Shown here: in pieces, positions 1-51,203 of the stretch | How positions within the stretch are numbered: position 1 is the first letter of the stretch | How the letters are laid out: each line of letters begins with the position of its first letter | IMG/VR virus record: IMGVR_UViG_3300021079_000011 | Coordinates: 1-51,203 of that record | Strand: one strand, 5' to 3' | Source: a virus | Length of the DNA stretch: 51,203 nt | Notes under the pieces: model-generated | The model's database searches: none | What the model saw: only the letters and a program-made list of their open reading frames with translations | What the model was told of the DNA's origin: nothing | Program-made: the position numbers and the translations under genes

Positions 1-25
1 GACCGTCCCCACACCCCCCACCCCC
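1..25. repeat. Terminal direct repeat (copy 1), circular closure
   Basis: The first 25 bases are identical to the last 25 (51179-51203). Seen directly. Such an overlap at contig ends normally means that a circular or circularly permuted molecule was assembled, giving a unit of about 51,178 bp. It is too short to be a typical phage terminal redundancy, so an assembly overlap is more likely than a physical terminal repeat. Confidence 0.9.
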
Positions 26-31
26 ACACCC
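7..31 (-). other. G-quadruplex-forming tract at the genome junction
   Basis: The plus strand is almost all C, broken by single A or ACA. The minus strand therefore has four G-runs of 3 to 6 separated by one to three bases (GGG-TGT-GGGGG-T-GGGGGG-TGT-GGGG), which satisfies the usual quadruplex pattern. It lies at the point where the circle was opened by the assembler, so polymerase or assembly difficulty at the tract may explain the break position. Confidence 0.7.
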
Positions 32-82
32 GGCGCGTGTGCTCGCCGTGTACATACTACCCACATTAAACCGGGCTGATTT

Positions 83-180
83 TTTGAAAATGTTCATGGG
101 TTAGGTTTGAGCATGTTAATGGTTTGTGGCTGGGCGCGGTTCGTGACAAGTTCAGGGTCAGGGTTTGAACATGTGCATGG
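83..180 (+). repeat. Three iteron-like 17-bp repeats
   Basis: Copies at 83-99, 106-122 and 164-180 read TTTGAAAATGTTCATGG, TTTGAGCATGTTAATGG and TTTGAACATGTGCATGG. Each pair agrees at about 14 of 17 positions, with a fixed TTTGA start and ATGG end. Same-orientation repeats in a gene-free block are typical of initiator-binding iterons, but no initiator has been identified, so the role is inference. Confidence 0.5.
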
Positions 181-543
181 CTTGAATCTGGTCAATGGCA
201 AGGATTTGGTTGATATTTCTGAGGTGGGCTGGGATGGGGAGGACAAAGCCCAACTGTTGCAGAGTTGGGGATTGATTTAGTCCATATTTCGTCGGGGTTG
301 GTAATGAGTATGGATGATGCTGATGAAGATTAGGAGGCACACCTTAACCATCGGAAGCCTTGCAGAATAACGCTCTGCGTTCAACAGTCCTGATTTATGA
401 CGGCCTTGGTTTGTAGTCTGAGGCGGTATAAATCTCTTTGAGTAGGTCGGTTTCAAGTCTGGCCTACCGTGTTTCAGCCCCGTTTAGTTTATCTGCCTGA
501 GCAGCGTAGGAGCAATACCTACGGGGGGTTGTTCGTCCTAGTT

Positions 544-580
544 AAAGGAAAAGGCCACACAGGGTTTAATCTGTGTGGCC
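544..580 (-). terminator. Rho-independent terminator of the terminase operon
   Basis: A perfect 10-bp stem, GGCCACACAG at 553-562 and CTGTGTGGCC at 571-580, encloses an 8-base loop. Read on the minus strand it is followed by TTTTCCTTT. This is a textbook intrinsic terminator placed downstream of the two minus-strand genes at 716-2709. Confidence 0.85.
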
Positions 581-715
581 AATATGTCGTGTGCGACCTC
601 GACGTTCTGCCAACGGCCAGTTAAGGCAATCGGCATATTCTGAAATTCTGACGACAAAAGACGCACGATTTAGAAGCTACTGGACGGGATTGAATCTGTC
701 AATGGAAAATCCACG

Positions 716-925
716 TTAAAGATGTGAAATTTCTCCGAGCGGATTTGTGATGCCTTCAAGGAGAAGGCAGACATCGCCTTGGCCGTTTGGGTTGATGGCG
801 ATTCTGTAATCTCGGATTTTGTAGATTTTTCCTAGGACAGGTAGACGGTTGTAGAGCGGGACGATGGCCGGGTTGAATTCGTCGTTTATGCAGAGGACGG
901 CAGAGCCGATGGTTGGATGGTTCAT
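716..925 (-). CDS. Small conserved phage protein downstream of terminase
   Basis: A 69-residue protein whose start overlaps the terminase stop by four bases (ATGA), so it is probably translationally coupled. It contains CINDEFNP near the N-terminus, then LPVLGKIYKIRDY, and LLLEGITNP near the C-terminus. This arrangement recalls a small protein family common in tailed phages (a short acidic CIDD-like segment followed by a small beta domain), whose function is unknown to me. No signal peptide or membrane segment is seen. It is followed by the terminator at 544-580. Confidence 0.75.
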   Translation of the reverse strand: MNHPTIGSAVLCINDEFNPAIVPLYNRLPVLGKIYKIRDYRIAINPNGQGDVCLLLEGITNPLGEISHL

Positions 926-2709
926 ACGCTTAACAGTCTTGAATCAATGAAGTCTTTGTATTCAGTGGATTGAGTTTCGAGCCAGTCTTTTTTTGTCTTA
1001 TCGGATGTGTCTTTGGAAAGCTTTGTTATCAGGAAGTTTTTCCTTCGCGCACCCTCGACGGCTGTAACGAGCCAGTCGAACAGGTCGGGGGATTTGCCGA
1101 TGCGAACCTTGGTTTCGTCCTTGGACTCGACTTCGATTCTGTTCCCGGCAACTTCCTTCCATTCGCGGGAACAGCCTTCGGCGCACAGGTCTTGGGTTAG
1201 ACCTCGTAGCTGGCCGGATTCAATCACAAGCCTGACCGACCACCATAGCTCAGTCACAAACTTTCGGTAATGTTCGTCACACCGCTTGAGCCGCTTGTTG
1301 CCAGTGGCCTTGTCAACGGTGAAGATGTCTTGTGAAACAGGCCGTTGCGACGGTGTGCCGCCGAACTCGACGGGGTTGACCTTGGACGACCAGAGCCGGG
1401 CATAAGAGATTCCGAGCGAGCCGCGACCTGTTGAATCGTAAAAGCAGTTCTCGGGCGGGATGGAATTTGCTTCGCAATAATACTTTGTCCAGATTGCGAT
1501 TTGGTCTTCAGAAGAGTCTTCCTTTTTGACACTGACAGGGACTATGAGCGGTGGACGGATGTTTATTCGTATCTTGCCATCAACGCACAGGCCGAACTCA
1601 ATGTGGCCACCAACGCACCTGTCGCCGCCAACGCCGCCGTAAGCGGCATCAAGCGCGAATATCTTTGTCAGAGCCGTGCCTTCCCAGATTGAATCTTCAA
1701 AAGCACCGTGCTGACGGCATAGCTCGCTGGTTATGACGCGACGAGCATTGAGCCCGGCGCGGCGGACACCTTTGCATTGGGAATAGTATTGGTGCGAATC
1801 AAGGCCGTAGCCAGCGATTGTCCTGTTGATGGACTCGCGGTTTGTCAGATACCAGAATTTGATGGGGTCAGACTCGGGATAATCGAAGTTGGGCGAATCT
1901 GTCCCGACAAGATTCACAGTCCTGCTACGCATGAACTTCAGGTTATCCCAAACGATTGTCTTCTCGGGCTCGTCCATCGCTTCCCAGCCGCACTTGGGCT
2001 CGCTGATAACGTCGAGCGGGTCGCCTTGGCCGATTGGATTCCCGGCCACAACCATCTTGAAGTTTCCAGAGTTAGCGTTACCGAGCGAGTCATACATGGA
2101 TTGGTGCATGAACTGGAATTCATCAGCCAGATAGCGTTTCCGCTTTTGTTTAATGCCGACATAAGACGCTATGTTGGTCAAACCACCACTGGAATTTTTG
2201 CATGGAATACAGGCAATTCCCTTGCGTAAATCCCGGGCAACAACATCTTCATCGTCAATGTCGTCTGTGCAGATGCAATGCTGGGAATCAAGGATATGAC
2301 CGGGCAACCAAGGGTAGCGGGACATCGCCTCGGAGAACAAAGATTTTATGTCACCCCAAACACGGCGTTCAAGGCTCTTGATTGTGTCTGAGGAAACGAC
2401 AATGAGCGTGTCGTTTGGGAAACAGAAATAATCCACCAGCCCGAACTTTGCCATGCCATGAGTTTTGCCGGAATCTTTCGAGCCCATCAAAACCGTGATG
2501 TCGTTCTTCAGGATTTCTTCAAGAATCAAATCAGACCAGCGATGGTGATGCTCATTCGGCCATAGCAGTTGTTGAGCTTCTTTGTAGTGGAAAAATAAAG
2601 TTCTGCCCTGAGATTTCAGCCACTCTTCGCCCTGCTGGATGTTCCAGAATTCAATTCGCAAATCATCAACTTCATCCTTCCACGACTTGCCATATTTGAT
2701 TTTAACCAC
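922..2709 (-). CDS. terL: Terminase large subunit
   Basis: A 595-residue packaging motor that would drive DNA into the prohead and cut concatemers. The N-terminal ATPase has a Walker A GSKDSGKT at residues 76-83 and a Walker B YLADEF with D196-E197. The C-terminal RNase H-like nuclease has candidate acidic residues at D354 (FALDAAYGG) and D425 (FYDSTG), with a further Asp in SPDLFDW near the C-terminus. It starts immediately beside the divergent plus-strand tail genes, with about 45 bp between the two starts. No small-subunit gene is obvious next to it. The length is normal for the family. Confidence 0.93.
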   Translation of the reverse strand: MVKIKYGKSWKDEVDDLRIEFWNIQQGEEWLKSQGRTLFFHYKEAQQLLWPNEHHHRWSDLILEEILKNDITVLMGSKDSGKTHGMAKFGLVDYFCFPNDTLIVVSSDTIKSLERRVWGDIKSLFSEAMSRYPWLPGHILDSQHCICTDDIDDEDVVARDLRKGIACIPCKNSSGGLTNIASYVGIKQKRKRYLADEFQFMHQSMYDSLGNANSGNFKMVVAGNPIGQGDPLDVISEPKCGWEAMDEPEKTIVWDNLKFMRSRTVNLVGTDSPNFDYPESDPIKFWYLTNRESINRTIAGYGLDSHQYYSQCKGVRRAGLNARRVITSELCRQHGAFEDSIWEGTALTKIFALDAAYGGVGGDRCVGGHIEFGLCVDGKIRINIRPPLIVPVSVKKEDSSEDQIAIWTKYYCEANSIPPENCFYDSTGRGSLGISYARLWSSKVNPVEFGGTPSQRPVSQDIFTVDKATGNKRLKRCDEHYRKFVTELWWSVRLVIESGQLRGLTQDLCAEGCSREWKEVAGNRIEVESKDETKVRIGKSPDLFDWLVTAVEGARRKNFLITKLSKDTSDKTKKDWLETQSTEYKDFIDSRLLSV

Positions 2710-2755
2710 TTGACAACAAGACCATTATTGCTGAAGGTTGTCCAACCGAAAAATT

Positions 2756-3643
2756 ATGTCCGCGCCACTTCAACCATCAAGCTGTTGCTCAACCACCGAA
2801 GTAATCAATGTGCCGGGAACTCAAGGGGCGACAGGCGCGGCGGGAACGAATGGGACAGACGGCGTAAGCTCATTTTCAATTCTTGTAACACCATCGTTTG
2901 ATGTTCCGGCTGTGACTGTAAACACGGCATCGCTGGCATTTGCGGACACAACATGGATGGTGGTTGGGCAGAATGTTTTTTTGGAAGGGGCTGGCACTTT
3001 CTCGGTGGTATCGAAAGCGGACGGGACTCATGCGGTTCTGAAATACTTGAATTATTCCAGCAACACTCATGCTGGCGATACGATTTCTGCCGGGGCGCAG
3101 ATTAGTTCTGGTGGCTTTGAGCCAACTCTTTCTACTCCTTGGTCGGTTGCAAACGGCGGGACAGGCTCGGCAACAGTTCAGAATGCGATAACCGCCCTCG
3201 GCCTTAAAAAGTCTCCCCTGACAGTTTATGCTGCTGGAACAGCATACTCCTTGACGGCAACTCCGACAGCCCTGAACTTTGGGACTACAAGCCCTGCTCT
3301 AACAATAGACGCTGCTGGAACATATCTTTTGATGGCTAAGGTTCGTGTTGATTACAATGCGGCGACATTTGCCGCAGTCAGAACCGGGACGCTGAAGTTT
3401 CGCAGGACAAACAACACAGCCGCAGACCTGACCAACGGCAGCAACGGGTTCAAGACAGACATCATAACCACGCTGACATATACGCTGGCTGAAATTACGC
3501 TCGCGCCAATAATTTATGTCACCACAGCAACGAACGATGCGTTGACAATATTTGGTGACATTTCCGTGATTCCGACTGCTGGCAGCTTGGACTGTGTTGA
3601 AGCTTGCATTGTTGCCGTGAGATTATTCGACCAAACCTTGTGA
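2756..3643 (+). CDS. Virion protein with short collagen-like segment
   Basis: A 295-residue protein starting at an ATG preceded by an A/T-rich context without a Shine-Dalgarno; an in-frame TTG at 2738 is a weaker alternative. Residues 25-40 form a short Gly-X-Y run (GTQGATGAAGTNGTDG), as in collagen-like phage tail and fibre proteins. The rest is rich in Thr, Ala and Val and looks beta-structured. It is the first gene of the plus-strand structural block, upstream of the nozzle-like protein. A tail fibre or head-decoration role is inference. Confidence 0.75.
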   Translation: MSAPLQPSSCCSTTEVINVPGTQGATGAAGTNGTDGVSSFSILVTPSFDVPAVTVNTASLAFADTTWMVVGQNVFLEGAGTFSVVSKADGTHAVLKYLNYSSNTHAGDTISAGAQISSGGFEPTLSTPWSVANGGTGSATVQNAITALGLKKSPLTVYAAGTAYSLTATPTALNFGTTSPALTIDAAGTYLLMAKVRVDYNAATFAAVRTGTLKFRRTNNTAADLTNGSNGFKTDIITTLTYTLAEITLAPIIYVTTATNDALTIFGDISVIPTAGSLDCVEACIVAVRLFDQTL

Positions 3644-3644
3644 T

Positions 3645-6194
3645 GTGGCTGAAAACCCAAAGACAATTTACGACACGCTTTCGTCTTTCCAAGATGGGAT
3701 AAATTCTGGTGTCCAACCGTTACTGCTTCCAAAGACTCAATGCAGCTTTGCAATCAACGCGACATTCAGGGGTGGTTACATCCAAGATAGGCCACCATTC
3801 CAAAAGCAATCTCTTGATTACAACGGGAACGCTGCGCTTCAAGCGATTGTCGAGACTGGGTTTTTTCAAGGCTCGGGAATTTACAGGCCGGATTTCGGAA
3901 CGTCGCTGATACTTGCACAGATAGCCGGACATTTGATTTTGTTTACTCCGACAGGTCTTGTTGGATGGCGAGTTTCAGATGTTAGTGTTGCAGGAGATTT
4001 AAACGACACGTCAACCGGGCAGGTGTGGATGTGGCAAGCTGAAAAGTGGATGATAATAAATGACGGCACAACCAAACTGCCGATATTCTTTGACGGAGTT
4101 TCTTCTAGGCGTTCTTTGGGCGATTCAAAAACATTGGGCTCAGTGATTGCCGCAGCCCCGGGTTCTCCACCAGCCTTGGGCGGAATAGTTTCGGCAACGC
4201 TTTCTGCTCCATATACGGGGCTTTACAACATCCCTGTAATTTTCAATTCTGCTTATTATCAGATTTCTTCACAGGCAGCTGCTGGCTATCCTGTATCGCT
4301 AAAAAATGTAACGAAAGTATTCGCCGGAACTGGATACGCCGGAACTGTAATCGCGGCAGGAAGTTCCGTCGCGGTCATCCCGTCTCAAGTGTCAACAATT
4401 CCTATTGCTGGCAATGCTCCGATAAATGGCGTGACAAATATTCTTGTTACAACGACAGACCAGCTTTTTGTTGGCATGGTGCTTGTCGGTGTTCGGGTGA
4501 ATAATTGTCTTGGCCCACTTGCTGTAAATTTTATCATAACAAGCATAGACAAAACCACAAATATTATCGGGATAGTGGCCGAAACGCTTCAGGCAACATG
4601 TGGTAGCGCACCCCAAACTTTTATAGTCCAAACACTTTTTACAAGCACATCGCAACCCAATGTCACGATTGGAATAACGACGGCAGATTTTACCATTCCG
4701 CTAAATGGCTCTTCAGTAACAGTCGGGCTTACATCCCCATACACGGGCGACCAAAACAAGACCGTGTGGATTAACGGGATGTTGTTTCTAATTTCAAATA
4801 TAACATCTGCGTCGACAACATCAATACGGTTGATAAACATTTCAGACACATCGGCAGTTGCATACGCGCTTCCAAAACCAATGTTGTCTATCCCGGAACT
4901 TCCTGCTGGCCGGATGGGTGCTTATGGGATGGGAAGAAACTGGATGTCTTTGACAGACGGAATTTCATACATGGCTGGGGACATTGTTGGCGGGGCATCG
5001 GGCTCGCCAGCCAACAATTATCGGGACTCAGTATTGAGAACAACAGAAAACACATTTTTGACTGGTGGCGGCTCGTTCAGACTTCCCGGTTCTGGGAATA
5101 CAATTTCTTCAATGACATTCACGGCGAACCTAGACACTTCTCTTGGTCAGGGTGCTTTGCAGATTGGGACGGACACAGGTTTCTTTTCCAACAACAGCCC
5201 TGTTGACAGAGCGGAATGGGTTGCGCTTCAAAATCCGATTCAAACAGAATCTTTAATCGGTCAGGGGTCGCTGGCTCAAAATTCAACAATACTTTCAAAC
5301 TCAGACACAATCTTTAGGTCTGCTGAAGGAATTGGCTCTTTGAAAATTGCCCGGAGAGACTTCAATAATGACCTTGGCGGAAATGCCCCGATAAGTCGTG
5401 AAGTTGAAAGGGCTTTGAAGAACGACAACATAACACTTCTGCCAAGATGCAGCGCGACAACTTTTGATAATAGACTGCTAATGACCTGTTACCCCGCAGT
5501 ATCTTCACAGGGCGTATTTCATCAAGGTCTTGTTGCGCTCAACTACGATTTGATTTCCAGCCTTCGCGGAAAATCTCCGGCAGTTTATGACGGACTGTGG
5601 ACTGGGTTGAACATTTTACAGTTAATGAGCGGGAACTTTGCCGGGACGGGCAAGGCTTATGCGTTTGGCTACAACATCACATATTCAAGAATTGAGCTAT
5701 ACGAAATATTGCGCTCTACTGGCGGGAAACATTTCGACAATCACGACACCAGAATCAAGTGGATGTTTGAAACGCCAGTTCTTTTTGGTCAGGATGTAAA
5801 GAAGATTTCTGAACTTATCAGGCTTCAAGACGGTGAGATTTCAATTCAAGACATCATCGGCAAGGTGGATTTCAAGATTGAATACAAGCCCGACTATTAT
5901 CCGTGCTGGGTCACATGGCGCGAATTTCAGGTTTGTTCCGACATGACATCTTTCCACGCAAAGCCGGGTTATATCACAAGGATTGGATTTGGAGAGCCAG
6001 CGGGTGATGCTTGCGAGGACGGAAACAACAGGCCGTTCAGGAACGCGCACTTCTTTCAGTTGCGAATTACCATCACAGGCCATTGCAAGGTTATGGGAAT
6101 TCGGTTGGCGGCATCACCTGAGCCGATTGTTGACTTTGCAGAACCAATTTGTGCGGAGCTTTGCGAGCCAGACCTGCCGCTTCCTGACCTATGA
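3645..6194 (+). CDS. Tail nozzle (tail tubular protein B-like)
   Basis: An 849-residue structural protein. The GTG start lies one base after the previous TGA stop (ATGTG arrangement). The N-terminus has SFQDGINSG, then PLLLPKTQCSFAINATFRGG and RPPFQK, a pattern I associate with the nozzle or tail-tube B proteins of short-tailed phages (PLLLP, variable, RGG, RP). The body is long and beta-rich. It overlaps the next gene by four bases. Its position before the connector-like protein fits a tail assembly cluster. The exact family has not been tested by search. Confidence 0.75.
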   Translation: MAENPKTIYDTLSSFQDGINSGVQPLLLPKTQCSFAINATFRGGYIQDRPPFQKQSLDYNGNAALQAIVETGFFQGSGIYRPDFGTSLILAQIAGHLILFTPTGLVGWRVSDVSVAGDLNDTSTGQVWMWQAEKWMIINDGTTKLPIFFDGVSSRRSLGDSKTLGSVIAAAPGSPPALGGIVSATLSAPYTGLYNIPVIFNSAYYQISSQAAAGYPVSLKNVTKVFAGTGYAGTVIAAGSSVAVIPSQVSTIPIAGNAPINGVTNILVTTTDQLFVGMVLVGVRVNNCLGPLAVNFIITSIDKTTNIIGIVAETLQATCGSAPQTFIVQTLFTSTSQPNVTIGITTADFTIPLNGSSVTVGLTSPYTGDQNKTVWINGMLFLISNITSASTTSIRLINISDTSAVAYALPKPMLSIPELPAGRMGAYGMGRNWMSLTDGISYMAGDIVGGASGSPANNYRDSVLRTTENTFLTGGGSFRLPGSGNTISSMTFTANLDTSLGQGALQIGTDTGFFSNNSPVDRAEWVALQNPIQTESLIGQGSLAQNSTILSNSDTIFRSAEGIGSLKIARRDFNNDLGGNAPISREVERALKNDNITLLPRCSATTFDNRLLMTCYPAVSSQGVFHQGLVALNYDLISSLRGKSPAVYDGLWTGLNILQLMSGNFAGTGKAYAFGYNITYSRIELYEILRSTGGKHFDNHDTRIKWMFETPVLFGQDVKKISELIRLQDGEISIQDIIGKVDFKIEYKPDYYPCWVTWREFQVCSDMTSFHAKPGYITRIGFGEPAGDACEDGNNRPFRNAHFFQLRITITGHCKVMGIRLAASPEPIVDFAEPICAELCEPDLPLPDL

Positions 6195-7342
6195 GCAAAC
6201 CTTGCATCCCATGTATCAAGATTGACTGTGTTGTTGAACCCGATGTGAACATTTATTCGTTGCAAGGTTTACCACCACAGCCGTTGCCGCCAGTGATTCC
6301 TGTTCCTGCCGGGGATTATTCCAACAGCCAAGTCCAGTTCAACCCAGATTGCCCTGAAGGCTCGACGCTTACATTTACGGGAACATTGCCGTCTTGGATT
6401 TCCATTGATACAGACTTGAATCTTTTGATTGGTGCTGCCGGAATTTTCAGGGGTAACTCCATTGCAGAAGCAACAGCCAAAGCCCAAGCCGCATTAAATT
6501 TATTTGCCACAACAAACATCGGGAATGGCAATCTTTATTTTTCATCTGGCTGCACAGAGCCAAACATCGTCCAGTCCAGCACAACGAGTGATGTTGGGAT
6601 TGTGGTCAATGGCAACTTCATCGTTACAGTTGGCGCGGGAGGGGAAATATCTACTTCATCAGACGGAACAAGCTGGGACTCGCGGACTTCTGGAACGCCA
6701 ACATTGTTGATTCGCGTGGCTTTCGGCAACGGGCTATATGTTGCGATGGGCAGCTTTGGGAGGCTGGTTACATCGCCAGATGGAATTACATGGACTGTGC
6801 AAACATCGGTCGGGGCGACTGCGATTTATGGCGTGGCATTTTATTCTGGATTGTGGGTGGCGGCAAATACTAGCGGACAGATTTACAGCTCCGAAGATGG
6901 AATTTCTTGGGGTCTTGAAACAACGCTTTCAGGCTACATCAATAATTTAAGGGTTGTGAACGGAACTTTTGTTGCGGTGGGCGGCAGCGGACTTTTGGCC
7001 ACATCAACGGACGGCACAAACTGGACAGAGCAGACAACAGGAGTAGGCGATGAGTTGAGCGATATAGCATTTGGGGCTGGTGTTTACGTTGCTGTTGGAG
7101 AAAACGAAACGATAATTTACTCATCAAACCTGACAAGCTGGACTCCAACTACGGTTGCATCAACAGACCATTTCACTTGCGTAACTTTTGGGAACGGCCT
7201 GTTTGTTTTGGGCGGAACGGGCGAAGGAGAAATTTGGTATTCGGCAGATGGAATAAACTGGACGCTTTCAGAGGTGATACCAGATACCGTGAGGTGGATT
7301 GCGTATTACAAGAATTGCGATTATATAACAAACCCGCAGTAA
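6191..7342 (+). CDS. Beta-propeller tail protein with Asp-box repeats
   Basis: A 383-residue protein. From about residue 135 onward there are roughly six repeats of 35-45 residues, each with a core such as S-x-DG-x-x-W (SSDGTSW, SPDGITW, SEDGISW, STDGTNW, SADGINW), followed by a hydrophobic strand such as VAFGNGLYVA. These are BNR or Asp-box type propeller blades. The N-terminal 70 residues are Pro-rich. In phages such propellers often serve in receptor or carbohydrate binding, so a receptor-binding role is plausible but inferred. ATGA coupling to the nozzle gene supports virion location. Confidence 0.75.
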   Translation: MSKPCIPCIKIDCVVEPDVNIYSLQGLPPQPLPPVIPVPAGDYSNSQVQFNPDCPEGSTLTFTGTLPSWISIDTDLNLLIGAAGIFRGNSIAEATAKAQAALNLFATTNIGNGNLYFSSGCTEPNIVQSSTTSDVGIVVNGNFIVTVGAGGEISTSSDGTSWDSRTSGTPTLLIRVAFGNGLYVAMGSFGRLVTSPDGITWTVQTSVGATAIYGVAFYSGLWVAANTSGQIYSSEDGISWGLETTLSGYINNLRVVNGTFVAVGGSGLLATSTDGTNWTEQTTGVGDELSDIAFGAGVYVAVGENETIIYSSNLTSWTPTTVASTDHFTCVTFGNGLFVLGGTGEGEIWYSADGINWTLSEVIPDTVRWIAYYKNCDYITNPQ

Positions 7343-7384
7343 ATTATTGCTTTACCGTTAAAGTTGAGTTAATAAAATAATCAG

Positions 7385-8428
7385 ATGTCAGCATACACAC
7401 ACCAGCTAATTGACTTGAAAAGAAGTCCTGTGAAAAATGTGGCTGGGTCATGTGTTGATTCCGAAGATTTCTTGGACACGGTAAATGCCGCGCAACAAAG
7501 GCTTTTCCGAAGGGGCAACTGGTGGGACACAGAATGGCTCGTTGAACTTTGCCTAACTGACGGATGTGTGACATGGCCTAGATACGTTTCGACAGTCTTG
7601 GGAATCAGGTCGTGCAACGGCGGAACGGAGCTTCGCAACAACTGGTATTCAATCATCGGTCAGTATCAAAATTACAGTGGTGGAATTGGCGGTATTGGCG
7701 ACAACTCGACATTTGGTTACATGAACAGGGTTGGCAGCACCCCGGTAATCACCGATGCAGACTCAGCACCGTGCTACAATGAAATTTCTGGTAATGCCGG
7801 GAAGCTGATTCGCTACAATGTCGTCAAGCGAAGCGATATTGGCAAGAAGCTGACAATTTACGGAACTCAATACGGTGGCCAACCGTTGCGCGAACAGGAT
7901 GCAAACGGCGACTGGATTGACGGCCTGACAATTACTGCCGCTGCGCCGTTTGCAAGCACATCTGTTTTGGTGACGAAAATCACATCTGTTACAAGGGAGG
8001 CGACGGCTGGCATGGCTTACCTTTACGAATATGATGCGGACACAAATCTTCTGCGCGACTTGGCCTGTTACGAGCCAAACGAAACAAACCCTCGCTATCG
8101 CCGCTCAAGGATAGAAAGTTTTTGCAATCTTGGTGTCTGCAAGGATGCGAACGGAGTAAACAAGACCAAGATTCAAGCCTTGGTTAAGCTGCAATTTATT
8201 CCGCTTAAAGACGACAGGGATTTTCTTCTGATTGATAACTTCGACGCAATCAAGTTCATGGTTCAAGCAATCAAGCTTGAAGAAGCAGGGCAAGATTCCG
8301 AGGCTGAAGTTAAGATTTTGAAAGCTGTCAGAGAATTAAATCTTGAACAGCGAGATAAACAGCCAGACAGACAAACAACAGTCTCGGTAAACTCAATCAT
8401 GGGTTTCGGAATTCTAAGCCCGATATAA
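7385..8428 (+). CDS. Head-tail connector / tail tubular A-like protein
   Basis: A 347-residue protein. Its N-terminal part has DFLDTVNAAQQRLFRRGNWW, recalling the helical adaptor motif of tail tubular A or gp11-like proteins in short-tailed phages (an N-AQ-x-L-x-RG-WW pattern). The central part is beta-rich and Gly-rich, and the C-terminal 60 residues are helical and charged. Position between nozzle and internal virion genes supports a connector function. The ATG start lacks a Shine-Dalgarno. The assignment is moderate because similarity was judged by eye only. Confidence 0.65.
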   Translation: MSAYTHQLIDLKRSPVKNVAGSCVDSEDFLDTVNAAQQRLFRRGNWWDTEWLVELCLTDGCVTWPRYVSTVLGIRSCNGGTELRNNWYSIIGQYQNYSGGIGGIGDNSTFGYMNRVGSTPVITDADSAPCYNEISGNAGKLIRYNVVKRSDIGKKLTIYGTQYGGQPLREQDANGDWIDGLTITAAAPFASTSVLVTKITSVTREATAGMAYLYEYDADTNLLRDLACYEPNETNPRYRRSRIESFCNLGVCKDANGVNKTKIQALVKLQFIPLKDDRDFLLIDNFDAIKFMVQAIKLEEAGQDSEAEVKILKAVRELNLEQRDKQPDRQTTVSVNSIMGFGILSPI

Positions 8429-8432
8429 AATT

Positions 8433-9170
8433 ATGCCAATACCATCAGGATATACACCGGGCGCAGGAGACGTTCCCACTTATCAAGCACCATCCCCGTA
8501 TAAAGCACCATCCCCGTATCAAAATCCTTCTGTTCAAAATTTATCTGGCAGAACATATAACACTGGCATACCCGGCTTTGAAAACTTGTCGCAAAGTGCC
8601 AGCGGCAATGTTGGCAACCTGTTGAACGGAACAGAGTCGCCCGACATAACCCGGAACATTGCCGCCCAGTGGGGTGCTGGCTCTGGTCAGGGTAGCGGAA
8701 GCGATTTCGTCCGTAATCGTTCGGCAGACTTATACGGTCAAAGGTCAGAAGCAAGAAAATCTCAAGGACTACAAGGGCTGCTCGCAATGTTGCAGGGATA
8801 TTCTGGGACTGTGACGGCACGACCCGGAGACATTTTGGGTGCTGAAACTTCCCGATACGGGACAGATGTTGGCTCGGCAACCTCCCGATACGGGACAGAT
8901 GTTGGCTCGGCAATCTCCCGATACGGGACAGATGTTGGCTCGGCAACTTCCCGATACGGGACAGATGTTGGCGCAAGAACGGCCACGCACGGAATAGATG
9001 TCGCGGCTGGAACTGCGGCTGCGCGGCTCGGGCAGGAAGCTAATCAGTTCGGGTTTACATTCCCCGAGCAGCAGCGGCAATACGACATTTCCAGCAGAAA
9101 CCAAAACAACCAGTTCAATGCGAATCTTGGACTAAACTACTTGAATTCTTACATGAATTTCTTGCACTAA
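8433..9170 (+). CDS. Internal virion protein with 11-residue tandem repeat
   Basis: A 245-residue protein of unknown function, starting right after the connector-like gene in the context AAAATTATG. The N-terminus is Pro-rich with a duplicated APSPY(K/Q) unit. Residues 140-180 contain four tandem copies of the 11-residue unit SRYGTDVGSAT, encoded by 33-nt DNA repeats, then degenerate copies (TATHGIDVAAG) leading into a helical segment. Such shifted amphipathic repeats are common in podovirus internal or ejection proteins. Ser, Gly and Asn are abundant and no membrane segment is seen. Confidence 0.65.
   Translation: MPIPSGYTPGAGDVPTYQAPSPYKAPSPYQNPSVQNLSGRTYNTGIPGFENLSQSASGNVGNLLNGTESPDITRNIAAQWGAGSGQGSGSDFVRNRSADLYGQRSEARKSQGLQGLLAMLQGYSGTVTARPGDILGAETSRYGTDVGSATSRYGTDVGSAISRYGTDVGSATSRYGTDVGARTATHGIDVAAGTAAARLGQEANQFGFTFPEQQRQYDISSRNQNNQFNANLGLNYLNSYMNFLH
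8484..8519 (+). repeat. 18-bp tandem duplication
   Basis: Two adjacent 18-bp units (8484-8501 and 8502-8519) differ at one base and share AAGCACCATCCCCGTAT. They encode a doubled APSPY segment in the N-terminal Pro-rich part of the 8433-9170 protein. A simple coding duplication. Confidence 0.85.
8850..8972 (+). repeat. 33-bp tandem repeats, 3.7 copies, each with a palindrome
   Basis: Units start at 8850, 8883, 8916 and 8949 and are almost identical at the DNA level. Each starts with TCCCGATACGGGA, an inverted repeat (TCCCG-ATA-CGGGA). The reading frame is kept (11 residues per unit). Near-perfect DNA identity points to recent expansion. This is not a CRISPR array: the units are contiguous, without spacers, and in frame. 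Confidence 0.9.
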
Positions 9171-9174
9171 ATAT

Positions 9175-9573
9175 ATGCCACTACCAGCTTATCCGGGAAT
9201 GACGAATTACCAACCCTTATCGCCAAACGATTACGCTCAGTTTGACGCACAAAACAATTATGGCGGTCAAAGCCAGAAAGATTTTCTGTCATTCCTGACC
9301 AACCAAGCCATTCGCCGGGACGCTTCGCGCTTGAGCGAGCAAGGCCGCGAGTTCGACCTTAACAACGAATTGTCAAAGAAACAGCAAAAAGCTGCCGAAG
9401 ATGCCGCCCGAGCAAAGGAAACAGGCGACATGAGCAATTGGAAGAACTGGGCTCGTTATAGTGCGCCCATAGCTCATTGGAATGGGAGTATGGGAGGGGG
9501 CTATGCTATTGATAATGTAATGAACTACATGAGCCCAGACCAGCATACAGGGAAAAACTTTAGTATTTATTAG
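9175..9573 (+). CDS. Hypothetical internal virion protein
   Basis: A 132-residue protein of unknown function. The N-terminal 60 residues are polar and rich in Tyr, Asn and Gln (NYQPLSPNDYAQFDAQNNYG). A charged helix of about 40 residues follows (SRLSEQGREFDLNNELSKKQQKAAED, written here in part), then a Gly and Tyr-rich tail. It follows the previous gene by four bases and precedes another Gln-rich virion candidate. Soluble; no known motif seen. Confidence 0.6.
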   Translation: MPLPAYPGMTNYQPLSPNDYAQFDAQNNYGGQSQKDFLSFLTNQAIRRDASRLSEQGREFDLNNELSKKQQKAAEDAARAKETGDMSNWKNWARYSAPIAHWNGSMGGGYAIDNVMNYMSPDQHTGKNFSIY

Positions 9574-9600
9574 TAAGAACTCGGAAACTTACAAATCAAA

Positions 9601-10674
9601 ATGCAATCTGCACAACCACAAACCCAAGAAGAAGAGGAACAACAGCAGGAAATGGAGTATCTGCTTGGGTTGAACGACCCTAGAATTCCTGACCAGCAAG
9701 GATTTGTTCCGCAGCCAGCCCCGGCGTGGACATCAACAGTCCCGGGAATGGCTGATGAACAGTCTCTATTTGATGCCAGAGCGAAGTCTCTTCCTCAGGG
9801 ATATGCTGTCAACCCGCCACAAGCACCGGTTGTCAACCCGCCACAAGCACCGTTTGTAAATTATCAATCCACATGGACTCCCACACCTGAAGGTGGGCTT
9901 GAAGGGCGCGGAAACTATTCTGAATATCTGAAACAGTTTGAAAATGCTGGCCAAGATGTTTCTCCTGCCAGATGGCTAAGTGCCATAAGAGACGTTGGTT
10001 TACAAATGCACAATGACGAGAAGCAGAAACAGGCAGAGATTGACCGTGAACAGGTTTTTGAAAACCCGAAGCTGGCCGCATCCGTGCTTGAAGCTGAAGC
10101 CAGAGCCAATGGTGTTCAACAGGCAGCTATTCAGCGCGGTAACGCATCTGTTCAGGCGGCACAAGTGAGGGCTGCTTCTGCTTATAGACCCACAAAATCT
10201 GAGGTTAGGGTGATGCCAGACGGTTCAATGGGTGTGTTTGAGCATCTGCCAGACGGCTCAACAAAACTGAACATTGTTGCAAGCTCGCAAGGCAAGGATT
10301 TCAAAAAATTAAATGAAGACCTTAGAAAATCCGAGACGGCCTTAATCAAGGCGAAAGCCATGTTAACGCCGACCACGATTGGCGCAGCAAAGGAAGCGGC
10401 TCTTAGTCTAATATCGGGCGCACAGGGCGTTGTTAACTACTATAAAGATGCGATTGCAAAAGCAGTCCCAACGCTACCAATGGGCGGCTCTTCAACGAAT
10501 ATCTTCAGCCCGACAACAAACAGTGTTTCGGCTGTTGTAAAACCAACTTCTTCATGGACTCCCGAGCGTGTATCTGCTACAAGTAAGAAGTTGGCAGAAA
10601 TCCAGCAGTCCAATCCCGACAAATATCAAGCAGCATTGGATTACGCGATAAAAATGGGTTTCCCGACAAAATAA
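9601..10674 (+). CDS. Gln/Pro-rich internal virion protein
   Basis: A 357-residue protein whose stop codon directly abuts the start of the giant polyvalent gene. The N-terminus is very Gln/Glu-rich (EEEEQQQEME), followed by a Pro-rich stretch with a duplicated VNPPQAP unit. Residues about 130-185 form a helix rich in Ala, Gln and Glu. Residues 235-275 are another helical block, and the C-terminal 45 residues (TPERVSATSKKLAEIQQ) are helical. The composition resembles ejection-protein or scaffold-like helical proteins. The function is inferred only from position beside the polyvalent virion gene. Confidence 0.6.
   Translation: MQSAQPQTQEEEEQQQEMEYLLGLNDPRIPDQQGFVPQPAPAWTSTVPGMADEQSLFDARAKSLPQGYAVNPPQAPVVNPPQAPFVNYQSTWTPTPEGGLEGRGNYSEYLKQFENAGQDVSPARWLSAIRDVGLQMHNDEKQKQAEIDREQVFENPKLAASVLEAEARANGVQQAAIQRGNASVQAAQVRAASAYRPTKSEVRVMPDGSMGVFEHLPDGSTKLNIVASSQGKDFKKLNEDLRKSETALIKAKAMLTPTTIGAAKEAALSLISGAQGVVNYYKDAIAKAVPTLPMGGSSTNIFSPTTNSVSAVVKPTSSWTPERVSATSKKLAEIQQSNPDKYQAALDYAIKMGFPTK
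9808..9855 (+). repeat. 24-bp tandem duplication
   Basis: Two adjacent 24-bp units (9808-9831 and 9832-9855), beginning GTCAACCCGCCACAAGCACC, encode the doubled VNPPQAP segment of the 9601-10674 protein. They differ at one or two bases. Confidence 0.85.
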
Positions 10675-13600
10675 ATGCCATCACAGCTATTCAAGCCTGA
10701 CGATTCTCTTGATTTCGATTCTGTCTTAGAAAGCTCAAAGGCAAAGTTTGATGATGGTGGAGCATTAAGCTTTGATGCCGTCCCCGATGTTCCCGATGTT
10801 AAGCCAAGATTTTCTGATGATGGCGCATTGGACTTCGGCACACTGGAAACAAAGCCTGAGCCCGAGCCTAAGCCGATAGCTGCAACTCCGCAGCGCACAA
10901 ACTATCTCAGCTTATCGCCTGAATCGTTCCCGATAAATACGGATTCAACGATTGATAAGACTGATTCAACTCAGACTGTAAAACCCCCAGCAGCAAAAGA
11001 GGTTAATCCGTTGCCATTGTCGAGCATTCCTTGGATTGATTCAAATGGCTATCCTGACGAGAAGCTAATCGCTAAAAAAGCACAAGCCGAGACTGCTGCC
11101 CAGCAAAAGAAGCAGGACGATTTTGATTCTTTAGCTCACTCGTCTTATTGGAAGGGTGATGCAGCCAAGCAACTTCTTGAAAAAGCAGATTCCGCCAAGG
11201 AAACATTGGACAAATCTCCGACTCAAGAAAATTCAGACGCTTACAACGCGCTCATTGACCCGCTAAATGCGGCGATACAAGAACACAAGTCGAGCCAGCA
11301 AGAACTTCAGGCTGCTTATTTCAAAACAACGGGAGAAACGCCAGTCCCGCCAAGACCCGCTGAAAACAATTCTTATCGTGTTGATGGTGGCAAAATCCAT
11401 TTTACACCCGGCCAGTTTGCTGCAGGTCTGAATCAGGCTGTGAGCGATGGCGCGATTGACCCGAAGTTTGCAATGGACAATCGGGAGAAATTTCAAAAAG
11501 CGGACAAGATTCAGTCGAAGATTGATGGAAATGGCGACCCAAATTCTCAATACGAATATGACGGCAAGAACATCAGGTTTTATCCCGGTGAAGAAGCTGA
11601 CGGATTGCGCGAAGCATTGAAGGATGGTGTTGTCACGCCTGAATATGCCGCCAAAAACGAAAAGAAATTCGGAGAGGCACAAGCCAAATACAAAGAGTTG
11701 GTAGCTGCCGCAGGAAGCGAACAGGCGGCAAAAGCTTTACTTCATGGCGGGGCTAAAGGAACGGCTTTCATGGCCGCCGCTACTCCGGCATTTAAGGTTG
11801 GCGTGATTGGGACGGAAATGATTCCCGGTGTCGGGGAAATTCCCGGAGCAGCACTTGTTGGCGGAACAATCACTTCACTTCTCGCTGGCAGCGCGGCGGC
11901 TTATGCGACGAGCAAGCTGATGGACAAAGCCGCAGAGTATTCAGATTTTGTAAAAAAGTTCACAGCATCGGCTGAACTTCATCCTGTCGTGGATGCTGTG
12001 GGCGAACTGGCCGCTTTCGGGACAGGCGCACCAAAGGCATTGAGCAATCTCAAAAAGGTTTACGACATTGCTGGTGGCGGACGGGCTGGCGCAAAGGTTG
12101 TTGCACAAGAACTTGGCAAGGGTGCTATTGGGGGCGCAGCATTTGAAACCATTGTAAGGCCAGCTTTTGATGCTGGCAGATATGCGGTTGCCGACATGCT
12201 GGACATACCGCATGACAAGTTTCAATCTCCAACGCTTCAATCTGTTGCAACGATGGTCGGGCTCGGGATGTTGCTTCATGGCAAAAGCATTGAGTTCAAA
12301 AATTATTCCGACAGCCAGATTGCAGAAATTCTGCTAAAAGCAAAACTTCGGCGCGATGCTGGAATACCGCTGGACGAAAAAAACCTGACAGCAGAACAAA
12401 AGGCACAGTTCGCAATGGCGACAGGTCTGGGTGAAGGCGCGACAATTCCAGAAATTGAAGCGCACTTGGCAAAATACAGACTACTTGTGCCGCTGACAGA
12501 AAATGAAATTTCCGTCCACGACAAGTTGCAATCAATGGCCAATTCGATGTCGCAATCTGGCAATTTTGAGAACGACACGATAAAGAGCATCACGGCGAAA
12601 CAGGCATTGTTGCCAAGGATGATTGGCCAAAAGCCAAAACCTGTCACATCGGCAGACATTGAGCTTGAACCACCGTCCGAGCCGCGCCCGATGCTTGGCA
12701 GTCCAGAGCCCCCGCCTGAGCAGCCGCAAGCCCCGGCAGTATTCCATTCGATTCAGCCCCCGATGATACCCGGCCAGCAGCCGATTGAGCTTTGGAATTT
12801 GACCGAGGACATTCCCGGCCATCCGAAAGGCTCAACCGTGTCTCGTTCAACACTGGAAAAGGCCGGGTATATTGTGCCGTCTGCACCCGCCGCGACACCA
12901 AGCGACGACGAGCAGCCCGACGCGACAGGGGCGAAGGGGAGGCAGGTGGGTAAAGGATTTCAGCCGATAGTAGTTGGCAAAAAGGTGTTGTCGATAACAA
13001 CTCGCCCAGACACGGCGACATGGCAGGTAACATCATTCGCAGATGAATACCGAGAGCAACCATCAGGGCATGAGGGATTCAAAACGCTGGGCGAGGCGTT
13101 GGAATTTGTTGACTACAAGGGTAAGGAAAACAGAAGCGTCACCGACCTTGGATGGCAAAGCCCAGATGCGATTTTTGCGGCGTTGGAGCAGAATCCGGGC
13201 GCGAACGACCCGAATCCCAAGAACTTCATTTATGCGTCACCACGCCGTCCGCTTTCAGGACTGCGTGTTCCTGATGCGGTTCAGTCTCTTTCGTTCAAGA
13301 ATAAGGAAGGAGGGTTGGCTGGAATTGTTGAGGTGTCGCGCCCTCTGACGTTGGATGAAATGGCGGCATTTGAATTAGTTCCGGTCAACACATCGGCATC
13401 AAACACCTACTGGAAATCTGTGGCAGATGCGGTGCATCCGGGGCATGAAAAGATTCAAGCTGGCAAAGACGTTGCCGCCGAGACAGGGGCGAAGACAGGA
13501 AAACCATTCACGGCTAAAGCTTATCGTGGAATCAGCCCAAAGACACCAAACGACAAAGGCATTTATTCGGAAGGAGAACACTGGACGACCAGCAAAGATT

Positions 13601-16600
13601 ACGCGGACACATACGGGGACAAGCGCGGCGGAAAGACTCATGAATCGGAAATAACACTACAAAATCCGTTCGTGGCAACACCATCGGAAATGACTCGGTT
13701 GCATCACGGCCTTTCATCGCGTCAAGTGCGCGAGAAACTTCAAGCTGCTGGACATGATGGAGTCATCATATTGCATCCTGACGACGTTGCAGAATCGAAG
13801 GCTGCTGGTGTTCCTGACAGGCTTTTGCCGCCAGCACTAGGTCAAGAAATAATAAAATTCAACAAGCCCACCCTGCCCCCCGCCGCCGCGACAGGGGCGA
13901 AGGGGAAGCAGCCTAGTGCCACTGAATACGAGCGAATTGAGCGCGAGATTTCGATTGCTTTGAAGAATCCATTGTTCCGAGAGCAATCCAAAGCTGGCAC
14001 GGATTTCCGGGACGCTTTTCGAGACTTGGAAACAGAAGCGGAGTTTCACAAGCCTGCCGCGATTGAAAAAGCTCAGGCCGAAATTGACGCTGAGAAGGCC
14101 AAGAAAGCCGCCAAGTCCGGCAGTCCAGACATTGCTTTTATTGAGCGAAGTATTGCAAATCTGGAATACAGAATAAGACAAGACAAAATGCGAGGAATGA
14201 AGCGACCAGAGGATGTCCAAAGGCTTGCCGAACTTCGCACACAACTTAAATCAGCCAGCGCACCAGCCCCCGCGCAGACAGGGGCGAAGGGGGATGAACA
14301 ACACTTTGACAATCTTTTACGGGACACGTTTGGCGTAATCAACAGATTGCCAGCGGACAACATTGTTCGTAAGAGTGCAGAAATCGGGACTCGGGTTGCA
14401 ATGGGCGCAAAGACTGATGAAGAAAAGATTCTGGCAACAAAAGAACTGGCAAAATACGCCCAAGATGCAGCCAGCGAGTTGAGAAAAATCAGCCCGAAAG
14501 ATTCTGAATATGCCGACAGGCTGGAAAAGTCTCTGGACGACTACATAAAATCACAGCCCAAGACTGCCGAGCCAAAGCCAGCAGAATCACAATTCAAGGC
14601 TGGCGACATTGTTTTACATGACGGGGTTCAAAAGAAAGTTGTTCGTGTTTCGCCCGATGGCAAATTTGTCGTGCTTGGAAAACGAGCAGTCCCGGTTGCG
14701 GAAGTTAAACCATTAGAGCAACCCCCCGCCGCCACCGAAACCATTGAATCGCTCAAAGAGGAAATTGCGAAGATGGAGAATCGGCTTGAAACCATTTACA
14801 TACCCAAAGGCAACAAGGGCGACATCACAAACTACCGCTCGCAAATCGAAGGTAAGCGCAGGAAGCTCGCTGAACTTGAAAAGGTTGCCGAGCCAAAGCC
14901 ATTTAGCCCCGACGAAGACTTGCTAATGCACTCGCCCCATACGGGTGAAGATTCAATCGTGAATTTCCGGGGCTACATGCCAGATGGAAAGGCGATGGTC
15001 TGGACTGGCAAGATGCAAATGGCCATACCCGCAGAATGGCTACGCAGAAAAGGCGAGGCCAAGCCTGTCACGGAAAAGCCCGTTGAGCAGACAGAGAAGC
15101 CGCTTCCGTCTATTGCAATCCAAAAGTCCATAACCCAGATTTTGAAATCTGTTGCAATCATTGAGGGCAAGATTAACAAAAAGGCTTACGAAAGCGCATA
15201 CGCATCAATCCGGCTTCATGCAAACAAGCTGGGGATTGAGATTGAGCCGCTTGGGACATATTTCAACGCAGACCAATACAAGCGCGTTGCCAGCCATGTT
15301 CAAATTGAGATTGGCAAGAAATTTGGCAGCTTCCCAACAGCCGAGCATAGGGCTAAACGTGATGCTGTTCTTGCGGCTGATGCTGCAAGGAAAGCGGCCA
15401 AGAAACCCAACCGTTCGCCATTCAAAGTCAAGCCGCGCTCTGATGGTGTTCCCGACATCCTCGACGCAATTCAAGAGCTTGGCGGCATCAAGCCCAAGTC
15501 TGGCTCAACTGGTGGCGAGTATGACGGTTCTGGCGTGATGAAGGGGACGGCAAGAATGTTGTGGAACAGGCTTGGTCGTGCGCCAGATGTTCTGCTTTCA
15601 AACCTGAAATCAACAGGTGAATGGTCACGGCTCGAAACTGTGGATGATTTATGGTCTGAGATTGACCAAGCCAACAAAGCCCGGGACGCGCTCAAGTTTG
15701 GCGGTGGTGGAGATGAGGCACAGGCCAGAAGATTCTGGGAAGCCATTGACAAGCCCGAGAACGAAAAAGGTTTTGAGAAAATTCACGGTAGCCAACTTAA
15801 CGTCGGAAGCAAATTCAGGCTTAAAGGTGACGGCATAAGCCATGAAGAGCTTGAAGTCACACACATTGACCCGGACACAGGCGAAATAACCATCAAGGAC
15901 GGGACAACTTTTGGCACACAAGAAATTCCTGAATCAATCGAAATTTACATCAAGAAAGGCACACTCGAAACACCCGAAGACACCGGGTTTGATACGGGCG
16001 AGGAGCAGCCCGAGCCCAAAAAAGATGAAGAATTTGCTTCTCATTACGAGTTAAGACACTGGACTACGCCAGAAAGTGCCGCAAGTTTGTTAAGGGGTGA
16101 GCCTTTCAATTTCTCCCGCGAACCAATTCATAGTCAGGTAGATTTAAGCGGAAACTTTATCAAGGGGAAGCGCATGGGCGGGAACAGAATCCATCTTTCT
16201 CTGGACGATGGAACATGGGGTTTTCGACGAGACGCGAGCGGCAAGGTTATTGGAAATCTTGTGCCAGTAACTTATGCGGTTGATTATGCCGCTAAAGATT
16301 TACTCATTGACTCGCCAAAGTCGCTGCGTGAAGCGGAGCGACTGGCTGGCGAGAATGCCACCAAACCAGACGGAACTGGCAACGCAGCATTCTGGGATGC
16401 GCTACAAAAGAAGGGCATTAAACTTGTCCGAGTCGAGAATACTTCCGACTATCCCAATGTGAGATTCTTTGCCCAAGCAACTAGCGACACGGTGGTTGTG
16501 CTGGACAATTCCGCTGTGAAAGTAATTTCAAAAGCCAAAAAAACAGCCGCCCAGCCCAAGTCTGGCGAGAAAATCTTCACTGACACGGAAGCTGACGAGG

Positions 16601-19600
16601 CTGAGAAATGGCTTAGGGAAAATCTTGGGTTAAACGAGGATGAAGAAGGCGACGGATGGGATGCGTCTGAAGACCCCGGCCACCAAGAGGGCAGCAAAGG
16701 TTTAGACCCGAAAATTCTTGCCCGAGTCGTCACAATGGCTGGTCGAATCATTGAGTCTGGCAATGTGAAGTTTTCGGATTATGCGGCTCAGATGCTAAAG
16801 AAAGGGTTCAAGGGCGACTTGGCCAAATACATCCCTGCCGCATACCATGAAGTAAGAGATTTTTCCGAGGCCAGCGCATTGCGACATCAGATGTCAACCC
16901 GCGAAGAGGTTGACAGGTTTGATTACAATGCTGAAACAGGCCAGTTCGATGAAAGCCAGCCCGACCTTGGCGGAATAATAGGCTCAGACGAGCCGGGAGC
17001 AAAGCGACCACCGCTAAGAGAGGTTGACCCGAGCTTGATTCCTACTCCAAACATTTATGTCAAGAAAGGCCAATACACAGGCAAAGGAGGCCATTCGATT
17101 GACGAGCAACAACGGTTCGCAATCAACGTCATGCTCACCGCAAAGGCAAATGGCGAAAAGGCTGGCGTTTTGGCCGATGGAACTGGTGTTGGCAAGACTG
17201 GCATTGAACTGGTTCTGGCTGTTCAACTGGCTGAAATGACGGGCAAGCCTGTTGCGATTGTCACAGAAAACAAGGCTGTGATTGAAAATGCGTTTGTGAT
17301 GAACGCAAAGAAGTTCGGCATCGAAATTGATTTCGATAAGGTCAGATTTTTTACCTATACAGACTTGTCGAGCAACAACCTGCCAGACATTGAATGGGGC
17401 GCAGTCATATTTGATGAATCTCAAAACATCAAAAACATCATGTCTTCGCGTGGTGTCACCGCAGAAAACATCAAGTCCGAGTTCAATGTTTACGGGACGG
17501 CGACACCGATGGACAATGTTTTTCATGCGCCATATTTCTTGGGCAAAATTCTCGGGGTAGATGTTTTCACGATGGCGAGAAGGCTTGGCTACGAGCTTGT
17601 TCCCATAGATTTGCCCAACGGAAAATCATCATTCATCGCAAAATGGTTGAAGAGCAAAGACGGGGCGATTCCAATTTCTGAGTCCATCAAAAGGCTGAAA
17701 GATTACAGGTCGCAAGCCGTGAAGCGCGGGACTTATATCCGGCGCGAATATCCGTTCTTTGGCTCGGTCAATTTCAAAAATGCTCCGAGCTACAACGAGA
17801 AACAGCTTCACGAACAGGACGAGATAAACAATTACTGGGACGCTCTGGCGGCAGCAGAGCCCAAGAAGCGCATGGTCTATAATGCCCAGCGCATGAACGA
17901 GCTTGCCAGATGGACTGAGGCTCAAAAGGTTCAGGGCGCAATCGGTGAGATTGTTGCAGATTACGAAGCTGGAAAGCATGTGGTTGTTTTTGCTGAATAT
18001 GTAAATGACGGCGTTATCAAGGGGCTTGAAAAACTTGGTGTTCCATACGAAGTCCCCGGAACGCTTAAATATATCGCAGCAGAATTGAAAAAGCGCGGCA
18101 TCCCGTTTGCAACGGTGTTTGGTCGCGGGAAAGATAAGGGCAAAGAAGCGGCTGAATTTCAGCGGAACAAAAAAATCAGGGTCTTGCTCGCAACACCCAA
18201 GTCTGGCGGGGCTGGGCTAGACATGGACGATACGCATGGTGATTTCCCGAGAATCGTTCACATGTTGACCATGAATTATTCTGCGTCAATCTTCGACCAG
18301 ATTCTAGGTCGCGTTTCCCGCCGCAACACAGCAAGCCCGGCCAAGATTCTAATTTGGCGAGCCGAAAATTCACAGTCAGACCGTCGCAAGGTTGTCATTC
18401 TTGACCGTAAGCTTAACATCCTGAGAAAGATTCAGACCGGGGAAGACTTGGACACAACGGCTTTTGAAGAAAATTCTCAAGGCGACACATCAGCCGATGA
18501 TGAAAGCGGCACGGCTGAATCTTCGACAAAGAAGGGCGAGGATGGGGTTAAAATACTTGATGATGTCATTGACGACGAGTTTTCTTCCCCGGACATAACG
18601 GACACGGTTGACGACGAGTGGAATGACGAGCAACCACAGTCTGAGTTCGACATCTTTTCAGCCAACGACAGGGAGCTAAACGATTTCTTGGACAAACGGT
18701 TTGGGACAGAAGACAGGCGGCAACGGGGCGTTTCCGGGGATGCTGCTCGCCGGGGCTCTGGCGTTTATCAATTCCCGACCTACGAAGCTTTTGCGAAATG
18801 GATGGACGAAAGGTATGTCGAGCGGGACTTGGAAGGCATGAAGCTGGCTTTTGCCGAGGCCGAGCGCGATTACAAGGTTAAATACATCAAGGCCAACAGA
18901 GCCCCTGAGCATAAGAAGGATTGGGTAAACCATCTTGCAACAGGCTCGGTGCTTCCGGCTGGCGACCCGCCAATAACCCGCACGACACCGAGGCCGCTGC
19001 CCGGTGGCGGCACAGCCCCAGTCCCGGGAACGCCGCCAACCAGCACATCAACACCGCCAACGCCGCCCGGCGCACCGCCCAGACCGTCCAGACCGCCAAC
19101 GCACCATCGCAAGTTTAACATCACGGCTTTGGTTCAATTATTCAAGCAGTTCGCCAACAGGCATCCAACAATCAACGCCAAATTAGCCAAGACAACGCTT
19201 GGACGGCATCTGTCACCGCTCGGGCTGATTGAGCTTCAAAAGAATCTGCTCTGGGACATGGACTTGGCCGAGCGCGTTCTTGGCCATGAGATAGGACATT
19301 TCATTGACCTGATTGTTGAGGCATCCGGCAAGGGCAAAGAGATTGGGAACAGGCTCAGGCCGATGTTCGACTTTACTGGTCAGGCGATGCACAAGGCGGA
19401 ACTGAAAAAAGACATCATCAATTTGAGCAAGGCTTGGCGCGGAAACTTTTCTGCATCTGACAAATACAGGAATTCACCCAAGGAATTGATGGCAGATTTT
19501 CTGTCGGCAATGTTTAACGACCCGGAAATGGTGAATCAAACATTTCCAAACCTGTATGATGCTTGGCAGGAATTCAAGGACTCAAAGCCGTCATTCAAAT

Positions 19601-22600
19601 CCGCTTACCGCGAGATTGAGACTTGGCTTCAGGGTGATACGATGGGTTCGGAATTGATTGATAAATTCGGCGAAGATACTGACCTGACTTACGACATCTT
19701 GGGCAAGGAAGATTCGGACAACAAATCAACTTGGTGGGAAACATTCAATCATAGCTTCATCAGCCTATGGAAACGGGCTGGCGAAAAGGAGGCTAAAAAA
19801 GTTCCATTAAACAAATTGTCACCAGCTAGGCTCTGGAACAAGTCTGGATATAAGATGGTTAAGAATCGGCGCGTAGGATATAAGATTGAAGAGAAGCTTG
19901 ATGTTTCCCACATCTGGGCGGCAAACATGACTGCCATCTGGCAGGACGACTTCAGAAGGGATGTTCAGCCTTGGCTGGACAAGGTTGATTCCGACCCTCG
20001 CACGGTGCAGAAGTATTTTCAGAGCTACGCAGTTTCAAAGAGAACACTAGAAGAAACCAAAGCGGCTGGCGTGTGGATGAAGGACAACCCGGTTGAGACT
20101 AGGGAAATGCTTGAAAAGATTCTGGCAACAGTTTCCAGTCTTGAAGCGGAATATCTATCTGAGCTTAGGAACGCCTCAGATGATGAACTATACAATCTGA
20201 GCGCGAAGATTGCTCGCAAGATTCTTTTGATGTCAGATTCCAAGATTAACGAAATTGCCAGCGAGATAAACAGTCTCGGTTTTGAAATCAAAGGAAAACT
20301 TTTCTTGGGCGCGTTTGCTGTTCGTAGCTTTTTACTAAACACAGGAGGAATAACCCCAGAATCTGCACAGCTTGTCTTGAACGAGCTTCAGAGAAGACTG
20401 AGCCCGGAACAGTATTCGGCACTTGAAAAGGCTGCGGCTGAACTTCGCAAGCTTGTGTTTAAGGTTTCAAAGGAAATGTATGACCAAGGGCTGATAAACA
20501 AAGACATCTGGTATGAAACAATCTTGCCCAACCAAAACACTTACCTGCCTTATGCGGTTCTGGATTATTTCGACGGAACAGTAAGGGGCGGGATAATGCA
20601 ACAGGGTGGCAGCGCAAAAAGAATCGCGTCCGTAATAGCTGCTGCTCAATTAAAGGTTCAGTCCATGTATATTCTGTTGCAGAAGCAGCGGCAGGTTAAG
20701 CTTATCATGGATTCCTACAAAGCTGGTGACTCTGGTAAAGTCGCTACTGTTACCCGAAGGTTGCAAAGAGCCTCTGACCTGCACTCGATTAGGGGTCAAC
20801 ATCTGAGGGACACAACAAGCAGGGCGATACTTAGGGTCAACGGCTCGCCTTACCTTGTCGAGTTCCCGGAAGACCCCGGCAAGCAGTTTGAAAAATCAAT
20901 GGAAATAGCTGAGTTTTACGCATCGCTTGACTGGATTCACAACGTTTCAAAGTATTCTCATGCTGCCCAACAAATTTTCACCCAGCTTGCACCTACATTC
21001 CTGTTCTATCGCAACCCGATTCGTGGGCTTAGGACTGGTGCGCTAAAGGTTGGTGGGAGACACATATTGAAAGCGGCTTTCAACTGGGACTCAATCACGC
21101 AAGCCAGAAACTATGCTAACGCTTCGTTTAGTGGTCTAATGTCCCCAGTTATCCGTCAACTGGTTGAAGGTCAAGCCCTGATGTCGCCAAGGGCTGCTTC
21201 TGGTCAAGTAAGAGACGTTTCACAAATTGCGGGGCAAGGCTTGGCTGGTAAATTTCTGGCGAGCGAAATGAGACGTTTGGCGAGGAATGCAAATAAAAAA
21301 CCGTCAATACTTGGAGACAAATACAGGCAGGGAATTAACTTCTCTGCTAAAGTTTTCACAGGATTGGAAGCGTGGGAAAAGATTTACAACTACAAAGCCG
21401 CACTCGCTAAAGGGTTGACTCAGGAACAGGCTCTTATGATAACTCAAATGAGCGGAATACCGAGGCCGGGTGTTGGTGGCAAATTCTCGCCTTTTGTGGA
21501 AATCGGCATGCCTTGGACTCGCGTTAAGATTCAAGGCATGAGGGCAACCTACGACATGGCGCGTGACCCCGAGCTTGGCAAAGGTTTCTGGGCAAGATTT
21601 TTCATGTATGAAGCAGTCCCGAAGATTCTTCAAATGCTAGTGGCCAAGGCAATTGTATCGGGGTTAATCGCATGGATTTACAATAAGGGAGACGACCCTA
21701 AAGACCCGGTTATCACAGAGGTTTATCGCCGCATATCCCCATATAAAATGGCTTTAGACAATATTATACCACTGATGCTGTATAACCCGAGAAGCGGAAA
21801 GTATCATAAGTTTTGGGAGTTCAAGAGCGGCAATGAAATTCCGGCTCATTACGAGGTTGTTAGCCTGAGAATCCCGACCAGCGAAGAAGGATTGACATAC
21901 GGCACATTCCTTCATGCTTTAATGGTTTCTGCTTCAGGCGAGTCCAAAAACCTTGGCCGACCCGGAGCAACCCCAACCAAGAATATGTTTGATTGGGCTA
22001 TGAATTCTCTTTTACCCCAACCAAACCCGATTGCCACGACAGCATGGAAAACTATTCAGATGTTGGCAGGGACAAATCCAACTGACGATTTCAGAAACCA
22101 GCCGTCAGCAAACAAGCAACTGTTCGACGCTGGTGGCAAAGACAGGTTTCAGGCCATTCTTGGGTTTGAAGCGAGCCAGACCGCTGCTTTTGGTGAAATA
22201 GCTGGCATCATCGCGGCGAATTACGGCTTGATAGACCCCAAAGCTTTGAGCGCATTAAGCAAGCGTTCGGATTCAGATAATAAATCGTTCGTTGATAAAT
22301 ACCCATTTGTTAAAGCCGCATTTTCCTTCGACAACTACAATGGTTATAGGCAGGAGGAAAATGAGAAATTGGATAATGAAAAATATCACGATAGAGCTAA
22401 AAACCTGATGCCGACTGAAGGGCGGGAAATGTATAATTTCTATTATCGAAACCAAGACAAAAAGAATCTAGCTCCGCAAGACCAAGAAATGTTTGATATA
22501 GCGAAGCAATGGAACAGGGACATTTGGGGCTTAAAATCAACTGAAGACAAACTAAAACCCAACAGCAAGAAGCCCCCTAAATCTACCTACTACCCGCAAA

Positions 22601-22728
22601 TCCTTACGGCTGTTAAGAACGAGGCTTCACCCGAAATGTTGCGGACATTACAAGAAAATTTAAGACAGGCGAGTTCGCCGTATTACAGCTCCTTTACAAA
22701 CGCCAAGTCTGGCGCAACAACCAAATGA
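10675..22728 (+). CDS. Giant polyvalent protein: ART-like, SF2 helicase, metallopeptidase
   Basis: A 4017-residue protein, almost a quarter of the genome. In order: a disordered acidic N-terminus; Gly/Ala-rich hydrophobic segments around residues 360-420; an ADP-ribosyltransferase-like fold near 900-1065 (KAYRGIS at about 948); a second such region near 1785-1955 (LRHWTTPESAA); an SF2 helicase at about 2140-2600 with Walker A DGTGVGKT (2168-2175), DESQ (2247-2250) and motif VI ILGRVSRR (2543-2550); a Pro-rich linker; a zinc metallopeptidase HEIGH (2871-2875) with a downstream ELMAD; then about 1100 mostly helical residues with a hydrophobic helix near 3650. A TGAKG-containing linker occurs four times. 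Known polyvalent proteins are packaged in virions and injected to counter host defence, sometimes with internal-virion functions. That role here is inference. Confidence 0.85.
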   Translation: MPSQLFKPDDSLDFDSVLESSKAKFDDGGALSFDAVPDVPDVKPRFSDDGALDFGTLETKPEPEPKPIAATPQRTNYLSLSPESFPINTDSTIDKTDSTQTVKPPAAKEVNPLPLSSIPWIDSNGYPDEKLIAKKAQAETAAQQKKQDDFDSLAHSSYWKGDAAKQLLEKADSAKETLDKSPTQENSDAYNALIDPLNAAIQEHKSSQQELQAAYFKTTGETPVPPRPAENNSYRVDGGKIHFTPGQFAAGLNQAVSDGAIDPKFAMDNREKFQKADKIQSKIDGNGDPNSQYEYDGKNIRFYPGEEADGLREALKDGVVTPEYAAKNEKKFGEAQAKYKELVAAAGSEQAAKALLHGGAKGTAFMAAATPAFKVGVIGTEMIPGVGEIPGAALVGGTITSLLAGSAAAYATSKLMDKAAEYSDFVKKFTASAELHPVVDAVGELAAFGTGAPKALSNLKKVYDIAGGGRAGAKVVAQELGKGAIGGAAFETIVRPAFDAGRYAVADMLDIPHDKFQSPTLQSVATMVGLGMLLHGKSIEFKNYSDSQIAEILLKAKLRRDAGIPLDEKNLTAEQKAQFAMATGLGEGATIPEIEAHLAKYRLLVPLTENEISVHDKLQSMANSMSQSGNFENDTIKSITAKQALLPRMIGQKPKPVTSADIELEPPSEPRPMLGSPEPPPEQPQAPAVFHSIQPPMIPGQQPIELWNLTEDIPGHPKGSTVSRSTLEKAGYIVPSAPAATPSDDEQPDATGAKGRQVGKGFQPIVVGKKVLSITTRPDTATWQVTSFADEYREQPSGHEGFKTLGEALEFVDYKGKENRSVTDLGWQSPDAIFAALEQNPGANDPNPKNFIYASPRRPLSGLRVPDAVQSLSFKNKEGGLAGIVEVSRPLTLDEMAAFELVPVNTSASNTYWKSVADAVHPGHEKIQAGKDVAAETGAKTGKPFTAKAYRGISPKTPNDKGIYSEGEHWTTSKDYADTYGDKRGGKTHESEITLQNPFVATPSEMTRLHHGLSSRQVREKLQAAGHDGVIILHPDDVAESKAAGVPDRLLPPALGQEIIKFNKPTLPPAAATGAKGKQPSATEYERIEREISIALKNPLFREQSKAGTDFRDAFRDLETEAEFHKPAAIEKAQAEIDAEKAKKAAKSGSPDIAFIERSIANLEYRIRQDKMRGMKRPEDVQRLAELRTQLKSASAPAPAQTGAKGDEQHFDNLLRDTFGVINRLPADNIVRKSAEIGTRVAMGAKTDEEKILATKELAKYAQDAASELRKISPKDSEYADRLEKSLDDYIKSQPKTAEPKPAESQFKAGDIVLHDGVQKKVVRVSPDGKFVVLGKRAVPVAEVKPLEQPPAATETIESLKEEIAKMENRLETIYIPKGNKGDITNYRSQIEGKRRKLAELEKVAEPKPFSPDEDLLMHSPHTGEDSIVNFRGYMPDGKAMVWTGKMQMAIPAEWLRRKGEAKPVTEKPVEQTEKPLPSIAIQKSITQILKSVAIIEGKINKKAYESAYASIRLHANKLGIEIEPLGTYFNADQYKRVASHVQIEIGKKFGSFPTAEHRAKRDAVLAADAARKAAKKPNRSPFKVKPRSDGVPDILDAIQELGGIKPKSGSTGGEYDGSGVMKGTARMLWNRLGRAPDVLLSNLKSTGEWSRLETVDDLWSEIDQANKARDALKFGGGGDEAQARRFWEAIDKPENEKGFEKIHGSQLNVGSKFRLKGDGISHEELEVTHIDPDTGEITIKDGTTFGTQEIPESIEIYIKKGTLETPEDTGFDTGEEQPEPKKDEEFASHYELRHWTTPESAASLLRGEPFNFSREPIHSQVDLSGNFIKGKRMGGNRIHLSLDDGTWGFRRDASGKVIGNLVPVTYAVDYAAKDLLIDSPKSLREAERLAGENATKPDGTGNAAFWDALQKKGIKLVRVENTSDYPNVRFFAQATSDTVVVLDNSAVKVISKAKKTAAQPKSGEKIFTDTEADEAEKWLRENLGLNEDEEGDGWDASEDPGHQEGSKGLDPKILARVVTMAGRIIESGNVKFSDYAAQMLKKGFKGDLAKYIPAAYHEVRDFSEASALRHQMSTREEVDRFDYNAETGQFDESQPDLGGIIGSDEPGAKRPPLREVDPSLIPTPNIYVKKGQYTGKGGHSIDEQQRFAINVMLTAKANGEKAGVLADGTGVGKTGIELVLAVQLAEMTGKPVAIVTENKAVIENAFVMNAKKFGIEIDFDKVRFFTYTDLSSNNLPDIEWGAVIFDESQNIKNIMSSRGVTAENIKSEFNVYGTATPMDNVFHAPYFLGKILGVDVFTMARRLGYELVPIDLPNGKSSFIAKWLKSKDGAIPISESIKRLKDYRSQAVKRGTYIRREYPFFGSVNFKNAPSYNEKQLHEQDEINNYWDALAAAEPKKRMVYNAQRMNELARWTEAQKVQGAIGEIVADYEAGKHVVVFAEYVNDGVIKGLEKLGVPYEVPGTLKYIAAELKKRGIPFATVFGRGKDKGKEAAEFQRNKKIRVLLATPKSGGAGLDMDDTHGDFPRIVHMLTMNYSASIFDQILGRVSRRNTASPAKILIWRAENSQSDRRKVVILDRKLNILRKIQTGEDLDTTAFEENSQGDTSADDESGTAESSTKKGEDGVKILDDVIDDEFSSPDITDTVDDEWNDEQPQSEFDIFSANDRELNDFLDKRFGTEDRRQRGVSGDAARRGSGVYQFPTYEAFAKWMDERYVERDLEGMKLAFAEAERDYKVKYIKANRAPEHKKDWVNHLATGSVLPAGDPPITRTTPRPLPGGGTAPVPGTPPTSTSTPPTPPGAPPRPSRPPTHHRKFNITALVQLFKQFANRHPTINAKLAKTTLGRHLSPLGLIELQKNLLWDMDLAERVLGHEIGHFIDLIVEASGKGKEIGNRLRPMFDFTGQAMHKAELKKDIINLSKAWRGNFSASDKYRNSPKELMADFLSAMFNDPEMVNQTFPNLYDAWQEFKDSKPSFKSAYREIETWLQGDTMGSELIDKFGEDTDLTYDILGKEDSDNKSTWWETFNHSFISLWKRAGEKEAKKVPLNKLSPARLWNKSGYKMVKNRRVGYKIEEKLDVSHIWAANMTAIWQDDFRRDVQPWLDKVDSDPRTVQKYFQSYAVSKRTLEETKAAGVWMKDNPVETREMLEKILATVSSLEAEYLSELRNASDDELYNLSAKIARKILLMSDSKINEIASEINSLGFEIKGKLFLGAFAVRSFLLNTGGITPESAQLVLNELQRRLSPEQYSALEKAAAELRKLVFKVSKEMYDQGLINKDIWYETILPNQNTYLPYAVLDYFDGTVRGGIMQQGGSAKRIASVIAAAQLKVQSMYILLQKQRQVKLIMDSYKAGDSGKVATVTRRLQRASDLHSIRGQHLRDTTSRAILRVNGSPYLVEFPEDPGKQFEKSMEIAEFYASLDWIHNVSKYSHAAQQIFTQLAPTFLFYRNPIRGLRTGALKVGGRHILKAAFNWDSITQARNYANASFSGLMSPVIRQLVEGQALMSPRAASGQVRDVSQIAGQGLAGKFLASEMRRLARNANKKPSILGDKYRQGINFSAKVFTGLEAWEKIYNYKAALAKGLTQEQALMITQMSGIPRPGVGGKFSPFVEIGMPWTRVKIQGMRATYDMARDPELGKGFWARFFMYEAVPKILQMLVAKAIVSGLIAWIYNKGDDPKDPVITEVYRRISPYKMALDNIIPLMLYNPRSGKYHKFWEFKSGNEIPAHYEVVSLRIPTSEEGLTYGTFLHALMVSASGESKNLGRPGATPTKNMFDWAMNSLLPQPNPIATTAWKTIQMLAGTNPTDDFRNQPSANKQLFDAGGKDRFQAILGFEASQTAAFGEIAGIIAANYGLIDPKALSALSKRSDSDNKSFVDKYPFVKAAFSFDNYNGYRQEENEKLDNEKYHDRAKNLMPTEGREMYNFYYRNQDKKNLAPQDQEMFDIAKQWNRDIWGLKSTEDKLKPNSKKPPKSTYYPQILTAVKNEASPEMLRTLQENLRQASSPYYSSFTNAKSGATTK

Positions 22729-23150
22729 GCAAGGTAAAACTAATACGCAGGGACGGTGCGTTTCTGCCCGGTGGCTATCCCTACATAGACCCGAAAACAG
22801 GCATGCGATTTGACGGCATGGAATGTGGCTTTGACGAGCAGGTTCAAAGAATCATCAAACATCGGCTTGCAAACCCAAACCTATACCCGGCCAGCGACCC
22901 GCAATTTCTTTCAACAACCAAGGTTGCCGATGTTTTGGATGAATACCAATGTGACAGGCTTGGCCGCAGCGACCAATACTGTGTTGGTGAAGGGGCGGCG
23001 CAAAAGAACCTGTCACCATCGTATCTGGTGAACACGCTTGGGAAATGTTCCTGTGGCGGAGAATGGGAGGAGCGTTATTGCCCGACCTGTTCATCAAAAA
23101 GGCTTGTCGGCTGGACATGCAAAGTTTGCGGCAAACGGATTGAAAAATGA
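22725..23150 (+). CDS. Double zinc-ribbon hypothetical protein
   Basis: A 141-residue protein coupled by ATGA to the giant gene. The first 90 residues carry no motif I recognise (RRDGAFLPGGYPYIDPKTG at the N-terminus). The C-terminus has CSCGGEW, YCPTC and CKVCGKR, four Cys pairs or near-pairs that could bind one or two zinc ions. Position between the virion cluster and portal suggests a structural or assembly accessory role, but nothing in the sequence proves it. Confidence 0.65.
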   Translation: MSKVKLIRRDGAFLPGGYPYIDPKTGMRFDGMECGFDEQVQRIIKHRLANPNLYPASDPQFLSTTKVADVLDEYQCDRLGRSDQYCVGEGAAQKNLSPSYLVNTLGKCSCGGEWEERYCPTCSSKRLVGWTCKVCGKRIEK

Positions 23151-23521
23151 AAACCCTGCAAAAGATAGAGCAGTATGTCGAAGGCGTTGAGGTGCTTCGG
23201 GACTGGCTTGGTCATGGCGGCGTTCCTGTTGACAGGGAAATTTCTCAGGCCAGAGCAAATGTGTGTTTGAAATGTGTCCACAACAGTCTTGGTAACTGGC
23301 CTACGAAAATCATTGCCAGCGCGATAAAGAAGCATGTCGAATTAAAGAACAAGATGAAGATGCGGGTCAGTGGCGAGAAGGCTTTGAAAAGTTGTCAAAT
23401 TTGCCTGTGCGAACTAAGGTTAAAAGTCCATGTTCCCATCGGCATGATTAGGAAACAGATGAACGAGGGTGAACTTGAAAGGTTTCCAGATTGGTGCTGG
23501 CAAAAAAAAGAGACTGAATGA
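23147..23521 (+). CDS. Cys-rich hypothetical protein
   Basis: A 124-residue protein with ATGA overlaps at both ends. It contains CLKC near residue 42, then a basic helical segment (AIKKHVELKNKMKMRVSG), CQIC-x-C near residue 86, and ends in PDWCWQKK. The spaced Cys pairs suggest one zinc site formed from distant halves. It forms a tightly coupled group with the neighbouring zinc-ribbon protein and the glycosyltransferase-like protein. Function unknown. Confidence 0.6.
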   Translation: MKTLQKIEQYVEGVEVLRDWLGHGGVPVDREISQARANVCLKCVHNSLGNWPTKIIASAIKKHVELKNKMKMRVSGEKALKSCQICLCELRLKVHVPIGMIRKQMNEGELERFPDWCWQKKETE

Positions 23522-24288
23522 ATACAAATATGCTTGTTGTCCTTGGTTTAACGGCTGGCGAAAGCGGCATGGCCGAGAAGCTTTGTGATTGGATGTCGCT
23601 GCTTTCCGGCAAGCTCGAAAACAGGCATATCCTGATTTGTTCGGACGCAAATGTTCACGAAGAGGTCAGGGTAAAAACCAGAATCTCAGCCGAATCAGCA
23701 TTTGAAACCGTTGATACATTCTTGGCCGACCCAATAAGTTCAGATTCAGAAATTGTTCGGATGAACCATCTTTTCAAGGGTGTATCATCACACATTCTGA
23801 ACAACTACAAAAGCCCTTGGATTTGGATTGAGCCAGATTGTGTCCCGATAGTTTCTAACTGGGTGGATGCGCTTGAGACAGCTTACGAATCTCAATGCAA
23901 AAGATTCTTGGGCTCGCACATGAAGTTTATCGGGACAGAAAATGTTTCCCTGTCAAAAGTCGCAGTTTACCCGGTGGGCGCATATCGGGACATCGCGCCT
24001 TATTGCGACGGCTCAACCCTGTTCAACAAGCTCGCGGCGAAAGAGTTGGTTTCAAAGTCAACAAAGACGCTGTTGATACAGCAAATGGATTACAACCATG
24101 AAACAGATTTCGGCAAAATACGGCCAAGCTCCGTGCTTCTCTGTGCGGACAAGTCCGGCGAGCTAATCAAAAGTTATCGGGCACAAAATCAAAAGCCAAA
24201 ACAAGAACCAGTCGTTGAGGCCGAAAAAATTCAACAGTCCCGGTCAGGCTGGTTTACTCAAAAAGTCGCATTACTTAACAGCAAATGA
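23518..24288 (+). CDS. GT-A glycosyltransferase-like protein
   Basis: A 256-residue protein. The N-terminus is a hydrophobic strand followed by a Rossmann-type start (MLVVLGLTAGESG). At about residues 99-120 lies SPWIWIEPDCVPIVSNWVDA, which resembles the DxD region of GT-A transferases (strand, acidic pair, then a W-containing helix). LFNKLAAKEL and a lysine-rich tail follow. Similar proteins occur in other environmental phages, but I cannot assign a substrate. It sits just before the portal and is ATGA-coupled on both sides, so it is expressed with head genes. Confidence 0.55.
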   Translation: MNTNMLVVLGLTAGESGMAEKLCDWMSLLSGKLENRHILICSDANVHEEVRVKTRISAESAFETVDTFLADPISSDSEIVRMNHLFKGVSSHILNNYKSPWIWIEPDCVPIVSNWVDALETAYESQCKRFLGSHMKFIGTENVSLSKVAVYPVGAYRDIAPYCDGSTLFNKLAAKELVSKSTKTLLIQQMDYNHETDFGKIRPSSVLLCADKSGELIKSYRAQNQKPKQEPVVEAEKIQQSRSGWFTQKVALLNSK

Positions 24289-26597
24289 AAACAGCAACAA
24301 CTGAGTCACAGGAGTTCGGCACGCCAGAAAAGGTTGTGGCCATAACTGAAACGATGCAGACCATCGAAGACCGAAGGGCGATGGACAGGGCGAAGATAAA
24401 CACGCTGTTCAATGGTAGCCGACCCTACACGGACGAGGAGGTTAAGAAATTCCAGATTCAGATTAACGTGAACTGGGGCGAAGGGAAAAGAATCATGGTG
24501 GACGCAAACCGCCAGATGAACGCAGCCCTGCTTCATACCGGGAGACTTTTTAGCTGCACACTTGAGGCCGGGAAAGTTGACAAGCGGGATGAATGGTCTG
24601 AGAACTTCACGAAATTCATACACGAACCCGTCCAGCGTGGTCGCAGCGGGAAAAAGCATCATTACCTTATCAGGTCGCGGAACGCCACTGTCTGTTTGCA
24701 TGGTATCGGGGCTTTGCTCTGGCCTAACAGCTTCCGCTGGATGCCAAGATTTGTGCCGCTTGAAGACTTGCTGATTCCAACTGATACATTCTGCGATTTC
24801 TCAAACCTTAGGTATTTCGCAATCAACCTGTATCTGACCCCGGGCGAACTGGTTGACATGACTCAGGGCGAAGAGGTTGACAAGGGGTGGAACAAAGATT
24901 TGGTCGCAAATCTTCTTGACGAGTCTGCAAAAGCCCAGACCGAATCAACGCCGTCAACATGGAAAGACCAGCCCGAGGCCATGATGGAGATTAAGAAGCA
25001 GAACAACGGCTGGTATTACAGTGATGCGGTGAACAAAATCAAGCTGCGAGCATTTTATTATCAGAGCATTGACAAGCCGCAATCTTGGTATCGCCACATC
25101 GTTTTGAGGGAGGGAATCGGAGGGGTTAATACGGACAAGTTTGTTTACGATGGAAGCGACAGGGTTTTTGCAGCGTCCATTGACAACATCTTGAATGTCC
25201 AATTTGGCGACAGCAGCCTTATCGCCCCGTTGAAATACCATTCTGTTCGGGGACTGGGAGTTGACCTGTATGCGCCAGTCGAAACCACAAACAGACTGCG
25301 CTGCGAATTTGTCCAGAGCGTTTTTGAACATTTGAAGATGTATTTCAAGATTCAAGACCCGGCAGACCGGGACAGGCTGAAGTCTGTTGTCTTGCAGCAA
25401 TACGGATTCATCCCGGAAGGGTTGAACATTATCCCGAGGGAGCAGCGGCATCAGGTTGACCCGGAAATGGTCAGGGAAGCCATGTCCAACATGCGCCAGA
25501 TAATGCAGGAGAATTCCAGCGGCTATGTTCAAGACCAAAACGCTTCATCAGGCAGTCCGATAACGGCGCGTGAAGCTTCAATCCGGCTGAATCAGGCTAC
25601 GCAGATGATTAGCGGCATGATGCAGAACATGTATCTTCAGGAAGGGTTCTATTACCAAGAGGTTGTTCGGAGATTTTGCAACCCGGACTCTGAAGATGCT
25701 GAAGTAAAAACTTTCCAAGAAAAGTGTCTCAAGGCCGGGATTCCGAAAGAATTGATGAAGGCCGAGCTATGGAACATCGTTCCCGAAAGAGTTCTTGGTG
25801 GTGGCGACAAGTCCATCGCTCAAGCCCAGTCTGAATGGCTTTTGCAGCACAAGACCGAATACGACCCTGAGGCGCAGCAAAAGATTCTGCGGCTTGCAAC
25901 GTCAACAGTCTTGGAAGACCCGGCCAAAGGACGCATGTTCGTTCCGACAGCCCCGGTCACGGCAACAGACGGCACGTTCGCGGCAGAGAATGTTTTTGGA
26001 ACATTAATGCTCGGAATTCCTTGCGCCATGAGAGAGGGCATAGACCAGATTGGCTATGTCGAGGCCATGCTGAAAATGATGGGCTCGGTAATCCAAAGCA
26101 TCAGCCAAACGGACAATGTCGGCACACCGCAACAGGTTGTCGGCCTTCAGACATGCGCTCAAAATGTCGGTCAACACATTCAGGTTATCGCCGGGGACGA
26201 GCAGGAAAAGTCTCGCGCAAAACAATACATGGATGTTCTCGGGCAGATGGCCAACGAGGTTAAGGGCTTTGCCCAGAGACAGCAGGAAGCTCAAAAGAAT
26301 CAGCAAGGTGGCGAAGCTCAGGCTGAACAGGCCGTTGCACAAGCCAAGATTCAAGCCATGACACAACAGGCTCAGGCCAAGTCGCAGATATTGGCCGAGA
26401 CATCGAAACAAAAACTGCAACAGAGCGAGGCCGCTTTCCAACAGGAAATGCAACAGGAAATGCAGAAGCACACGCTCGAAATGCAGTCCATGATTGAACA
26501 AGCCAAGGCAGACATGGCCGCAAGCGCGATGAAGATGCAGACTGACGCGATGATTGCCGAGGTAAAGGCCAAAGCAGCGGCAAAAAAACCCGCTTGA
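24285..26597 (+). CDS. Portal protein
   Basis: A 770-residue protein. The N-terminal 60 residues are helical. A portal-like core has INVNWGEGKRIMVDANRQMN, a clip and stem region rich in W and P, and NPDSEDAEVK. The C-terminal 170 residues form a long Gln/Ala-rich coiled coil (QAEQAVAQAKIQAMTQQAQ), comparable to the barrel of large podovirus portals. Size, position before the scaffold candidate, and the helical tail support the call. A dodecamer at the packaging vertex is the expected role. Family similarity was judged by eye. Confidence 0.75.
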   Translation: MKTATTESQEFGTPEKVVAITETMQTIEDRRAMDRAKINTLFNGSRPYTDEEVKKFQIQINVNWGEGKRIMVDANRQMNAALLHTGRLFSCTLEAGKVDKRDEWSENFTKFIHEPVQRGRSGKKHHYLIRSRNATVCLHGIGALLWPNSFRWMPRFVPLEDLLIPTDTFCDFSNLRYFAINLYLTPGELVDMTQGEEVDKGWNKDLVANLLDESAKAQTESTPSTWKDQPEAMMEIKKQNNGWYYSDAVNKIKLRAFYYQSIDKPQSWYRHIVLREGIGGVNTDKFVYDGSDRVFAASIDNILNVQFGDSSLIAPLKYHSVRGLGVDLYAPVETTNRLRCEFVQSVFEHLKMYFKIQDPADRDRLKSVVLQQYGFIPEGLNIIPREQRHQVDPEMVREAMSNMRQIMQENSSGYVQDQNASSGSPITAREASIRLNQATQMISGMMQNMYLQEGFYYQEVVRRFCNPDSEDAEVKTFQEKCLKAGIPKELMKAELWNIVPERVLGGGDKSIAQAQSEWLLQHKTEYDPEAQQKILRLATSTVLEDPAKGRMFVPTAPVTATDGTFAAENVFGTLMLGIPCAMREGIDQIGYVEAMLKMMGSVIQSISQTDNVGTPQQVVGLQTCAQNVGQHIQVIAGDEQEKSRAKQYMDVLGQMANEVKGFAQRQQEAQKNQQGGEAQAEQAVAQAKIQAMTQQAQAKSQILAETSKQKLQQSEAAFQQEMQQEMQKHTLEMQSMIEQAKADMAASAMKMQTDAMIAEVKAKAAAKKPA

Positions 26598-26629
26598 CTC
26601 TGTGGCAAGAATGGGGCTAATTTGCCCCA
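26594..26629 (+). promoter_or_regulatory. Promoter with palindromic operator abutting a start codon
   Basis: TTGACT (26594-26599) is separated by 17 bp from CTAATT, or by 18 bp from TAATTT. The -10 lies inside a perfect inverted repeat TGGGGC-TAATTT-GCCCCA (26612-26629) that ends one base before the ATG of a small ribbon-helix-helix-like protein. Placement suggests autoregulation. The -35 overlaps the portal stop codon. Promoter strength is inferred by consensus only. Confidence 0.5.
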
Positions 26630-26803
26630 ATGCAAATCAGGCTCGACCCGGACGTTGAACTTATGGTGAGGCTCTTGGCCGAGGACAAGGAAGTTTTGGA
26701 TGGATTAAAGTCCAGAAAGAAAAAGGTCAGTCCCGCGCACCTTGTCAATTCGATGCTCTATTCACTGTGCAAGAAGATGATTGATAAAAAATCACAAAAA
26801 TGA
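26630..26803 (+). CDS. Small ribbon-helix-helix-like DNA-binding protein
   Basis: A 57-residue protein, too short for many gene callers. It begins MQIRLDPDVELMVRLLAED, a strand then helix as in ribbon-helix-helix (Arc/MetJ) proteins, followed by a basic turn (KSRKKKVSPAHLVNSML) and a second helix ending in KKMIDKK. It lies between portal and scaffold candidate, starts at the edge of a perfect palindrome, and overlaps the next gene by ATGA. A role as late-gene regulator binding that palindrome is inference. Confidence 0.6.
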   Translation: MQIRLDPDVELMVRLLAEDKEVLDGLKSRKKKVSPAHLVNSMLYSLCKKMIDKKSQK

Positions 26804-27090
26804 ATATGAATTACTCGCCCAAAGAAAACTTTCGAGAATTGCAGAAGGACAGCCTTGAAGAGTTGAAAAATAATTGTTCTGCCCGATGGTTTTCCGTCTG
26901 CTTGGATTATTCGATGTCTCAAATTGCATTTCAGGGCGCAACAGCAGAGGAATTGATTGGTGCAAGACGGCTTATCTCCACGATTCTGACTCTTTCAAAA
27001 AAGTCTGATGAACCGCCAGTTTTCCCGTCTCGCTCCTTGGAAACCTACGACACACCGTTGAAACCAAAACCTAAAATAAATTATGCCTGA
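26800..27090 (+). CDS. Small hypothetical protein before scaffold
   Basis: A 96-residue protein starting within the stop of the upstream gene (ATGA) and overlapping the next gene by eight bases. The central part (LEELKNNCSARWFSVCLDYS, then ATAEELIGARRLISTILTL) predicts two or three amphipathic helices. The C-terminal 30 residues are Pro and Lys-rich. No motif recognised. Tight packing with head genes suggests an assembly accessory. Confidence 0.6.
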   Translation: MNMNYSPKENFRELQKDSLEELKNNCSARWFSVCLDYSMSQIAFQGATAEELIGARRLISTILTLSKKSDEPPVFPSRSLETYDTPLKPKPKINYA

Positions 27091-28255
27091 CGAAACAATC
27101 GCGCCAGTTGCCCCAGCCCCGGAATCAGTCACGCCGCCTACACCAACCGCCGCCGCGCCAGCCGCGCCGACACCGCCAGCACAGCCAAGCTCAACGCAGT
27201 CTCTTATTTCTGAAATGGAAAACCTCAGGAATCCTGAGCCGGAAAAGACCGAGCCGCCAAAGACTGATGCCCAGCCGAAGACTGACCCCAAACTCGCTGC
27301 GGTTACGCCAGTCAAAGAAAAAGACCCTGTATCACTCAGGAAAAAGCTGGCTGAAATTGAACAGGAATATAACGGGTTCAAGCTGACGGCCACACAGGAG
27401 CGGGAGAAGCTTGCTGCAAAAATTGCGGAGTTTGAAAAGAGAAAATATCTCACGCCGGAACAGGAGCAGCAACAGAAGGCGATGGAGAGTCGCTTGAAAC
27501 AGGTCGAGTCCGAGTTTTACGCGAGGGATTACAAGGAAAGCCCGGAATTCAAGGAGTTTTTTGAAAAGCGGTGGCAAGACCAATACAAGACTGCGGTTGA
27601 TGGAGTCTCAACAATCACCATCGTTGACGACAACGGCGACACCAGAGCCGCGAACCGTGCTGATTTTGAAAAGGTGCGGAACGCCCCCAATGGTGTTGAA
27701 CTCCGAAGAGCGGCCAAGCAGATTTTTGGCGAAGACGCAGACTTTGTTATTGACCAAGTTTCGCAGCTTCTTGTAATCCAAGATTCTGCCAAGAAAGAAC
27801 TCGAAACCCGAAAGGCGGAATACGATTCAAGGATGAAAGCTCAGGTTGAGACTCGCCAGAAAAGCTCCGAGATATTTGATACCGTCCAGACCGATACCGA
27901 CAAGAAGATGCGCGAAAAGTGGCCTCAATACTTTGGCGAAGACCCAGAAGACAAGGAATCCAACGAGGCTCTGAAGCGCGGGGCTGATTTCATATCCACA
28001 TCGCTTGAAGGTCGCGGCAAACTAAGCTCTGAAGATGTTGCAACCCGGTCTGCGATAATCAAGAACTGGGCAGCATCGTTCCCGAGGTTGGTTCACAAGC
28101 TTGAAAAAAGTGACGCTGAAATAAAGGCTCTGAAAGAAACCATTTCCAAGCTGCGCGGGAGCGACCCCGGCAGCATTGATGGAGGCTCGGGCGAAGGCGT
28201 GGCAGTCACCAAGGGTGGCGGAATAAATGAACTTATCGCACAGTTTGAGGAATGA
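27083..28255 (+). CDS. Scaffold-like protein
   Basis: A 390-residue protein. The N-terminal 60 residues are Pro/Ala/Thr-rich and disordered. Residues about 85-150 form a strongly charged coiled coil (LRKKLAEIEQEYNGFKLTA, REKLAAKIAEFEKRK). A mixed middle domain, further acidic helices, and a Gly-rich C-terminal region follow, ending in a short LIAQFEE helix. Such highly charged helical proteins between portal and capsid genes are usually internal scaffolds. It is followed by a GroES homologue with ATGA coupling. The scaffold role is inferred from position and composition. Confidence 0.6.
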   Translation: MPDETIAPVAPAPESVTPPTPTAAAPAAPTPPAQPSSTQSLISEMENLRNPEPEKTEPPKTDAQPKTDPKLAAVTPVKEKDPVSLRKKLAEIEQEYNGFKLTATQEREKLAAKIAEFEKRKYLTPEQEQQQKAMESRLKQVESEFYARDYKESPEFKEFFEKRWQDQYKTAVDGVSTITIVDDNGDTRAANRADFEKVRNAPNGVELRRAAKQIFGEDADFVIDQVSQLLVIQDSAKKELETRKAEYDSRMKAQVETRQKSSEIFDTVQTDTDKKMREKWPQYFGEDPEDKESNEALKRGADFISTSLEGRGKLSSEDVATRSAIIKNWAASFPRLVHKLEKSDAEIKALKETISKLRGSDPGSIDGGSGEGVAVTKGGGINELIAQFEE

Positions 28256-28545
28256 AAATCAAGATACGAGCAACCAACGGCCATGTCTTGATTGACCCGA
28301 TTCTTGACGAGCCAGTGACGACGCTGTTTGTTCCTGAGTCGTCAAAGAACAGGGAAATGCCGCAGCAAGGATTTGTTGTTTCTGTCGGTGGCAGGAAAAT
28401 CACAAAGAAAGGCGTTGTTGTCGAACACGACTTCAAGATTGGCGACAAGGTTTTGTTCAGAAAGTTTTCCGGCCTGTGGATGGAGGTCGAGGGCAAAAAG
28501 CTTATTCATATCGGCCTTGGCGATATTGAAGCTGTTCTTGGATGA
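28252..28545 (+). CDS. Phage GroES-like co-chaperonin
   Basis: A 97-residue protein, the same length as bacterial GroES. It starts MKIKIRATNGHVLIDPI, aligning with the GroES strand that begins R-P-x-x-D-R-V. A loop with PESSKNREMPQQG occupies the place of the mobile loop, followed by FVVSVGGRKITKKG, FKIGDKVLFRKF and a C-terminal hydrophobic strand with ILxxL-like spacing (IGLGDIEAVLG). GroES caps the GroEL cage. A phage copy, as in T4 gp31, would help fold its capsid protein. It lies between scaffold candidate and capsid genes with ATGA overlaps. No phage GroEL is present, so it would act with host GroEL. Confidence 0.8.
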   Translation: MKIKIRATNGHVLIDPILDEPVTTLFVPESSKNREMPQQGFVVSVGGRKITKKGVVVEHDFKIGDKVLFRKFSGLWMEVEGKKLIHIGLGDIEAVLG

Positions 28546-30161
28546 AAGCTTTCATAGCCTTGGGCAAAAACGGAGATATTTTGTCCGTGTTGCCCATTCT
28601 TTTCCGCGAGTTTGAACTGACCGGGGAACATCCATACCTTGTTGTTTCGCGCCAATACGCCGACCTTCTTAAATATGTCAGCTACGTCAGGGTTGTTGTT
28701 TGGGACGGGCATTGGCAGGACTTGACCGGGGCAATGAGGTTCTCCAAGGAGTATTTTGACGAGGTTGTTACGCTTCAAGTTTTCTCCAAGGATTTTTCCA
28801 TACAAAAAAGACGGCCATCATTCCAGATTGACCAATGGCAACGGGCTGGGTGCGACGAACATTTTGGGCTTTGGAAGGGCGTTGTTGACCTGCGCGACAA
28901 GCATGAAGAATCTTTGCTGACGAAAAAAATAAATGACGGCGCGATTCTGATTGCGGACTTCAGCGAGTCTTCGCCATTCCCGCAAGCAGCCGAGCTTGTT
29001 GAATTGTTCAAGGGCTGGTTTCCAAACCGTCAGGTTGTCAGGCTGTCTGAATTCAAGTCTTCCAACATCGCAAACTTTTTGGGCTTATACGACAAGGCCG
29101 AGCTTCTGGTCAGTGTTGAGACGGCACATCTGCACCTGTCCGCTTCAAGCACAGTCCCGGTAATCGCCTTGGCCACAGACAAGCCGAGCAAGTGGCACGG
29201 GTCAGCTTGGCAAAGCCGATACCTGTTCTATGTAAGATATTCAGACTTCAACAGCAGGAAGAGTGAAATGTTTCAGGCGGCAGATTCCGTTCTGAACGAC
29301 AAGCCGAGCCAAGAAAATTCGACGGTGCTGAAGACGCAGATAAAACACGGCTACAACCCGAGCTATATTGAGCATGGGGGCAAGAAGATTCTGGTTTACC
29401 GACATCACGCAACAAATTCTTGGCATACCAAACTTTCATTGGAAGAAGACGGGGTATTGAGCGCAATCCATTTCCATGAATTTTTTGAAGATTCAAGCAT
29501 CGAAGACCCGAAGCTTTTTGTCTTTGGCGGAAAGCTTCACATTTCGTTTATCGTGGCTCGGGCAGAGCATGGGCAATGGTTTTGCTGGGTTGCTTACGGA
29601 GAACTTTTCAAGGTTGGCGACAGGTGGGAGGTTGACAACATCAACAAGGTAAATTTTGGCGACAACTCTGGTGCTGGGATGGAAAAGAATTGGGTTTTCT
29701 TTGAGAACAACGGAAAGCTTATGGCTCTTTACGGCGAAAAAGAATTGCAAGTTGTGGTTGAGGTTAATGGCGAGCTTGTCGTTGCCGTCCACAAGTCGAG
29801 CCCTGTCCCTTGGGATTACGGGGAAAAGAGGGGTGGTTGCATAGTGCCGCTTGGCGACAATTTTTTAAGAATCTTTCACTCGCACAGGTCTGAAAGCGGT
29901 CAGAGCAGAGATTGGATTTATTACATGGGTGCTGTCCTGATGGAATCAAAGCCGCCATTTGCACAGTTGCAAGTCAGGCAGATGCCGCTGGTTTCTGGCG
30001 ATGAAAAATGGTTGCCAGACTGCAAGCGTTGGAAGCCATCAGTTGTGTTCCCCGGCGCAATAATCAGGAATGGCAGCGGTTGGGACATTTATTTTGGGTC
30101 GAACGATTGCGAGTGCAAAAAAATCCATATAACCGAAGAACTGTTAAGACTAAACCCATGA
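28542..30161 (+). CDS. GT9-like heptosyltransferase fused to GH130-like propeller
   Basis: A 539-residue two-domain protein. Residues 1-255 resemble GT9 (ADP-heptose:LPS heptosyltransferase) folds: a Rossmann start IALGKNGDILSVLPIL, and at about 190-210 a VSVETAHLHLSASSTVPVIA motif like the nucleotide-sugar binding region of GT9. Residues 270-535 look like a five-bladed propeller of the GH130 or related glycoside phosphorylase type: IEDPKLFVFGGKLHISF, EKNWVFFENNG, PWDYGEKRGGC and YYMGAVLM. The fusion could read or modify surface sugars or glycosylate virion proteins. Function inferred from folds; the catalytic residues were not tested. Confidence 0.6.
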   Translation: MKAFIALGKNGDILSVLPILFREFELTGEHPYLVVSRQYADLLKYVSYVRVVVWDGHWQDLTGAMRFSKEYFDEVVTLQVFSKDFSIQKRRPSFQIDQWQRAGCDEHFGLWKGVVDLRDKHEESLLTKKINDGAILIADFSESSPFPQAAELVELFKGWFPNRQVVRLSEFKSSNIANFLGLYDKAELLVSVETAHLHLSASSTVPVIALATDKPSKWHGSAWQSRYLFYVRYSDFNSRKSEMFQAADSVLNDKPSQENSTVLKTQIKHGYNPSYIEHGGKKILVYRHHATNSWHTKLSLEEDGVLSAIHFHEFFEDSSIEDPKLFVFGGKLHISFIVARAEHGQWFCWVAYGELFKVGDRWEVDNINKVNFGDNSGAGMEKNWVFFENNGKLMALYGEKELQVVVEVNGELVVAVHKSSPVPWDYGEKRGGCIVPLGDNFLRIFHSHRSESGQSRDWIYYMGAVLMESKPPFAQLQVRQMPLVSGDEKWLPDCKRWKPSVVFPGAIIRNGSGWDIYFGSNDCECKKIHITEELLRLNP

Positions 30162-30775
30162 GCAAGATATTTGAAGAAATTGCAGTCGCACACAAAAAGC
30201 TTACGGGCTGGTGTTCGTTGACCAAGGCGCAAACTCTGGCCGCAACAGTCCTGAGCATCAGGCCGTCTATCACTGTCGAGATAGGCGTTTGGGGCGGCAA
30301 AAGCCTGATACCAATGGCCATCATGCACAGGCATATAAATCACGGCAAAGTCTGGGCGATTGACCCTTGGAGTCAGACCGCTTCGATTCAAGGTCAGGTA
30401 AACCCTGAGGATGTCGAGTGGTGGTCACATCAAGACCGTCATAACTATGCGTATTCAGAATTTGAAAAGAACCTTGTCGAAAATGGGTTAATGGGAATTG
30501 TTCACATTGAAAGATTTCCAAGTGACGATGTTGAGCCCCCGGATGGAATAGGGCTTTTCCATTGTGACGGCAATCATGGCGAACAAGCCATACGCGACAT
30601 CGTTAGGTTTGCGCCAAAGATAATTGTCGGTGGCGTTGCTGTTCTTGACGACATCGGCTGGACTGGTGGCGCAATAAATCTGGCTGTTGAAAAACTTTTA
30701 CAGTCCGGGTTTGTCGAGCTATACAGGGTCACGGATGAAAGCTCAACTTGGGCTGTGTTCCAAAGAATAAAATGA
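30158..30775 (+). CDS. Class I SAM-dependent methyltransferase
   Basis: A 205-residue protein; the start is the ATG overlapping the preceding stop, not an upstream in-frame start inside that gene. VEIGVWGGKSLIPMA (about residues 36-50) is a motif I Gly-loop. AIDPW follows as the acidic motif II, and HCDGNHGEQAIRDI lies at the motif IV region. VGGVAVLDDIGW then resembles the sugar or small-molecule O-methyltransferases of the TylF/CmcI/Methyltransf_24 type. Its place between a glycosyltransferase and two GT2 genes suggests methylation of a transferred sugar. Substrate unknown. Confidence 0.7.
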   Translation: MSKIFEEIAVAHKKLTGWCSLTKAQTLAATVLSIRPSITVEIGVWGGKSLIPMAIMHRHINHGKVWAIDPWSQTASIQGQVNPEDVEWWSHQDRHNYAYSEFEKNLVENGLMGIVHIERFPSDDVEPPDGIGLFHCDGNHGEQAIRDIVRFAPKIIVGGVAVLDDIGWTGGAINLAVEKLLQSGFVELYRVTDESSTWAVFQRIK

Positions 30776-31692
30776 AATCGCTGACTGTTGCATACATAAC
30801 AAGCCGATTTAACCCGAAGCTGGAATGGTTTCTGGACAGCCTGAAGAATCAACTCAAGGCTGGCGAATCTGTTGAGGTTATCATTGTTGACTCGTTCCCA
30901 GACTGCCATACACACGACCATCAGATTCCAAACATCAGCAAAATACAGGTTCAGCCAAAGCCTACGGTCTGGCAGGGTGAATATCGGCTTACCAAAGATA
31001 ATTGGTGGGCAAAATCCAACGCCTTGAACACGGCAATTTGCCTGTGCAAAACAGAATGGATTTCGTTTCTTGATGATAGGTGCGTGTTGCTTGACGGTTG
31101 GCTTGAAAGAATCAAGTCGGCTATGGCCGGGAATTATGCTGTGTGCGGCTCATACGAGAAACGAATCAACATGACGGTTGAAAACGGCGTGATTCAAAAT
31201 GGCGGGATTATCACAGGGAAAGATTGCCGGGACATGGGCGTTACTCAACCGATACCGTGCGGTGGAGAATGGCTGTTCGGTTGCAATTTCGCCCTACCGC
31301 TGGAATGGGCTTTGAACGTGAACGGGTTTGAAGAGTTGCTAGACGGACTTTCATCTGAAGACACCCAGTTTGGCGCGATGCTGTCCAACAACGGTTATCC
31401 GCTGAAGTTCGATGTCAAAATGAAAATCATTGAGGACAGAACATCATCTGAGATTGGCGCGGCCATGAAGCGAACTTCAAAAGAGCGGTGGGGCAATGAC
31501 GAGCAGGACAAGGGGCATGAAGCCATCCGAAGATTTCACGGTAACAAACAAGCCCAGCATGGGTTTAACATCAGAGAACTTCGCGCAAAAGTTTTGGCTG
31601 GCGAACCATTCCCGATTCCAGACAAGACCAAGGAACACAGGGATTGGTTTGATGGAATGTTAATCAAAGATTTCGACAACATAACCCCATGA
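30772..31692 (+). CDS. GT2-like glycosyltransferase
   Basis: A 306-residue protein starting at the ATGA overlap. VAYITSRFNPKLEWFLDSL is the N-terminal GT-A strand and helix. VEVIIVDSFPD follows, then WISFLDDRCVLLDGWLERI with a DD-x-x acidic site, and GCNFALPLEWALNVNGFEE with SSEDTQFGAML, the typical acceptor-side ED motif of GT2 enzymes. Likely transfers a nucleotide-activated sugar. It is part of a cluster with a methyltransferase and another GT2-like gene. Confidence 0.75.
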   Translation: MKSLTVAYITSRFNPKLEWFLDSLKNQLKAGESVEVIIVDSFPDCHTHDHQIPNISKIQVQPKPTVWQGEYRLTKDNWWAKSNALNTAICLCKTEWISFLDDRCVLLDGWLERIKSAMAGNYAVCGSYEKRINMTVENGVIQNGGIITGKDCRDMGVTQPIPCGGEWLFGCNFALPLEWALNVNGFEELLDGLSSEDTQFGAMLSNNGYPLKFDVKMKIIEDRTSSEIGAAMKRTSKERWGNDEQDKGHEAIRRFHGNKQAQHGFNIRELRAKVLAGEPFPIPDKTKEHRDWFDGMLIKDFDNITP

Positions 31693-32279
31693 AACCGCTA
31701 GTATCAGTTTTATTACCATCCAAAAAAAGGCTGTTACGGCTTTTGGATTGCATGGACTCGATAACAGCAACGGCAACCTTCCCTGAATCGGTTCAGTTTT
31801 GTATCAGGCTACATTCCGATGATGTTAGAACTTTGGACAGTATTTCATCAATACTTTCAATGGCAACAAATGTTAGAATAATTGTCGGCAGTCCGCTCGG
31901 GGGATATTCCGACCTCGCCAGCTTTTATCAGGATGCCGCCCTGATTGCAGATGGTGAATGGGTTTGGATTATGAATGATGATGTTATATCCGAGACTCAA
32001 GGCTGGGATGAAATGTTAAGGAAAGAACCTCTGGACGGCGTTATATTCCCCGAGATTCATCATTTGGGTGGCTCAAGATATATCCGAGATACGCACAACC
32101 CGTTTTTCTTCATGCCAAACAAGTTTTGGGAGAAGGAAGGCATAACAAAATTTTCAAATCAATTTGATGCTTCATTTTTCGAGTTGATGAAAAGATGTAA
32201 CTGGCCAATTAGGTTCATCCCAACATCAGTCTTCCATGATAGGGCAGAAAATGATGTTTTAGAAAAAGAGCGGGGCTAA
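31689..32279 (+). CDS. GT2-like glycosyltransferase, short
   Basis: A 196-residue protein overlapping the previous gene by ATGA. LVSVLLPSKKRLLRLLDCMD is a GT2 N-terminus, and EWVWIMNDDVISETQGWDEM supplies the acidic DD pair with the usual tryptophan. It lacks a long C-terminal acceptor domain, so it is shorter than typical GT2 enzymes, but NKFWEKEGITKFSN and FHDRAENDVL may supply the remaining site. It ends the glycosylation cluster, just before the capsid promoter region. Confidence 0.65.
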   Translation: MKPLVSVLLPSKKRLLRLLDCMDSITATATFPESVQFCIRLHSDDVRTLDSISSILSMATNVRIIVGSPLGGYSDLASFYQDAALIADGEWVWIMNDDVISETQGWDEMLRKEPLDGVIFPEIHHLGGSRYIRDTHNPFFFMPNKFWEKEGITKFSNQFDASFFELMKRCNWPIRFIPTSVFHDRAENDVLEKERG

Positions 32280-32495
32280 AACTAATTGTTAAAAACCGCT
32301 TGACAGACAGATAACGATAAAGTATTCGTTCTTCACGATGTATTAGTTGCTGTCGTCGTCAGCATCCAGCCAACGGAATAGTTGGACGGCTCTCCCGAGT
32401 CGCTTGCGTAAGCCAAAGTCGCTTCTGGCAAAAGTTCCCAAACAAAGAACCCGGCATGTGGTGTAATCACCCCCTGCCAAAACTGAATAAAAACT
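32280..32495 (+). promoter_or_regulatory. Capsid promoter and structured leader
   Basis: A 216-bp gap without a gene. TTGACA (32300-32305), a 17-bp spacer and TATTCG (32323-32328) form a likely promoter for the capsid gene. ACTAAT near 32280 and ATTAGT near 32343 form a distant inverted repeat. CCAAC-GGAATA-GTTGG near 32373 is a small hairpin in the leader. The leader is about 165 nt long, unusual in a genome where almost all genes overlap. It may raise or control capsid expression. Confidence 0.55.
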
Positions 32496-33818
32496 ATGGC
32501 AGTCTCTTGCGATACATTACGGTCAAACTTTGCGCGACAAACGCCCGTCTTCGACGAGGCTTTTCTTCAAGATTACATTTCCGACATGGTGAACGAGCCT
32601 TTTGTTGGCCGTCACATGAACGAAACGTGGGAAGATGGCGCAGCATCCCGCACGTTCGACAAAATCCACGTTCAACAGCCGGATTACCTGAAGCCTTGGG
32701 CTCGGCGCGGCGTTGGCAACGGCTCGGATTGTGCCGCCCCCGTTTGCGCTCCCCCGCGCACACTGGTTGGCTACGGGACGACCCGCGACACCTATTTCAC
32801 CGAGCAAAAACTGTTGCAATCGCAACCGTTCTGCTTGGACGAACTCCGTCAGATTCCGAAGGTTGGCAAGCAGATTGAGCAGATTTACCGTATTCTGCGC
32901 CAGATGCCGCTCGCCTTCACCGGGGAATACCTGCGGACACACTTCTTCTCGTATCACGATACGATTCAAATTGCTGGCTCGGCGTTCAGCACGTTTTCAA
33001 CCACAACGGCGAACACTGACCCGAATCTTACCACTGTGAAGCTGGCGAGTGCCGGGGCTTTGCCTACCAGCGAGTTGACTTGGCCGATTTTGCAGTATTA
33101 CGGCCAGTTGCTCGGTATGCGCGGTTACGACCAGAATTCTGGTCTGGCCAAGGGCATGAGAAACTTGGTCACTCACAGCCGCACCTACTTCAAGTTGGTC
33201 GGCCAAAACCCCGAAATCAAGCCCCAGTTGCATCTGGTCGGCGTGAAGGATGTCAGTCCTCTGTATCAGATTGGAACTGGTGTCAATGCCGACCCGTTCG
33301 GCAATTTCGCCCCGACATTCGACGAAAAGCAGGTTCGCTGGCAGCATGTCGGCTCTGGCCTGTTGAATCGCGTGTTGCCCTACCTCAACACCCCGGCGAC
33401 GACTGGCGAAAAGCCCATCGTCAATACGGCATGGTTCAACGCCCGGTATGGCCTGAGCTACATCCTGCACCCGAAAGCGGCGGCATTGGTTACGCCCAAG
33501 CCGAAGAAAATCAGCGATGCTGTGCCATCGGTGAACAGCGCGATGTGGGGCAAATGGTCGTTCAAGAACCCGGATGGTTTGATTAGCTGGGAAAACAGCG
33601 ACGGGACGACCTGCACCAAGAACAACGACTTGCTCTGGTGGTTCTACTGGCTCTGCTACCTTGAAGTTGGCTTCAAATACGAGCAGCGGGATTTGGTCAT
33701 GCCCATCATCCATCTGATTGACGGCTCTGGGAAAGACTGCGTGGTTGACAGCCCTGTTTGTGGGGATGCACCGCAGTATGTCGCTCAGGACTACAATGTT
33801 GGTCTGATTGAGTGCTAA
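32496..33818 (+). CDS. Major capsid protein
   Basis: A 440-residue protein starting in the context AAAAACTATG. It has its own promoter region and is followed by a strong hairpin, as expected for the most abundant virion protein. Residues 1-60 have an N-arm rich in acidic and aromatic residues (SDMVNEPFVGRHMNETWED). A long central domain (MRNLVTHSRTYFKLVGQNPE, HLVGVKDVSPLYQIGTG) and a C-terminal domain with WWFYWLCYLEVGFKYEQRD follow. It contains many Cys. No known fold motif is diagnostic by eye, so the call rests on position, size and expression signals. Confidence 0.75.
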   Translation: MAVSCDTLRSNFARQTPVFDEAFLQDYISDMVNEPFVGRHMNETWEDGAASRTFDKIHVQQPDYLKPWARRGVGNGSDCAAPVCAPPRTLVGYGTTRDTYFTEQKLLQSQPFCLDELRQIPKVGKQIEQIYRILRQMPLAFTGEYLRTHFFSYHDTIQIAGSAFSTFSTTTANTDPNLTTVKLASAGALPTSELTWPILQYYGQLLGMRGYDQNSGLAKGMRNLVTHSRTYFKLVGQNPEIKPQLHLVGVKDVSPLYQIGTGVNADPFGNFAPTFDEKQVRWQHVGSGLLNRVLPYLNTPATTGEKPIVNTAWFNARYGLSYILHPKAAALVTPKPKKISDAVPSVNSAMWGKWSFKNPDGLISWENSDGTTCTKNNDLLWWFYWLCYLEVGFKYEQRDLVMPIIHLIDGSGKDCVVDSPVCGDAPQYVAQDYNVGLIEC

Positions 33819-33821
33819 CAC

Positions 33822-33857
33822 TTTGGCTGGTGCGGAATAAACCCCGCACCAGCCAGA
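33822..33857 (+). terminator. Strong hairpin after the capsid gene
   Basis: An 11-bp perfect stem (GGCTGGTGCGG at 33825-33835 with CCGCACCAGCC at 33844-33854) encloses an 8-base loop; flanking T/A pairs lengthen it. No U-run follows, so it is not a clean intrinsic terminator. It could be an attenuator, a processing site or an mRNA 3'-end stabiliser that makes capsid more abundant than downstream products. Confidence 0.55.
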
Positions 33858-33870
33858 ACCTTTCAAAATT

Positions 33871-34146
33871 ATGGACAAAAACCTTCCAACCGGGGAGACG
33901 ATGAACGAGGGTTCATCAATCCCGCCAGAAACACGCGCAGACGAGGCCGAAACAGCCGATATTCCGTTGTCTATGCTGGGCGATGTCTCCGAAGGCGAGA
34001 CGGTTACAGTCCGGGTCGTGAGCGTCAACGCCGATGCGGGGACTGCGACCATAACCAAAGCCGTTGACGAACCCGATGCCAGTCCGTCTGCGACGGATGC
34101 AATGGCTTCAGAGTTTGACAAAGAACAACCAACCGAACAGGCATAA
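33871..34146 (+). CDS. Small acidic protein after the capsid gene
   Basis: A 91-residue protein, very acidic. A central beta-like segment (EGETVTVRVVSVNADAGTAT) is flanked by disordered Glu/Ser/Pro-rich arms. It follows the capsid gene after a hairpin and starts in the context AAAATTATG. Small acidic proteins at this place are often decoration proteins or capsid cement, but no fold is recognised. Confidence 0.6.
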   Translation: MDKNLPTGETMNEGSSIPPETRADEAETADIPLSMLGDVSEGETVTVRVVSVNADAGTATITKAVDEPDASPSATDAMASEFDKEQPTEQA

Positions 34147-34152
34147 ACAATT

Positions 34153-34551
34153 ATGGCAAACCCAACTTGCACAGTCGCCAGCCTCATAACGAACAATCCG
34201 TGTTTTTCCGCGAAAGTTTTGGATGAACAGCATCAGTTGGCCTTGAAGATTTGGTTCATGGCCAACGAGTTGTCTGTCATTGGAGGGACAAACTACACGA
34301 ACACGCTGACATCAACGCTTTTGACTGATGCAACTGCGCTCTATCGAACCATGAACCCATCGCAGCGGCAGCTTGCGATTCTGAGCATCTACAAGAACAA
34401 TGCAGTCAACGCTGGCGCAACCATTTCCAGCGATATTCAGGCTTTGATGGCCAGTATCAAGTGTCTTGTCAACATGACACCCGACCAGCTTCAACAGGCT
34501 GAAATTCTCCTGTTATGCCAGCTTGGGTTTCACAAGACCCGGCCACAATAA
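34153..34551 (+). CDS. Cys/Leu helical-repeat protein 1
   Basis: A 132-residue protein. The C-terminal half, with IQALMASIKCLVNMTPDQLQ then AEILLLCQLG, matches the repeat found in the next three genes: a short helix, (K)CF or CL, a turn with T or S-x-D/E, a second helix and LLC(Q/E)-x-L. The N-terminal half is a divergent helical copy (SLITNNPCFSAKVLDEQHQL). Same context and spacing as its neighbours. Probably a structural component arising by repeat duplication. Confidence 0.65.
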   Translation: MANPTCTVASLITNNPCFSAKVLDEQHQLALKIWFMANELSVIGGTNYTNTLTSTLLTDATALYRTMNPSQRQLAILSIYKNNAVNAGATISSDIQALMASIKCLVNMTPDQLQQAEILLLCQLGFHKTRPQ

Positions 34552-34558
34552 TTGAGTT

Positions 34559-34675
34559 ATGGACTGCACACCATCAGCATTGGCTTCAGGCGCAGTTTGT
34601 TTTGATTGCCTTTCCGATGCCGAGATAAAGTCCATCCGTGTCTATCTGTTGTGCCAATGGTTGAACAATCTGTAA
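34559..34675 (+). CDS. Cys/Leu repeat mini-protein (38 residues)
   Basis: A single repeat unit as a whole gene: MDCTPSALASGAVCFDCLSD then EIKSIRVYLLCQWLNNL. It matches its larger neighbours at CF, the L-S-x-x-E turn and LLCQ, so it is probably real despite its length of only 38 residues. It lies eight bases after the previous stop and one base before the next ATG. Confidence 0.7.
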   Translation: MDCTPSALASGAVCFDCLSDAEIKSIRVYLLCQWLNNL

Positions 34676-34676
34676 A

Positions 34677-34904
34677 ATGGTCACTTGCACCGCAAACAGT
34701 CTAGCGACTGCGGCGAAACAGTTTGAGTCTCTTTCTGAGGCTCAATCTGTTGCGGTTCAAACATACCTGCTTGCGGTCATTGCTGGTGGCTCGACAAACC
34801 CGGCAACATTGCTGGCTGCGGCAAAGTGTTTTTGCCTTGGAGAACGCGAGTTAATGCAGATTCAAGATTATCTGCTTTGCACGATAGCAAATAACACGGC
34901 TTAA
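34677..34904 (+). CDS. Cys/Leu helical-repeat protein 2
   Basis: A 75-residue protein made of two repeat units: MVTCTANSLATAAKQFESLS ending in TYLLAVI, and PATLLAAAKCFCLGERELMQ ending in DYLLCTIANN. The first unit has lost the Cys of the LLC motif. Part of the four-gene array 34153-35306. Confidence 0.7.
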   Translation: MVTCTANSLATAAKQFESLSEAQSVAVQTYLLAVIAGGSTNPATLLAAAKCFCLGERELMQIQDYLLCTIANNTA

Positions 34905-34910
34905 CGAATT

Positions 34911-35306
34911 ATGGCAGCTTGCGATGCACAATCTTTGTTGGCCGCATCCTGCAAATTCAACTGTCTTTCCGGGAAAGAGTTGGAGGTTGTTAAGGCTGAA
35001 TTGTTATGCCAGATTCTTCAAGCATCAAACCCTATGGCATCTTGTGACGCACAGACACTATTAAACGCTGGCAAAGCCTTCAACGGCCTACCAGCGCAGC
35101 AGCTCAATGTCATTCAGACCCAGCTACTTTGTGAGATTCTGAGCGGTGGCGGGACTGGTGGCGCAACCTGTGTCCTTTGCGGCGTGGTTGACCCAACAAC
35201 TGCTCCTACATCCTGTAATTGCGCTTTTTATTATCGGACAGATAACGCTGCGGTCTGGTTCTGGAACAATGGAAGCTCAAGCTGGACACCACTGATTGCG
35301 GCATGA
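34911..35306 (+). CDS. Cys/Leu helical-repeat protein 3 with C-terminal cap
   Basis: A 131-residue protein with two clear repeat units (CDAQSLLAASCKFNCLSGKE to ELLCQIL, and CDAQTLLNAGKAFNGLPAQQ to QLLCEIL), then a Gly-rich hinge. The small C-terminal segment (CVLCGVVDP, NCAFYYRTDNAAVWFWNNG) is rich in Trp and Tyr and resembles short caps in phage fibre proteins. ATGA coupling leads to the next gene. Confidence 0.7.
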   Translation: MAACDAQSLLAASCKFNCLSGKELEVVKAELLCQILQASNPMASCDAQTLLNAGKAFNGLPAQQLNVIQTQLLCEILSGGGTGGATCVLCGVVDPTTAPTSCNCAFYYRTDNAAVWFWNNGSSSWTPLIAA

Positions 35307-35578
35307 AAACTGAATCCATAAGAAACAGCGTTTTTGCAAGGTGGAGCTTCATTAGAAATTGGAAGCCGACAATCATTTTGCTTTGTGACGAGTTGGATAA
35401 ATGCAATTCAAGGCCAGAGATTGAGCTTGGTCTTTTGAGGGATGAAATCGAAAAGCTTAAAAAACAGCTTGAAACAGCCGAGCTTGGGAACAAGAAACTG
35501 TGGCAATTCATCACGATAAACCAGCGGCTAGACCAGTCACCCGAAATGGGCAGCATCCGTAAACTATTGAAAAAATGA
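35303..35578 (+). CDS. Small coiled-coil hypothetical protein
   Basis: A 91-residue protein, ATGA-coupled on both sides. The N-terminus is basic (SIRNSVFARWSFIRNWKPT). A strong heptad-type helix follows (EIELGLLRDEIEKLKKQLET) and the tail is polar. The arrangement suggests an oligomeric structural protein between the repeat array and the fibre-like gene. No known family seen. Confidence 0.6.
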   Translation: MKTESIRNSVFARWSFIRNWKPTIILLCDELDKCNSRPEIELGLLRDEIEKLKKQLETAELGNKKLWQFITINQRLDQSPEMGSIRKLLKK

Positions 35579-37275
35579 AATTCATACCTGCAATTCTTTT
35601 GTTTTTTTGGCTGTCGTTGACCGGGTTGTTTGCCGCTGGTGAACCGATTCAAAGAACGGTTTGGACAACCAATACCGAGGCAAACGCCAAACTTTCTGGC
35701 GATGTCACAACCCCGGCTGGCTCGCTGGCATCAACGCTGGCTTCAACTGCGGTCACTCCCGGCAGTTACACGGCGGCGAACATCACGGTTGATGCCAAGG
35801 GTCGGATTACTGCGGCAGCAAATGGCTCTGGTTCTGGTGGATATACTGGCAGCGCAACCAACGGGCTTGCGTTCAATGCGTGGGGAACAACTAATAGGTG
35901 GTGGTTCACGAATGGATTAACTACGTCTGGACTAACAAATAACAATCTTACAGCAAATTCCGTAACTGGAACAGACGGAAATAAAGCAGAGTCAAGTTTA
36001 ACCCTCGCCGGAGGTCTCACAATCTCTGGAACGACATTGACAGCGGCGGGAGCGACCAACAACGCGAACTTGAGCAACAATCTCTCCTTCACCTTCACAG
36101 CGTTTCCTACGAACACAGGTTCAGATGCTCAAGTGTTGTCGTTGACTGGAAACAAAACCAAGTGGATTACATCAAGCGGCGGCGGAAGCGGCAGCGCGAA
36201 CGTCACCAACTCCTTGCTTTCATCCACCGCCACAACCACGAACGGAAACAAGGGCGACATGATTCTCGTGGCAGGCCCGGGCTTGCAGTTCACCAGCCAG
36301 AACAACACGCAGCTCGTCGCATCGCTGACGAGCAGCAACGGCAGTTATTTCATCATCACGAATTTCGTGTTCAACACCGTCCGCACAAACACCAGCGGGG
36401 CGATGCAGTTCGTCAACGGATTCGGATGGGTTCACACAGCGGCGGTGAATGGCCGCGCATCGCTCGAACTGATGGTTGACCAAAGAGGCGGAACTACATT
36501 CACTCGGCAGGCAGGGTTCGGAGTGGATACCGTAGTCGCCGTCACGCTGGCGACGGATTACACGAACACCTTTTCATGGCCGCTTTCAAACGCTGCAACT
36601 TATTATATCACCAATTCCAGCGACGGCTCGGGCAACTCCGCCGCGCTAATCAACGGCTCGCTTTCCACGTTCGGAGCTGCGGGTAACCTCGGAAACTTCG
36701 CCACCAACACCAGCACCGGCGACGGCACATTTTATCGTGATGTGACTGTCACGCGCAACATCACCAGCAAATCGAACAATTTCTTTCAGGTTAGCATAGA
36801 CCAAGGGACGACGCATATCGGACGCGCAGCACTTCAATCTTACGCAGAATCCACCGATTACGTCTTTTCAGGCGGCGTGAGCGGCGGAGCGCAGAATATC
36901 GTCATCCTTTCCAGCGGAGACGTTATCACCGTTGGAAATATAGACCTCGACGGAAAACTAACTGCTGGAGGCGGCGTTGACCCACCATATTTGTTGCTCG
37001 ACCTGCACACCCGCGCCGAAGTGAAAGCGTTGGTTCTTGATGAAGTCCCGCCAGAGAAACAGAACGGCGCGGCGGATTGCTTCCTCTCTGACGTGGACAC
37101 ACGTCCTAAACGTGCCTACTACGTCGCGAGCGAGGACAAGTTCTACGACATGACGGACAAACTCATCCCCGGCATCGTCCAGCCCGATGATGCGTTCATG
37201 GCCAAACGCGCCGCAAAGAGACAGTCCGACAAGGAAGAACGCGAAGCCGATTTCCGCGCTAAAAATCCGAAGTGA
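35575..37275 (+). CDS. Signal-peptide-bearing tail fibre-like protein
   Basis: A 566-residue protein. Residues 1-21 look like a signal peptide (KFIPAILLFFWLSLTGLFAA). A GDVTTPAGSLASTLASTAVT segment follows, then VTVDAKGRITAAANG-like phrasing typical of phage fibres and collar proteins. Long Thr/Asn/Ser-rich beta stretches follow, and the C-terminal 35 residues are charged and helical. An export signal on a fibre protein is odd; the hydrophobic N-terminus could instead be a virion anchor. Codon use changes near 36050, suggesting mosaic origin of the 3' half. Confidence 0.65.
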   Translation: MKFIPAILLFFWLSLTGLFAAGEPIQRTVWTTNTEANAKLSGDVTTPAGSLASTLASTAVTPGSYTAANITVDAKGRITAAANGSGSGGYTGSATNGLAFNAWGTTNRWWFTNGLTTSGLTNNNLTANSVTGTDGNKAESSLTLAGGLTISGTTLTAAGATNNANLSNNLSFTFTAFPTNTGSDAQVLSLTGNKTKWITSSGGGSGSANVTNSLLSSTATTTNGNKGDMILVAGPGLQFTSQNNTQLVASLTSSNGSYFIITNFVFNTVRTNTSGAMQFVNGFGWVHTAAVNGRASLELMVDQRGGTTFTRQAGFGVDTVVAVTLATDYTNTFSWPLSNAATYYITNSSDGSGNSAALINGSLSTFGAAGNLGNFATNTSTGDGTFYRDVTVTRNITSKSNNFFQVSIDQGTTHIGRAALQSYAESTDYVFSGGVSGGAQNIVILSSGDVITVGNIDLDGKLTAGGGVDPPYLLLDLHTRAEVKALVLDEVPPEKQNGAADCFLSDVDTRPKRAYYVASEDKFYDMTDKLIPGIVQPDDAFMAKRAAKRQSDKEEREADFRAKNPK

Positions 37276-37311
37276 ATCCAATGATAACGCACTTCCTCGG
37301 AACACAAAAAT

Positions 37312-37563
37312 ATGGAAAAAATACTTGAGGGCGCAATCGGGCAAGCTCCATCGCTGGTCGTGCTTGTCGTCGTGGTGGTGGTGTTCCTGAAGCACTTGCG
37401 CGACAGAGACAAGGAGTTTTCCGCCGTAGTCCGAGAAATCGCCGAGCGGGAGCATGACGCACGCAAGCAATCCCGCGAAGTCATAGCCCATTGCACCAAC
37501 ATCATCGAACGCTCGGCGGTCGTAATGGGGCAATGCGTTGAAGCACTAAACCGAGGACGATAA
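37312..37563 (+). CDS. Single-pass membrane protein, holin or i-spanin candidate
   Basis: An 83-residue protein. Residues 13-28 (PSLVVLVVVVVVFLKH) form one transmembrane helix and the rest is a charged helix (EFSAVVREIAEREHDARKQS). This layout fits a small holin-like protein or inner-membrane spanin. It starts a lysis-type cluster of membrane, soluble and lipoprotein genes. Which of the two roles applies cannot be decided from sequence. Confidence 0.6.
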   Translation: MEKILEGAIGQAPSLVVLVVVVVVFLKHLRDRDKEFSAVVREIAEREHDARKQSREVIAHCTNIIERSAVVMGQCVEALNRGR

Positions 37564-37567
37564 ATTT

Positions 37568-37921
37568 ATGATACTCGAAAAAATTCAAGAACTCTGGCCG
37601 GTGCTTAACGGTTCGCACGGACTGTTTCCGGCATTGCTTGGCTGGCGCGGCTTTATTGGTGTTGCCGTTCCGCTGTTCAACACATGGTTGCAGATGAAGT
37701 TCACTGAACTTTTGAAAGCTAGCCCGACCATTGCTAACGACATCGTGAAACAGTCTTGGTATAAGACGATTTCTCTATTTTTACGAATGGTTGCCGGAAT
37801 CATGTTGCCAACAGAAGCGTCCATGTTGTTGCATCAGGTCAATGAGAACATCAAGAACGACAGCAACCCTGTGGCGTTCAAAAAATCAGTGGTAGATACG
37901 ACAAACCCGAAAGGCGAATAA
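37568..37921 (+). CDS. Hypothetical lysis-cluster protein
   Basis: A 117-residue protein, five bases after the membrane protein and two before the lipoprotein. It has hydrophobic segments (PALLGWRGFIGVAVPLFNTW, then LFLRMVAGIMLPTEASMLLH) that could be membrane-associated. Such segments suggest a holin-type protein, but topology is unclear. Function is inferred from context only. Confidence 0.5.
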   Translation: MILEKIQELWPVLNGSHGLFPALLGWRGFIGVAVPLFNTWLQMKFTELLKASPTIANDIVKQSWYKTISLFLRMVAGIMLPTEASMLLHQVNENIKNDSNPVAFKKSVVDTTNPKGE

Positions 37922-37922
37922 A

Positions 37923-38228
37923 ATGAAAACACTCATTCTCATGGCGGTATTAACCCTGACGGGTTGCGCCTCGTTCAACACAACCCAGACAGACATGACC
38001 TATGAAAAAGGACAACCCCTCAGGCAGATTACCACGCAAGCCAAGAGCAGGACGTTCTTCGATTCTCGCTCCTCGCTCGCCTCGTTCAAGGCGACTCAAA
38101 CGGACAAGTCCCAAACCGCCAGCGTAGGCAGTCTGAATCAGGATGCCAGCGGAACGAACGCAGTTGACCTTGTGACAAAAATCACCGGGGCTGTGGTGAA
38201 CGCCGCGATTAAGGCCGCTGCGCCATAA
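37923..38228 (+). CDS. Outer-membrane lipoprotein, o-spanin candidate
   Basis: A 101-residue protein. Residues 1-15 are a signal peptide with lipobox LTGC and Cys15 as the lipidated residue. The mature part is polar, rich in Thr, Ser and Gln, as expected for a periplasmic stalk, and ends in a small hydrophobic helix (VVNAAIKAAAP). It lies in a lysis-type cluster, and its 3' end overlaps by 20 bp the convergent lysozyme-like gene. The o-spanin role is inference. Confidence 0.65.
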   Translation: MKTLILMAVLTLTGCASFNTTQTDMTYEKGQPLRQITTQAKSRTFFDSRSSLASFKATQTDKSQTASVGSLNQDASGTNAVDLVTKITGAVVNAAIKAAAP

Positions 38229-38559
38229 ACCAGCGCACATTCTTTTTTAGGTTGGCGTTTCCTTGTTGGTCGGAGGATTCAGGGCAGTATCGGTCACAGA
38301 GCGATTCAATGTAATCGTTCGTCGCACCAAAACTTTGCCATCTTTGGTAATGGTTTCTACAAGTCTGGTAGCAGAGTTGTCTTGCTTTTTTACGGCTAAG
38401 CTTACGATGGCCGATACGGATGCCGTAGGGATAGGCCGCTTTGATTCCCCCTTCAGCCCTGTCAATCGAATCAACCAGCCTGTCGTAATCCGGGGGAATT
38501 TCATTAGTTATCGGGCTGGCCGCACAGGTAAGGGCAACAAATAGAAACAATGATTTCAT
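38209..38559 (-). CDS. Exported lysozyme-like endolysin
   Basis: A 116-residue protein on the strand opposite the other lysis-type genes. Residues 1-14 (MKSLFLFVALTCAA) are a signal or anchor segment. YDRLVDSIDRAEGG places E36 like the catalytic Glu of lysozyme-type transglycosylases. Then come PYGIRIGH and RKKARQLCYQTCRNHYQRW, as in small phage lysozymes. Secretion suggests a SAR-type or Sec-exported endolysin. Its start overlaps the VRR-NUC stop by ATGA and its end overlaps the lipoprotein gene. Confidence 0.6.
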   Translation of the reverse strand: MKSLFLFVALTCAASPITNEIPPDYDRLVDSIDRAEGGIKAAYPYGIRIGHRKLSRKKARQLCYQTCRNHYQRWQSFGATNDYIESLCDRYCPESSDQQGNANLKKNVRWFMAQRP

Positions 38560-38951
38560 TTCATTGCAGCCCGGAACTCTTCAAGGCTGTGGACAAGCGC
38601 ATAGTTTTGGTTTAGGTGCAGCAACATAACCCTGACTGCGGCCTGTTCAAGTGTAAGCTTTTGGCCGGGACGCTTGACCTCAACCCACCACACAACGCCA
38701 CCAGACCTTGCAATAATGAAGTCCGTGACACCAAGAGCCGTTGTTGTCGGCGCATCAGTCCTGCTGTGGACATAATACCAGCCCCGAGCCTTGCACTCGT
38801 CAATTATCTCGCCGTGAATATCCTTCTCCCTTGCGGCAACCTTGGATGGCGGCTTGGACACGCTCGGGAACAGGTGCGGGTTCAGCTTCATCACGGATGC
38901 AGACATGATTCCAGATGTCAGAGATTCCGGCTTCATAAACACACCAGCCAA
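38556..38951 (-). CDS. VRR-NUC family nuclease
   Basis: A 131-residue protein. EKDIHGEIIDECKARGWYYV, then GVTDFIIARSGGVVWWVEVK with the metal-binding D and E-x-K, then RVMLLHLNQNYALVHSLEEF, match the VRR-NUC nuclease core. These are Holliday-junction or structure-specific nucleases related to FAN1 and common in phages. ATGA coupling to the endolysin gene forms a two-gene minus operon. Later in-frame Met codons (for example that of MKPES) are alternative starts. Confidence 0.8.
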   Translation of the reverse strand: MAGVFMKPESLTSGIMSASVMKLNPHLFPSVSKPPSKVAAREKDIHGEIIDECKARGWYYVHSRTDAPTTTALGVTDFIIARSGGVVWWVEVKRPGQKLTLEQAAVRVMLLHLNQNYALVHSLEEFRAAMK

Positions 38952-38993
38952 GTTTCGTCAACAAGTAATTTCATTTCGGTGTAAATAAATACT

Positions 38994-39021
38994 TTGACAT
39001 TATTGCGCCATGTTGTAATTT
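38994..39021 (+). promoter_or_regulatory. Early promoter, plus strand
   Basis: TTGACA (38994-38999), a 16-bp spacer and TAATTT (39016-39021) match the sigma-70 consensus. It lies 10 bp before the ATG of the first early gene (39032), so the leader is short. The same spacing and -10 form occur at the minus promoter 48506-48533. Confidence 0.65.
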
Positions 39022-39031
39022 CGTCAGCGTA

Positions 39032-39277
39032 ATGACATTTCAAATCCCAACAAAAACAGTCCTAGTAATTGACCAAGAAAAAACATCATGTCTGGTCAAG
39101 TCCTTGATTTCATCCAAGAACCTTACACAAAAAGCCGTAGCCAAACAAGCCAAGACCTGTCCTGTCAGGTTGTGCCGACTTTTGAGCCTCAAGCCAGTCC
39201 AGCGCGAGGCGGCTTGGGATGTGAAACTGTTTTCTGCCGTTGTCAAAGCCATCAACAAACTGGAATCCAAAGGTTAA
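39032..39277 (+). CDS. Small HTH-like early protein
   Basis: An 81-residue protein, first in the early operon. A helix pair with the look of an XRE-type motif lies at about residues 26-52 (SSKNLTQKAVAKQAKTCP, then RLCRLLSLKP), followed by WDVKLFSAVVKAINKLE as the last helix. It resembles a small Cro or antirepressor-like regulator, but similarity is weak. Confidence 0.5.
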   Translation: MTFQIPTKTVLVIDQEKTSCLVKSLISSKNLTQKAVAKQAKTCPVRLCRLLSLKPVQREAAWDVKLFSAVVKAINKLESKG

Positions 39278-39280
39278 AAT

Positions 39281-40021
39281 ATGAGTTCAAAAGTTTTCAG
39301 CGGCGAAATTGCCGTCCCCCAAGCCCTCGAAATATCAAGCGATGCCTTGGCCAAGCGCGGCCAGCTTGTTTCTGGCAGCAAGGCGATTACATCCATACTG
39401 AGCGAAGAGACACAGATTTTGGCTGTTCAATCGGCCAGAGAGATTCGGTCTTGGGTCAAGGAAGTTGAAGAGACTCGGGTTGAGCTTACAAAGCCCCTGC
39501 TCGACCTGCAACGGCTCATTAAATCAACGGCAGACGGCTACTGTGCGCCACTGGTTGAGGAACAAAAGCGGGTTGAGAAGCTGGTGACGGTCTTTCAGGA
39601 GGCTGAGGCTGTTCGGGTGGCCAAGGAGGAGGCTGCTGCTGCCGAGTCGTTGCGAAAGAGCTTGGAAGCGCAACAGAAGGCGCAGGAGGCTGCCGATAAG
39701 GCTTTGGCCTCAGCCAAGACCGATGCCGGGTTGGAGAAGGCTATTGCGAAGGAAGACGCTGCTATTTTGGCGCAACAGAAGGTGCAGGAGCTTATTTCAG
39801 CCCCGTTACCTACTGTTGCGCGGTCAAAGGGTGCTGTGACGCGCAGGGTGCTGCGCTGGGAGGTCACGGACATAAACGCTCTGGTGAAGGCGCGGCCTGA
39901 ATTGTGCAAAATTGAGCCTAAAAACATGGCGATTCAGGCTTTGTGCGTCCCGGAAATGCCCAATCCCCCGCCGGGGCTTAAATTGTGGTGGGAAAATCAG
40001 ACAACAATACGCAGTTATTAA
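39281..40021 (+). CDS. Coiled-coil early phage protein
   Basis: A 246-residue protein. The N-terminal 80 residues are mixed, followed by a long helix of about 100 residues rich in Ala, Glu and Lys (AEAVRVAKEEAAAAESLRKS). The C-terminal 60 residues contain RRVLRWEVTDINALVKARPE and PPPGLKLWWENQTTIRS, which I recognise as a conserved module in phage recombination-region proteins (Gp157/DUF1351-like neighbourhood). It lies before the protein with an SSB-like acidic tail, so a DNA-metabolism role is plausible. Confidence 0.65.
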   Translation: MSSKVFSGEIAVPQALEISSDALAKRGQLVSGSKAITSILSEETQILAVQSAREIRSWVKEVEETRVELTKPLLDLQRLIKSTADGYCAPLVEEQKRVEKLVTVFQEAEAVRVAKEEAAAAESLRKSLEAQQKAQEAADKALASAKTDAGLEKAIAKEDAAILAQQKVQELISAPLPTVARSKGAVTRRVLRWEVTDINALVKARPELCKIEPKNMAIQALCVPEMPNPPPGLKLWWENQTTIRSY

Positions 40022-40043
40022 GCTGCAAACAGAAAGGTAAATC

Positions 40044-40451
40044 ATGCACGTTAGCGGATTAAAACAGTCCAAGTTCCTGACTCGGGCAGATGTTGGGAGC
40101 GGGGTTCTGGCGACCATTCAGGCTGTGTTCCAAGAGAATGTGGCCAAGGAAGGTGCGCCGGAAGAAATGAAGTGGTGCGTTGCGTTCGATGAATTGGAAA
40201 AGCCGATGGTCTTAAACTCGACGAACGGCCAGCTTATTGCGCAAATCACCAAGCAGGAAGACACGGACAACTGGAATGGCCATCAGGTTGTTCTTTATGA
40301 CGACCCGACAGTATCGTTCGGCGGCAAGCTCGTTGGCGGGATTCGGGTTCGGGCAAGCCGCGCTCCGAAAGCTGCTTCAGTGAAGCAGGGTGCGACCAAG
40401 CCCAAGCCGCAGGTTGAACCTGAGCCGGAAAACGACGATGCCCCGTTTTGA
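40044..40451 (+). CDS. Phage DNA-metabolism protein with SSB-like acidic tail
   Basis: A 135-residue protein with a clear Shine-Dalgarno (AGAAAGG). The core, with FLTRADVGSGVLATIQAVFQ, MVLNSTNGQLIAQITKQEDT and VVLYDDPTVSFGGKLVGGIR, resembles a small beta domain found widely in tailed phages. The C-terminus is Pro/Glu-rich and ends ENDDAPF, like the acidic tip DDDIPF of single-strand DNA-binding proteins. A role as SSB substitute is inference from tail and context. Confidence 0.7.
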   Translation: MHVSGLKQSKFLTRADVGSGVLATIQAVFQENVAKEGAPEEMKWCVAFDELEKPMVLNSTNGQLIAQITKQEDTDNWNGHQVVLYDDPTVSFGGKLVGGIRVRASRAPKAASVKQGATKPKPQVEPEPENDDAPF

Positions 40452-40677
40452 TTCCAGCCCGGTCAAGAAACCAACTGCTCAACCGCAGTTCAAGGTTCTC
40501 TGTGAATCTGACGAGTTCGCCCTGTGCTGCTCGGCTGAGACGGAGGACACTACGGTTGAGCGGTTCAACTGCCATATTGGGGTTGACGAAGGTTGGGTTC
40601 TGTATGAAACAACGCCATGCCCTATTTCCGAAACCCACAAGCACCACCTCTTTATGCGACCCGGAAAGTCGAAATAA
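40438..40677 (+). CDS. Small hypothetical protein overlapping the SSB-like gene
   Basis: A 79-residue protein that begins at the ATG inside the end of the previous gene (14-bp overlap). It has Cys pairs (LCESDEFALCCSAET), then a strand-rich end with GWVLYETTPC and KHHLFMRPGK. It is typical of small early phage proteins. No function recognised. Confidence 0.6.
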   Translation: MPRFDSSPVKKPTAQPQFKVLCESDEFALCCSAETEDTTVERFNCHIGVDEGWVLYETTPCPISETHKHHLFMRPGKSK

Positions 40678-40805
40678 AAAACAGTGAATTGCAGTCTTGG
40701 TGCGACAGAGAAAAAGCTGGTGAATTCAAGATAAACTCAATGGCTCTGGGCAAGAAGGGGTTCGGCTACATTTTGACTATAACATGGAAAAACAGCGACA
40801 TTTGA
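40617..40805 (+). CDS. Possible small early protein
   Basis: A 62-residue frame overlapping the preceding gene by 61 bp. The part after that overlap (KNSELQSWCDREKAGEFKIN, then FGYILTITWKNSDI) looks like a genuine protein. An alternative start is the in-frame ATG at 40741. It ends eight bases before the tRNA-like element. Low confidence because of the long overlap. Confidence 0.4.
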   Translation: MPYFRNPQAPPLYATRKVEIKNSELQSWCDREKAGEFKINSMALGKKGFGYILTITWKNSDI

Positions 40806-40812
40806 AAACTAT

Positions 40813-40943
40813 GAGCGGGTGGCGGAACGCAAAAACGCAAATGAAATCCGAAGGCGGCTTTGGAAACAAAGAAACTGCATCGGTGACTTATGTGGCTGCA
40901 AAGAATGTCCCACTTGCAGGTTCAAATCCTGCCCCGCTCGCCA
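40813..40943 (+). tRNA. tRNA-like element with large insertion
   Basis: An acceptor stem GAGCGGG (40813-40819) pairs perfectly with CCCGCTC (40933-40939), followed by a discriminator G and an encoded CCA (40941-40943). The T arm GCAGG-TTCAAAT-CCTGC (40916-40932) is perfect. A D-like arm GCG...CGC follows positions 8-9 (TG) and resembles tRNA-Leu, but its loop lacks the invariant GG. The interior is 40 to 55 nt longer than in a normal tRNA and no clean five-pair anticodon arm was found. A GAAA-capped hairpin CTTTG/CAAAG (40858-40871) lies inside. It may be a degenerate or intron-bearing tRNA, or a tRNA mimic. Confidence 0.5.
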
Positions 40944-41397
40944 CTGACTATTTTGCAAACCAGTATCAGCCTCGCGGCTGGCCGTTTCATGTTGCGGTTT
41001 CCTCTGGTTTGCCGACCAGCCCGAGACTCGTTCTTGGGCTGGGAAATTTCCAGTTGACAGATTAGATGGTATGAGACAAATTCAAATTGTTCGTAGCAGG
41101 TGTAGAAACCTTGCTGCTGATGAAAGAGTGGTCGAACGTGAGATTTTAGACCTTCCCGCTCTGGACGATGCCCGACTTGGGCTATCGGGCTTATCAGCAA
41201 AGCTTTTCTACCCAGAGCGGGATTTCCCCTTTCTACGAGCCGTGAAACGGCTTCATGCGATACAGATTGCCGGAACATGGTTGGCTCGCCCTTGGGCGAT
41301 GCTGGCGCGAGCGACACGCGAAGACGGCCTATTCCCGGTTGCGGAAAAAGTAAAACGTCAACCCAGCTTAACAGTCCGGGTTGTGGTTTTACTTTTT
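40944..41397 (+). ncRNA. Candidate structured RNA downstream of the tRNA-like element
   Basis: No credible gene lies in about 530 bp between the tRNA-like element and the gene at 41475. Instead there are several stems: CCAGCCC/GGGCTGG (41016-41042); a 10-bp stem CCCGCTCTGG (41155-41164) with CCAGAGCGGG (41212-41221) enclosing GCCCGA/TCGGGC (41170-41190); AGCCGT-GAA-ACGGCT (41238-41252); GCTCGC/GCGAGC near 41284-41312; and the terminator at 41350-41397. Measured from the tRNA-like start the unit would be about 585 nt. Large phage RNAs of the GOLLD and ROOL families also sit beside tRNAs, but membership was not tested. Confidence 0.5.
41350..41397 (+). terminator. Rho-independent terminator
   Basis: GTAAAAC (41350-41356) pairs with GTTTTAC (41386-41392) and, across a 2x2 internal mismatch, CAACCC (41359-41364) pairs with GGGTTG (41378-41383). 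A run TTTTT follows (41393-41397). The apical loop contains one copy of the ACAGTCCGGG motif. It would end transcription after the structured segment. Confidence 0.8.
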
Positions 41398-41424
41398 CTT
41401 GAACAGTTTTTCTCCCTGCTGACT

Positions 41425-41445
41425 GGGGAGGGGTTTGGGGTGGGG
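41425..41445 (+). other. G-quadruplex motif, plus strand
   Basis: Four runs of four G separated by A, TTT and T (GGGG-A-GGGG-TTT-GGGG-T-GGGG), then a T-run. This is a strong quadruplex pattern on the plus strand, between the terminator and the gene at 41475. It could block transcription or replication forks, or be the leader of the downstream mRNA. Confidence 0.65.
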
Positions 41446-41474
41446 TTTTTCTTGAGCTTGGTTTTTCCTTTTAC

Positions 41475-41648
41475 ATGAAACAAATCCCGTTCAAACAATT
41501 TATTTCACAGGAATCTGAACGGCTTGGGGTCTGCAAGCTGACAGTTCGCAGGATGATAAAGGCTGGTCACGGTTACAAGAAGGTCTGGTTTGAATACAAG
41601 CCGAGGCTGATACGGGTGAACAAGCGCGTGGTTTTTGTAAATTTATGA
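41475..41648 (+). CDS. Small winged-HTH / excisionase-like protein
   Basis: A 57-residue protein. SQESERLGVCKLTVRRMIKA resembles the helix-turn-helix of excisionase or MerR-type proteins (L-G-V-x-x-x-T-V-x-R), followed by two strands (KVWFEYKPRLIRVNKRVVFV). Its stop overlaps the next start (ATGA). It lies directly after the G-quadruplex. A role in transcription or recombination control is plausible; no integrase is present. Confidence 0.6.
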   Translation: MKQIPFKQFISQESERLGVCKLTVRRMIKAGHGYKKVWFEYKPRLIRVNKRVVFVNL

Positions 41649-41923
41649 GCACACCATCAAAACTAGCAATCGAAGTCGCGGAGAAATTATTTTGTGAAGA
41701 TAGATTTTTCACAAAGGTAGAGTTAGTGGTTGAACTCGTCGACTCCGCCATCATCACCGCCACCACAGATAAAGACTTGGAGATTGAGAAGTGGAAAGCC
41801 GTAGCGGGAGAGTTAGCGCAAAGCGTAGAACACATCGGCTACACTACCATTGGCGAAGTGATAATCATTCAAAAAGCAGGGCTAGCACTCACCCACTACC
41901 AAACCCTGAAAGGAACACCATGA
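41645..41923 (+). CDS. Hypothetical early protein
   Basis: A 92-residue protein starting with ATGA overlap. KLAIEVAEKLFCEDRFFTKV and DLEIEKWKAVAGELAQSVEH form helices, and the C-terminus has IIIQKAGLALTHYQTLKG. Acidic and soluble. No known motif. It ends by ATGA with a tiny downstream frame. Confidence 0.55.
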   Translation: MSTPSKLAIEVAEKLFCEDRFFTKVELVVELVDSAIITATTDKDLEIEKWKAVAGELAQSVEHIGYTTIGEVIIIQKAGLALTHYQTLKGTP

Positions 41924-41985
41924 CTACGATTGAAAAGTTAAAGAACCTTGCCTTCGCCGCCGCAGAAGCAGGGGAGAAATGCTAG
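41920..41985 (+). CDS. Possible 21-residue micropeptide
   Basis: MTTIEKLKNLAFAAAEAGEK plus a final Cys, starting by ATGA in the preceding stop and preceded by AAAGGAA at Shine-Dalgarno distance. It overlaps the next gene by seven bases. It is an amphipathic helix. It may be a genuine small protein or simply a coupling leader for the 41979 gene. Confidence 0.35.
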   Translation: MTTIEKLKNLAFAAAEAGEKC

Positions 41986-42503
41986 ACATAAACAAAATCT
42001 TGAATCGTGCGGCTGAGATTTATGGCTCTCCGCTGACCAGACAGGCTGTTGCGGCCACAACTGCGATTGTCGAGGCCATCAACGGTGCTGGCGAACAGTC
42101 CCGGTCATGTCCTGAAGGCAGGATGAAAAGGCCGACACTTGGGCAGGTCAAGGAGCATGGCGCGAAGATAAGTCTGCCCGAGGCTGAGTGCGACAGGTTC
42201 TATGACCATTTTGAGTCAAACGGTTGGAAGGTTGGCACGGCCAAGACACCGATGAAGATTTGGACTTCGGCTTTGGCCAACTGGAAGCGGACTTGGCAGG
42301 AGCGGGTTGCTGGTGGCCAGAAACAAAACGGGGCTTGCACAGTTGTTTACGGCAAAGAGTATGAGAGGGTTATTGACAGGATGAAGGCCATCAAGGGCAA
42401 CTATTCCGGGCATCAAGCTTGGAGAGAGGAAGACAGGCTTGAATTTGGGGAATTGAAAACGCGCCGGGAAGAGTTGAAGGAATTGCTGGGCATAAAAATA
42501 TGA
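41979..42503 (+). CDS. Replication-associated phage protein
   Basis: A 174-residue protein. The middle contains RPTLGQVKEHGAKISLPEAE and FYDHFESNGWKVGTAKTPMK followed by IWTSALANWKRTW. This phrase (F-Y-D/E-x-x-x-S-N-G-W-x-V-G) is typical of the C-terminal domain of phage and plasmid replication initiation or DnaT-like proteins. The N-terminal part is helical; the C-terminus is a basic helix. It is the only clear replication-type protein in the genome. Confidence 0.6.
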   Translation: MLDINKILNRAAEIYGSPLTRQAVAATTAIVEAINGAGEQSRSCPEGRMKRPTLGQVKEHGAKISLPEAECDRFYDHFESNGWKVGTAKTPMKIWTSALANWKRTWQERVAGGQKQNGACTVVYGKEYERVIDRMKAIKGNYSGHQAWREEDRLEFGELKTRREELKELLGIKI

Positions 42504-42691
42504 AAAAACTATTCAGCCAATGGTTGCGGTGCGATTTTTGCGGTGCGCTAATTCAAATCTGGGCTGGTGACAAACCGATGGAGCTTGACGACGAAAACAG
42601 GTCTAAGCTGGCCAAGAAAAAGGGCTGGGAATGGAACGGGCTGAGGCAGGAGTCAACGTGCAAAAAATGTTTGGAAACTGAAAAGCTATGA
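42500..42691 (+). CDS. Small zinc-ribbon protein
   Basis: A 63-residue protein with CDFCGALIQIW and CKKCLETEK, two Cys pairs about 40 residues apart, forming one probable zinc-ribbon. A basic middle (KLAKKKGWEWNG) could bind nucleic acid. ATGA-coupled on both sides. Confidence 0.6.
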   Translation: MKKLFSQWLRCDFCGALIQIWAGDKPMELDDENRSKLAKKKGWEWNGLRQESTCKKCLETEKL

Positions 42692-43044
42692 TTATTGATT
42701 ACGACGAAATTGCGCGGTTTCAAAAGCGTTTGCTGGAAGCATCTGAGCGGCTTGATTCCATGACGAACGGGGTTGCTCTAGCTCGGCAAGTTGTCGAATA
42801 CGACTCTGACAGGCGCAAGAAGGCTCTGGCAATGGAGGTCGCCCCGCTGATTGGAGAAATGTCGGCTGTGGCGGCTGAAGTTGTTGGTCGCGCAAGCCCC
42901 CGTTATGCTCGCGCAATGGGTGAGTTGGCCAAGCAATACGAATCTGCCCAGCGAGTTATGGCTGAGTGGGAAGCAGCCAAGATAGCATTTGAAGCTGCCC
43001 GGTCAGTCTTGTCTGTCGGCAAGGAAAGCATGAGGTTGACATGA
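42688..43044 (+). CDS. Helical early phage protein
   Basis: A 118-residue protein, almost all helical (EIARFQKRLLEASERLDSMT, KALAMEVAPLIGEMSAVAAE). It has no signal peptide or Cys. ATGA overlaps at both ends place it in a translationally coupled chain 42500-43376. Function unknown. Confidence 0.6.
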   Translation: MIIDYDEIARFQKRLLEASERLDSMTNGVALARQVVEYDSDRRKKALAMEVAPLIGEMSAVAAEVVGRASPRYARAMGELAKQYESAQRVMAEWEAAKIAFEAARSVLSVGKESMRLT

Positions 43045-43376
43045 AAATTTATGTGACTGGAAAGCTTGTCGGTGAAGTTGTTTCTGGCGAGTTCAGGAAA
43101 ACTGTTCGGGGCTCAATCCATTTCTTGCGTAAACCGCCAGCAATCGCTTTCGATGAAGAAAGCATACATCAAGCTGCCGGGGCTGGGGCGCGGGTTATCG
43201 TTGTCACCGACAAAGATACTTGCAAAGTTTACCGGGCGACGATGAAAGACTTGAAACAATACGGTGTTGAATTTGACCGGGGCTATGGTCAGCAGATATT
43301 CTTGCCATTCAATCGCTGGAACAGGCCGGAAGAAAATTTACACGAACAGGCCGATTTGTTTTGTGCTAACGTATGA
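43041..43376 (+). CDS. Hypothetical early protein
   Basis: A 111-residue protein. Strand-rich N-terminus (MKIYVTGKLVGEVVSG), then GARVIVVTDKDTCKVYRATM and FDRGYGQQIFLPFNRW. It resembles a small alpha/beta phage protein. Its stop overlaps the methyltransferase ATG, the point where codon use and GC content change, so this gene is probably the last native one before the cassette-type genes. Confidence 0.55.
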   Translation: MKIYVTGKLVGEVVSGEFRKTVRGSIHFLRKPPAIAFDEESIHQAAGAGARVIVVTDKDTCKVYRATMKDLKQYGVEFDRGYGQQIFLPFNRWNRPEENLHEQADLFCANV

Positions 43377-43921
43377 ACTCAGCCACCGCCGACCTAAAAC
43401 CGTCAACCGCGATAGCGGAACTGGATGTGCAGCCCTTCCCGCCAGTGCTCGATGCGTGCTGCGGTGGCCGCAGATTCTGGTTCAAACGTGATGACGCTCG
43501 CTCGCTCTTTGTGGACATTCGCAACGAAACAGACCAGATAGACCCGCGACCGGGAAGAAAGCCTCAAATCGTCGCTCCAGACTGGCAAGGCAGCTTCACC
43601 GCCATGCCGTTTCCAGACAACACTTTTGCCCATGTGGTATTCGACCCGCCGCACCGGACGACTCTGACAAGTGAATCAGACGCTAAGACGTGGCTGGTGC
43701 GCCAATACGGGAGGCTCGTCGGCGACTGGCGCGAGATGCTGCGCCTCGGATTCGCTGAATGCTTTCGGGTGCTCCGCCCCGAAGGGACGCTCATATTCAA
43801 GTGGTGCGAATACGATGTGGCCGTGTCGGAAGTGCTCGCACTGACCCCAGTGAAACCGCTTTACGGCCACCGGAGCGGGAAACAGAGCAACGACGCACTG
43901 GTGCGCGTTCTTGAAGCCTAA
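43373..43921 (+). CDS. DNA methyltransferase-like protein, cassette-type gene
   Basis: A 182-residue class I methyltransferase. Motif I is VLDACCGG (25-32) and an acidic strand end VDIRNE lies near residue 50. Motif IV is FDPPH (90-94), close to the DPPY/NPPY signature of adenine-N6 or cytosine-N4 DNA methyltransferases but with His in place of Tyr. FRVLRPEGTLIFKW follows. No target-recognition domain is visible, so it is short. The sequence is richer in G and C than its neighbours, and the TAA stop lies inside the R box of an attC-type site. It is coupled by ATGA to the preceding phage gene. Confidence 0.7.
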   Translation: MNSATADLKPSTAIAELDVQPFPPVLDACCGGRRFWFKRDDARSLFVDIRNETDQIDPRPGRKPQIVAPDWQGSFTAMPFPDNTFAHVVFDPPHRTTLTSESDAKTWLVRQYGRLVGDWREMLRLGFAECFRVLRPEGTLIFKWCEYDVAVSEVLALTPVKPLYGHRSGKQSNDALVRVLEA

Positions 43922-44005
43922 CAAAAAGCTCACCGATGCCGGGCCTGACGCGCCCGGACTCGCGTGAGACGCAATCCCGGCATTCGGTGCAGCGTATGGT
44001 TGGAC
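43916..44005 (+). repeat. attC-type integron recombination site 1
   Basis: R'' box GCCTAAC (43916-43922, fits RYYYAAC) and R' box GTTGGAC (43999-44005, fits GTTRRRY) flank an inverted pair: CACCGA+TGCCGGG on one side and CCCGGCA+T+TCGGTG on the other. The single unpaired T in the second arm is the kind of extrahelical base that guides integron integrases on the folded bottom strand. The methyltransferase stop lies in the R'' box, as is usual in cassettes. Length 90 nt. Confidence 0.75.
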
Positions 44006-44026
44006 GGCGAACAACGATAATCGAAT

Positions 44027-44299
44027 ATGAAAAAAGACTACGAAGTAAACGGTGATACAATCCGCGACCCGCACGGTGACGTGATGTGTGGAACGGATGA
44101 GTTTGTAGCGGAGATGCGTATGCTCCGAGAAACCCTCTACAACCTGTTCTGGAGAACGTCCCTGCTGCGGGCTGAAATGGCTCACCGATACGGAACGTCT
44201 CTGACGCTAATGGTGGAGTTCAGCAAGCACACGCAAGCCATGCGGGAAGCTGAATCAATCCTGAACGACAAACCGTTCCCAGCCCCGGAGGTCAAATGA
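44027..44299 (+). CDS. Cassette gene 1, hypothetical
   Basis: A 90-residue protein inside the attC-bounded cassette, starting 22 bases after the first site. YEVNGDTIRDPHGDVMCGTD suggests a small beta hairpin (as in short phage or bacterial proteins with DxxG turns), followed by a helical segment (FVAEMRMLRETLYNLFWRTS). It overlaps the next gene by ATGA. Function unknown, as for most cassette genes. Confidence 0.6.
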   Translation: MKKDYEVNGDTIRDPHGDVMCGTDEFVAEMRMLRETLYNLFWRTSLLRAEMAHRYGTSLTLMVEFSKHTQAMREAESILNDKPFPAPEVK

Positions 44300-44526
44300 C
44301 AGCATCAACAATCAAGCGCGGCGACATCCTCGAAACGCGGTCGGTGTCCCTGACAACCTGCGGCGCGGTGCGTGACAAGGGAATCATCGTGCCGGGAACT
44401 CGCGTCAAAGTCGTGCGTGCCGAAAAGCCCGCCTTCTACAAATGCGAAGTCCAGCCAGTCGAACGCGAAAACGGAGCGGTGTTCGTATGGCTGTGGGCGT
44501 CCGAACTGAAGCCGTCCAACAAATAG
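44296..44526 (+). CDS. Cassette gene 2, small beta-barrel-like protein
   Basis: A 76-residue protein. Alternating strands (GDILETRSVSLTTCGAVRDK, GTRVKVVRAEKPAFYKCEVQ) and GAVFVWLWASELKPS suggest an SH3-like small barrel. Its TAG stop lies within the second attC site, directly after the R'' box, as is usual for cassette genes. Coupled to the previous gene. Confidence 0.6.
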   Translation: MTASTIKRGDILETRSVSLTTCGAVRDKGIIVPGTRVKVVRAEKPAFYKCEVQPVERENGAVFVWLWASELKPSNK

Positions 44527-44565
44527 TTCACCGACGCGCAGCGTTCGGTGCAACGGCAGTTAGGC
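44514..44565 (+). repeat. attC-type integron recombination site 2
   Basis: R'' GTCCAAC (44514-44520) and R' GTTAGGC (44559-44565) flank CACCGACGC-GCA-GCG-T-TCGGTG. The arms CACCGA and TCGGTG are shared with site 1, again with one unpaired T at the same place. Length 52 nt. On the minus strand, the stop codon of the convergent gene at 44560-44871 lies inside the R' box (GCC-TAA-C). Confidence 0.75.
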
Positions 44566-44871
44566 GGGATTCTCTTCCTGTGGCTGGTTCAAAATACAGT
44601 CCGGGTTGTTACAGGTGAACTTGGGGCTGTTCGGATAAGCGTCCGAAACCATTTTTTTACCGCAATAATCGCACTCGTCCATGAACCTGACAGCAACCCG
44701 ACTGTCGCCGTGCAAATCGTAGCTGACAAAGAATTTCCTGATTGCGTCCCTCAACTCTTTCCTTGTGGCGATTCCATCAGTCAAGTCTGCGTCAAAATGA
44801 ATGACCGACTCGCTCGGTCTTATTCCAACTTCGGACTCGCCCGGGCTGGTGATGTAAACAGTGGTATTCAT
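44560..44871 (-). CDS. Small zinc-finger hypothetical protein
   Basis: A 103-residue protein, last in the minus early operon, with start ATG in an ATGA overlap. N-terminal strand (MNTTVYITSPGESEVGIRPS), then HFDADLTDGIATRKELRDAI, and a C-terminal zinc-type segment CDYCGKK with CNNPDC. Its TAA stop falls in the R' box of the attC site at 44559-44565, so it may have been cut or extended by cassette insertion. Confidence 0.6.
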   Translation of the reverse strand: MNTTVYITSPGESEVGIRPSESVIHFDADLTDGIATRKELRDAIRKFFVSYDLHGDSRVAVRFMDECDYCGKKMVSDAYPNSPKFTCNNPDCILNQPQEENPA

Positions 44872-45035
44872 TTGCAAAATGATTCAAACTTTTCCAAGAT
44901 TTGGGGGAAGGCGAGCTTCAATGTTTCAAGGTTTTCAGAGTCAGCAACCTGAGCTGCATTTGCAATCGCAACTTCAAAGCTGCCACCAAATCGTTTCATC
45001 ACGGTGATAATTTCGTCGTCAGTTGGTCTTTTCAT
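44868..45035 (-). CDS. Small helical hypothetical protein
   Basis: A 55-residue protein. I prefer the ATG at 45035, one base after the previous stop, giving MKRPTDDEIITVMKRFGGSF at the N-terminus; an upstream in-frame ATG (45056, MTGTVID) lies inside the previous gene. Mostly helical (FEVAIANAAQVADSENLETL). No known function. Confidence 0.5.
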   Translation of the reverse strand: MKRPTDDEIITVMKRFGGSFEVAIANAAQVADSENLETLKLAFPQILEKFESFCK

Positions 45036-45036
45036 A

Positions 45037-45306
45037 TCAATCACAGTCCCGGTCATTGTCCATGTTCGCCCCGGCAACAAGCAGCAACTCCTCAGCTTTC
45101 TCTAGCTCGTCTTCGGTCAGTTCAATATCTTCACCCACCACCCTAATATCGTCAATCTCGTCTGGCTCGGCAGGATAGCCCGGGTCGCCATTGCTCAGAT
45201 ACCAGACCGCATCATGGCCGGGATGGAACTCGGCTTGAACGACGATTTCTATTTCTTCATCGTCCCGGATGATGGTCATGTCGGCTTGGACAGTCCTAGT
45301 CTTCAT
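45037..45306 (-). CDS. Small acidic hypothetical protein
   Basis: An 89-residue protein with many Asp and Glu. Starts at ATG 45306 (MKTRTVQADMTIIRDDEE), overlapping the preceding gene's end by 11 bp; an upstream in-frame start at 45327 is possible. An acidic middle (YPAEPDEIDDIRVVGEDIEL) and a helical tail (EDELEKAEELLLVAGAN) follow. Part of the early minus chain. Confidence 0.5.
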   Translation of the reverse strand: MKTRTVQADMTIIRDDEEIEIVVQAEFHPGHDAVWYLSNGDPGYPAEPDEIDDIRVVGEDIELTEDELEKAEELLLVAGANMDNDRDCD

Positions 45307-45475
45307 TGGATTTTGTGAGTTGAACAATAATGTCGTGTGCAGTCTTTTGTGTTCGCTGGTCTTTAACCCAAACTCGCCCTCTTGAATCCAGCACAGCCCA
45401 AAGATAGCCCCGGCCTGTCGGGTTCGGTGTTGAACTGAACCTGAATCCTTCGGGCAGTTTTAGTTCTGGTTTCAT
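45296..45475 (-). CDS. Small hypothetical protein
   Basis: A 59-residue protein starting at the TAATG junction with the upstream stop (MKPELKLPEGFRFSSTPNPT). A strand-rich core (GYLWAVLDSRGRVWVKDQRT) and a helix at the end follow. An in-frame upstream ATG at 45490 gives a slightly longer version. No family recognised. Confidence 0.5.
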   Translation of the reverse strand: MKPELKLPEGFRFSSTPNPTGRGYLWAVLDSRGRVWVKDQRTQKTAHDIIVQLTKSNED

Positions 45476-45867
45476 TAAAACCCCTCGCAATCTTGGCGAG
45501 CCTCTTCAAAAGTGCAATATCCTCTGCTTAGTTGTTTGTCCGCTCTGCGTATCTTCGCGGCCATCCTGCGGGTTTGAATGGCTGCTTTCTTGGTTCTGGC
45601 CTTGGCCAACTGCTCGGCCTGTGTCTGACTGCGAATGATGAACCTGAACAAATCTACGGCGAGCATGGACACCACGCGCCGGGTTCGCTCAGGTCTGAAC
45701 TCAATCAAATCACCATCCTTGAGCGTCACGACAAGCCGCTTGGCTTTATCAGAGCCGAATTGTCCGCCAAGCACAGTCCGGGTAACTCGACTGACCGGGG
45801 CTGGTTTCTGATTCACGATTTGACCGCTCGCGTCTCGGACTGGTCTTGTGTGTGAAAAGGTTTTCAT
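45475..45867 (-). CDS. Conserved phage early protein (basic, GDLIxFRP)
   Basis: A 130-residue protein. The frame is open further upstream, but the start at 45867 overlaps the preceding small gene by ATGA and begins MKTFSHTRPVRDASGQIVNQ. LVVTLKDGDLIEFRPERTRR followed by a helical AVDLFRFIIRSQTQAEQLA is a phrase I know from small phage early proteins. The C-terminus is strongly basic and helical (KKAAIQTRRMAAKIRRADKQ), suggesting nucleic-acid binding. Confidence 0.6.
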   Translation of the reverse strand: MKTFSHTRPVRDASGQIVNQKPAPVSRVTRTVLGGQFGSDKAKRLVVTLKDGDLIEFRPERTRRVVSMLAVDLFRFIIRSQTQAEQLAKARTKKAAIQTRRMAAKIRRADKQLSRGYCTFEEARQDCEGF

Positions 45868-45986
45868 GGTTTGTGAACGGCGAGCCACGCCAAAGTTAAT
45901 CCCGCACAGAACAGCACGGCGCACAGGACATAACACCATTTGCTGCCGTAAAACTTTTCCGCCCGGTCTTGAATGGTTGGCTTCAT
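45864..45986 (-). CDS. 40-residue membrane peptide
   Basis: MKPTIQDRAEKFYGSKW then CYVLCAVLFCAGLTLAWLAV and HKP. A charged N-terminus and one transmembrane helix with three Cys. Both ends use ATGA overlaps with neighbours. A short single-pass protein, of unknown function, plausibly a host-directed early peptide. Confidence 0.6.
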   Translation of the reverse strand: MKPTIQDRAEKFYGSKWCYVLCAVLFCAGLTLAWLAVHKP

Positions 45987-46453
45987 ATCCACCCTTTCGA
46001 TTTTTCAAGTGCTGCTCTGGCTGCGGCCATAAAATTGCAATTAACCAGTCCCCGCTCCGTTGCCGACTGGTCAAGCTGGGTTTGTGCGACATGAACAAGG
46101 TCGGCAAGGGCTTTATACAGTCCCGGTTCACGCTCTTTCGCGCATCCTTGATTCTCATAAGCAGACAGGGCGGAGCGGAGCGCAATTTCATCGGCGTATA
46201 AGTTCGCATCAGCTTCACCCCAAACGGTCAATGCTTTGGCAGCTTCCGCCACCGCAACCAGCAAGGCGTGGGAGTTGACCGCTGCAAAACGAATCTCGCT
46301 GCTAGTATGCTCTTGGCAGGTTTGCCATTCGTCGCCGTTGTCGTTGCCACTTACGAACAATGCGGGAGCATGGCAACAAGCCATTCCGCAAATGCCAGAG
46401 CTAGTGAGCCGCAGAAACTTCCTTGTCGCCGTCGCTTGTGTTTGTTTTTTCAT
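45983..46453 (-). CDS. Hypothetical early protein, paralogue A
   Basis: A 156-residue protein. The N-terminus MKKQTQATATRKFLRL and the segment NSHALLVAVAEAAKALTVWG match the gene at 47329-47631 (NQTQATAM and SSDHALLVAI), so the two are partial duplicates. Cys residues occur in the N-terminal third (ICGMACCHAPALF). The middle and the end are helical. Phage early proteins with a HALLVA helix are common; function unknown. Confidence 0.6.
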   Translation of the reverse strand: MKKQTQATATRKFLRLTSSGICGMACCHAPALFVSGNDNGDEWQTCQEHTSSEIRFAAVNSHALLVAVAEAAKALTVWGEADANLYADEIALRSALSAYENQGCAKEREPGLYKALADLVHVAQTQLDQSATERGLVNCNFMAAARAALEKSKGWI

Positions 46454-46481
46454 TGATTGATTTAGGTTGAGGGGTTAGGGG

Positions 46482-46781
46482 TTAGGCCAATTCGACTGCC
46501 GTAGCCGTCCAGTGATGTTCTTTGCCGCTTGAATCTTCATCGCAGAACGTCGCGCCAATGAAGTAATTGCGAGCCTCTTTGAGCGTGACACCGATTGCCA
46601 TGCTGGTTACATAGCTTGAGCCGTCAGAGCGTGTCACCTTGAACGCAGGAAGCTCTTGGACGGGCTTGAATCCGCAGTTGAGGCAAAGACCACCAAAGGT
46701 CATGTGATGCGCTGTGCAAGTGATGGCCTTCTCGCTGCCGAACTTGGCGAGCGCAAAAGCATGATGTGTGATTGATTTCAT
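46482..46781 (-). CDS. Small hypothetical early protein
   Basis: A 99-residue protein. It has TAHHMTFGGLCLNCGFKPVQ with one Cys pair near the middle and a strand-rich C-terminus (GKEHHWTATAVELA). His and Cys density could bind metal. Intergenic gaps of 30-40 bp flank it. Confidence 0.55.
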   Translation of the reverse strand: MKSITHHAFALAKFGSEKAITCTAHHMTFGGLCLNCGFKPVQELPAFKVTRSDGSSYVTSMAIGVTLKEARNYFIGATFCDEDSSGKEHHWTATAVELA

Positions 46782-46823
46782 GTTTGTCGTTTCGTTTGTT
46801 TATGTTTAGCAGGGTGTATGCCG

Positions 46824-47357
46824 TTATCCGTAGCGTTTGCCTGATTCTGTGAACGTGTAGCCATTGGCGATAATCACTTCGTCAACCTGCTCGTAGGCAA
46901 GCTGATATTCCATTTCGTTTTGGAGCATGATTAAGTAATCTTCCAAGATGCTTTTGAGAAATTCATCGCAGAGCATACCGCGCTTGTCCTGCCACAGTTC
47001 CCATTCGACGTTTGTTTCGTCGTCGCCGTCAACGGCTTCAATTTTAGCGTTCAATTTCTTCAATTCACCAAGCCATGCCGTCGCCGTCTTGAACGTCTCG
47101 CAAGTGTCGCCGTGTTCGCTCAAAATCAAGTTGGCGCATTGCTCTGCCCCGCCGATACAGTTAAACTCTCCCGTTGCGTGGCGATTACGGTCTAAATCGA
47201 ATGACTTGATTTTCAGTCCGATGTTTTCAGCATCGTCGTAAATGCTTTCCCACCATTCATGTTGCAATGCGCCTTCGCGATACCATTCCCGCGCCTTGTC
47301 TTTGGCTTTGTCTGTCAGTTCGTTAAACTCAAATACTGTCGTTTCGATTGTTTTCAT
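46824..47357 (-). CDS. Conserved phage protein, often called antitoxin-like
   Basis: A 177-residue protein starting at ATG 47357 (MKTIETTVFEFNELTDKAKD). KAREWYREGALQHEWWESIY and DAENIGLKIKSFDLDRNRHA followed by GAEQCANLILSEHG match a conserved phage family sometimes labelled antitoxin-like. It has no obvious toxin partner here, so that label is doubtful. The C-terminal end is helical with NEMEYQLAYEQVDEVIIANG. Confidence 0.65.
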   Translation of the reverse strand: MKTIETTVFEFNELTDKAKDKAREWYREGALQHEWWESIYDDAENIGLKIKSFDLDRNRHATGEFNCIGGAEQCANLILSEHGDTCETFKTATAWLGELKKLNAKIEAVDGDDETNVEWELWQDKRGMLCDEFLKSILEDYLIMLQNEMEYQLAYEQVDEVIIANGYTFTESGKRYG

Positions 47358-47631
47358 AAGTGTTTTGATTGGTTTGTATCGTGAAACCCTTCTCATAAGC
47401 AGCTAGGGCGGATTTAAGGTTGTGCCAACAGGATTCACGGCTGATAGCGTCTGATTTAGCGGTCAGGAGTTCCGCCGCATCCTTAATGGCAACGAGCAAG
47501 GCGTGGTCGCTGCTGCTGATGGTAACCGTTGGCGGAACGCAGGGCTTTGGATTGTCCATGATATTTTGAATCATTGCCCGATATTCAGGGTCATTTCCTT
47601 TCATCGCCGTTGCTTGTGTTTGATTTTTCAT
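47329..47631 (-). CDS. Hypothetical early protein, paralogue B
   Basis: A 100-residue protein starting at ATG 47631 (MKNQTQATAMKGNDPEYRAM). It shares its N-terminus and the SSDHALLVAIKDAAELLTA helix with paralogue A at 45983-46453. Its end overlaps the 46824 gene start by 29 bp. The C-terminus is Asn-rich. Function unknown. Confidence 0.6.
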   Translation of the reverse strand: MKNQTQATAMKGNDPEYRAMIQNIMDNPKPCVPPTVTISSSDHALLVAIKDAAELLTAKSDAISRESCWHNLKSALAAYEKGFTIQTNQNTYENNRNDSI

Positions 47632-47645
47632 TTGGTTTATTTGTT

Positions 47646-47870
47646 TCACAGTCCGGGTATTTGCATTGTTTGATTGTCATTGTCGTGATGATAAAAACCG
47701 CCGAAGCCATCGGAACAGTCCCCGGCATGGCCAGCTTCAAGGGCGCACGGCGGCATGAATCCGAACAGCTTCTTGCCACAGGTCGGCTTGCTGCTGGTCG
47801 CGGTCTGGCCAGCAAGGTTGAAAATGTCTTCCGCTCCGGGCAGTTCAAATTGTGGGATGTGCTTTTTCAT
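47646..47870 (-). CDS. Small Cys-containing early protein
   Basis: A 74-residue protein starting in the stop of its neighbour (ATGA). IPQFELPGAEDIFNLAGQTA then SKPTCGKKLFGFMPPCALEA and GHAGDCSDGFGG contain three Cys and a His, a likely metal site. Its stop overlaps one copy of the ACAGTCCGGG motif. Confidence 0.55.
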   Translation of the reverse strand: MKKHIPQFELPGAEDIFNLAGQTATSSKPTCGKKLFGFMPPCALEAGHAGDCSDGFGGFYHHDNDNQTMQIPGL

Positions 47871-48283
47871 ACCTTGTTTACCTGCACGTTGACCGTGCCT
47901 ACTTTGTAATCAGAAACCCGCGAACGAGTGTCCGCAAAAATTCGGTATTTGCGCGGGGATGTTTTGACGAATGTTTTCCCAATCGAAAACTCGACAGGGT
48001 CTGCGAAGGCGAATTTTTCGCCCTCTTTAATGTCTTTGAATTTCATGTTCACAGTCTTGGTCATTCCGGCCTCAGCCCGTTTCTCGTTTTCAATCTCAAC
48101 GTAAAGCGCGGCGACTTGCGGCGACATTGCCCCGTCCTGCTTTTCGCCCCAAGCTTGCGCGGCTTCTTTTGTGTCGAACATTCCACACGCCACAAGCCAG
48201 CCGCCGTCCCGTATGTCGCAACGGAACTTTGACGGGTGCGGGTTTCCCATTGTTTCCGGGTTGTAGATTTGGTGGGTTATCAT
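47867..48283 (-). CDS. Two-part hypothetical early protein
   Basis: A 138-residue protein with ATGA overlaps at both ends. The N-terminal half has FRCDIRDGGWLVACGMFDTK and AWGEKQDGAMSPQVAALYVE. The second half begins with an internal Met (MTKTVNMKFKDIKEGEKFAF) that resembles a separate small phage protein, so it may be a fusion or have a second internal start. Confidence 0.5.
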   Translation of the reverse strand: MITHQIYNPETMGNPHPSKFRCDIRDGGWLVACGMFDTKEAAQAWGEKQDGAMSPQVAALYVEIENEKRAEAGMTKTVNMKFKDIKEGEKFAFADPVEFSIGKTFVKTSPRKYRIFADTRSRVSDYKVGTVNVQVNKV

Positions 48284-48498
48284 AGCTTTACAGTCCCAAT
48301 GACTTCGCGGGTTGTTCCGTCAATTATTTTGCCGCAAAAGTCGCAGCGATAATGCCCGACCCATCCGCACTTAGCGTCAGGCTCAACAAGCTGTCCGGTC
48401 TTGGCGCACGGATAAAAACCGTGCGTGTCCGGGGTGTTCTTACAAATGCAAACCCAGCAATCCGGGCTTTGCGGTTCACATGATATTGTTTCGGTCAT
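48280..48498 (-). CDS. Small Cys-rich early protein, first of the minus operon
   Basis: A 72-residue protein. I use ATG 48498, eight bases after the -10 box (upstream in-frame starts would lie within the promoter). Cys pairs CWVCICKN, CAK and CDFCGKIIDG suggest one or two zinc sites. The leader is only a few bases long, so it may be nearly leaderless. Its stop overlaps the next gene by ATGA. Confidence 0.6.
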   Translation of the reverse strand: MTETISCEPQSPDCWVCICKNTPDTHGFYPCAKTGQLVEPDAKCGWVGHYRCDFCGKIIDGTTREVIGTVKL

Positions 48499-48505
48499 AG
48501 CTAAA

Positions 48506-48533
48506 CAATTACACCACGCCGAAACTTTGTCAA
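48506..48533 (-). promoter_or_regulatory. Early promoter of the minus operon
   Basis: On the minus strand, TTGACA (48533-48528), a 16-bp spacer, then TAATTG (48511-48506). It has the same architecture as the plus promoter at 38994. Transcription would start near 48500, at the first gene of the minus operon. Its -35 lies back to back with the plus promoter -35 nine bases away. Confidence 0.65.
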
Positions 48534-48542
48534 ATCTTTTTC

Positions 48543-48571
48543 TTGACAATTATTTCACCCCGCTGTAACTG
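48543..48571 (+). promoter_or_regulatory. Early promoter of the small plus genes, with shared motif
   Basis: TTGACA (48543-48548), a 17-bp spacer, then TAACTG (48566-48571). The 14-base sequence ACAGTCCCGGTAAA (48587-48600) and a Shine-Dalgarno AAAAAGGAAA follow before the ATG at 48633. The same order, with the same 14 bases, occurs after the promoter at 49764, so this motif may be an operator or leader element. Confidence 0.6.
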
Positions 48572-48632
48572 TATCTCCACCGGGGCACAGTCCCGGTAAA
48601 ACAAACAACAAACCAAAAAAGGAAAAACAAAC

Positions 48633-48815
48633 ATGAAAGTCGAAATCGTAAACGGAAGGCTGGTCATAACAATTGACGCTCACACGTCGAACCCCCCGGC
48701 CAGCAATAGCGGCAAAACGCTCTTGGTGGCTTCCACTCACGGCAACAAGGCCACGACCGCAATGGTTGACGGCAAGCCGCTCGTCGTCTCGGTCAACGCC
48801 TACATTCCCCGCTGA
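48633..48815 (+). CDS. Small conserved phage protein
   Basis: A 60-residue protein: MKVEIVNGRLVITIDAHTSN then SGKTLLVASTHGNKATTAMV and DGKPLVVSVNAYIPR. This pattern (V-I-T-I-D, then SGKTL-VASTxGN-ATTA-VDGKP) is shared by small proteins in many phages. Good Shine-Dalgarno. Function unknown. Confidence 0.7.
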   Translation: MKVEIVNGRLVITIDAHTSNPPASNSGKTLLVASTHGNKATTAMVDGKPLVVSVNAYIPR

Positions 48816-48819
48816 CATT

Positions 48820-49209
48820 ATGAACAAACAAGCACTTCAATCAATGGATGGCTTCACTGGGACGATGCAATATCATCGGGCGAGCCTCTTTATTCTCTGC
48901 ACGGACGGCGTTTTGCATCTGTGTGAAAACGCTTCCGCATATTGGCTGCTTGACGCAATCGGCAGCTATCAACCGACGAAAAAAATCCGCTCGACTCCGG
49001 GGCTTTTGGAGTTTCAAGCATGGAAGCTTCGACCCGGCAAAGAGTTGAATTCCGCCACGCTCATTTGCGAAGACGGGAACAACAATGAAGTTCTGCGCCA
49101 AGAAATCGAATATTCCGACTTCCCGTTTGACGTTATCCCGGAAGCCGTTATCTGGGTTGAACCAACTGGCGAGGGCAAACCGCTGGCCTTGTTGCCGTCT
49201 GAACATTAA
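48820..49209 (+). CDS. DUF6876-like phage protein
   Basis: A 129-residue protein. The start at 48820 follows the previous stop closely; the frame is also open upstream but shares DNA with the previous gene. FTGTMQYHRASLFILCTDGV, then ENASAYWLLDAIGSYQ and IEYSDFPFDVI, is a pattern I associate with the DUF6876 family of small phage proteins. Function unknown. Confidence 0.65.
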   Translation: MNKQALQSMDGFTGTMQYHRASLFILCTDGVLHLCENASAYWLLDAIGSYQPTKKIRSTPGLLEFQAWKLRPGKELNSATLICEDGNNNEVLRQEIEYSDFPFDVIPEAVIWVEPTGEGKPLALLPSEH

Positions 49210-49227
49210 CCAAGAAAGACCAAAAAC

Positions 49228-49692
49228 ATGGGACTCGACATGTATCTAAGAGCATCGAAATACATCGGAGGCTGGGAACATTCCGGCGAAGACAAGGAAC
49301 GGTTCAAGGCTGTGCTGGCTGCCGCTGGCTTGCCTGAATCCGTCGCAACGCAGGACTCGCCCAGTCTTGCAGTCCGGGTGACGGTTTGCTATTGGCGGAA
49401 GGCCAACGCAATCCACAAGTGGCTCGTTGACACCGTGCAAGAAGGAAAAGACGAGTGCCAAGAAAGCTGCGTATCACGCGAGCAACTTGGCGAACTTGTT
49501 GCCCTTTGTGACTCTGCCATTGCCACGAAAAACGCCGCCTTGCTGCCCCCAGAGTCCGGGTTTTTCTTCGGCTCGACGGATGTGGACGAAGGTTACTGGG
49601 AAGACTTGAGGCACACCGCCGAATCAGTCCGGGCTTTGCTCGACAATCCCGACCTGAAAGACTGCGCGTTTTATTACCAAGCCAGTTGGTGA
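49228..49692 (+). CDS. Conserved phage protein (MGLDMYL family)
   Basis: A 154-residue protein. The MGLDMYLRASKYIGGWEHSG start and the CYWRKANAIHKWLVDTVQEG core with a later YWEDLRHTAESVRALLDN are typical of a small family spread through bacteria and phages. The His-Trp core suggests ligand or metal binding. No experimental function known to me. Confidence 0.7.
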   Translation: MGLDMYLRASKYIGGWEHSGEDKERFKAVLAAAGLPESVATQDSPSLAVRVTVCYWRKANAIHKWLVDTVQEGKDECQESCVSREQLGELVALCDSAIATKNAALLPPESGFFFGSTDVDEGYWEDLRHTAESVRALLDNPDLKDCAFYYQASW

Positions 49693-49763
49693 ACCAACCG
49701 CAAGCGCGAACACAGTCCCGGTCGGGCGCAAGCTTGGCCGGGAAATTTATTTTCAAAATCTTG

Positions 49764-49810
49764 TTGACAGGAATTACATTCAAGTGTAACACAAAGACAG
49801 TCCCGGTAAA
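49764..49810 (+). promoter_or_regulatory. Promoter with ACAGTCCCGGTAAA leader element
   Basis: TTGACA (49764-49769), a 17-bp spacer, TAACAC (49787-49792), preceded by an A/T-rich stretch. The 14 bases ACAGTCCCGGTAAA follow at 49797-49810 and match those at 48587-48600. AAAAGGAAA precedes the ATG at 49839. A third copy of the 10-base core lies upstream at 49712-49721. The two gene leaders therefore share promoter, motif and ribosome site. Confidence 0.6.
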
Positions 49811-49838
49811 TCCGGGCGTCAACAAAAGGAAAACAAAC

Positions 49839-50060
49839 ATGAAAAAAACAACTAGACCGCAACCCGGAGAGGCTTATCAGCCAAGCCCGAAACAACACGC
49901 CCTGAGCTACTTGGTTAGCGTCGGCCTTGCCACCGCTCAAAGCTCAACCCACTACCACGCTGGCCTTGCTTGTCCTTGTGGGACTTGCTTTTGCTGTGAG
50001 GTTTATTCACTGGTTTGGGACGTCAAGGCCAACACAAGTTTGGAGGCGGAAACGATATGA
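49839..50060 (+). CDS. Cys-rich small early protein
   Basis: A 73-residue protein with an unusual Cys cluster (CPCGTCFCCEVY). The first 25 residues are basic and Pro-rich (KKTTRPQPGEAYQPSPKQHA). Probable zinc binding. It has its own promoter and ribosome site and overlaps the next gene by ATGA. Confidence 0.6.
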   Translation: MKKTTRPQPGEAYQPSPKQHALSYLVSVGLATAQSSTHYHAGLACPCGTCFCCEVYSLVWDVKANTSLEAETI

Positions 50061-50305
50061 ACGCGACCAAGCTACAACTTGAAGAGGTGCTTGCCGCCGC
50101 TGAATCCGGTGAGGGTATAGGGTTCTGCGTCCGTTGCGGTTCTGAGCATGCCGAGTGTGAACCCGATGCCCGGAACTATGCTTGCCAAGATTGTGGCCTT
50201 GCCACAGTCTTTGGCGCGGAGGAAATTCTAATTCACGCCGGGATGGACACCGGGACGGTCAATCCAAACTGGTTTCAGGAAGCCCCAGCGGAGGGCGAAC
50301 CATGA
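50057..50305 (+). CDS. Small zinc-ribbon protein
   Basis: An 82-residue protein with CVRCGSEHAEC and CQDCGLATVF. The Cys pairs with about 17 residues between give a probable zinc-ribbon. Acidic C-terminus (FQEAPAEGEP). ATGA overlaps at both ends. Common among small phage accessory proteins. Confidence 0.65.
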   Translation: MNATKLQLEEVLAAAESGEGIGFCVRCGSEHAECEPDARNYACQDCGLATVFGAEEILIHAGMDTGTVNPNWFQEAPAEGEP

Positions 50306-50502
50306 GATGCGAAGACTTCCCTTGTTGCGGTCACGAATCCGGCTGCTGCCCCGACTACGACGAAGCCGGAAAACAACTCAACATGCGCTGCACCTGTGGC
50401 GCAAAGCTACCACTAACAAGCCGATACTCAATCTGCTCTTCATGCCTGAATGACGAACGCGACAGCATGCGCGAAGACGACCTGAATGATTGCCGGGACT
50501 GA
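50302..50502 (+). CDS. Cys-rich small phage protein (CCGHESGCCPD type)
   Basis: A 66-residue protein: MRCEDFPCCGHESGCCPDYD, then MRCTCGAKLPL and SICSSCLNDERD. Nine Cys and one His allow two or more zinc sites. Similar short Cys-rich proteins with CCGHE-GxCP are frequent in phages. Function unknown. Confidence 0.7.
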   Translation: MRCEDFPCCGHESGCCPDYDEAGKQLNMRCTCGAKLPLTSRYSICSSCLNDERDSMREDDLNDCRD

Positions 50503-50506
50503 TACC

Positions 50507-50590
50507 ATGAACACAATCCAACTCTGGCTGCCAACTGCCTTAATGCTCGCCGCAATCGTCCTAGCTTGCGCCCTACTGCGTCGAACCTAA
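50507..50590 (+). CDS. 27-residue membrane peptide
   Basis: MNTIQLWLPTALMLAAIVL followed by ACALLRRT: one transmembrane helix and a basic tail. It lies five bases after the Cys-rich gene and just before a terminator. Short single-pass peptides are often missed by annotation. Function unknown. Confidence 0.55.
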   Translation: MNTIQLWLPTALMLAAIVLACALLRRT

Positions 50591-50607
50591 TCAACCAACA
50601 TCAACAC

Positions 50608-50643
50608 AGCCCCGGCCACGCGCAAGCCTGACCGGGGCTTTTC
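50608..50643 (+). terminator. Rho-independent terminator
   Basis: AGCCCCGG (50608-50615) pairs perfectly with CCGGGGCT (50632-50639) across a 16-base loop and is followed by TTTT. It ends the plus-strand set 48633-50590. Confidence 0.8.
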
Positions 50644-50679
50644 CTTGACACAGGGACTGTCGCCACTCATGTTTCCGCT

Positions 50680-51045
50680 ATGCCAACCCTATTCACTAAA
50701 GAAACAGCCGTTGATGCCGCTCGAAAATCTGTCATTGCTCGAAAGGCCAACCAAATAGCGGCCATCGAACGGGCAAGACAAGCTGCCGAAGATAGGCTGG
50801 TTCTGCTCGAAAAGCTGGCTTTGGCCAACGGTGGCGCGGACGAAAACATCAGGCGCGGCGTAATCTTCGCACAGCTTGACCAATGTGACAACTTCATAAA
50901 CAAAGCCAAGACTGCCGAAGACTTCACGAAGCTTACAGCCGCGAAGGAACGGCTCTGGCACTTGGTTCATCCCAAGACAGGCAGCTTCAAACCCAAGCCG
51001 ACCAAGACTGCGCCAGTCCAAGCACAACCCGAACCCGAAGCATAG
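50680..51045 (+). CDS. Helical protein with Ala/Lys-rich core at the junction
   Basis: A 121-residue protein. FTKETAVDAARKSVIARKAN at the N-terminus is an Ala/Lys-rich helix pattern seen in small phage proteins near packaging genes. The middle is helical and the C-terminal 25 residues are Pro/Lys-rich. A TTGACA lies 30 bp upstream but with no good -10. A terminase small subunit is possible by its place near the circle junction, but the minus-strand terminase is not in the same operon. Uncertain. Confidence 0.55.
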   Translation: MPTLFTKETAVDAARKSVIARKANQIAAIERARQAAEDRLVLLEKLALANGGADENIRRGVIFAQLDQCDNFINKAKTAEDFTKLTAAKERLWHLVHPKTGSFKPKPTKTAPVQAQPEPEA

Positions 51046-51203
51046 CCAAGCCCCGGCTTGAACCCTGCATCAAGCCTTGACCTTGACCAACGCTCTGACC
51101 TTAGGCCAAGACCTGCACGGCTTGGCTTGTGTCTCAACTGTGGACAGTCCGGGGCTGGCTTGAATCTAAATCAGGCCAGACCGTCCCCACACCCCCCACC
51201 CCC
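51046..51203. other. Noncoding end of contig, continues into position 1
   Basis: No gene is seen. It holds one ACAGTCCGGG motif (51144-51153), short repeats of CTTGACC, GGCTTG and TTGAATCT, and the second copy of the 25-base terminal repeat (51179-51203). It joins the noncoding block at 1-543. Confidence 0.7.

Follow-up and report, generated by a model that had tools for sequence, protein, structure and literature searches.

To our knowledge, large structured RNAs of phages are few, and their functions are unknown. Among them, GOLLD and ROOL are large phage and prophage RNAs that form RNA-only cages, and GOLLD combines a conserved part with a 5' part of lower conservation (PMC12286853). tmRNA carries a tRNA-like domain, a tRNA-shaped end that lacks an anticodon arm within a longer RNA, and canonical phage tRNA genes (RF00005) combine acceptor, D and T arms with an encoded CCA. 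Here we describe a locus in the window, by which we mean the whole 51,203-bp virus record IMGVR_UViG_3300021079_000011 (IMG/VR class), that shares features with each of these systems.

The window RNA resembles GOLLD and ROOL in being phage-encoded, structured, several hundred nucleotides long and near a tRNA-shaped element; moreover, a short loop complementarity in it could act between molecules, and, as in GOLLD, the conserved part is preceded by one that is conserved less well. It differs in that the core is only ~150 nt long, matches no Rfam covariance model and has a homologue without a tRNA. We lean towards the reading that the region encodes a structured noncoding RNA of the phage, ~310-460 nt on the plus strand, whose core acts in trans; the transcription, processing, trans action and partner of this RNA are what we infer. 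Directly supported are the lack of a coding signal, the strength of the fold, its strand asymmetry, the recurrence of the core and a conservation that follows the structure.

Gene neighbourhood of the RNA region

The genes that flank the region are the following.

39,281-40,021: exonuclease-like gene, left of the RNA region
40,044-40,451: SSB-like gene, with an SSB-type tail (NDDAPF) at its C-terminus and a PHROG of unassigned function
40,617-40,805: plausible 62-codon gene that stops 7 nt before the tRNA-like element
41,475 (start): small conserved gene, 57 aa, with a counterpart frame in contig L073 (44% identical)

Between the genes that end at 40,805 and start at 41,475 lie 669 non-coding nt, which are filled by a tRNA-like element (40,813-40,943) and ~450 nt of folded sequence. 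The gap of about 530 bp given in the preliminary description is thus accurate for the part after the tRNA-like element, which takes up ~530 of the 669 nt. Elsewhere in the window, positions 10,675-22,728 form a single open frame of 4,017 codons, and the terminase (922-2,709) is 44% identical to that of contig L081.

Recombination genes adjoin both known copies of the core, namely the exonuclease- and SSB-like genes in the window and a YqaJ recombinase gene in the homologue. Because of this module context we rank as the main rival a cis-acting element, which might be a leader or a signal for processing within the mRNA of an early gene, or else single-stranded DNA folded into a site for replication or recombination. 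Both copies sit within recombination/replication modules beside small genes, and the next conserved gene starts only 75 nt past the terminator-like hairpin. However, the plus strand folds better than the minus strand, as expected of RNA rather than of duplex DNA, the terminator-like hairpin stands between the core and the next gene, and the neighbours of the two core copies are unrelated, so that we regard a cis-acting role as unlikely, if worth keeping in view.

A tRNA-like element without an anticodon arm

The element upstream of the folded sequence is composed as follows.

40,813-40,943, plus strand: tRNA-like element (Rfam tRNA, 30.2 bits; rejected by ARAGORN; canonical anticodon arm absent)
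40,813-40,819 (GAGCGGG) with 40,933-40,939 (CCCGCTC), plus strand: acceptor stem, 7 bp
40,822-40,838, plus strand: Leu-type D arm (TGGCGGAAC...CGC), D loop without GG
40,916-40,932, plus strand: T arm
40,941-40,943, plus strand: encoded CCA, with G73

The score from the Rfam tRNA model (RF00005) is only ~1 bit above its 29-bit cut-off, and ARAGORN, run on the window, did not accept the element as a tRNA. A 5-bp anticodon stem with a 7-nt loop carrying U33 was not found after the D arm, where ~78 nt of other sequence stand in place of the anticodon arm; the element as a whole folds with a z of -2.7. Its acceptor, D and T arms and encoded CCA are those of canonical phage tRNA genes, from which it differs by this replacement, by the missing GG of the D loop and by its rejection by ARAGORN. 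With tmRNA it shares a tRNA-shaped end that has no anticodon arm; the acceptor halves are, however, only ~110 nt apart, and the downstream RNA lies outside the tRNA-like part. A tmRNA identity of the region was rejected, as neither Rfam nor ARAGORN gave a tmRNA match.

A pattern search of IMG/VR (TGGCGGAAC-N75..104-GGTTCRAATCC) matched 65 places. The flanking seven bases were fully complementary in 41 of them, versus 4% with the halves permuted, and 28 distinct acceptor pairs occurred, with several pair types at every position. Since the acceptor halves are complementary and covary strongly, long Leu-type tRNA-like elements are widespread in uncultivated phages. Among the 32 distinct elements with a D arm of recognisable limits, only 2 had a normal anticodon arm directly after it. 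Judged by this pattern, the window's element is one of a wider set of phage Leu-type elements without a normal anticodon arm.

Several variants were seen among these loci (L003-L067), for example L028:107-206 and 343-480, L003:2669-2780 and 4578-4693, and L040, in which the acceptor/D/T scaffold is constant and the middle variable; in L028, L003 and L040 several elements share a locus, and their ends are identical (AGTCAGG...CCTGACT) but their middles differ. Insertions of ~30 nt or more in the D loop occur in L020/L034, L024/L032/L050, L053 and L021, several of which have a motif containing GGCAACAC in common. The elongated elements L021:6022-6135, L044:5393-5519 and L046:2748-2870 (minus-strand coordinates) have non-Leu D arms, and the phenomenon is thus not limited to tRNA-Leu. 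In addition, L044:2496-2714, on a 373-kb viral contig, is a permuted tmRNA (Rfam tmRNA_permuted, 52 bits). Elongated tRNA-like elements may therefore be a broader phenomenon, separate from the window RNA.

Fold strength and layout of the RNA region

Without the terminator-like hairpin, the sequence that follows the tRNA-like element (40,944-41,339) folds at -155.7 kcal/mol, versus -128.7 for dinucleotide shuffles. This difference of -27 compares with an average of -2.4 (sd 5.7) and a best value of -20 for 39 other 396-nt stretches of the window, and with -16 for the opposite strand of the same stretch. The whole unit (40,806-41,402) has a z of -5.5. Two stretches carry the signal, with a z of -4.7 for 40,944-41,060 and of -3.5 for the core at 41,089-41,238; taken by itself, 41,239-41,342 shows no structure (z +0.4). 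When the window was scanned in 150-nt segments, the strongest local fold, 18 kcal/mol below shuffles, lay at 33,751-33,900 around the end of the gene 32,496-33,818, where it is probably a terminator. Around the core, the following features were delimited.

40,955-41,042, plus strand: 5' domain (z -4.7 for 40,944-41,060)
40,955-40,963 with 41,004-41,012, plus strand: 9-bp stem of the 5' domain, GCAAACCAG/CTGGTTTGC, enclosing two hairpins
41,016-41,026 with 41,032-41,042, plus strand: 11-bp hairpin of the 5' domain
41,054-41,059, plus strand: TTGACA box upstream of the core, a possible, weak -35 element by direct reading
41,343-41,399, plus strand: terminator-like hairpin, 14 bp plus a 6-bp GC-rich inner stem, with a U-rich 3' arm

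Our best reading of the architecture is thus a window-specific 5' domain, a pseudoknotted core and a terminator-like 3' hairpin. No counterpart of the 5' domain was found in the homologous contig L084, and neither this domain nor the terminator nor a long-range outer stem has comparative support. This outer stem (40,953-40,998/41,269-41,310) closes the region in the minimum-energy fold; it was rejected in favour of the local 5'-domain fold, as its duplex energy is no better than that of shuffled arms. The TTGACA box also occurs in L084, at the same distance from the core to within one base, and no convincing -10 element was found to go with it. Of the strong rho-independent terminator proposed earlier the stem is present; its U-rich tract, however, lies inside the 3' arm, and a terminator pattern scan made no call.

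A pseudoknotted core conserved in an unrelated phage contig

The core consists of the following elements.

41,086-41,243, plus strand: conserved pseudoknotted RNA core, 158 columns (~150 nt), homologue at L084:4010-4173, covariance model R1
41,089-41,093 (GTTCG) with 41,236-41,240 (CGAGC), plus strand: core closing helix, possible in both sequences, without covariation support
41,095-41,115, plus strand: core hairpin AGCAGGT-GTAGAA-ACCTTGCT, in which the pair 41,098/41,111 is A-U here and C-G in L084
41,102-41,107, plus strand: pseudoknot 5' strand GUAGAA in the hairpin loop, partner UUCUAC at 41,206-41,211, invariant in both sequences and proposed from geometry
41,154-41,222, plus strand: 11-bp stem TCCCGCTCTGG/CCAGAGCGGGA, enclosing hairpins 41,166-41,187 and 41,188-41,204 and the pseudoknot 3' strand 41,206-41,211

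The perfect 10-bp stem with hairpins inside that had been noticed earlier is present (CCCGCTCTGG/CCAGAGCGGG, 41,155-41,164 / 41,212-41,221) and can be extended to 11 bp; for the 11-bp stem and the two hairpins that it encloses, pair probabilities of 0.99, 0.98 and 0.89 were obtained.

Contig L084 (IMGVR 3300010233_001805) was found by a tblastn-type search with the open frame that spans the RNA, and its block shares 85% of 150 nt with the window. Outside this block, no frame of at least 50 codons from the window matched the L084 contig, and the gene neighbourhood differs; we read the match, at the level of nucleotides, as a homologue in an otherwise unrelated phage contig. Thirty of the 158 aligned columns differ, 2 among 84 paired and 28 among 74 unpaired ones (Fisher p 4e-9), all 42 proposed pairs, including the 6-bp pseudoknot, are possible in both sequences, and when the structure was shifted circularly, all 157 placements did worse than the real one, with the caveat that these two sequences served both to draw the structure and to test it. 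Both paired differences are the partners 41,098/41,111 and thus make one compensatory change, from A-U in the window to C-G in L084, the only one in a core known from two sequences in which the pseudoknot is invariant. Within the domain of the 11-bp stem (41,154-41,222), variation in L084 is confined to loop bases. Conservation shaped in this way by the structure makes a good case for a conserved RNA fold, within the limits set by two sequences that also defined it. The base changes of the homologue leave the core stems intact, and together with the compensatory change this supports the preliminary description in its central proposal of a structured noncoding RNA, possibly of an undescribed class.

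The core also raises the question of catalysis, as it is compact and pseudoknotted and some of its unpaired stretches are conserved (UGAAAGA-UGG-CGA, UUUUAGACCUU). That it is a self-cleaving ribozyme, or catalytic in a similar way, is nevertheless distinctly improbable, as no ribozyme family is matched at E = 10 and L084 has lost the CUGAUGA that resembles a hammerhead in the window; a hammerhead was rejected on the latter ground.

Coding potential

One open frame spans most of the RNA.

41,071-41,478, plus strand: 135-codon open frame, judged spurious (substitutions 8:7:6; low codon score; no PHROG match)

Hence the earlier statement that no frame looks like protein was right as to the coding signal, which is absent, and wrong in that a long open frame exists. 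A small protein gene in this frame, or in the opposite frame 41,317-40,922, could be argued from both frames being open, from an ATG start of the plus frame in the window and L084, and from a tblastn identity of 59% over 72 residues between the two. However, of the 21 substitutions before 41,226 that separate the window from L084, 8, 7 and 6 affect codon positions 1, 2 and 3 of the plus frame, and the split is 8:6:7 in the opposite one; since there is no third-position excess, the 135-codon frame is not a gene. Its codon score is low, well inside the wrong-frame range, it matches no PHROG family, and in the window it passes through the terminator-like stem, whereas in L084 it stops elsewhere. 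We therefore consider a protein gene very improbable, and no conserved protein frame was found across the region.

Known RNA families and distribution

A cmscan of the whole window at the gathering score gave no GOLLD, ROOL or tmRNA match, and with permissive filters and E up to 10 the stretch 40,600-41,700 matched, besides the tRNA, only a few meaningless miRNA/lncRNA hairpins. Group I introns, known ribozymes and riboswitches, and other Rfam families were rejected, as the region had no Rfam match, and a retron was rejected, as no reverse transcriptase was among the window proteins scanned. Membership of GOLLD or ROOL, as suggested at first, was not upheld, since neither covariance model reached E = 10. 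A divergent member of either would account for a phage RNA of several hundred nucleotides that adjoins a tRNA-like element and has possible loop-loop contacts; it is extremely improbable, however, given the failure of permissive searches and the core of L084, beside which no tRNA-like element was found.

In cultured phages, blastn gave no nucleotide match to the RNA region or to a structural-gene stretch, and no core homologue was found by blastn in INPHARED or PLSDB. The exact core pattern occurred in IMG/VR only in L084 and in 84,980 genomes only as chance matches (the four matches L087-L090), and the covariance model R1 revealed no third copy in 64 sources, 50 viral records or ~1,190 genomes of three phyla. 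Weak R1 matches in L071 (a terminator) and L044, the R1 matches L093-L095, and L085, from the search that gave L084, were all rejected as chance. Searches through the exonuclease-like, tail and terminase proteins found no homologues, and a capsid-gene candidate as query gave only distant relatives, without the RNA. In one published study, structured RNAs of viruses and phages were reportedly predicted on a large scale, and the core may already be listed there as a computational prediction.

Where the SSB-like gene has relatives, the RNA region is missing. L068 has an SSB-like gene 82% identical to that of the window, with a homologue of the window gene 42,688-43,044 no more than ~150 bp after it; given this short spacing, the RNA region has the look of an accessory insertion beside the SSB-like gene. 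The closest SSB-gene relative (G001) has at L096:1501-1570 a 70-nt Leu-type tRNA-like element with an encoded CCA and practically no anticodon arm. The single 585-nt unit of tRNA-like part and RNA that had been proposed is not supported, as the L084 core stands without the element and this relative has a degenerate element without the core. Since L084 has no tRNA-like element and relatives of the SSB-like gene have no RNA, the two are separable and need not form one functional unit.

The same observations could suggest debris, in which a decayed tRNA gene lies beside a common kind of intergenic terminator and no RNA has a function, as the tRNA-like element is degenerate and the SSB-gene relatives do without the region. 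Against this stand the structure-shaped conservation in an unrelated contig and the strength of the fold, and we consider debris improbable.

Proposed role of the RNA

For the favoured trans-acting RNA we propose that the plus strand would be transcribed either by read-through from the upstream gene and the tRNA-like element or from a promoter of its own, with a start at the TTGACA box that the two copies share. In the first case, host tRNA-processing enzymes might cut the tRNA-shaped end and so release an RNA with a defined 5' end, and the transcript would end at the hairpin 41,343-41,399. The hairpin loop GUAGAA would then pair with the UUCUAC that abuts the 11-bp stem, which carries two more hairpins, and the folded core could be the working part, a stable scaffold that acts in trans while the phage infects its host and to which a protein or a second RNA would bind. 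It is just as possible that the exposed 6-nt complementarity joins two copies.

By its sequence, the window RNA looks like a small new, undescribed family of viral RNA. A bolder reading, which we put forward as a tentative possibility, is that the pseudoknotted GUAGAA/UUCUAC core marks a new class of phage RNA, an accessory module that moves between unrelated phages and possibly assembles as dimers or higher forms through loop contact. The core is small and clearly delimited and occurs in two unrelated phages, which makes it easy to make, probe and solve, and thus a tractable case for the role of such RNAs.

Follow-up and report, generated by a model that had tools for sequence, protein, structure and literature searches.

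Integrons are bacterial gene-capture platforms whose cassettes are read from a fixed promoter. At their attC sites, the integrase IntI recombines the folded bottom strand, which has two extrahelical bases on the same side, and IntI1 works best on sites with a T-N6-G or T-N6-C arrangement (PMC3053210; PMC11023631). In inverted chromosomal integrons, greater exchange has been shown with the recombining strand on the lagging-strand template (PMC11023631). Integron sites also affect gene expression, wherein ORF-11 and ORF-18 of attI1 are translation enhancers and attC affects translation (PMC8876359).

Integrase-less attC arrays (CALINs) are found in phages as well. The available part of the survey by Qi et al. 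(2023) reports 17 CALINs and four integron/integrase carriers among 10,705 phage genomes, recombination by IntI1 of five of the six phage attC sites tested, and methyltransferases as frequent CALIN cargo (PMC9892861). A cassette in a phage is therefore not new, and an initial description of the present locus from sequence alone (the sequence-only reading), which called such cassettes rare, is tempered by these published cases as well as by about a dozen further contigs reported below. The phage CALINs described in the same part of that source (TJE1, P12002L, H101, and M16-3), where the orientation of genes against the recombining strand is not analyzed, resemble our locus in being integrase-less attC arrays with small unknown genes and DNA methyltransferases (PMC9892861), but they belong to another attC family. 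With two attC sites and no intI in a record that may be incomplete, the window (the whole 51,203-nt stretch of viral DNA analyzed) falls within the published CALIN class, defined by at least two attC sites and no integrase.

Results

Two attC sites in the window

The two gene blocks of this region converge at the attC location, as had been described, and all box letters and coordinates proposed for two attC-type sites at 43916 to 44565 were verified. The site we call attC1 (43916–44005, where the bottom strand is the + strand of the window) is positioned 5′ of the cassette genes and is the predicted attC of the cassette itself. Its R boxes are GCCTAAC (43916–43922) and GTTGGAC (43999–44005), and its stem joins nucleotides 43928 to 43943 with 43976 to 43993, leaving T43983 and C43990 extrahelical. 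The second site, attC2 (44514–44565, +), is also the intergenic region between the converging genes and is the putative resident attC of the phage. It has the R boxes GTCCAAC (44514–44520), which currently holds the cassette end, and GTTAGGC (44559–44565), along with a stem formed by nucleotides 44526 to 44537 and 44541 to 44554 from which T44544 and C44551 are extrahelical. The sequence-only reading had correctly described CACCGA/TCGGTG stems with an unpaired T at both sites, but had overlooked the second extrahelical base (C43990 and C44551). Both sites carry RYYYAAC and GTTRRRY boxes around an imperfect palindrome, and the T-N6-C arrangement is kept over nine aligned sites. Thus, attC1 and attC2 show the full architecture of an attC bottom strand, which we regard as real.

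Single-strand folding of the + strand bears out the proposed hairpins (z = −2.8 for attC1 and −3.0 for attC2). A geometry search required an AAC box, a short spacer, and a stem whose 3′ arm has one unpaired T separated by six paired bases from an unpaired G or C, followed by the outer pairs and a GTT box. This search was designed with the family already seen, and therefore serves as a specificity check rather than as a blind discovery. On both strands of the 51 kb, only attC1 and attC2 have the full geometry, both on the + strand, and 0 matches were obtained in 100 dinucleotide-preserving shuffles of the 51 kb. Independent support comes from a covariance model, R1, which was built from seven attC1-type sites with attC2 left out and which recovered attC2 at 36.1 bits (E = 7e-10). 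Among seven sequences, 19 of 19 pairs are kept, two pairs exhibit double changes, and the score is reached by 2 of 500 shuffles, a covariation test of moderate weight because the sequences are few. An Rfam search of the window returned no family match.

Boundaries and polarity of the cassette

The predicted cuts are GCCTAA^C (43921/43922) and GTCCAA^C (44519/44520). The predicted mobile unit between these two AA^C points spans nucleotides 43922 to 44519 (598 bp, +) and includes attC1, ORF1, and ORF2. Like other cassettes, the unit has a recombination point at each edge, and its R′ and R″ ends complement each other. However, cassettes usually carry their gene on the top strand and their attC at the 3′ end, whereas here the genes are on the bottom strand and the attC is at the 5′ end. 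When the unit is removed in silico, GCCTAAC, the attC2 stem, and GTTAGGC form a perfect single attC (7 of 7 box positions), which would sit between the stop codon of the methyltransferase gene and that of a converging 105-aa gene. The predicted excised circle, in which GTCCAAC and GTTGGAC flank the attC1 stem, is likewise perfect (7 of 7). The pairing of the R boxes across the cassette is 7 of 7, as had been stated, and by itself fits both polarities equally.

Polarity was assigned with the aadA1-type attC, found in 2,514 plasmid records, as the reference, where we assume the orientation of the aadA1 gene relative to its attC. The 3′ arm of the aadA1 bottom strand reads T-CGGCTT-G, and the + strand of the window reads T-TCGGTG-C at both sites. 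With its extrahelical bases on the 3′ arm, the + strand is the recombining bottom strand, and the unit is 43922 to 44519. The sequence-only reading had instead drawn the cassette as 44000 to 44559, with the genes followed by attC2 in canonical order. This placement is contradicted by the extrahelical bases, by an IntI-bearing reference integron, and by a second phage contig (L018), both of which are described below. Its wider proposal of an integron cassette in a phage is supported with those details reversed, and we consider the 598-bp two-gene segment to be a real integron gene cassette inserted between converging gene blocks.

Genes at the locus

The last gene of the + operon (43373–43921) encodes a DNA methyltransferase of 182 aa (phrog_954, E = 7e-52; PADLOC MTase_II, 6e-47). 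The geometry search revealed no attC upstream of this gene, which has no cassette start of its own, and it is probably a resident phage gene outside the mobile unit. ORF1 of the cassette (90 aa, 44027–44299, +) starts 22 bases past attC1, the loop of which lacks an ATG. The start of ORF2 (76 aa, 44296–44526, +) overlaps the ORF1 stop. Both upstream genes had been said to end inside the R″ side of a site. This holds for the methyltransferase, whose TAA (43919–43921) is in the first R box, but the TAG of ORF2 (44524–44526), while within attC2, falls just past the third box. On the opposite side, the 105-aa gene of the converging operon (44560–44877, −) has its TAA stop in an attC2 R box.

ORF1 and ORF2 share 86% and 93% aa identity with their L018 counterparts at dN/dS values of 0.17 and 0.13, respectively, and are under purifying selection on the + strand. 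Neither yielded a Pfam or PADLOC family or a significant PHROG match, and no relatives of the cassette proteins were found in phages (ORF2), plasmids (both), or bacterial genomes (ORF2). A search for sigma-70-type promoters at the site was negative, so readthrough out of the + operon is the likeliest route by which the cassette genes would be expressed.

The window also has a weak but clear match to terminase large subunits, and its terminase has one weak relative (27%) among 289 Verrucomicrobiota, with no other host signal. A megablast search with the last 15 kb against 50,697 phage records gave no relative, and a relative of the window carrying the empty site, a check named beforehand, was absent from the phage records searched. 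Elsewhere in the window are a 33-base tandem repeat of about five copies with an 11-aa period (8817–9014, inside an ORF at 8433–9170) and a single ORF of 4017 aa (10675–22728).

Cassettes shared and exchanged between phages

The L018 contig (10,408 bp), in which a terminase and a major head protein are present, matches the window over 596 bp at 88% and has no other DNA or protein in common with it. It carries attC1 and both ORFs without attC2, and the homology ends at GTCCAACA. Beyond the predicted cut, the window reads GTCCAACAAATAG and L018 reads GTCCAACAGTGATTAAG. Within the attC1 stem, the two differ by paired compensatory changes (C-G to A-T and T-A to C-G). L018 itself ends (position 10408) at the AAC of attC1, at most 2 bases from the predicted cut. 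The left edge is therefore uncheckable in this contig, where several neighbors in the population could have broken the assembly. In a further contig (L033), the attC1 hairpin recurs with 96% identity over 91 bp beside other R boxes and another small gene, and the unit there is bounded by ATATAA^C and GGCTAA^C, wherein GTTAGCC and GGCTAAC are complementary.

Two near-identical phages (L049 and L068; 92% over 1.3 kb upstream and 96% over 5 kb downstream) carry different cassettes at one common resident attC (L049, oriented −, 2284–4268; L068, 1341–1913). To the left of the GAAC of this shared site the cassettes differ entirely: L068 has a single Dam-type methyltransferase cassette, where L049 has several others. 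This difference is the clearest sign of recent cassette exchange, and the pair is a natural exchange experiment.

Distribution of the attC family

About a dozen other viral contigs have related sites. The attC1 hairpin is also present in L018, L033, L107 (L035), L108 (L037), L109 (L038), and L110 (L036), and pattern scans together with R1 detected weaker family sites in L042, L043, L049, L066, L068, L072, and L082. The phage contigs are metagenomic and several are fragments. Most contigs tested are phages as judged by head, neck, tail, replication, or recombination proteins; for L110, L043, and L082, one protein tested per contig had no PHROG match. Several sets of candidate sites were discarded. 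Matches from the first R′/L′ pattern scan were confined to coding sequence in L014/L015, and the 47 matches to a third pattern were mostly one conserved phage coding sequence without the 5′ arm. Among 13 bacterial pattern matches, 12 look like chance, and genome-wide checks of five of these 12 gave no match.

The one real bacterial match is a Verrucomicrobia MAG, RA.bin74 (L106), in which R1 finds 18 attC sites within 11 kb, all oriented alike. This array is part of a complete integron with IntI beside it (TIGR02249, 446.8 bits; cut-off, 265). It is of the same attC family by the covariance model, with the same R and L boxes and T-N6-C/G bulges, and unlike the phages it has IntI and carries its genes on the attC top strand. 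R1 hits were obtained for 30 of 289 Verrucomicrobiota genomes versus 7 of 299 in a proteobacterial sample, an excess which suggests, but does not prove, that Verrucomicrobiota are the hosts of these phages. Two RA.bin74 contigs encode related cassette proteins (GHRNAKD..LNIAEGNG; L111, 3931–4413, −; L112, 4560–4958, +), which we take to resemble 23S rRNA intervening-sequence/four-helix bundle proteins.

Gene orientation and start codons within attC sites

When strands were assigned by codon-usage score, the coding strand was found to be the recombining strand in 16 phage cassettes and the opposite strand in 2, a hand-compiled count that includes L018 and L033 and excludes one 43-base interval. 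In bacterial arrays (RA.bin74 and one other Verrucomicrobiota), 22 of 25 intervals are on the canonical strand and 3 are on the recombining strand. The difference corresponds to a Fisher p value of 7e-7 with cassettes treated as independent, which overstates the certainty because cassettes within an array are non-independent. The two phage and three bacterial intervals that run the other way all do so weakly. A longest-ORF strand test was dropped because long shadow ORFs opposite the genes left its phage results mixed.

In 14 of 31 phage sites, an ATG opens a frame that extends at least 25 codons beyond the site, versus 5 of 30 bacterial sites, where it is on the noncoding strand. As translated from the contigs, the predicted first residues of three proteins are encoded by attC: a C5 methylase-like protein (MNSPETQSRHSVQRMVSR, L107; PF00145 just below cut-off), an N6_N4 methylase (MILKPNRNPGVRCSARLDG, L108; 2.5e-52), and a Dam protein (MTARPDAP..., L068; 1.4e-14). 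Genes of the RA.bin74 type often have their stop inside attC instead (18 of 30 bacterial sites). In the L109 and L110 arrays, SLQRMVR or SVQRMV-like protein N termini are translated attC sequence, which could help to spot cassette proteins in databases.

Among published phages, TJE1 has one clean site, of canonical polarity. In the Pseudoalteromonas phage H101 (L145), the recombining strand appears to be the gene strand at ∼26529 to 26585 and ∼27931 to 27987, such that H101 may, provisionally, share the inverted polarity. The H101 reading comes from a relaxed attC finder, which proved too noisy to settle polarity in the published phages.

Discussion

We estimate a probability of roughly 80% that a resident attC2-type site received a circular attC1-ORF1-ORF2 cassette through an IntI-type recombinase, with the genes on the recombining strand. 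The phage would have held a resident attC (the attC2 stem with boxes GCCTAAC and GTTAGGC) between two converging operons. An IntI-type tyrosine recombinase would cut the folded + strand of this site at GCCTAA^C, and the circle of attC1 and ORF1-ORF2 would be inserted at the cut. Both genes would then follow their attC on the recombining strand, thereby extending the + operon behind the methyltransferase gene. The window record has no match to intI (TIGR02249), and hence lacks a complete integron, and the phage records searched, several of them fragmentary, yielded no convincing integron integrase. IntI is therefore probably supplied in trans, from an integron of the infected host, which would most likely be a member of the Verrucomicrobiota.

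An insertion of ordinary polarity, in which 44000 to 44559 (ORF1-ORF2 and then attC2) entered behind an attC1 belonging to the methyltransferase gene, is equally compatible with the symmetric R-box complementarity, and the + strand does read as genes before an attC. We nevertheless consider it improbable, because the extrahelical bases are on the + 3′ arm, which is the bottom-strand side in aadA1 and in the IntI-anchored Verrucomicrobia array. Moreover, L018 has attC1 and the genes without attC2, and attC1 is kept across phages beside different genes. Even less credible to us is a reading without IntI, in which the hairpins act as bidirectional terminators or regulatory stem-loops of phage intergenic regions and are reshuffled through homologous or illegitimate recombination. 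Such routes are suggested for phage CALINs in the available part of the Qi et al. report (PMC9892861), and attC2 is terminator-like on the − strand. However, terminators need neither same-side extrahelical bases at a fixed spacing nor AAC/GTT boxes, L018, L033, and L049/L068 have their unit edges at AA^C, and the family contains a full integron array adjoining IntI.

We take the hairpin-first form of the window cassette, in which the hairpin often contributes the start codon and first residues, to be the general one in a group of phages of this attC family. Our observations also suggest that phages keep and exchange a cassette pool of their own. We would give about even odds to a fuller version of this proposal, wherein some phages maintain a reversed pool, with attC first and the coding strand as the recombining strand, the protein takes its start codon and an N-terminal tag from the loop, and host integrases move the cassettes among phages. 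Alternatively, the cassettes may be chromosomal ones of canonical type, a few of them with inverted genes, that phages took up by accident, such that the inversion is functionless. Reversed genes do occur within cassettes, and the published phage TJE1 is canonical by its one clean site. We judge this explanation unlikely, since the inversion recurs across several phage backbones whereas chromosomal arrays with this type of attC have canonical polarity, and since start codons inside attC imply coadaptation.

In literature that covered few subscription journals, we found no report of consistent inversion of phage cassettes or of a start codon within a cassette's own attC, and the inverted, attC-first form looks new. 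Like attI1 with ORF-11 and ORF-18 (PMC8876359), these phage attC sites are recombination sites that would supply translation initiation to a cassette gene. In attI1 the start is in attI and serves the first cassette only, whereas in the phages it is in the cassette's own attC and moves with the gene. This represents a new, testable design in which a translated recombination site travels at the front of a gene. With the recombining strand as the coding strand, genes codirectional with replication could also present it on the lagging-strand template, which would raise exchange. If this view is true, integrons would serve also as a swap system for phages, through which antirestriction methyltransferases and unknown small genes are exchanged by way of host integrases.
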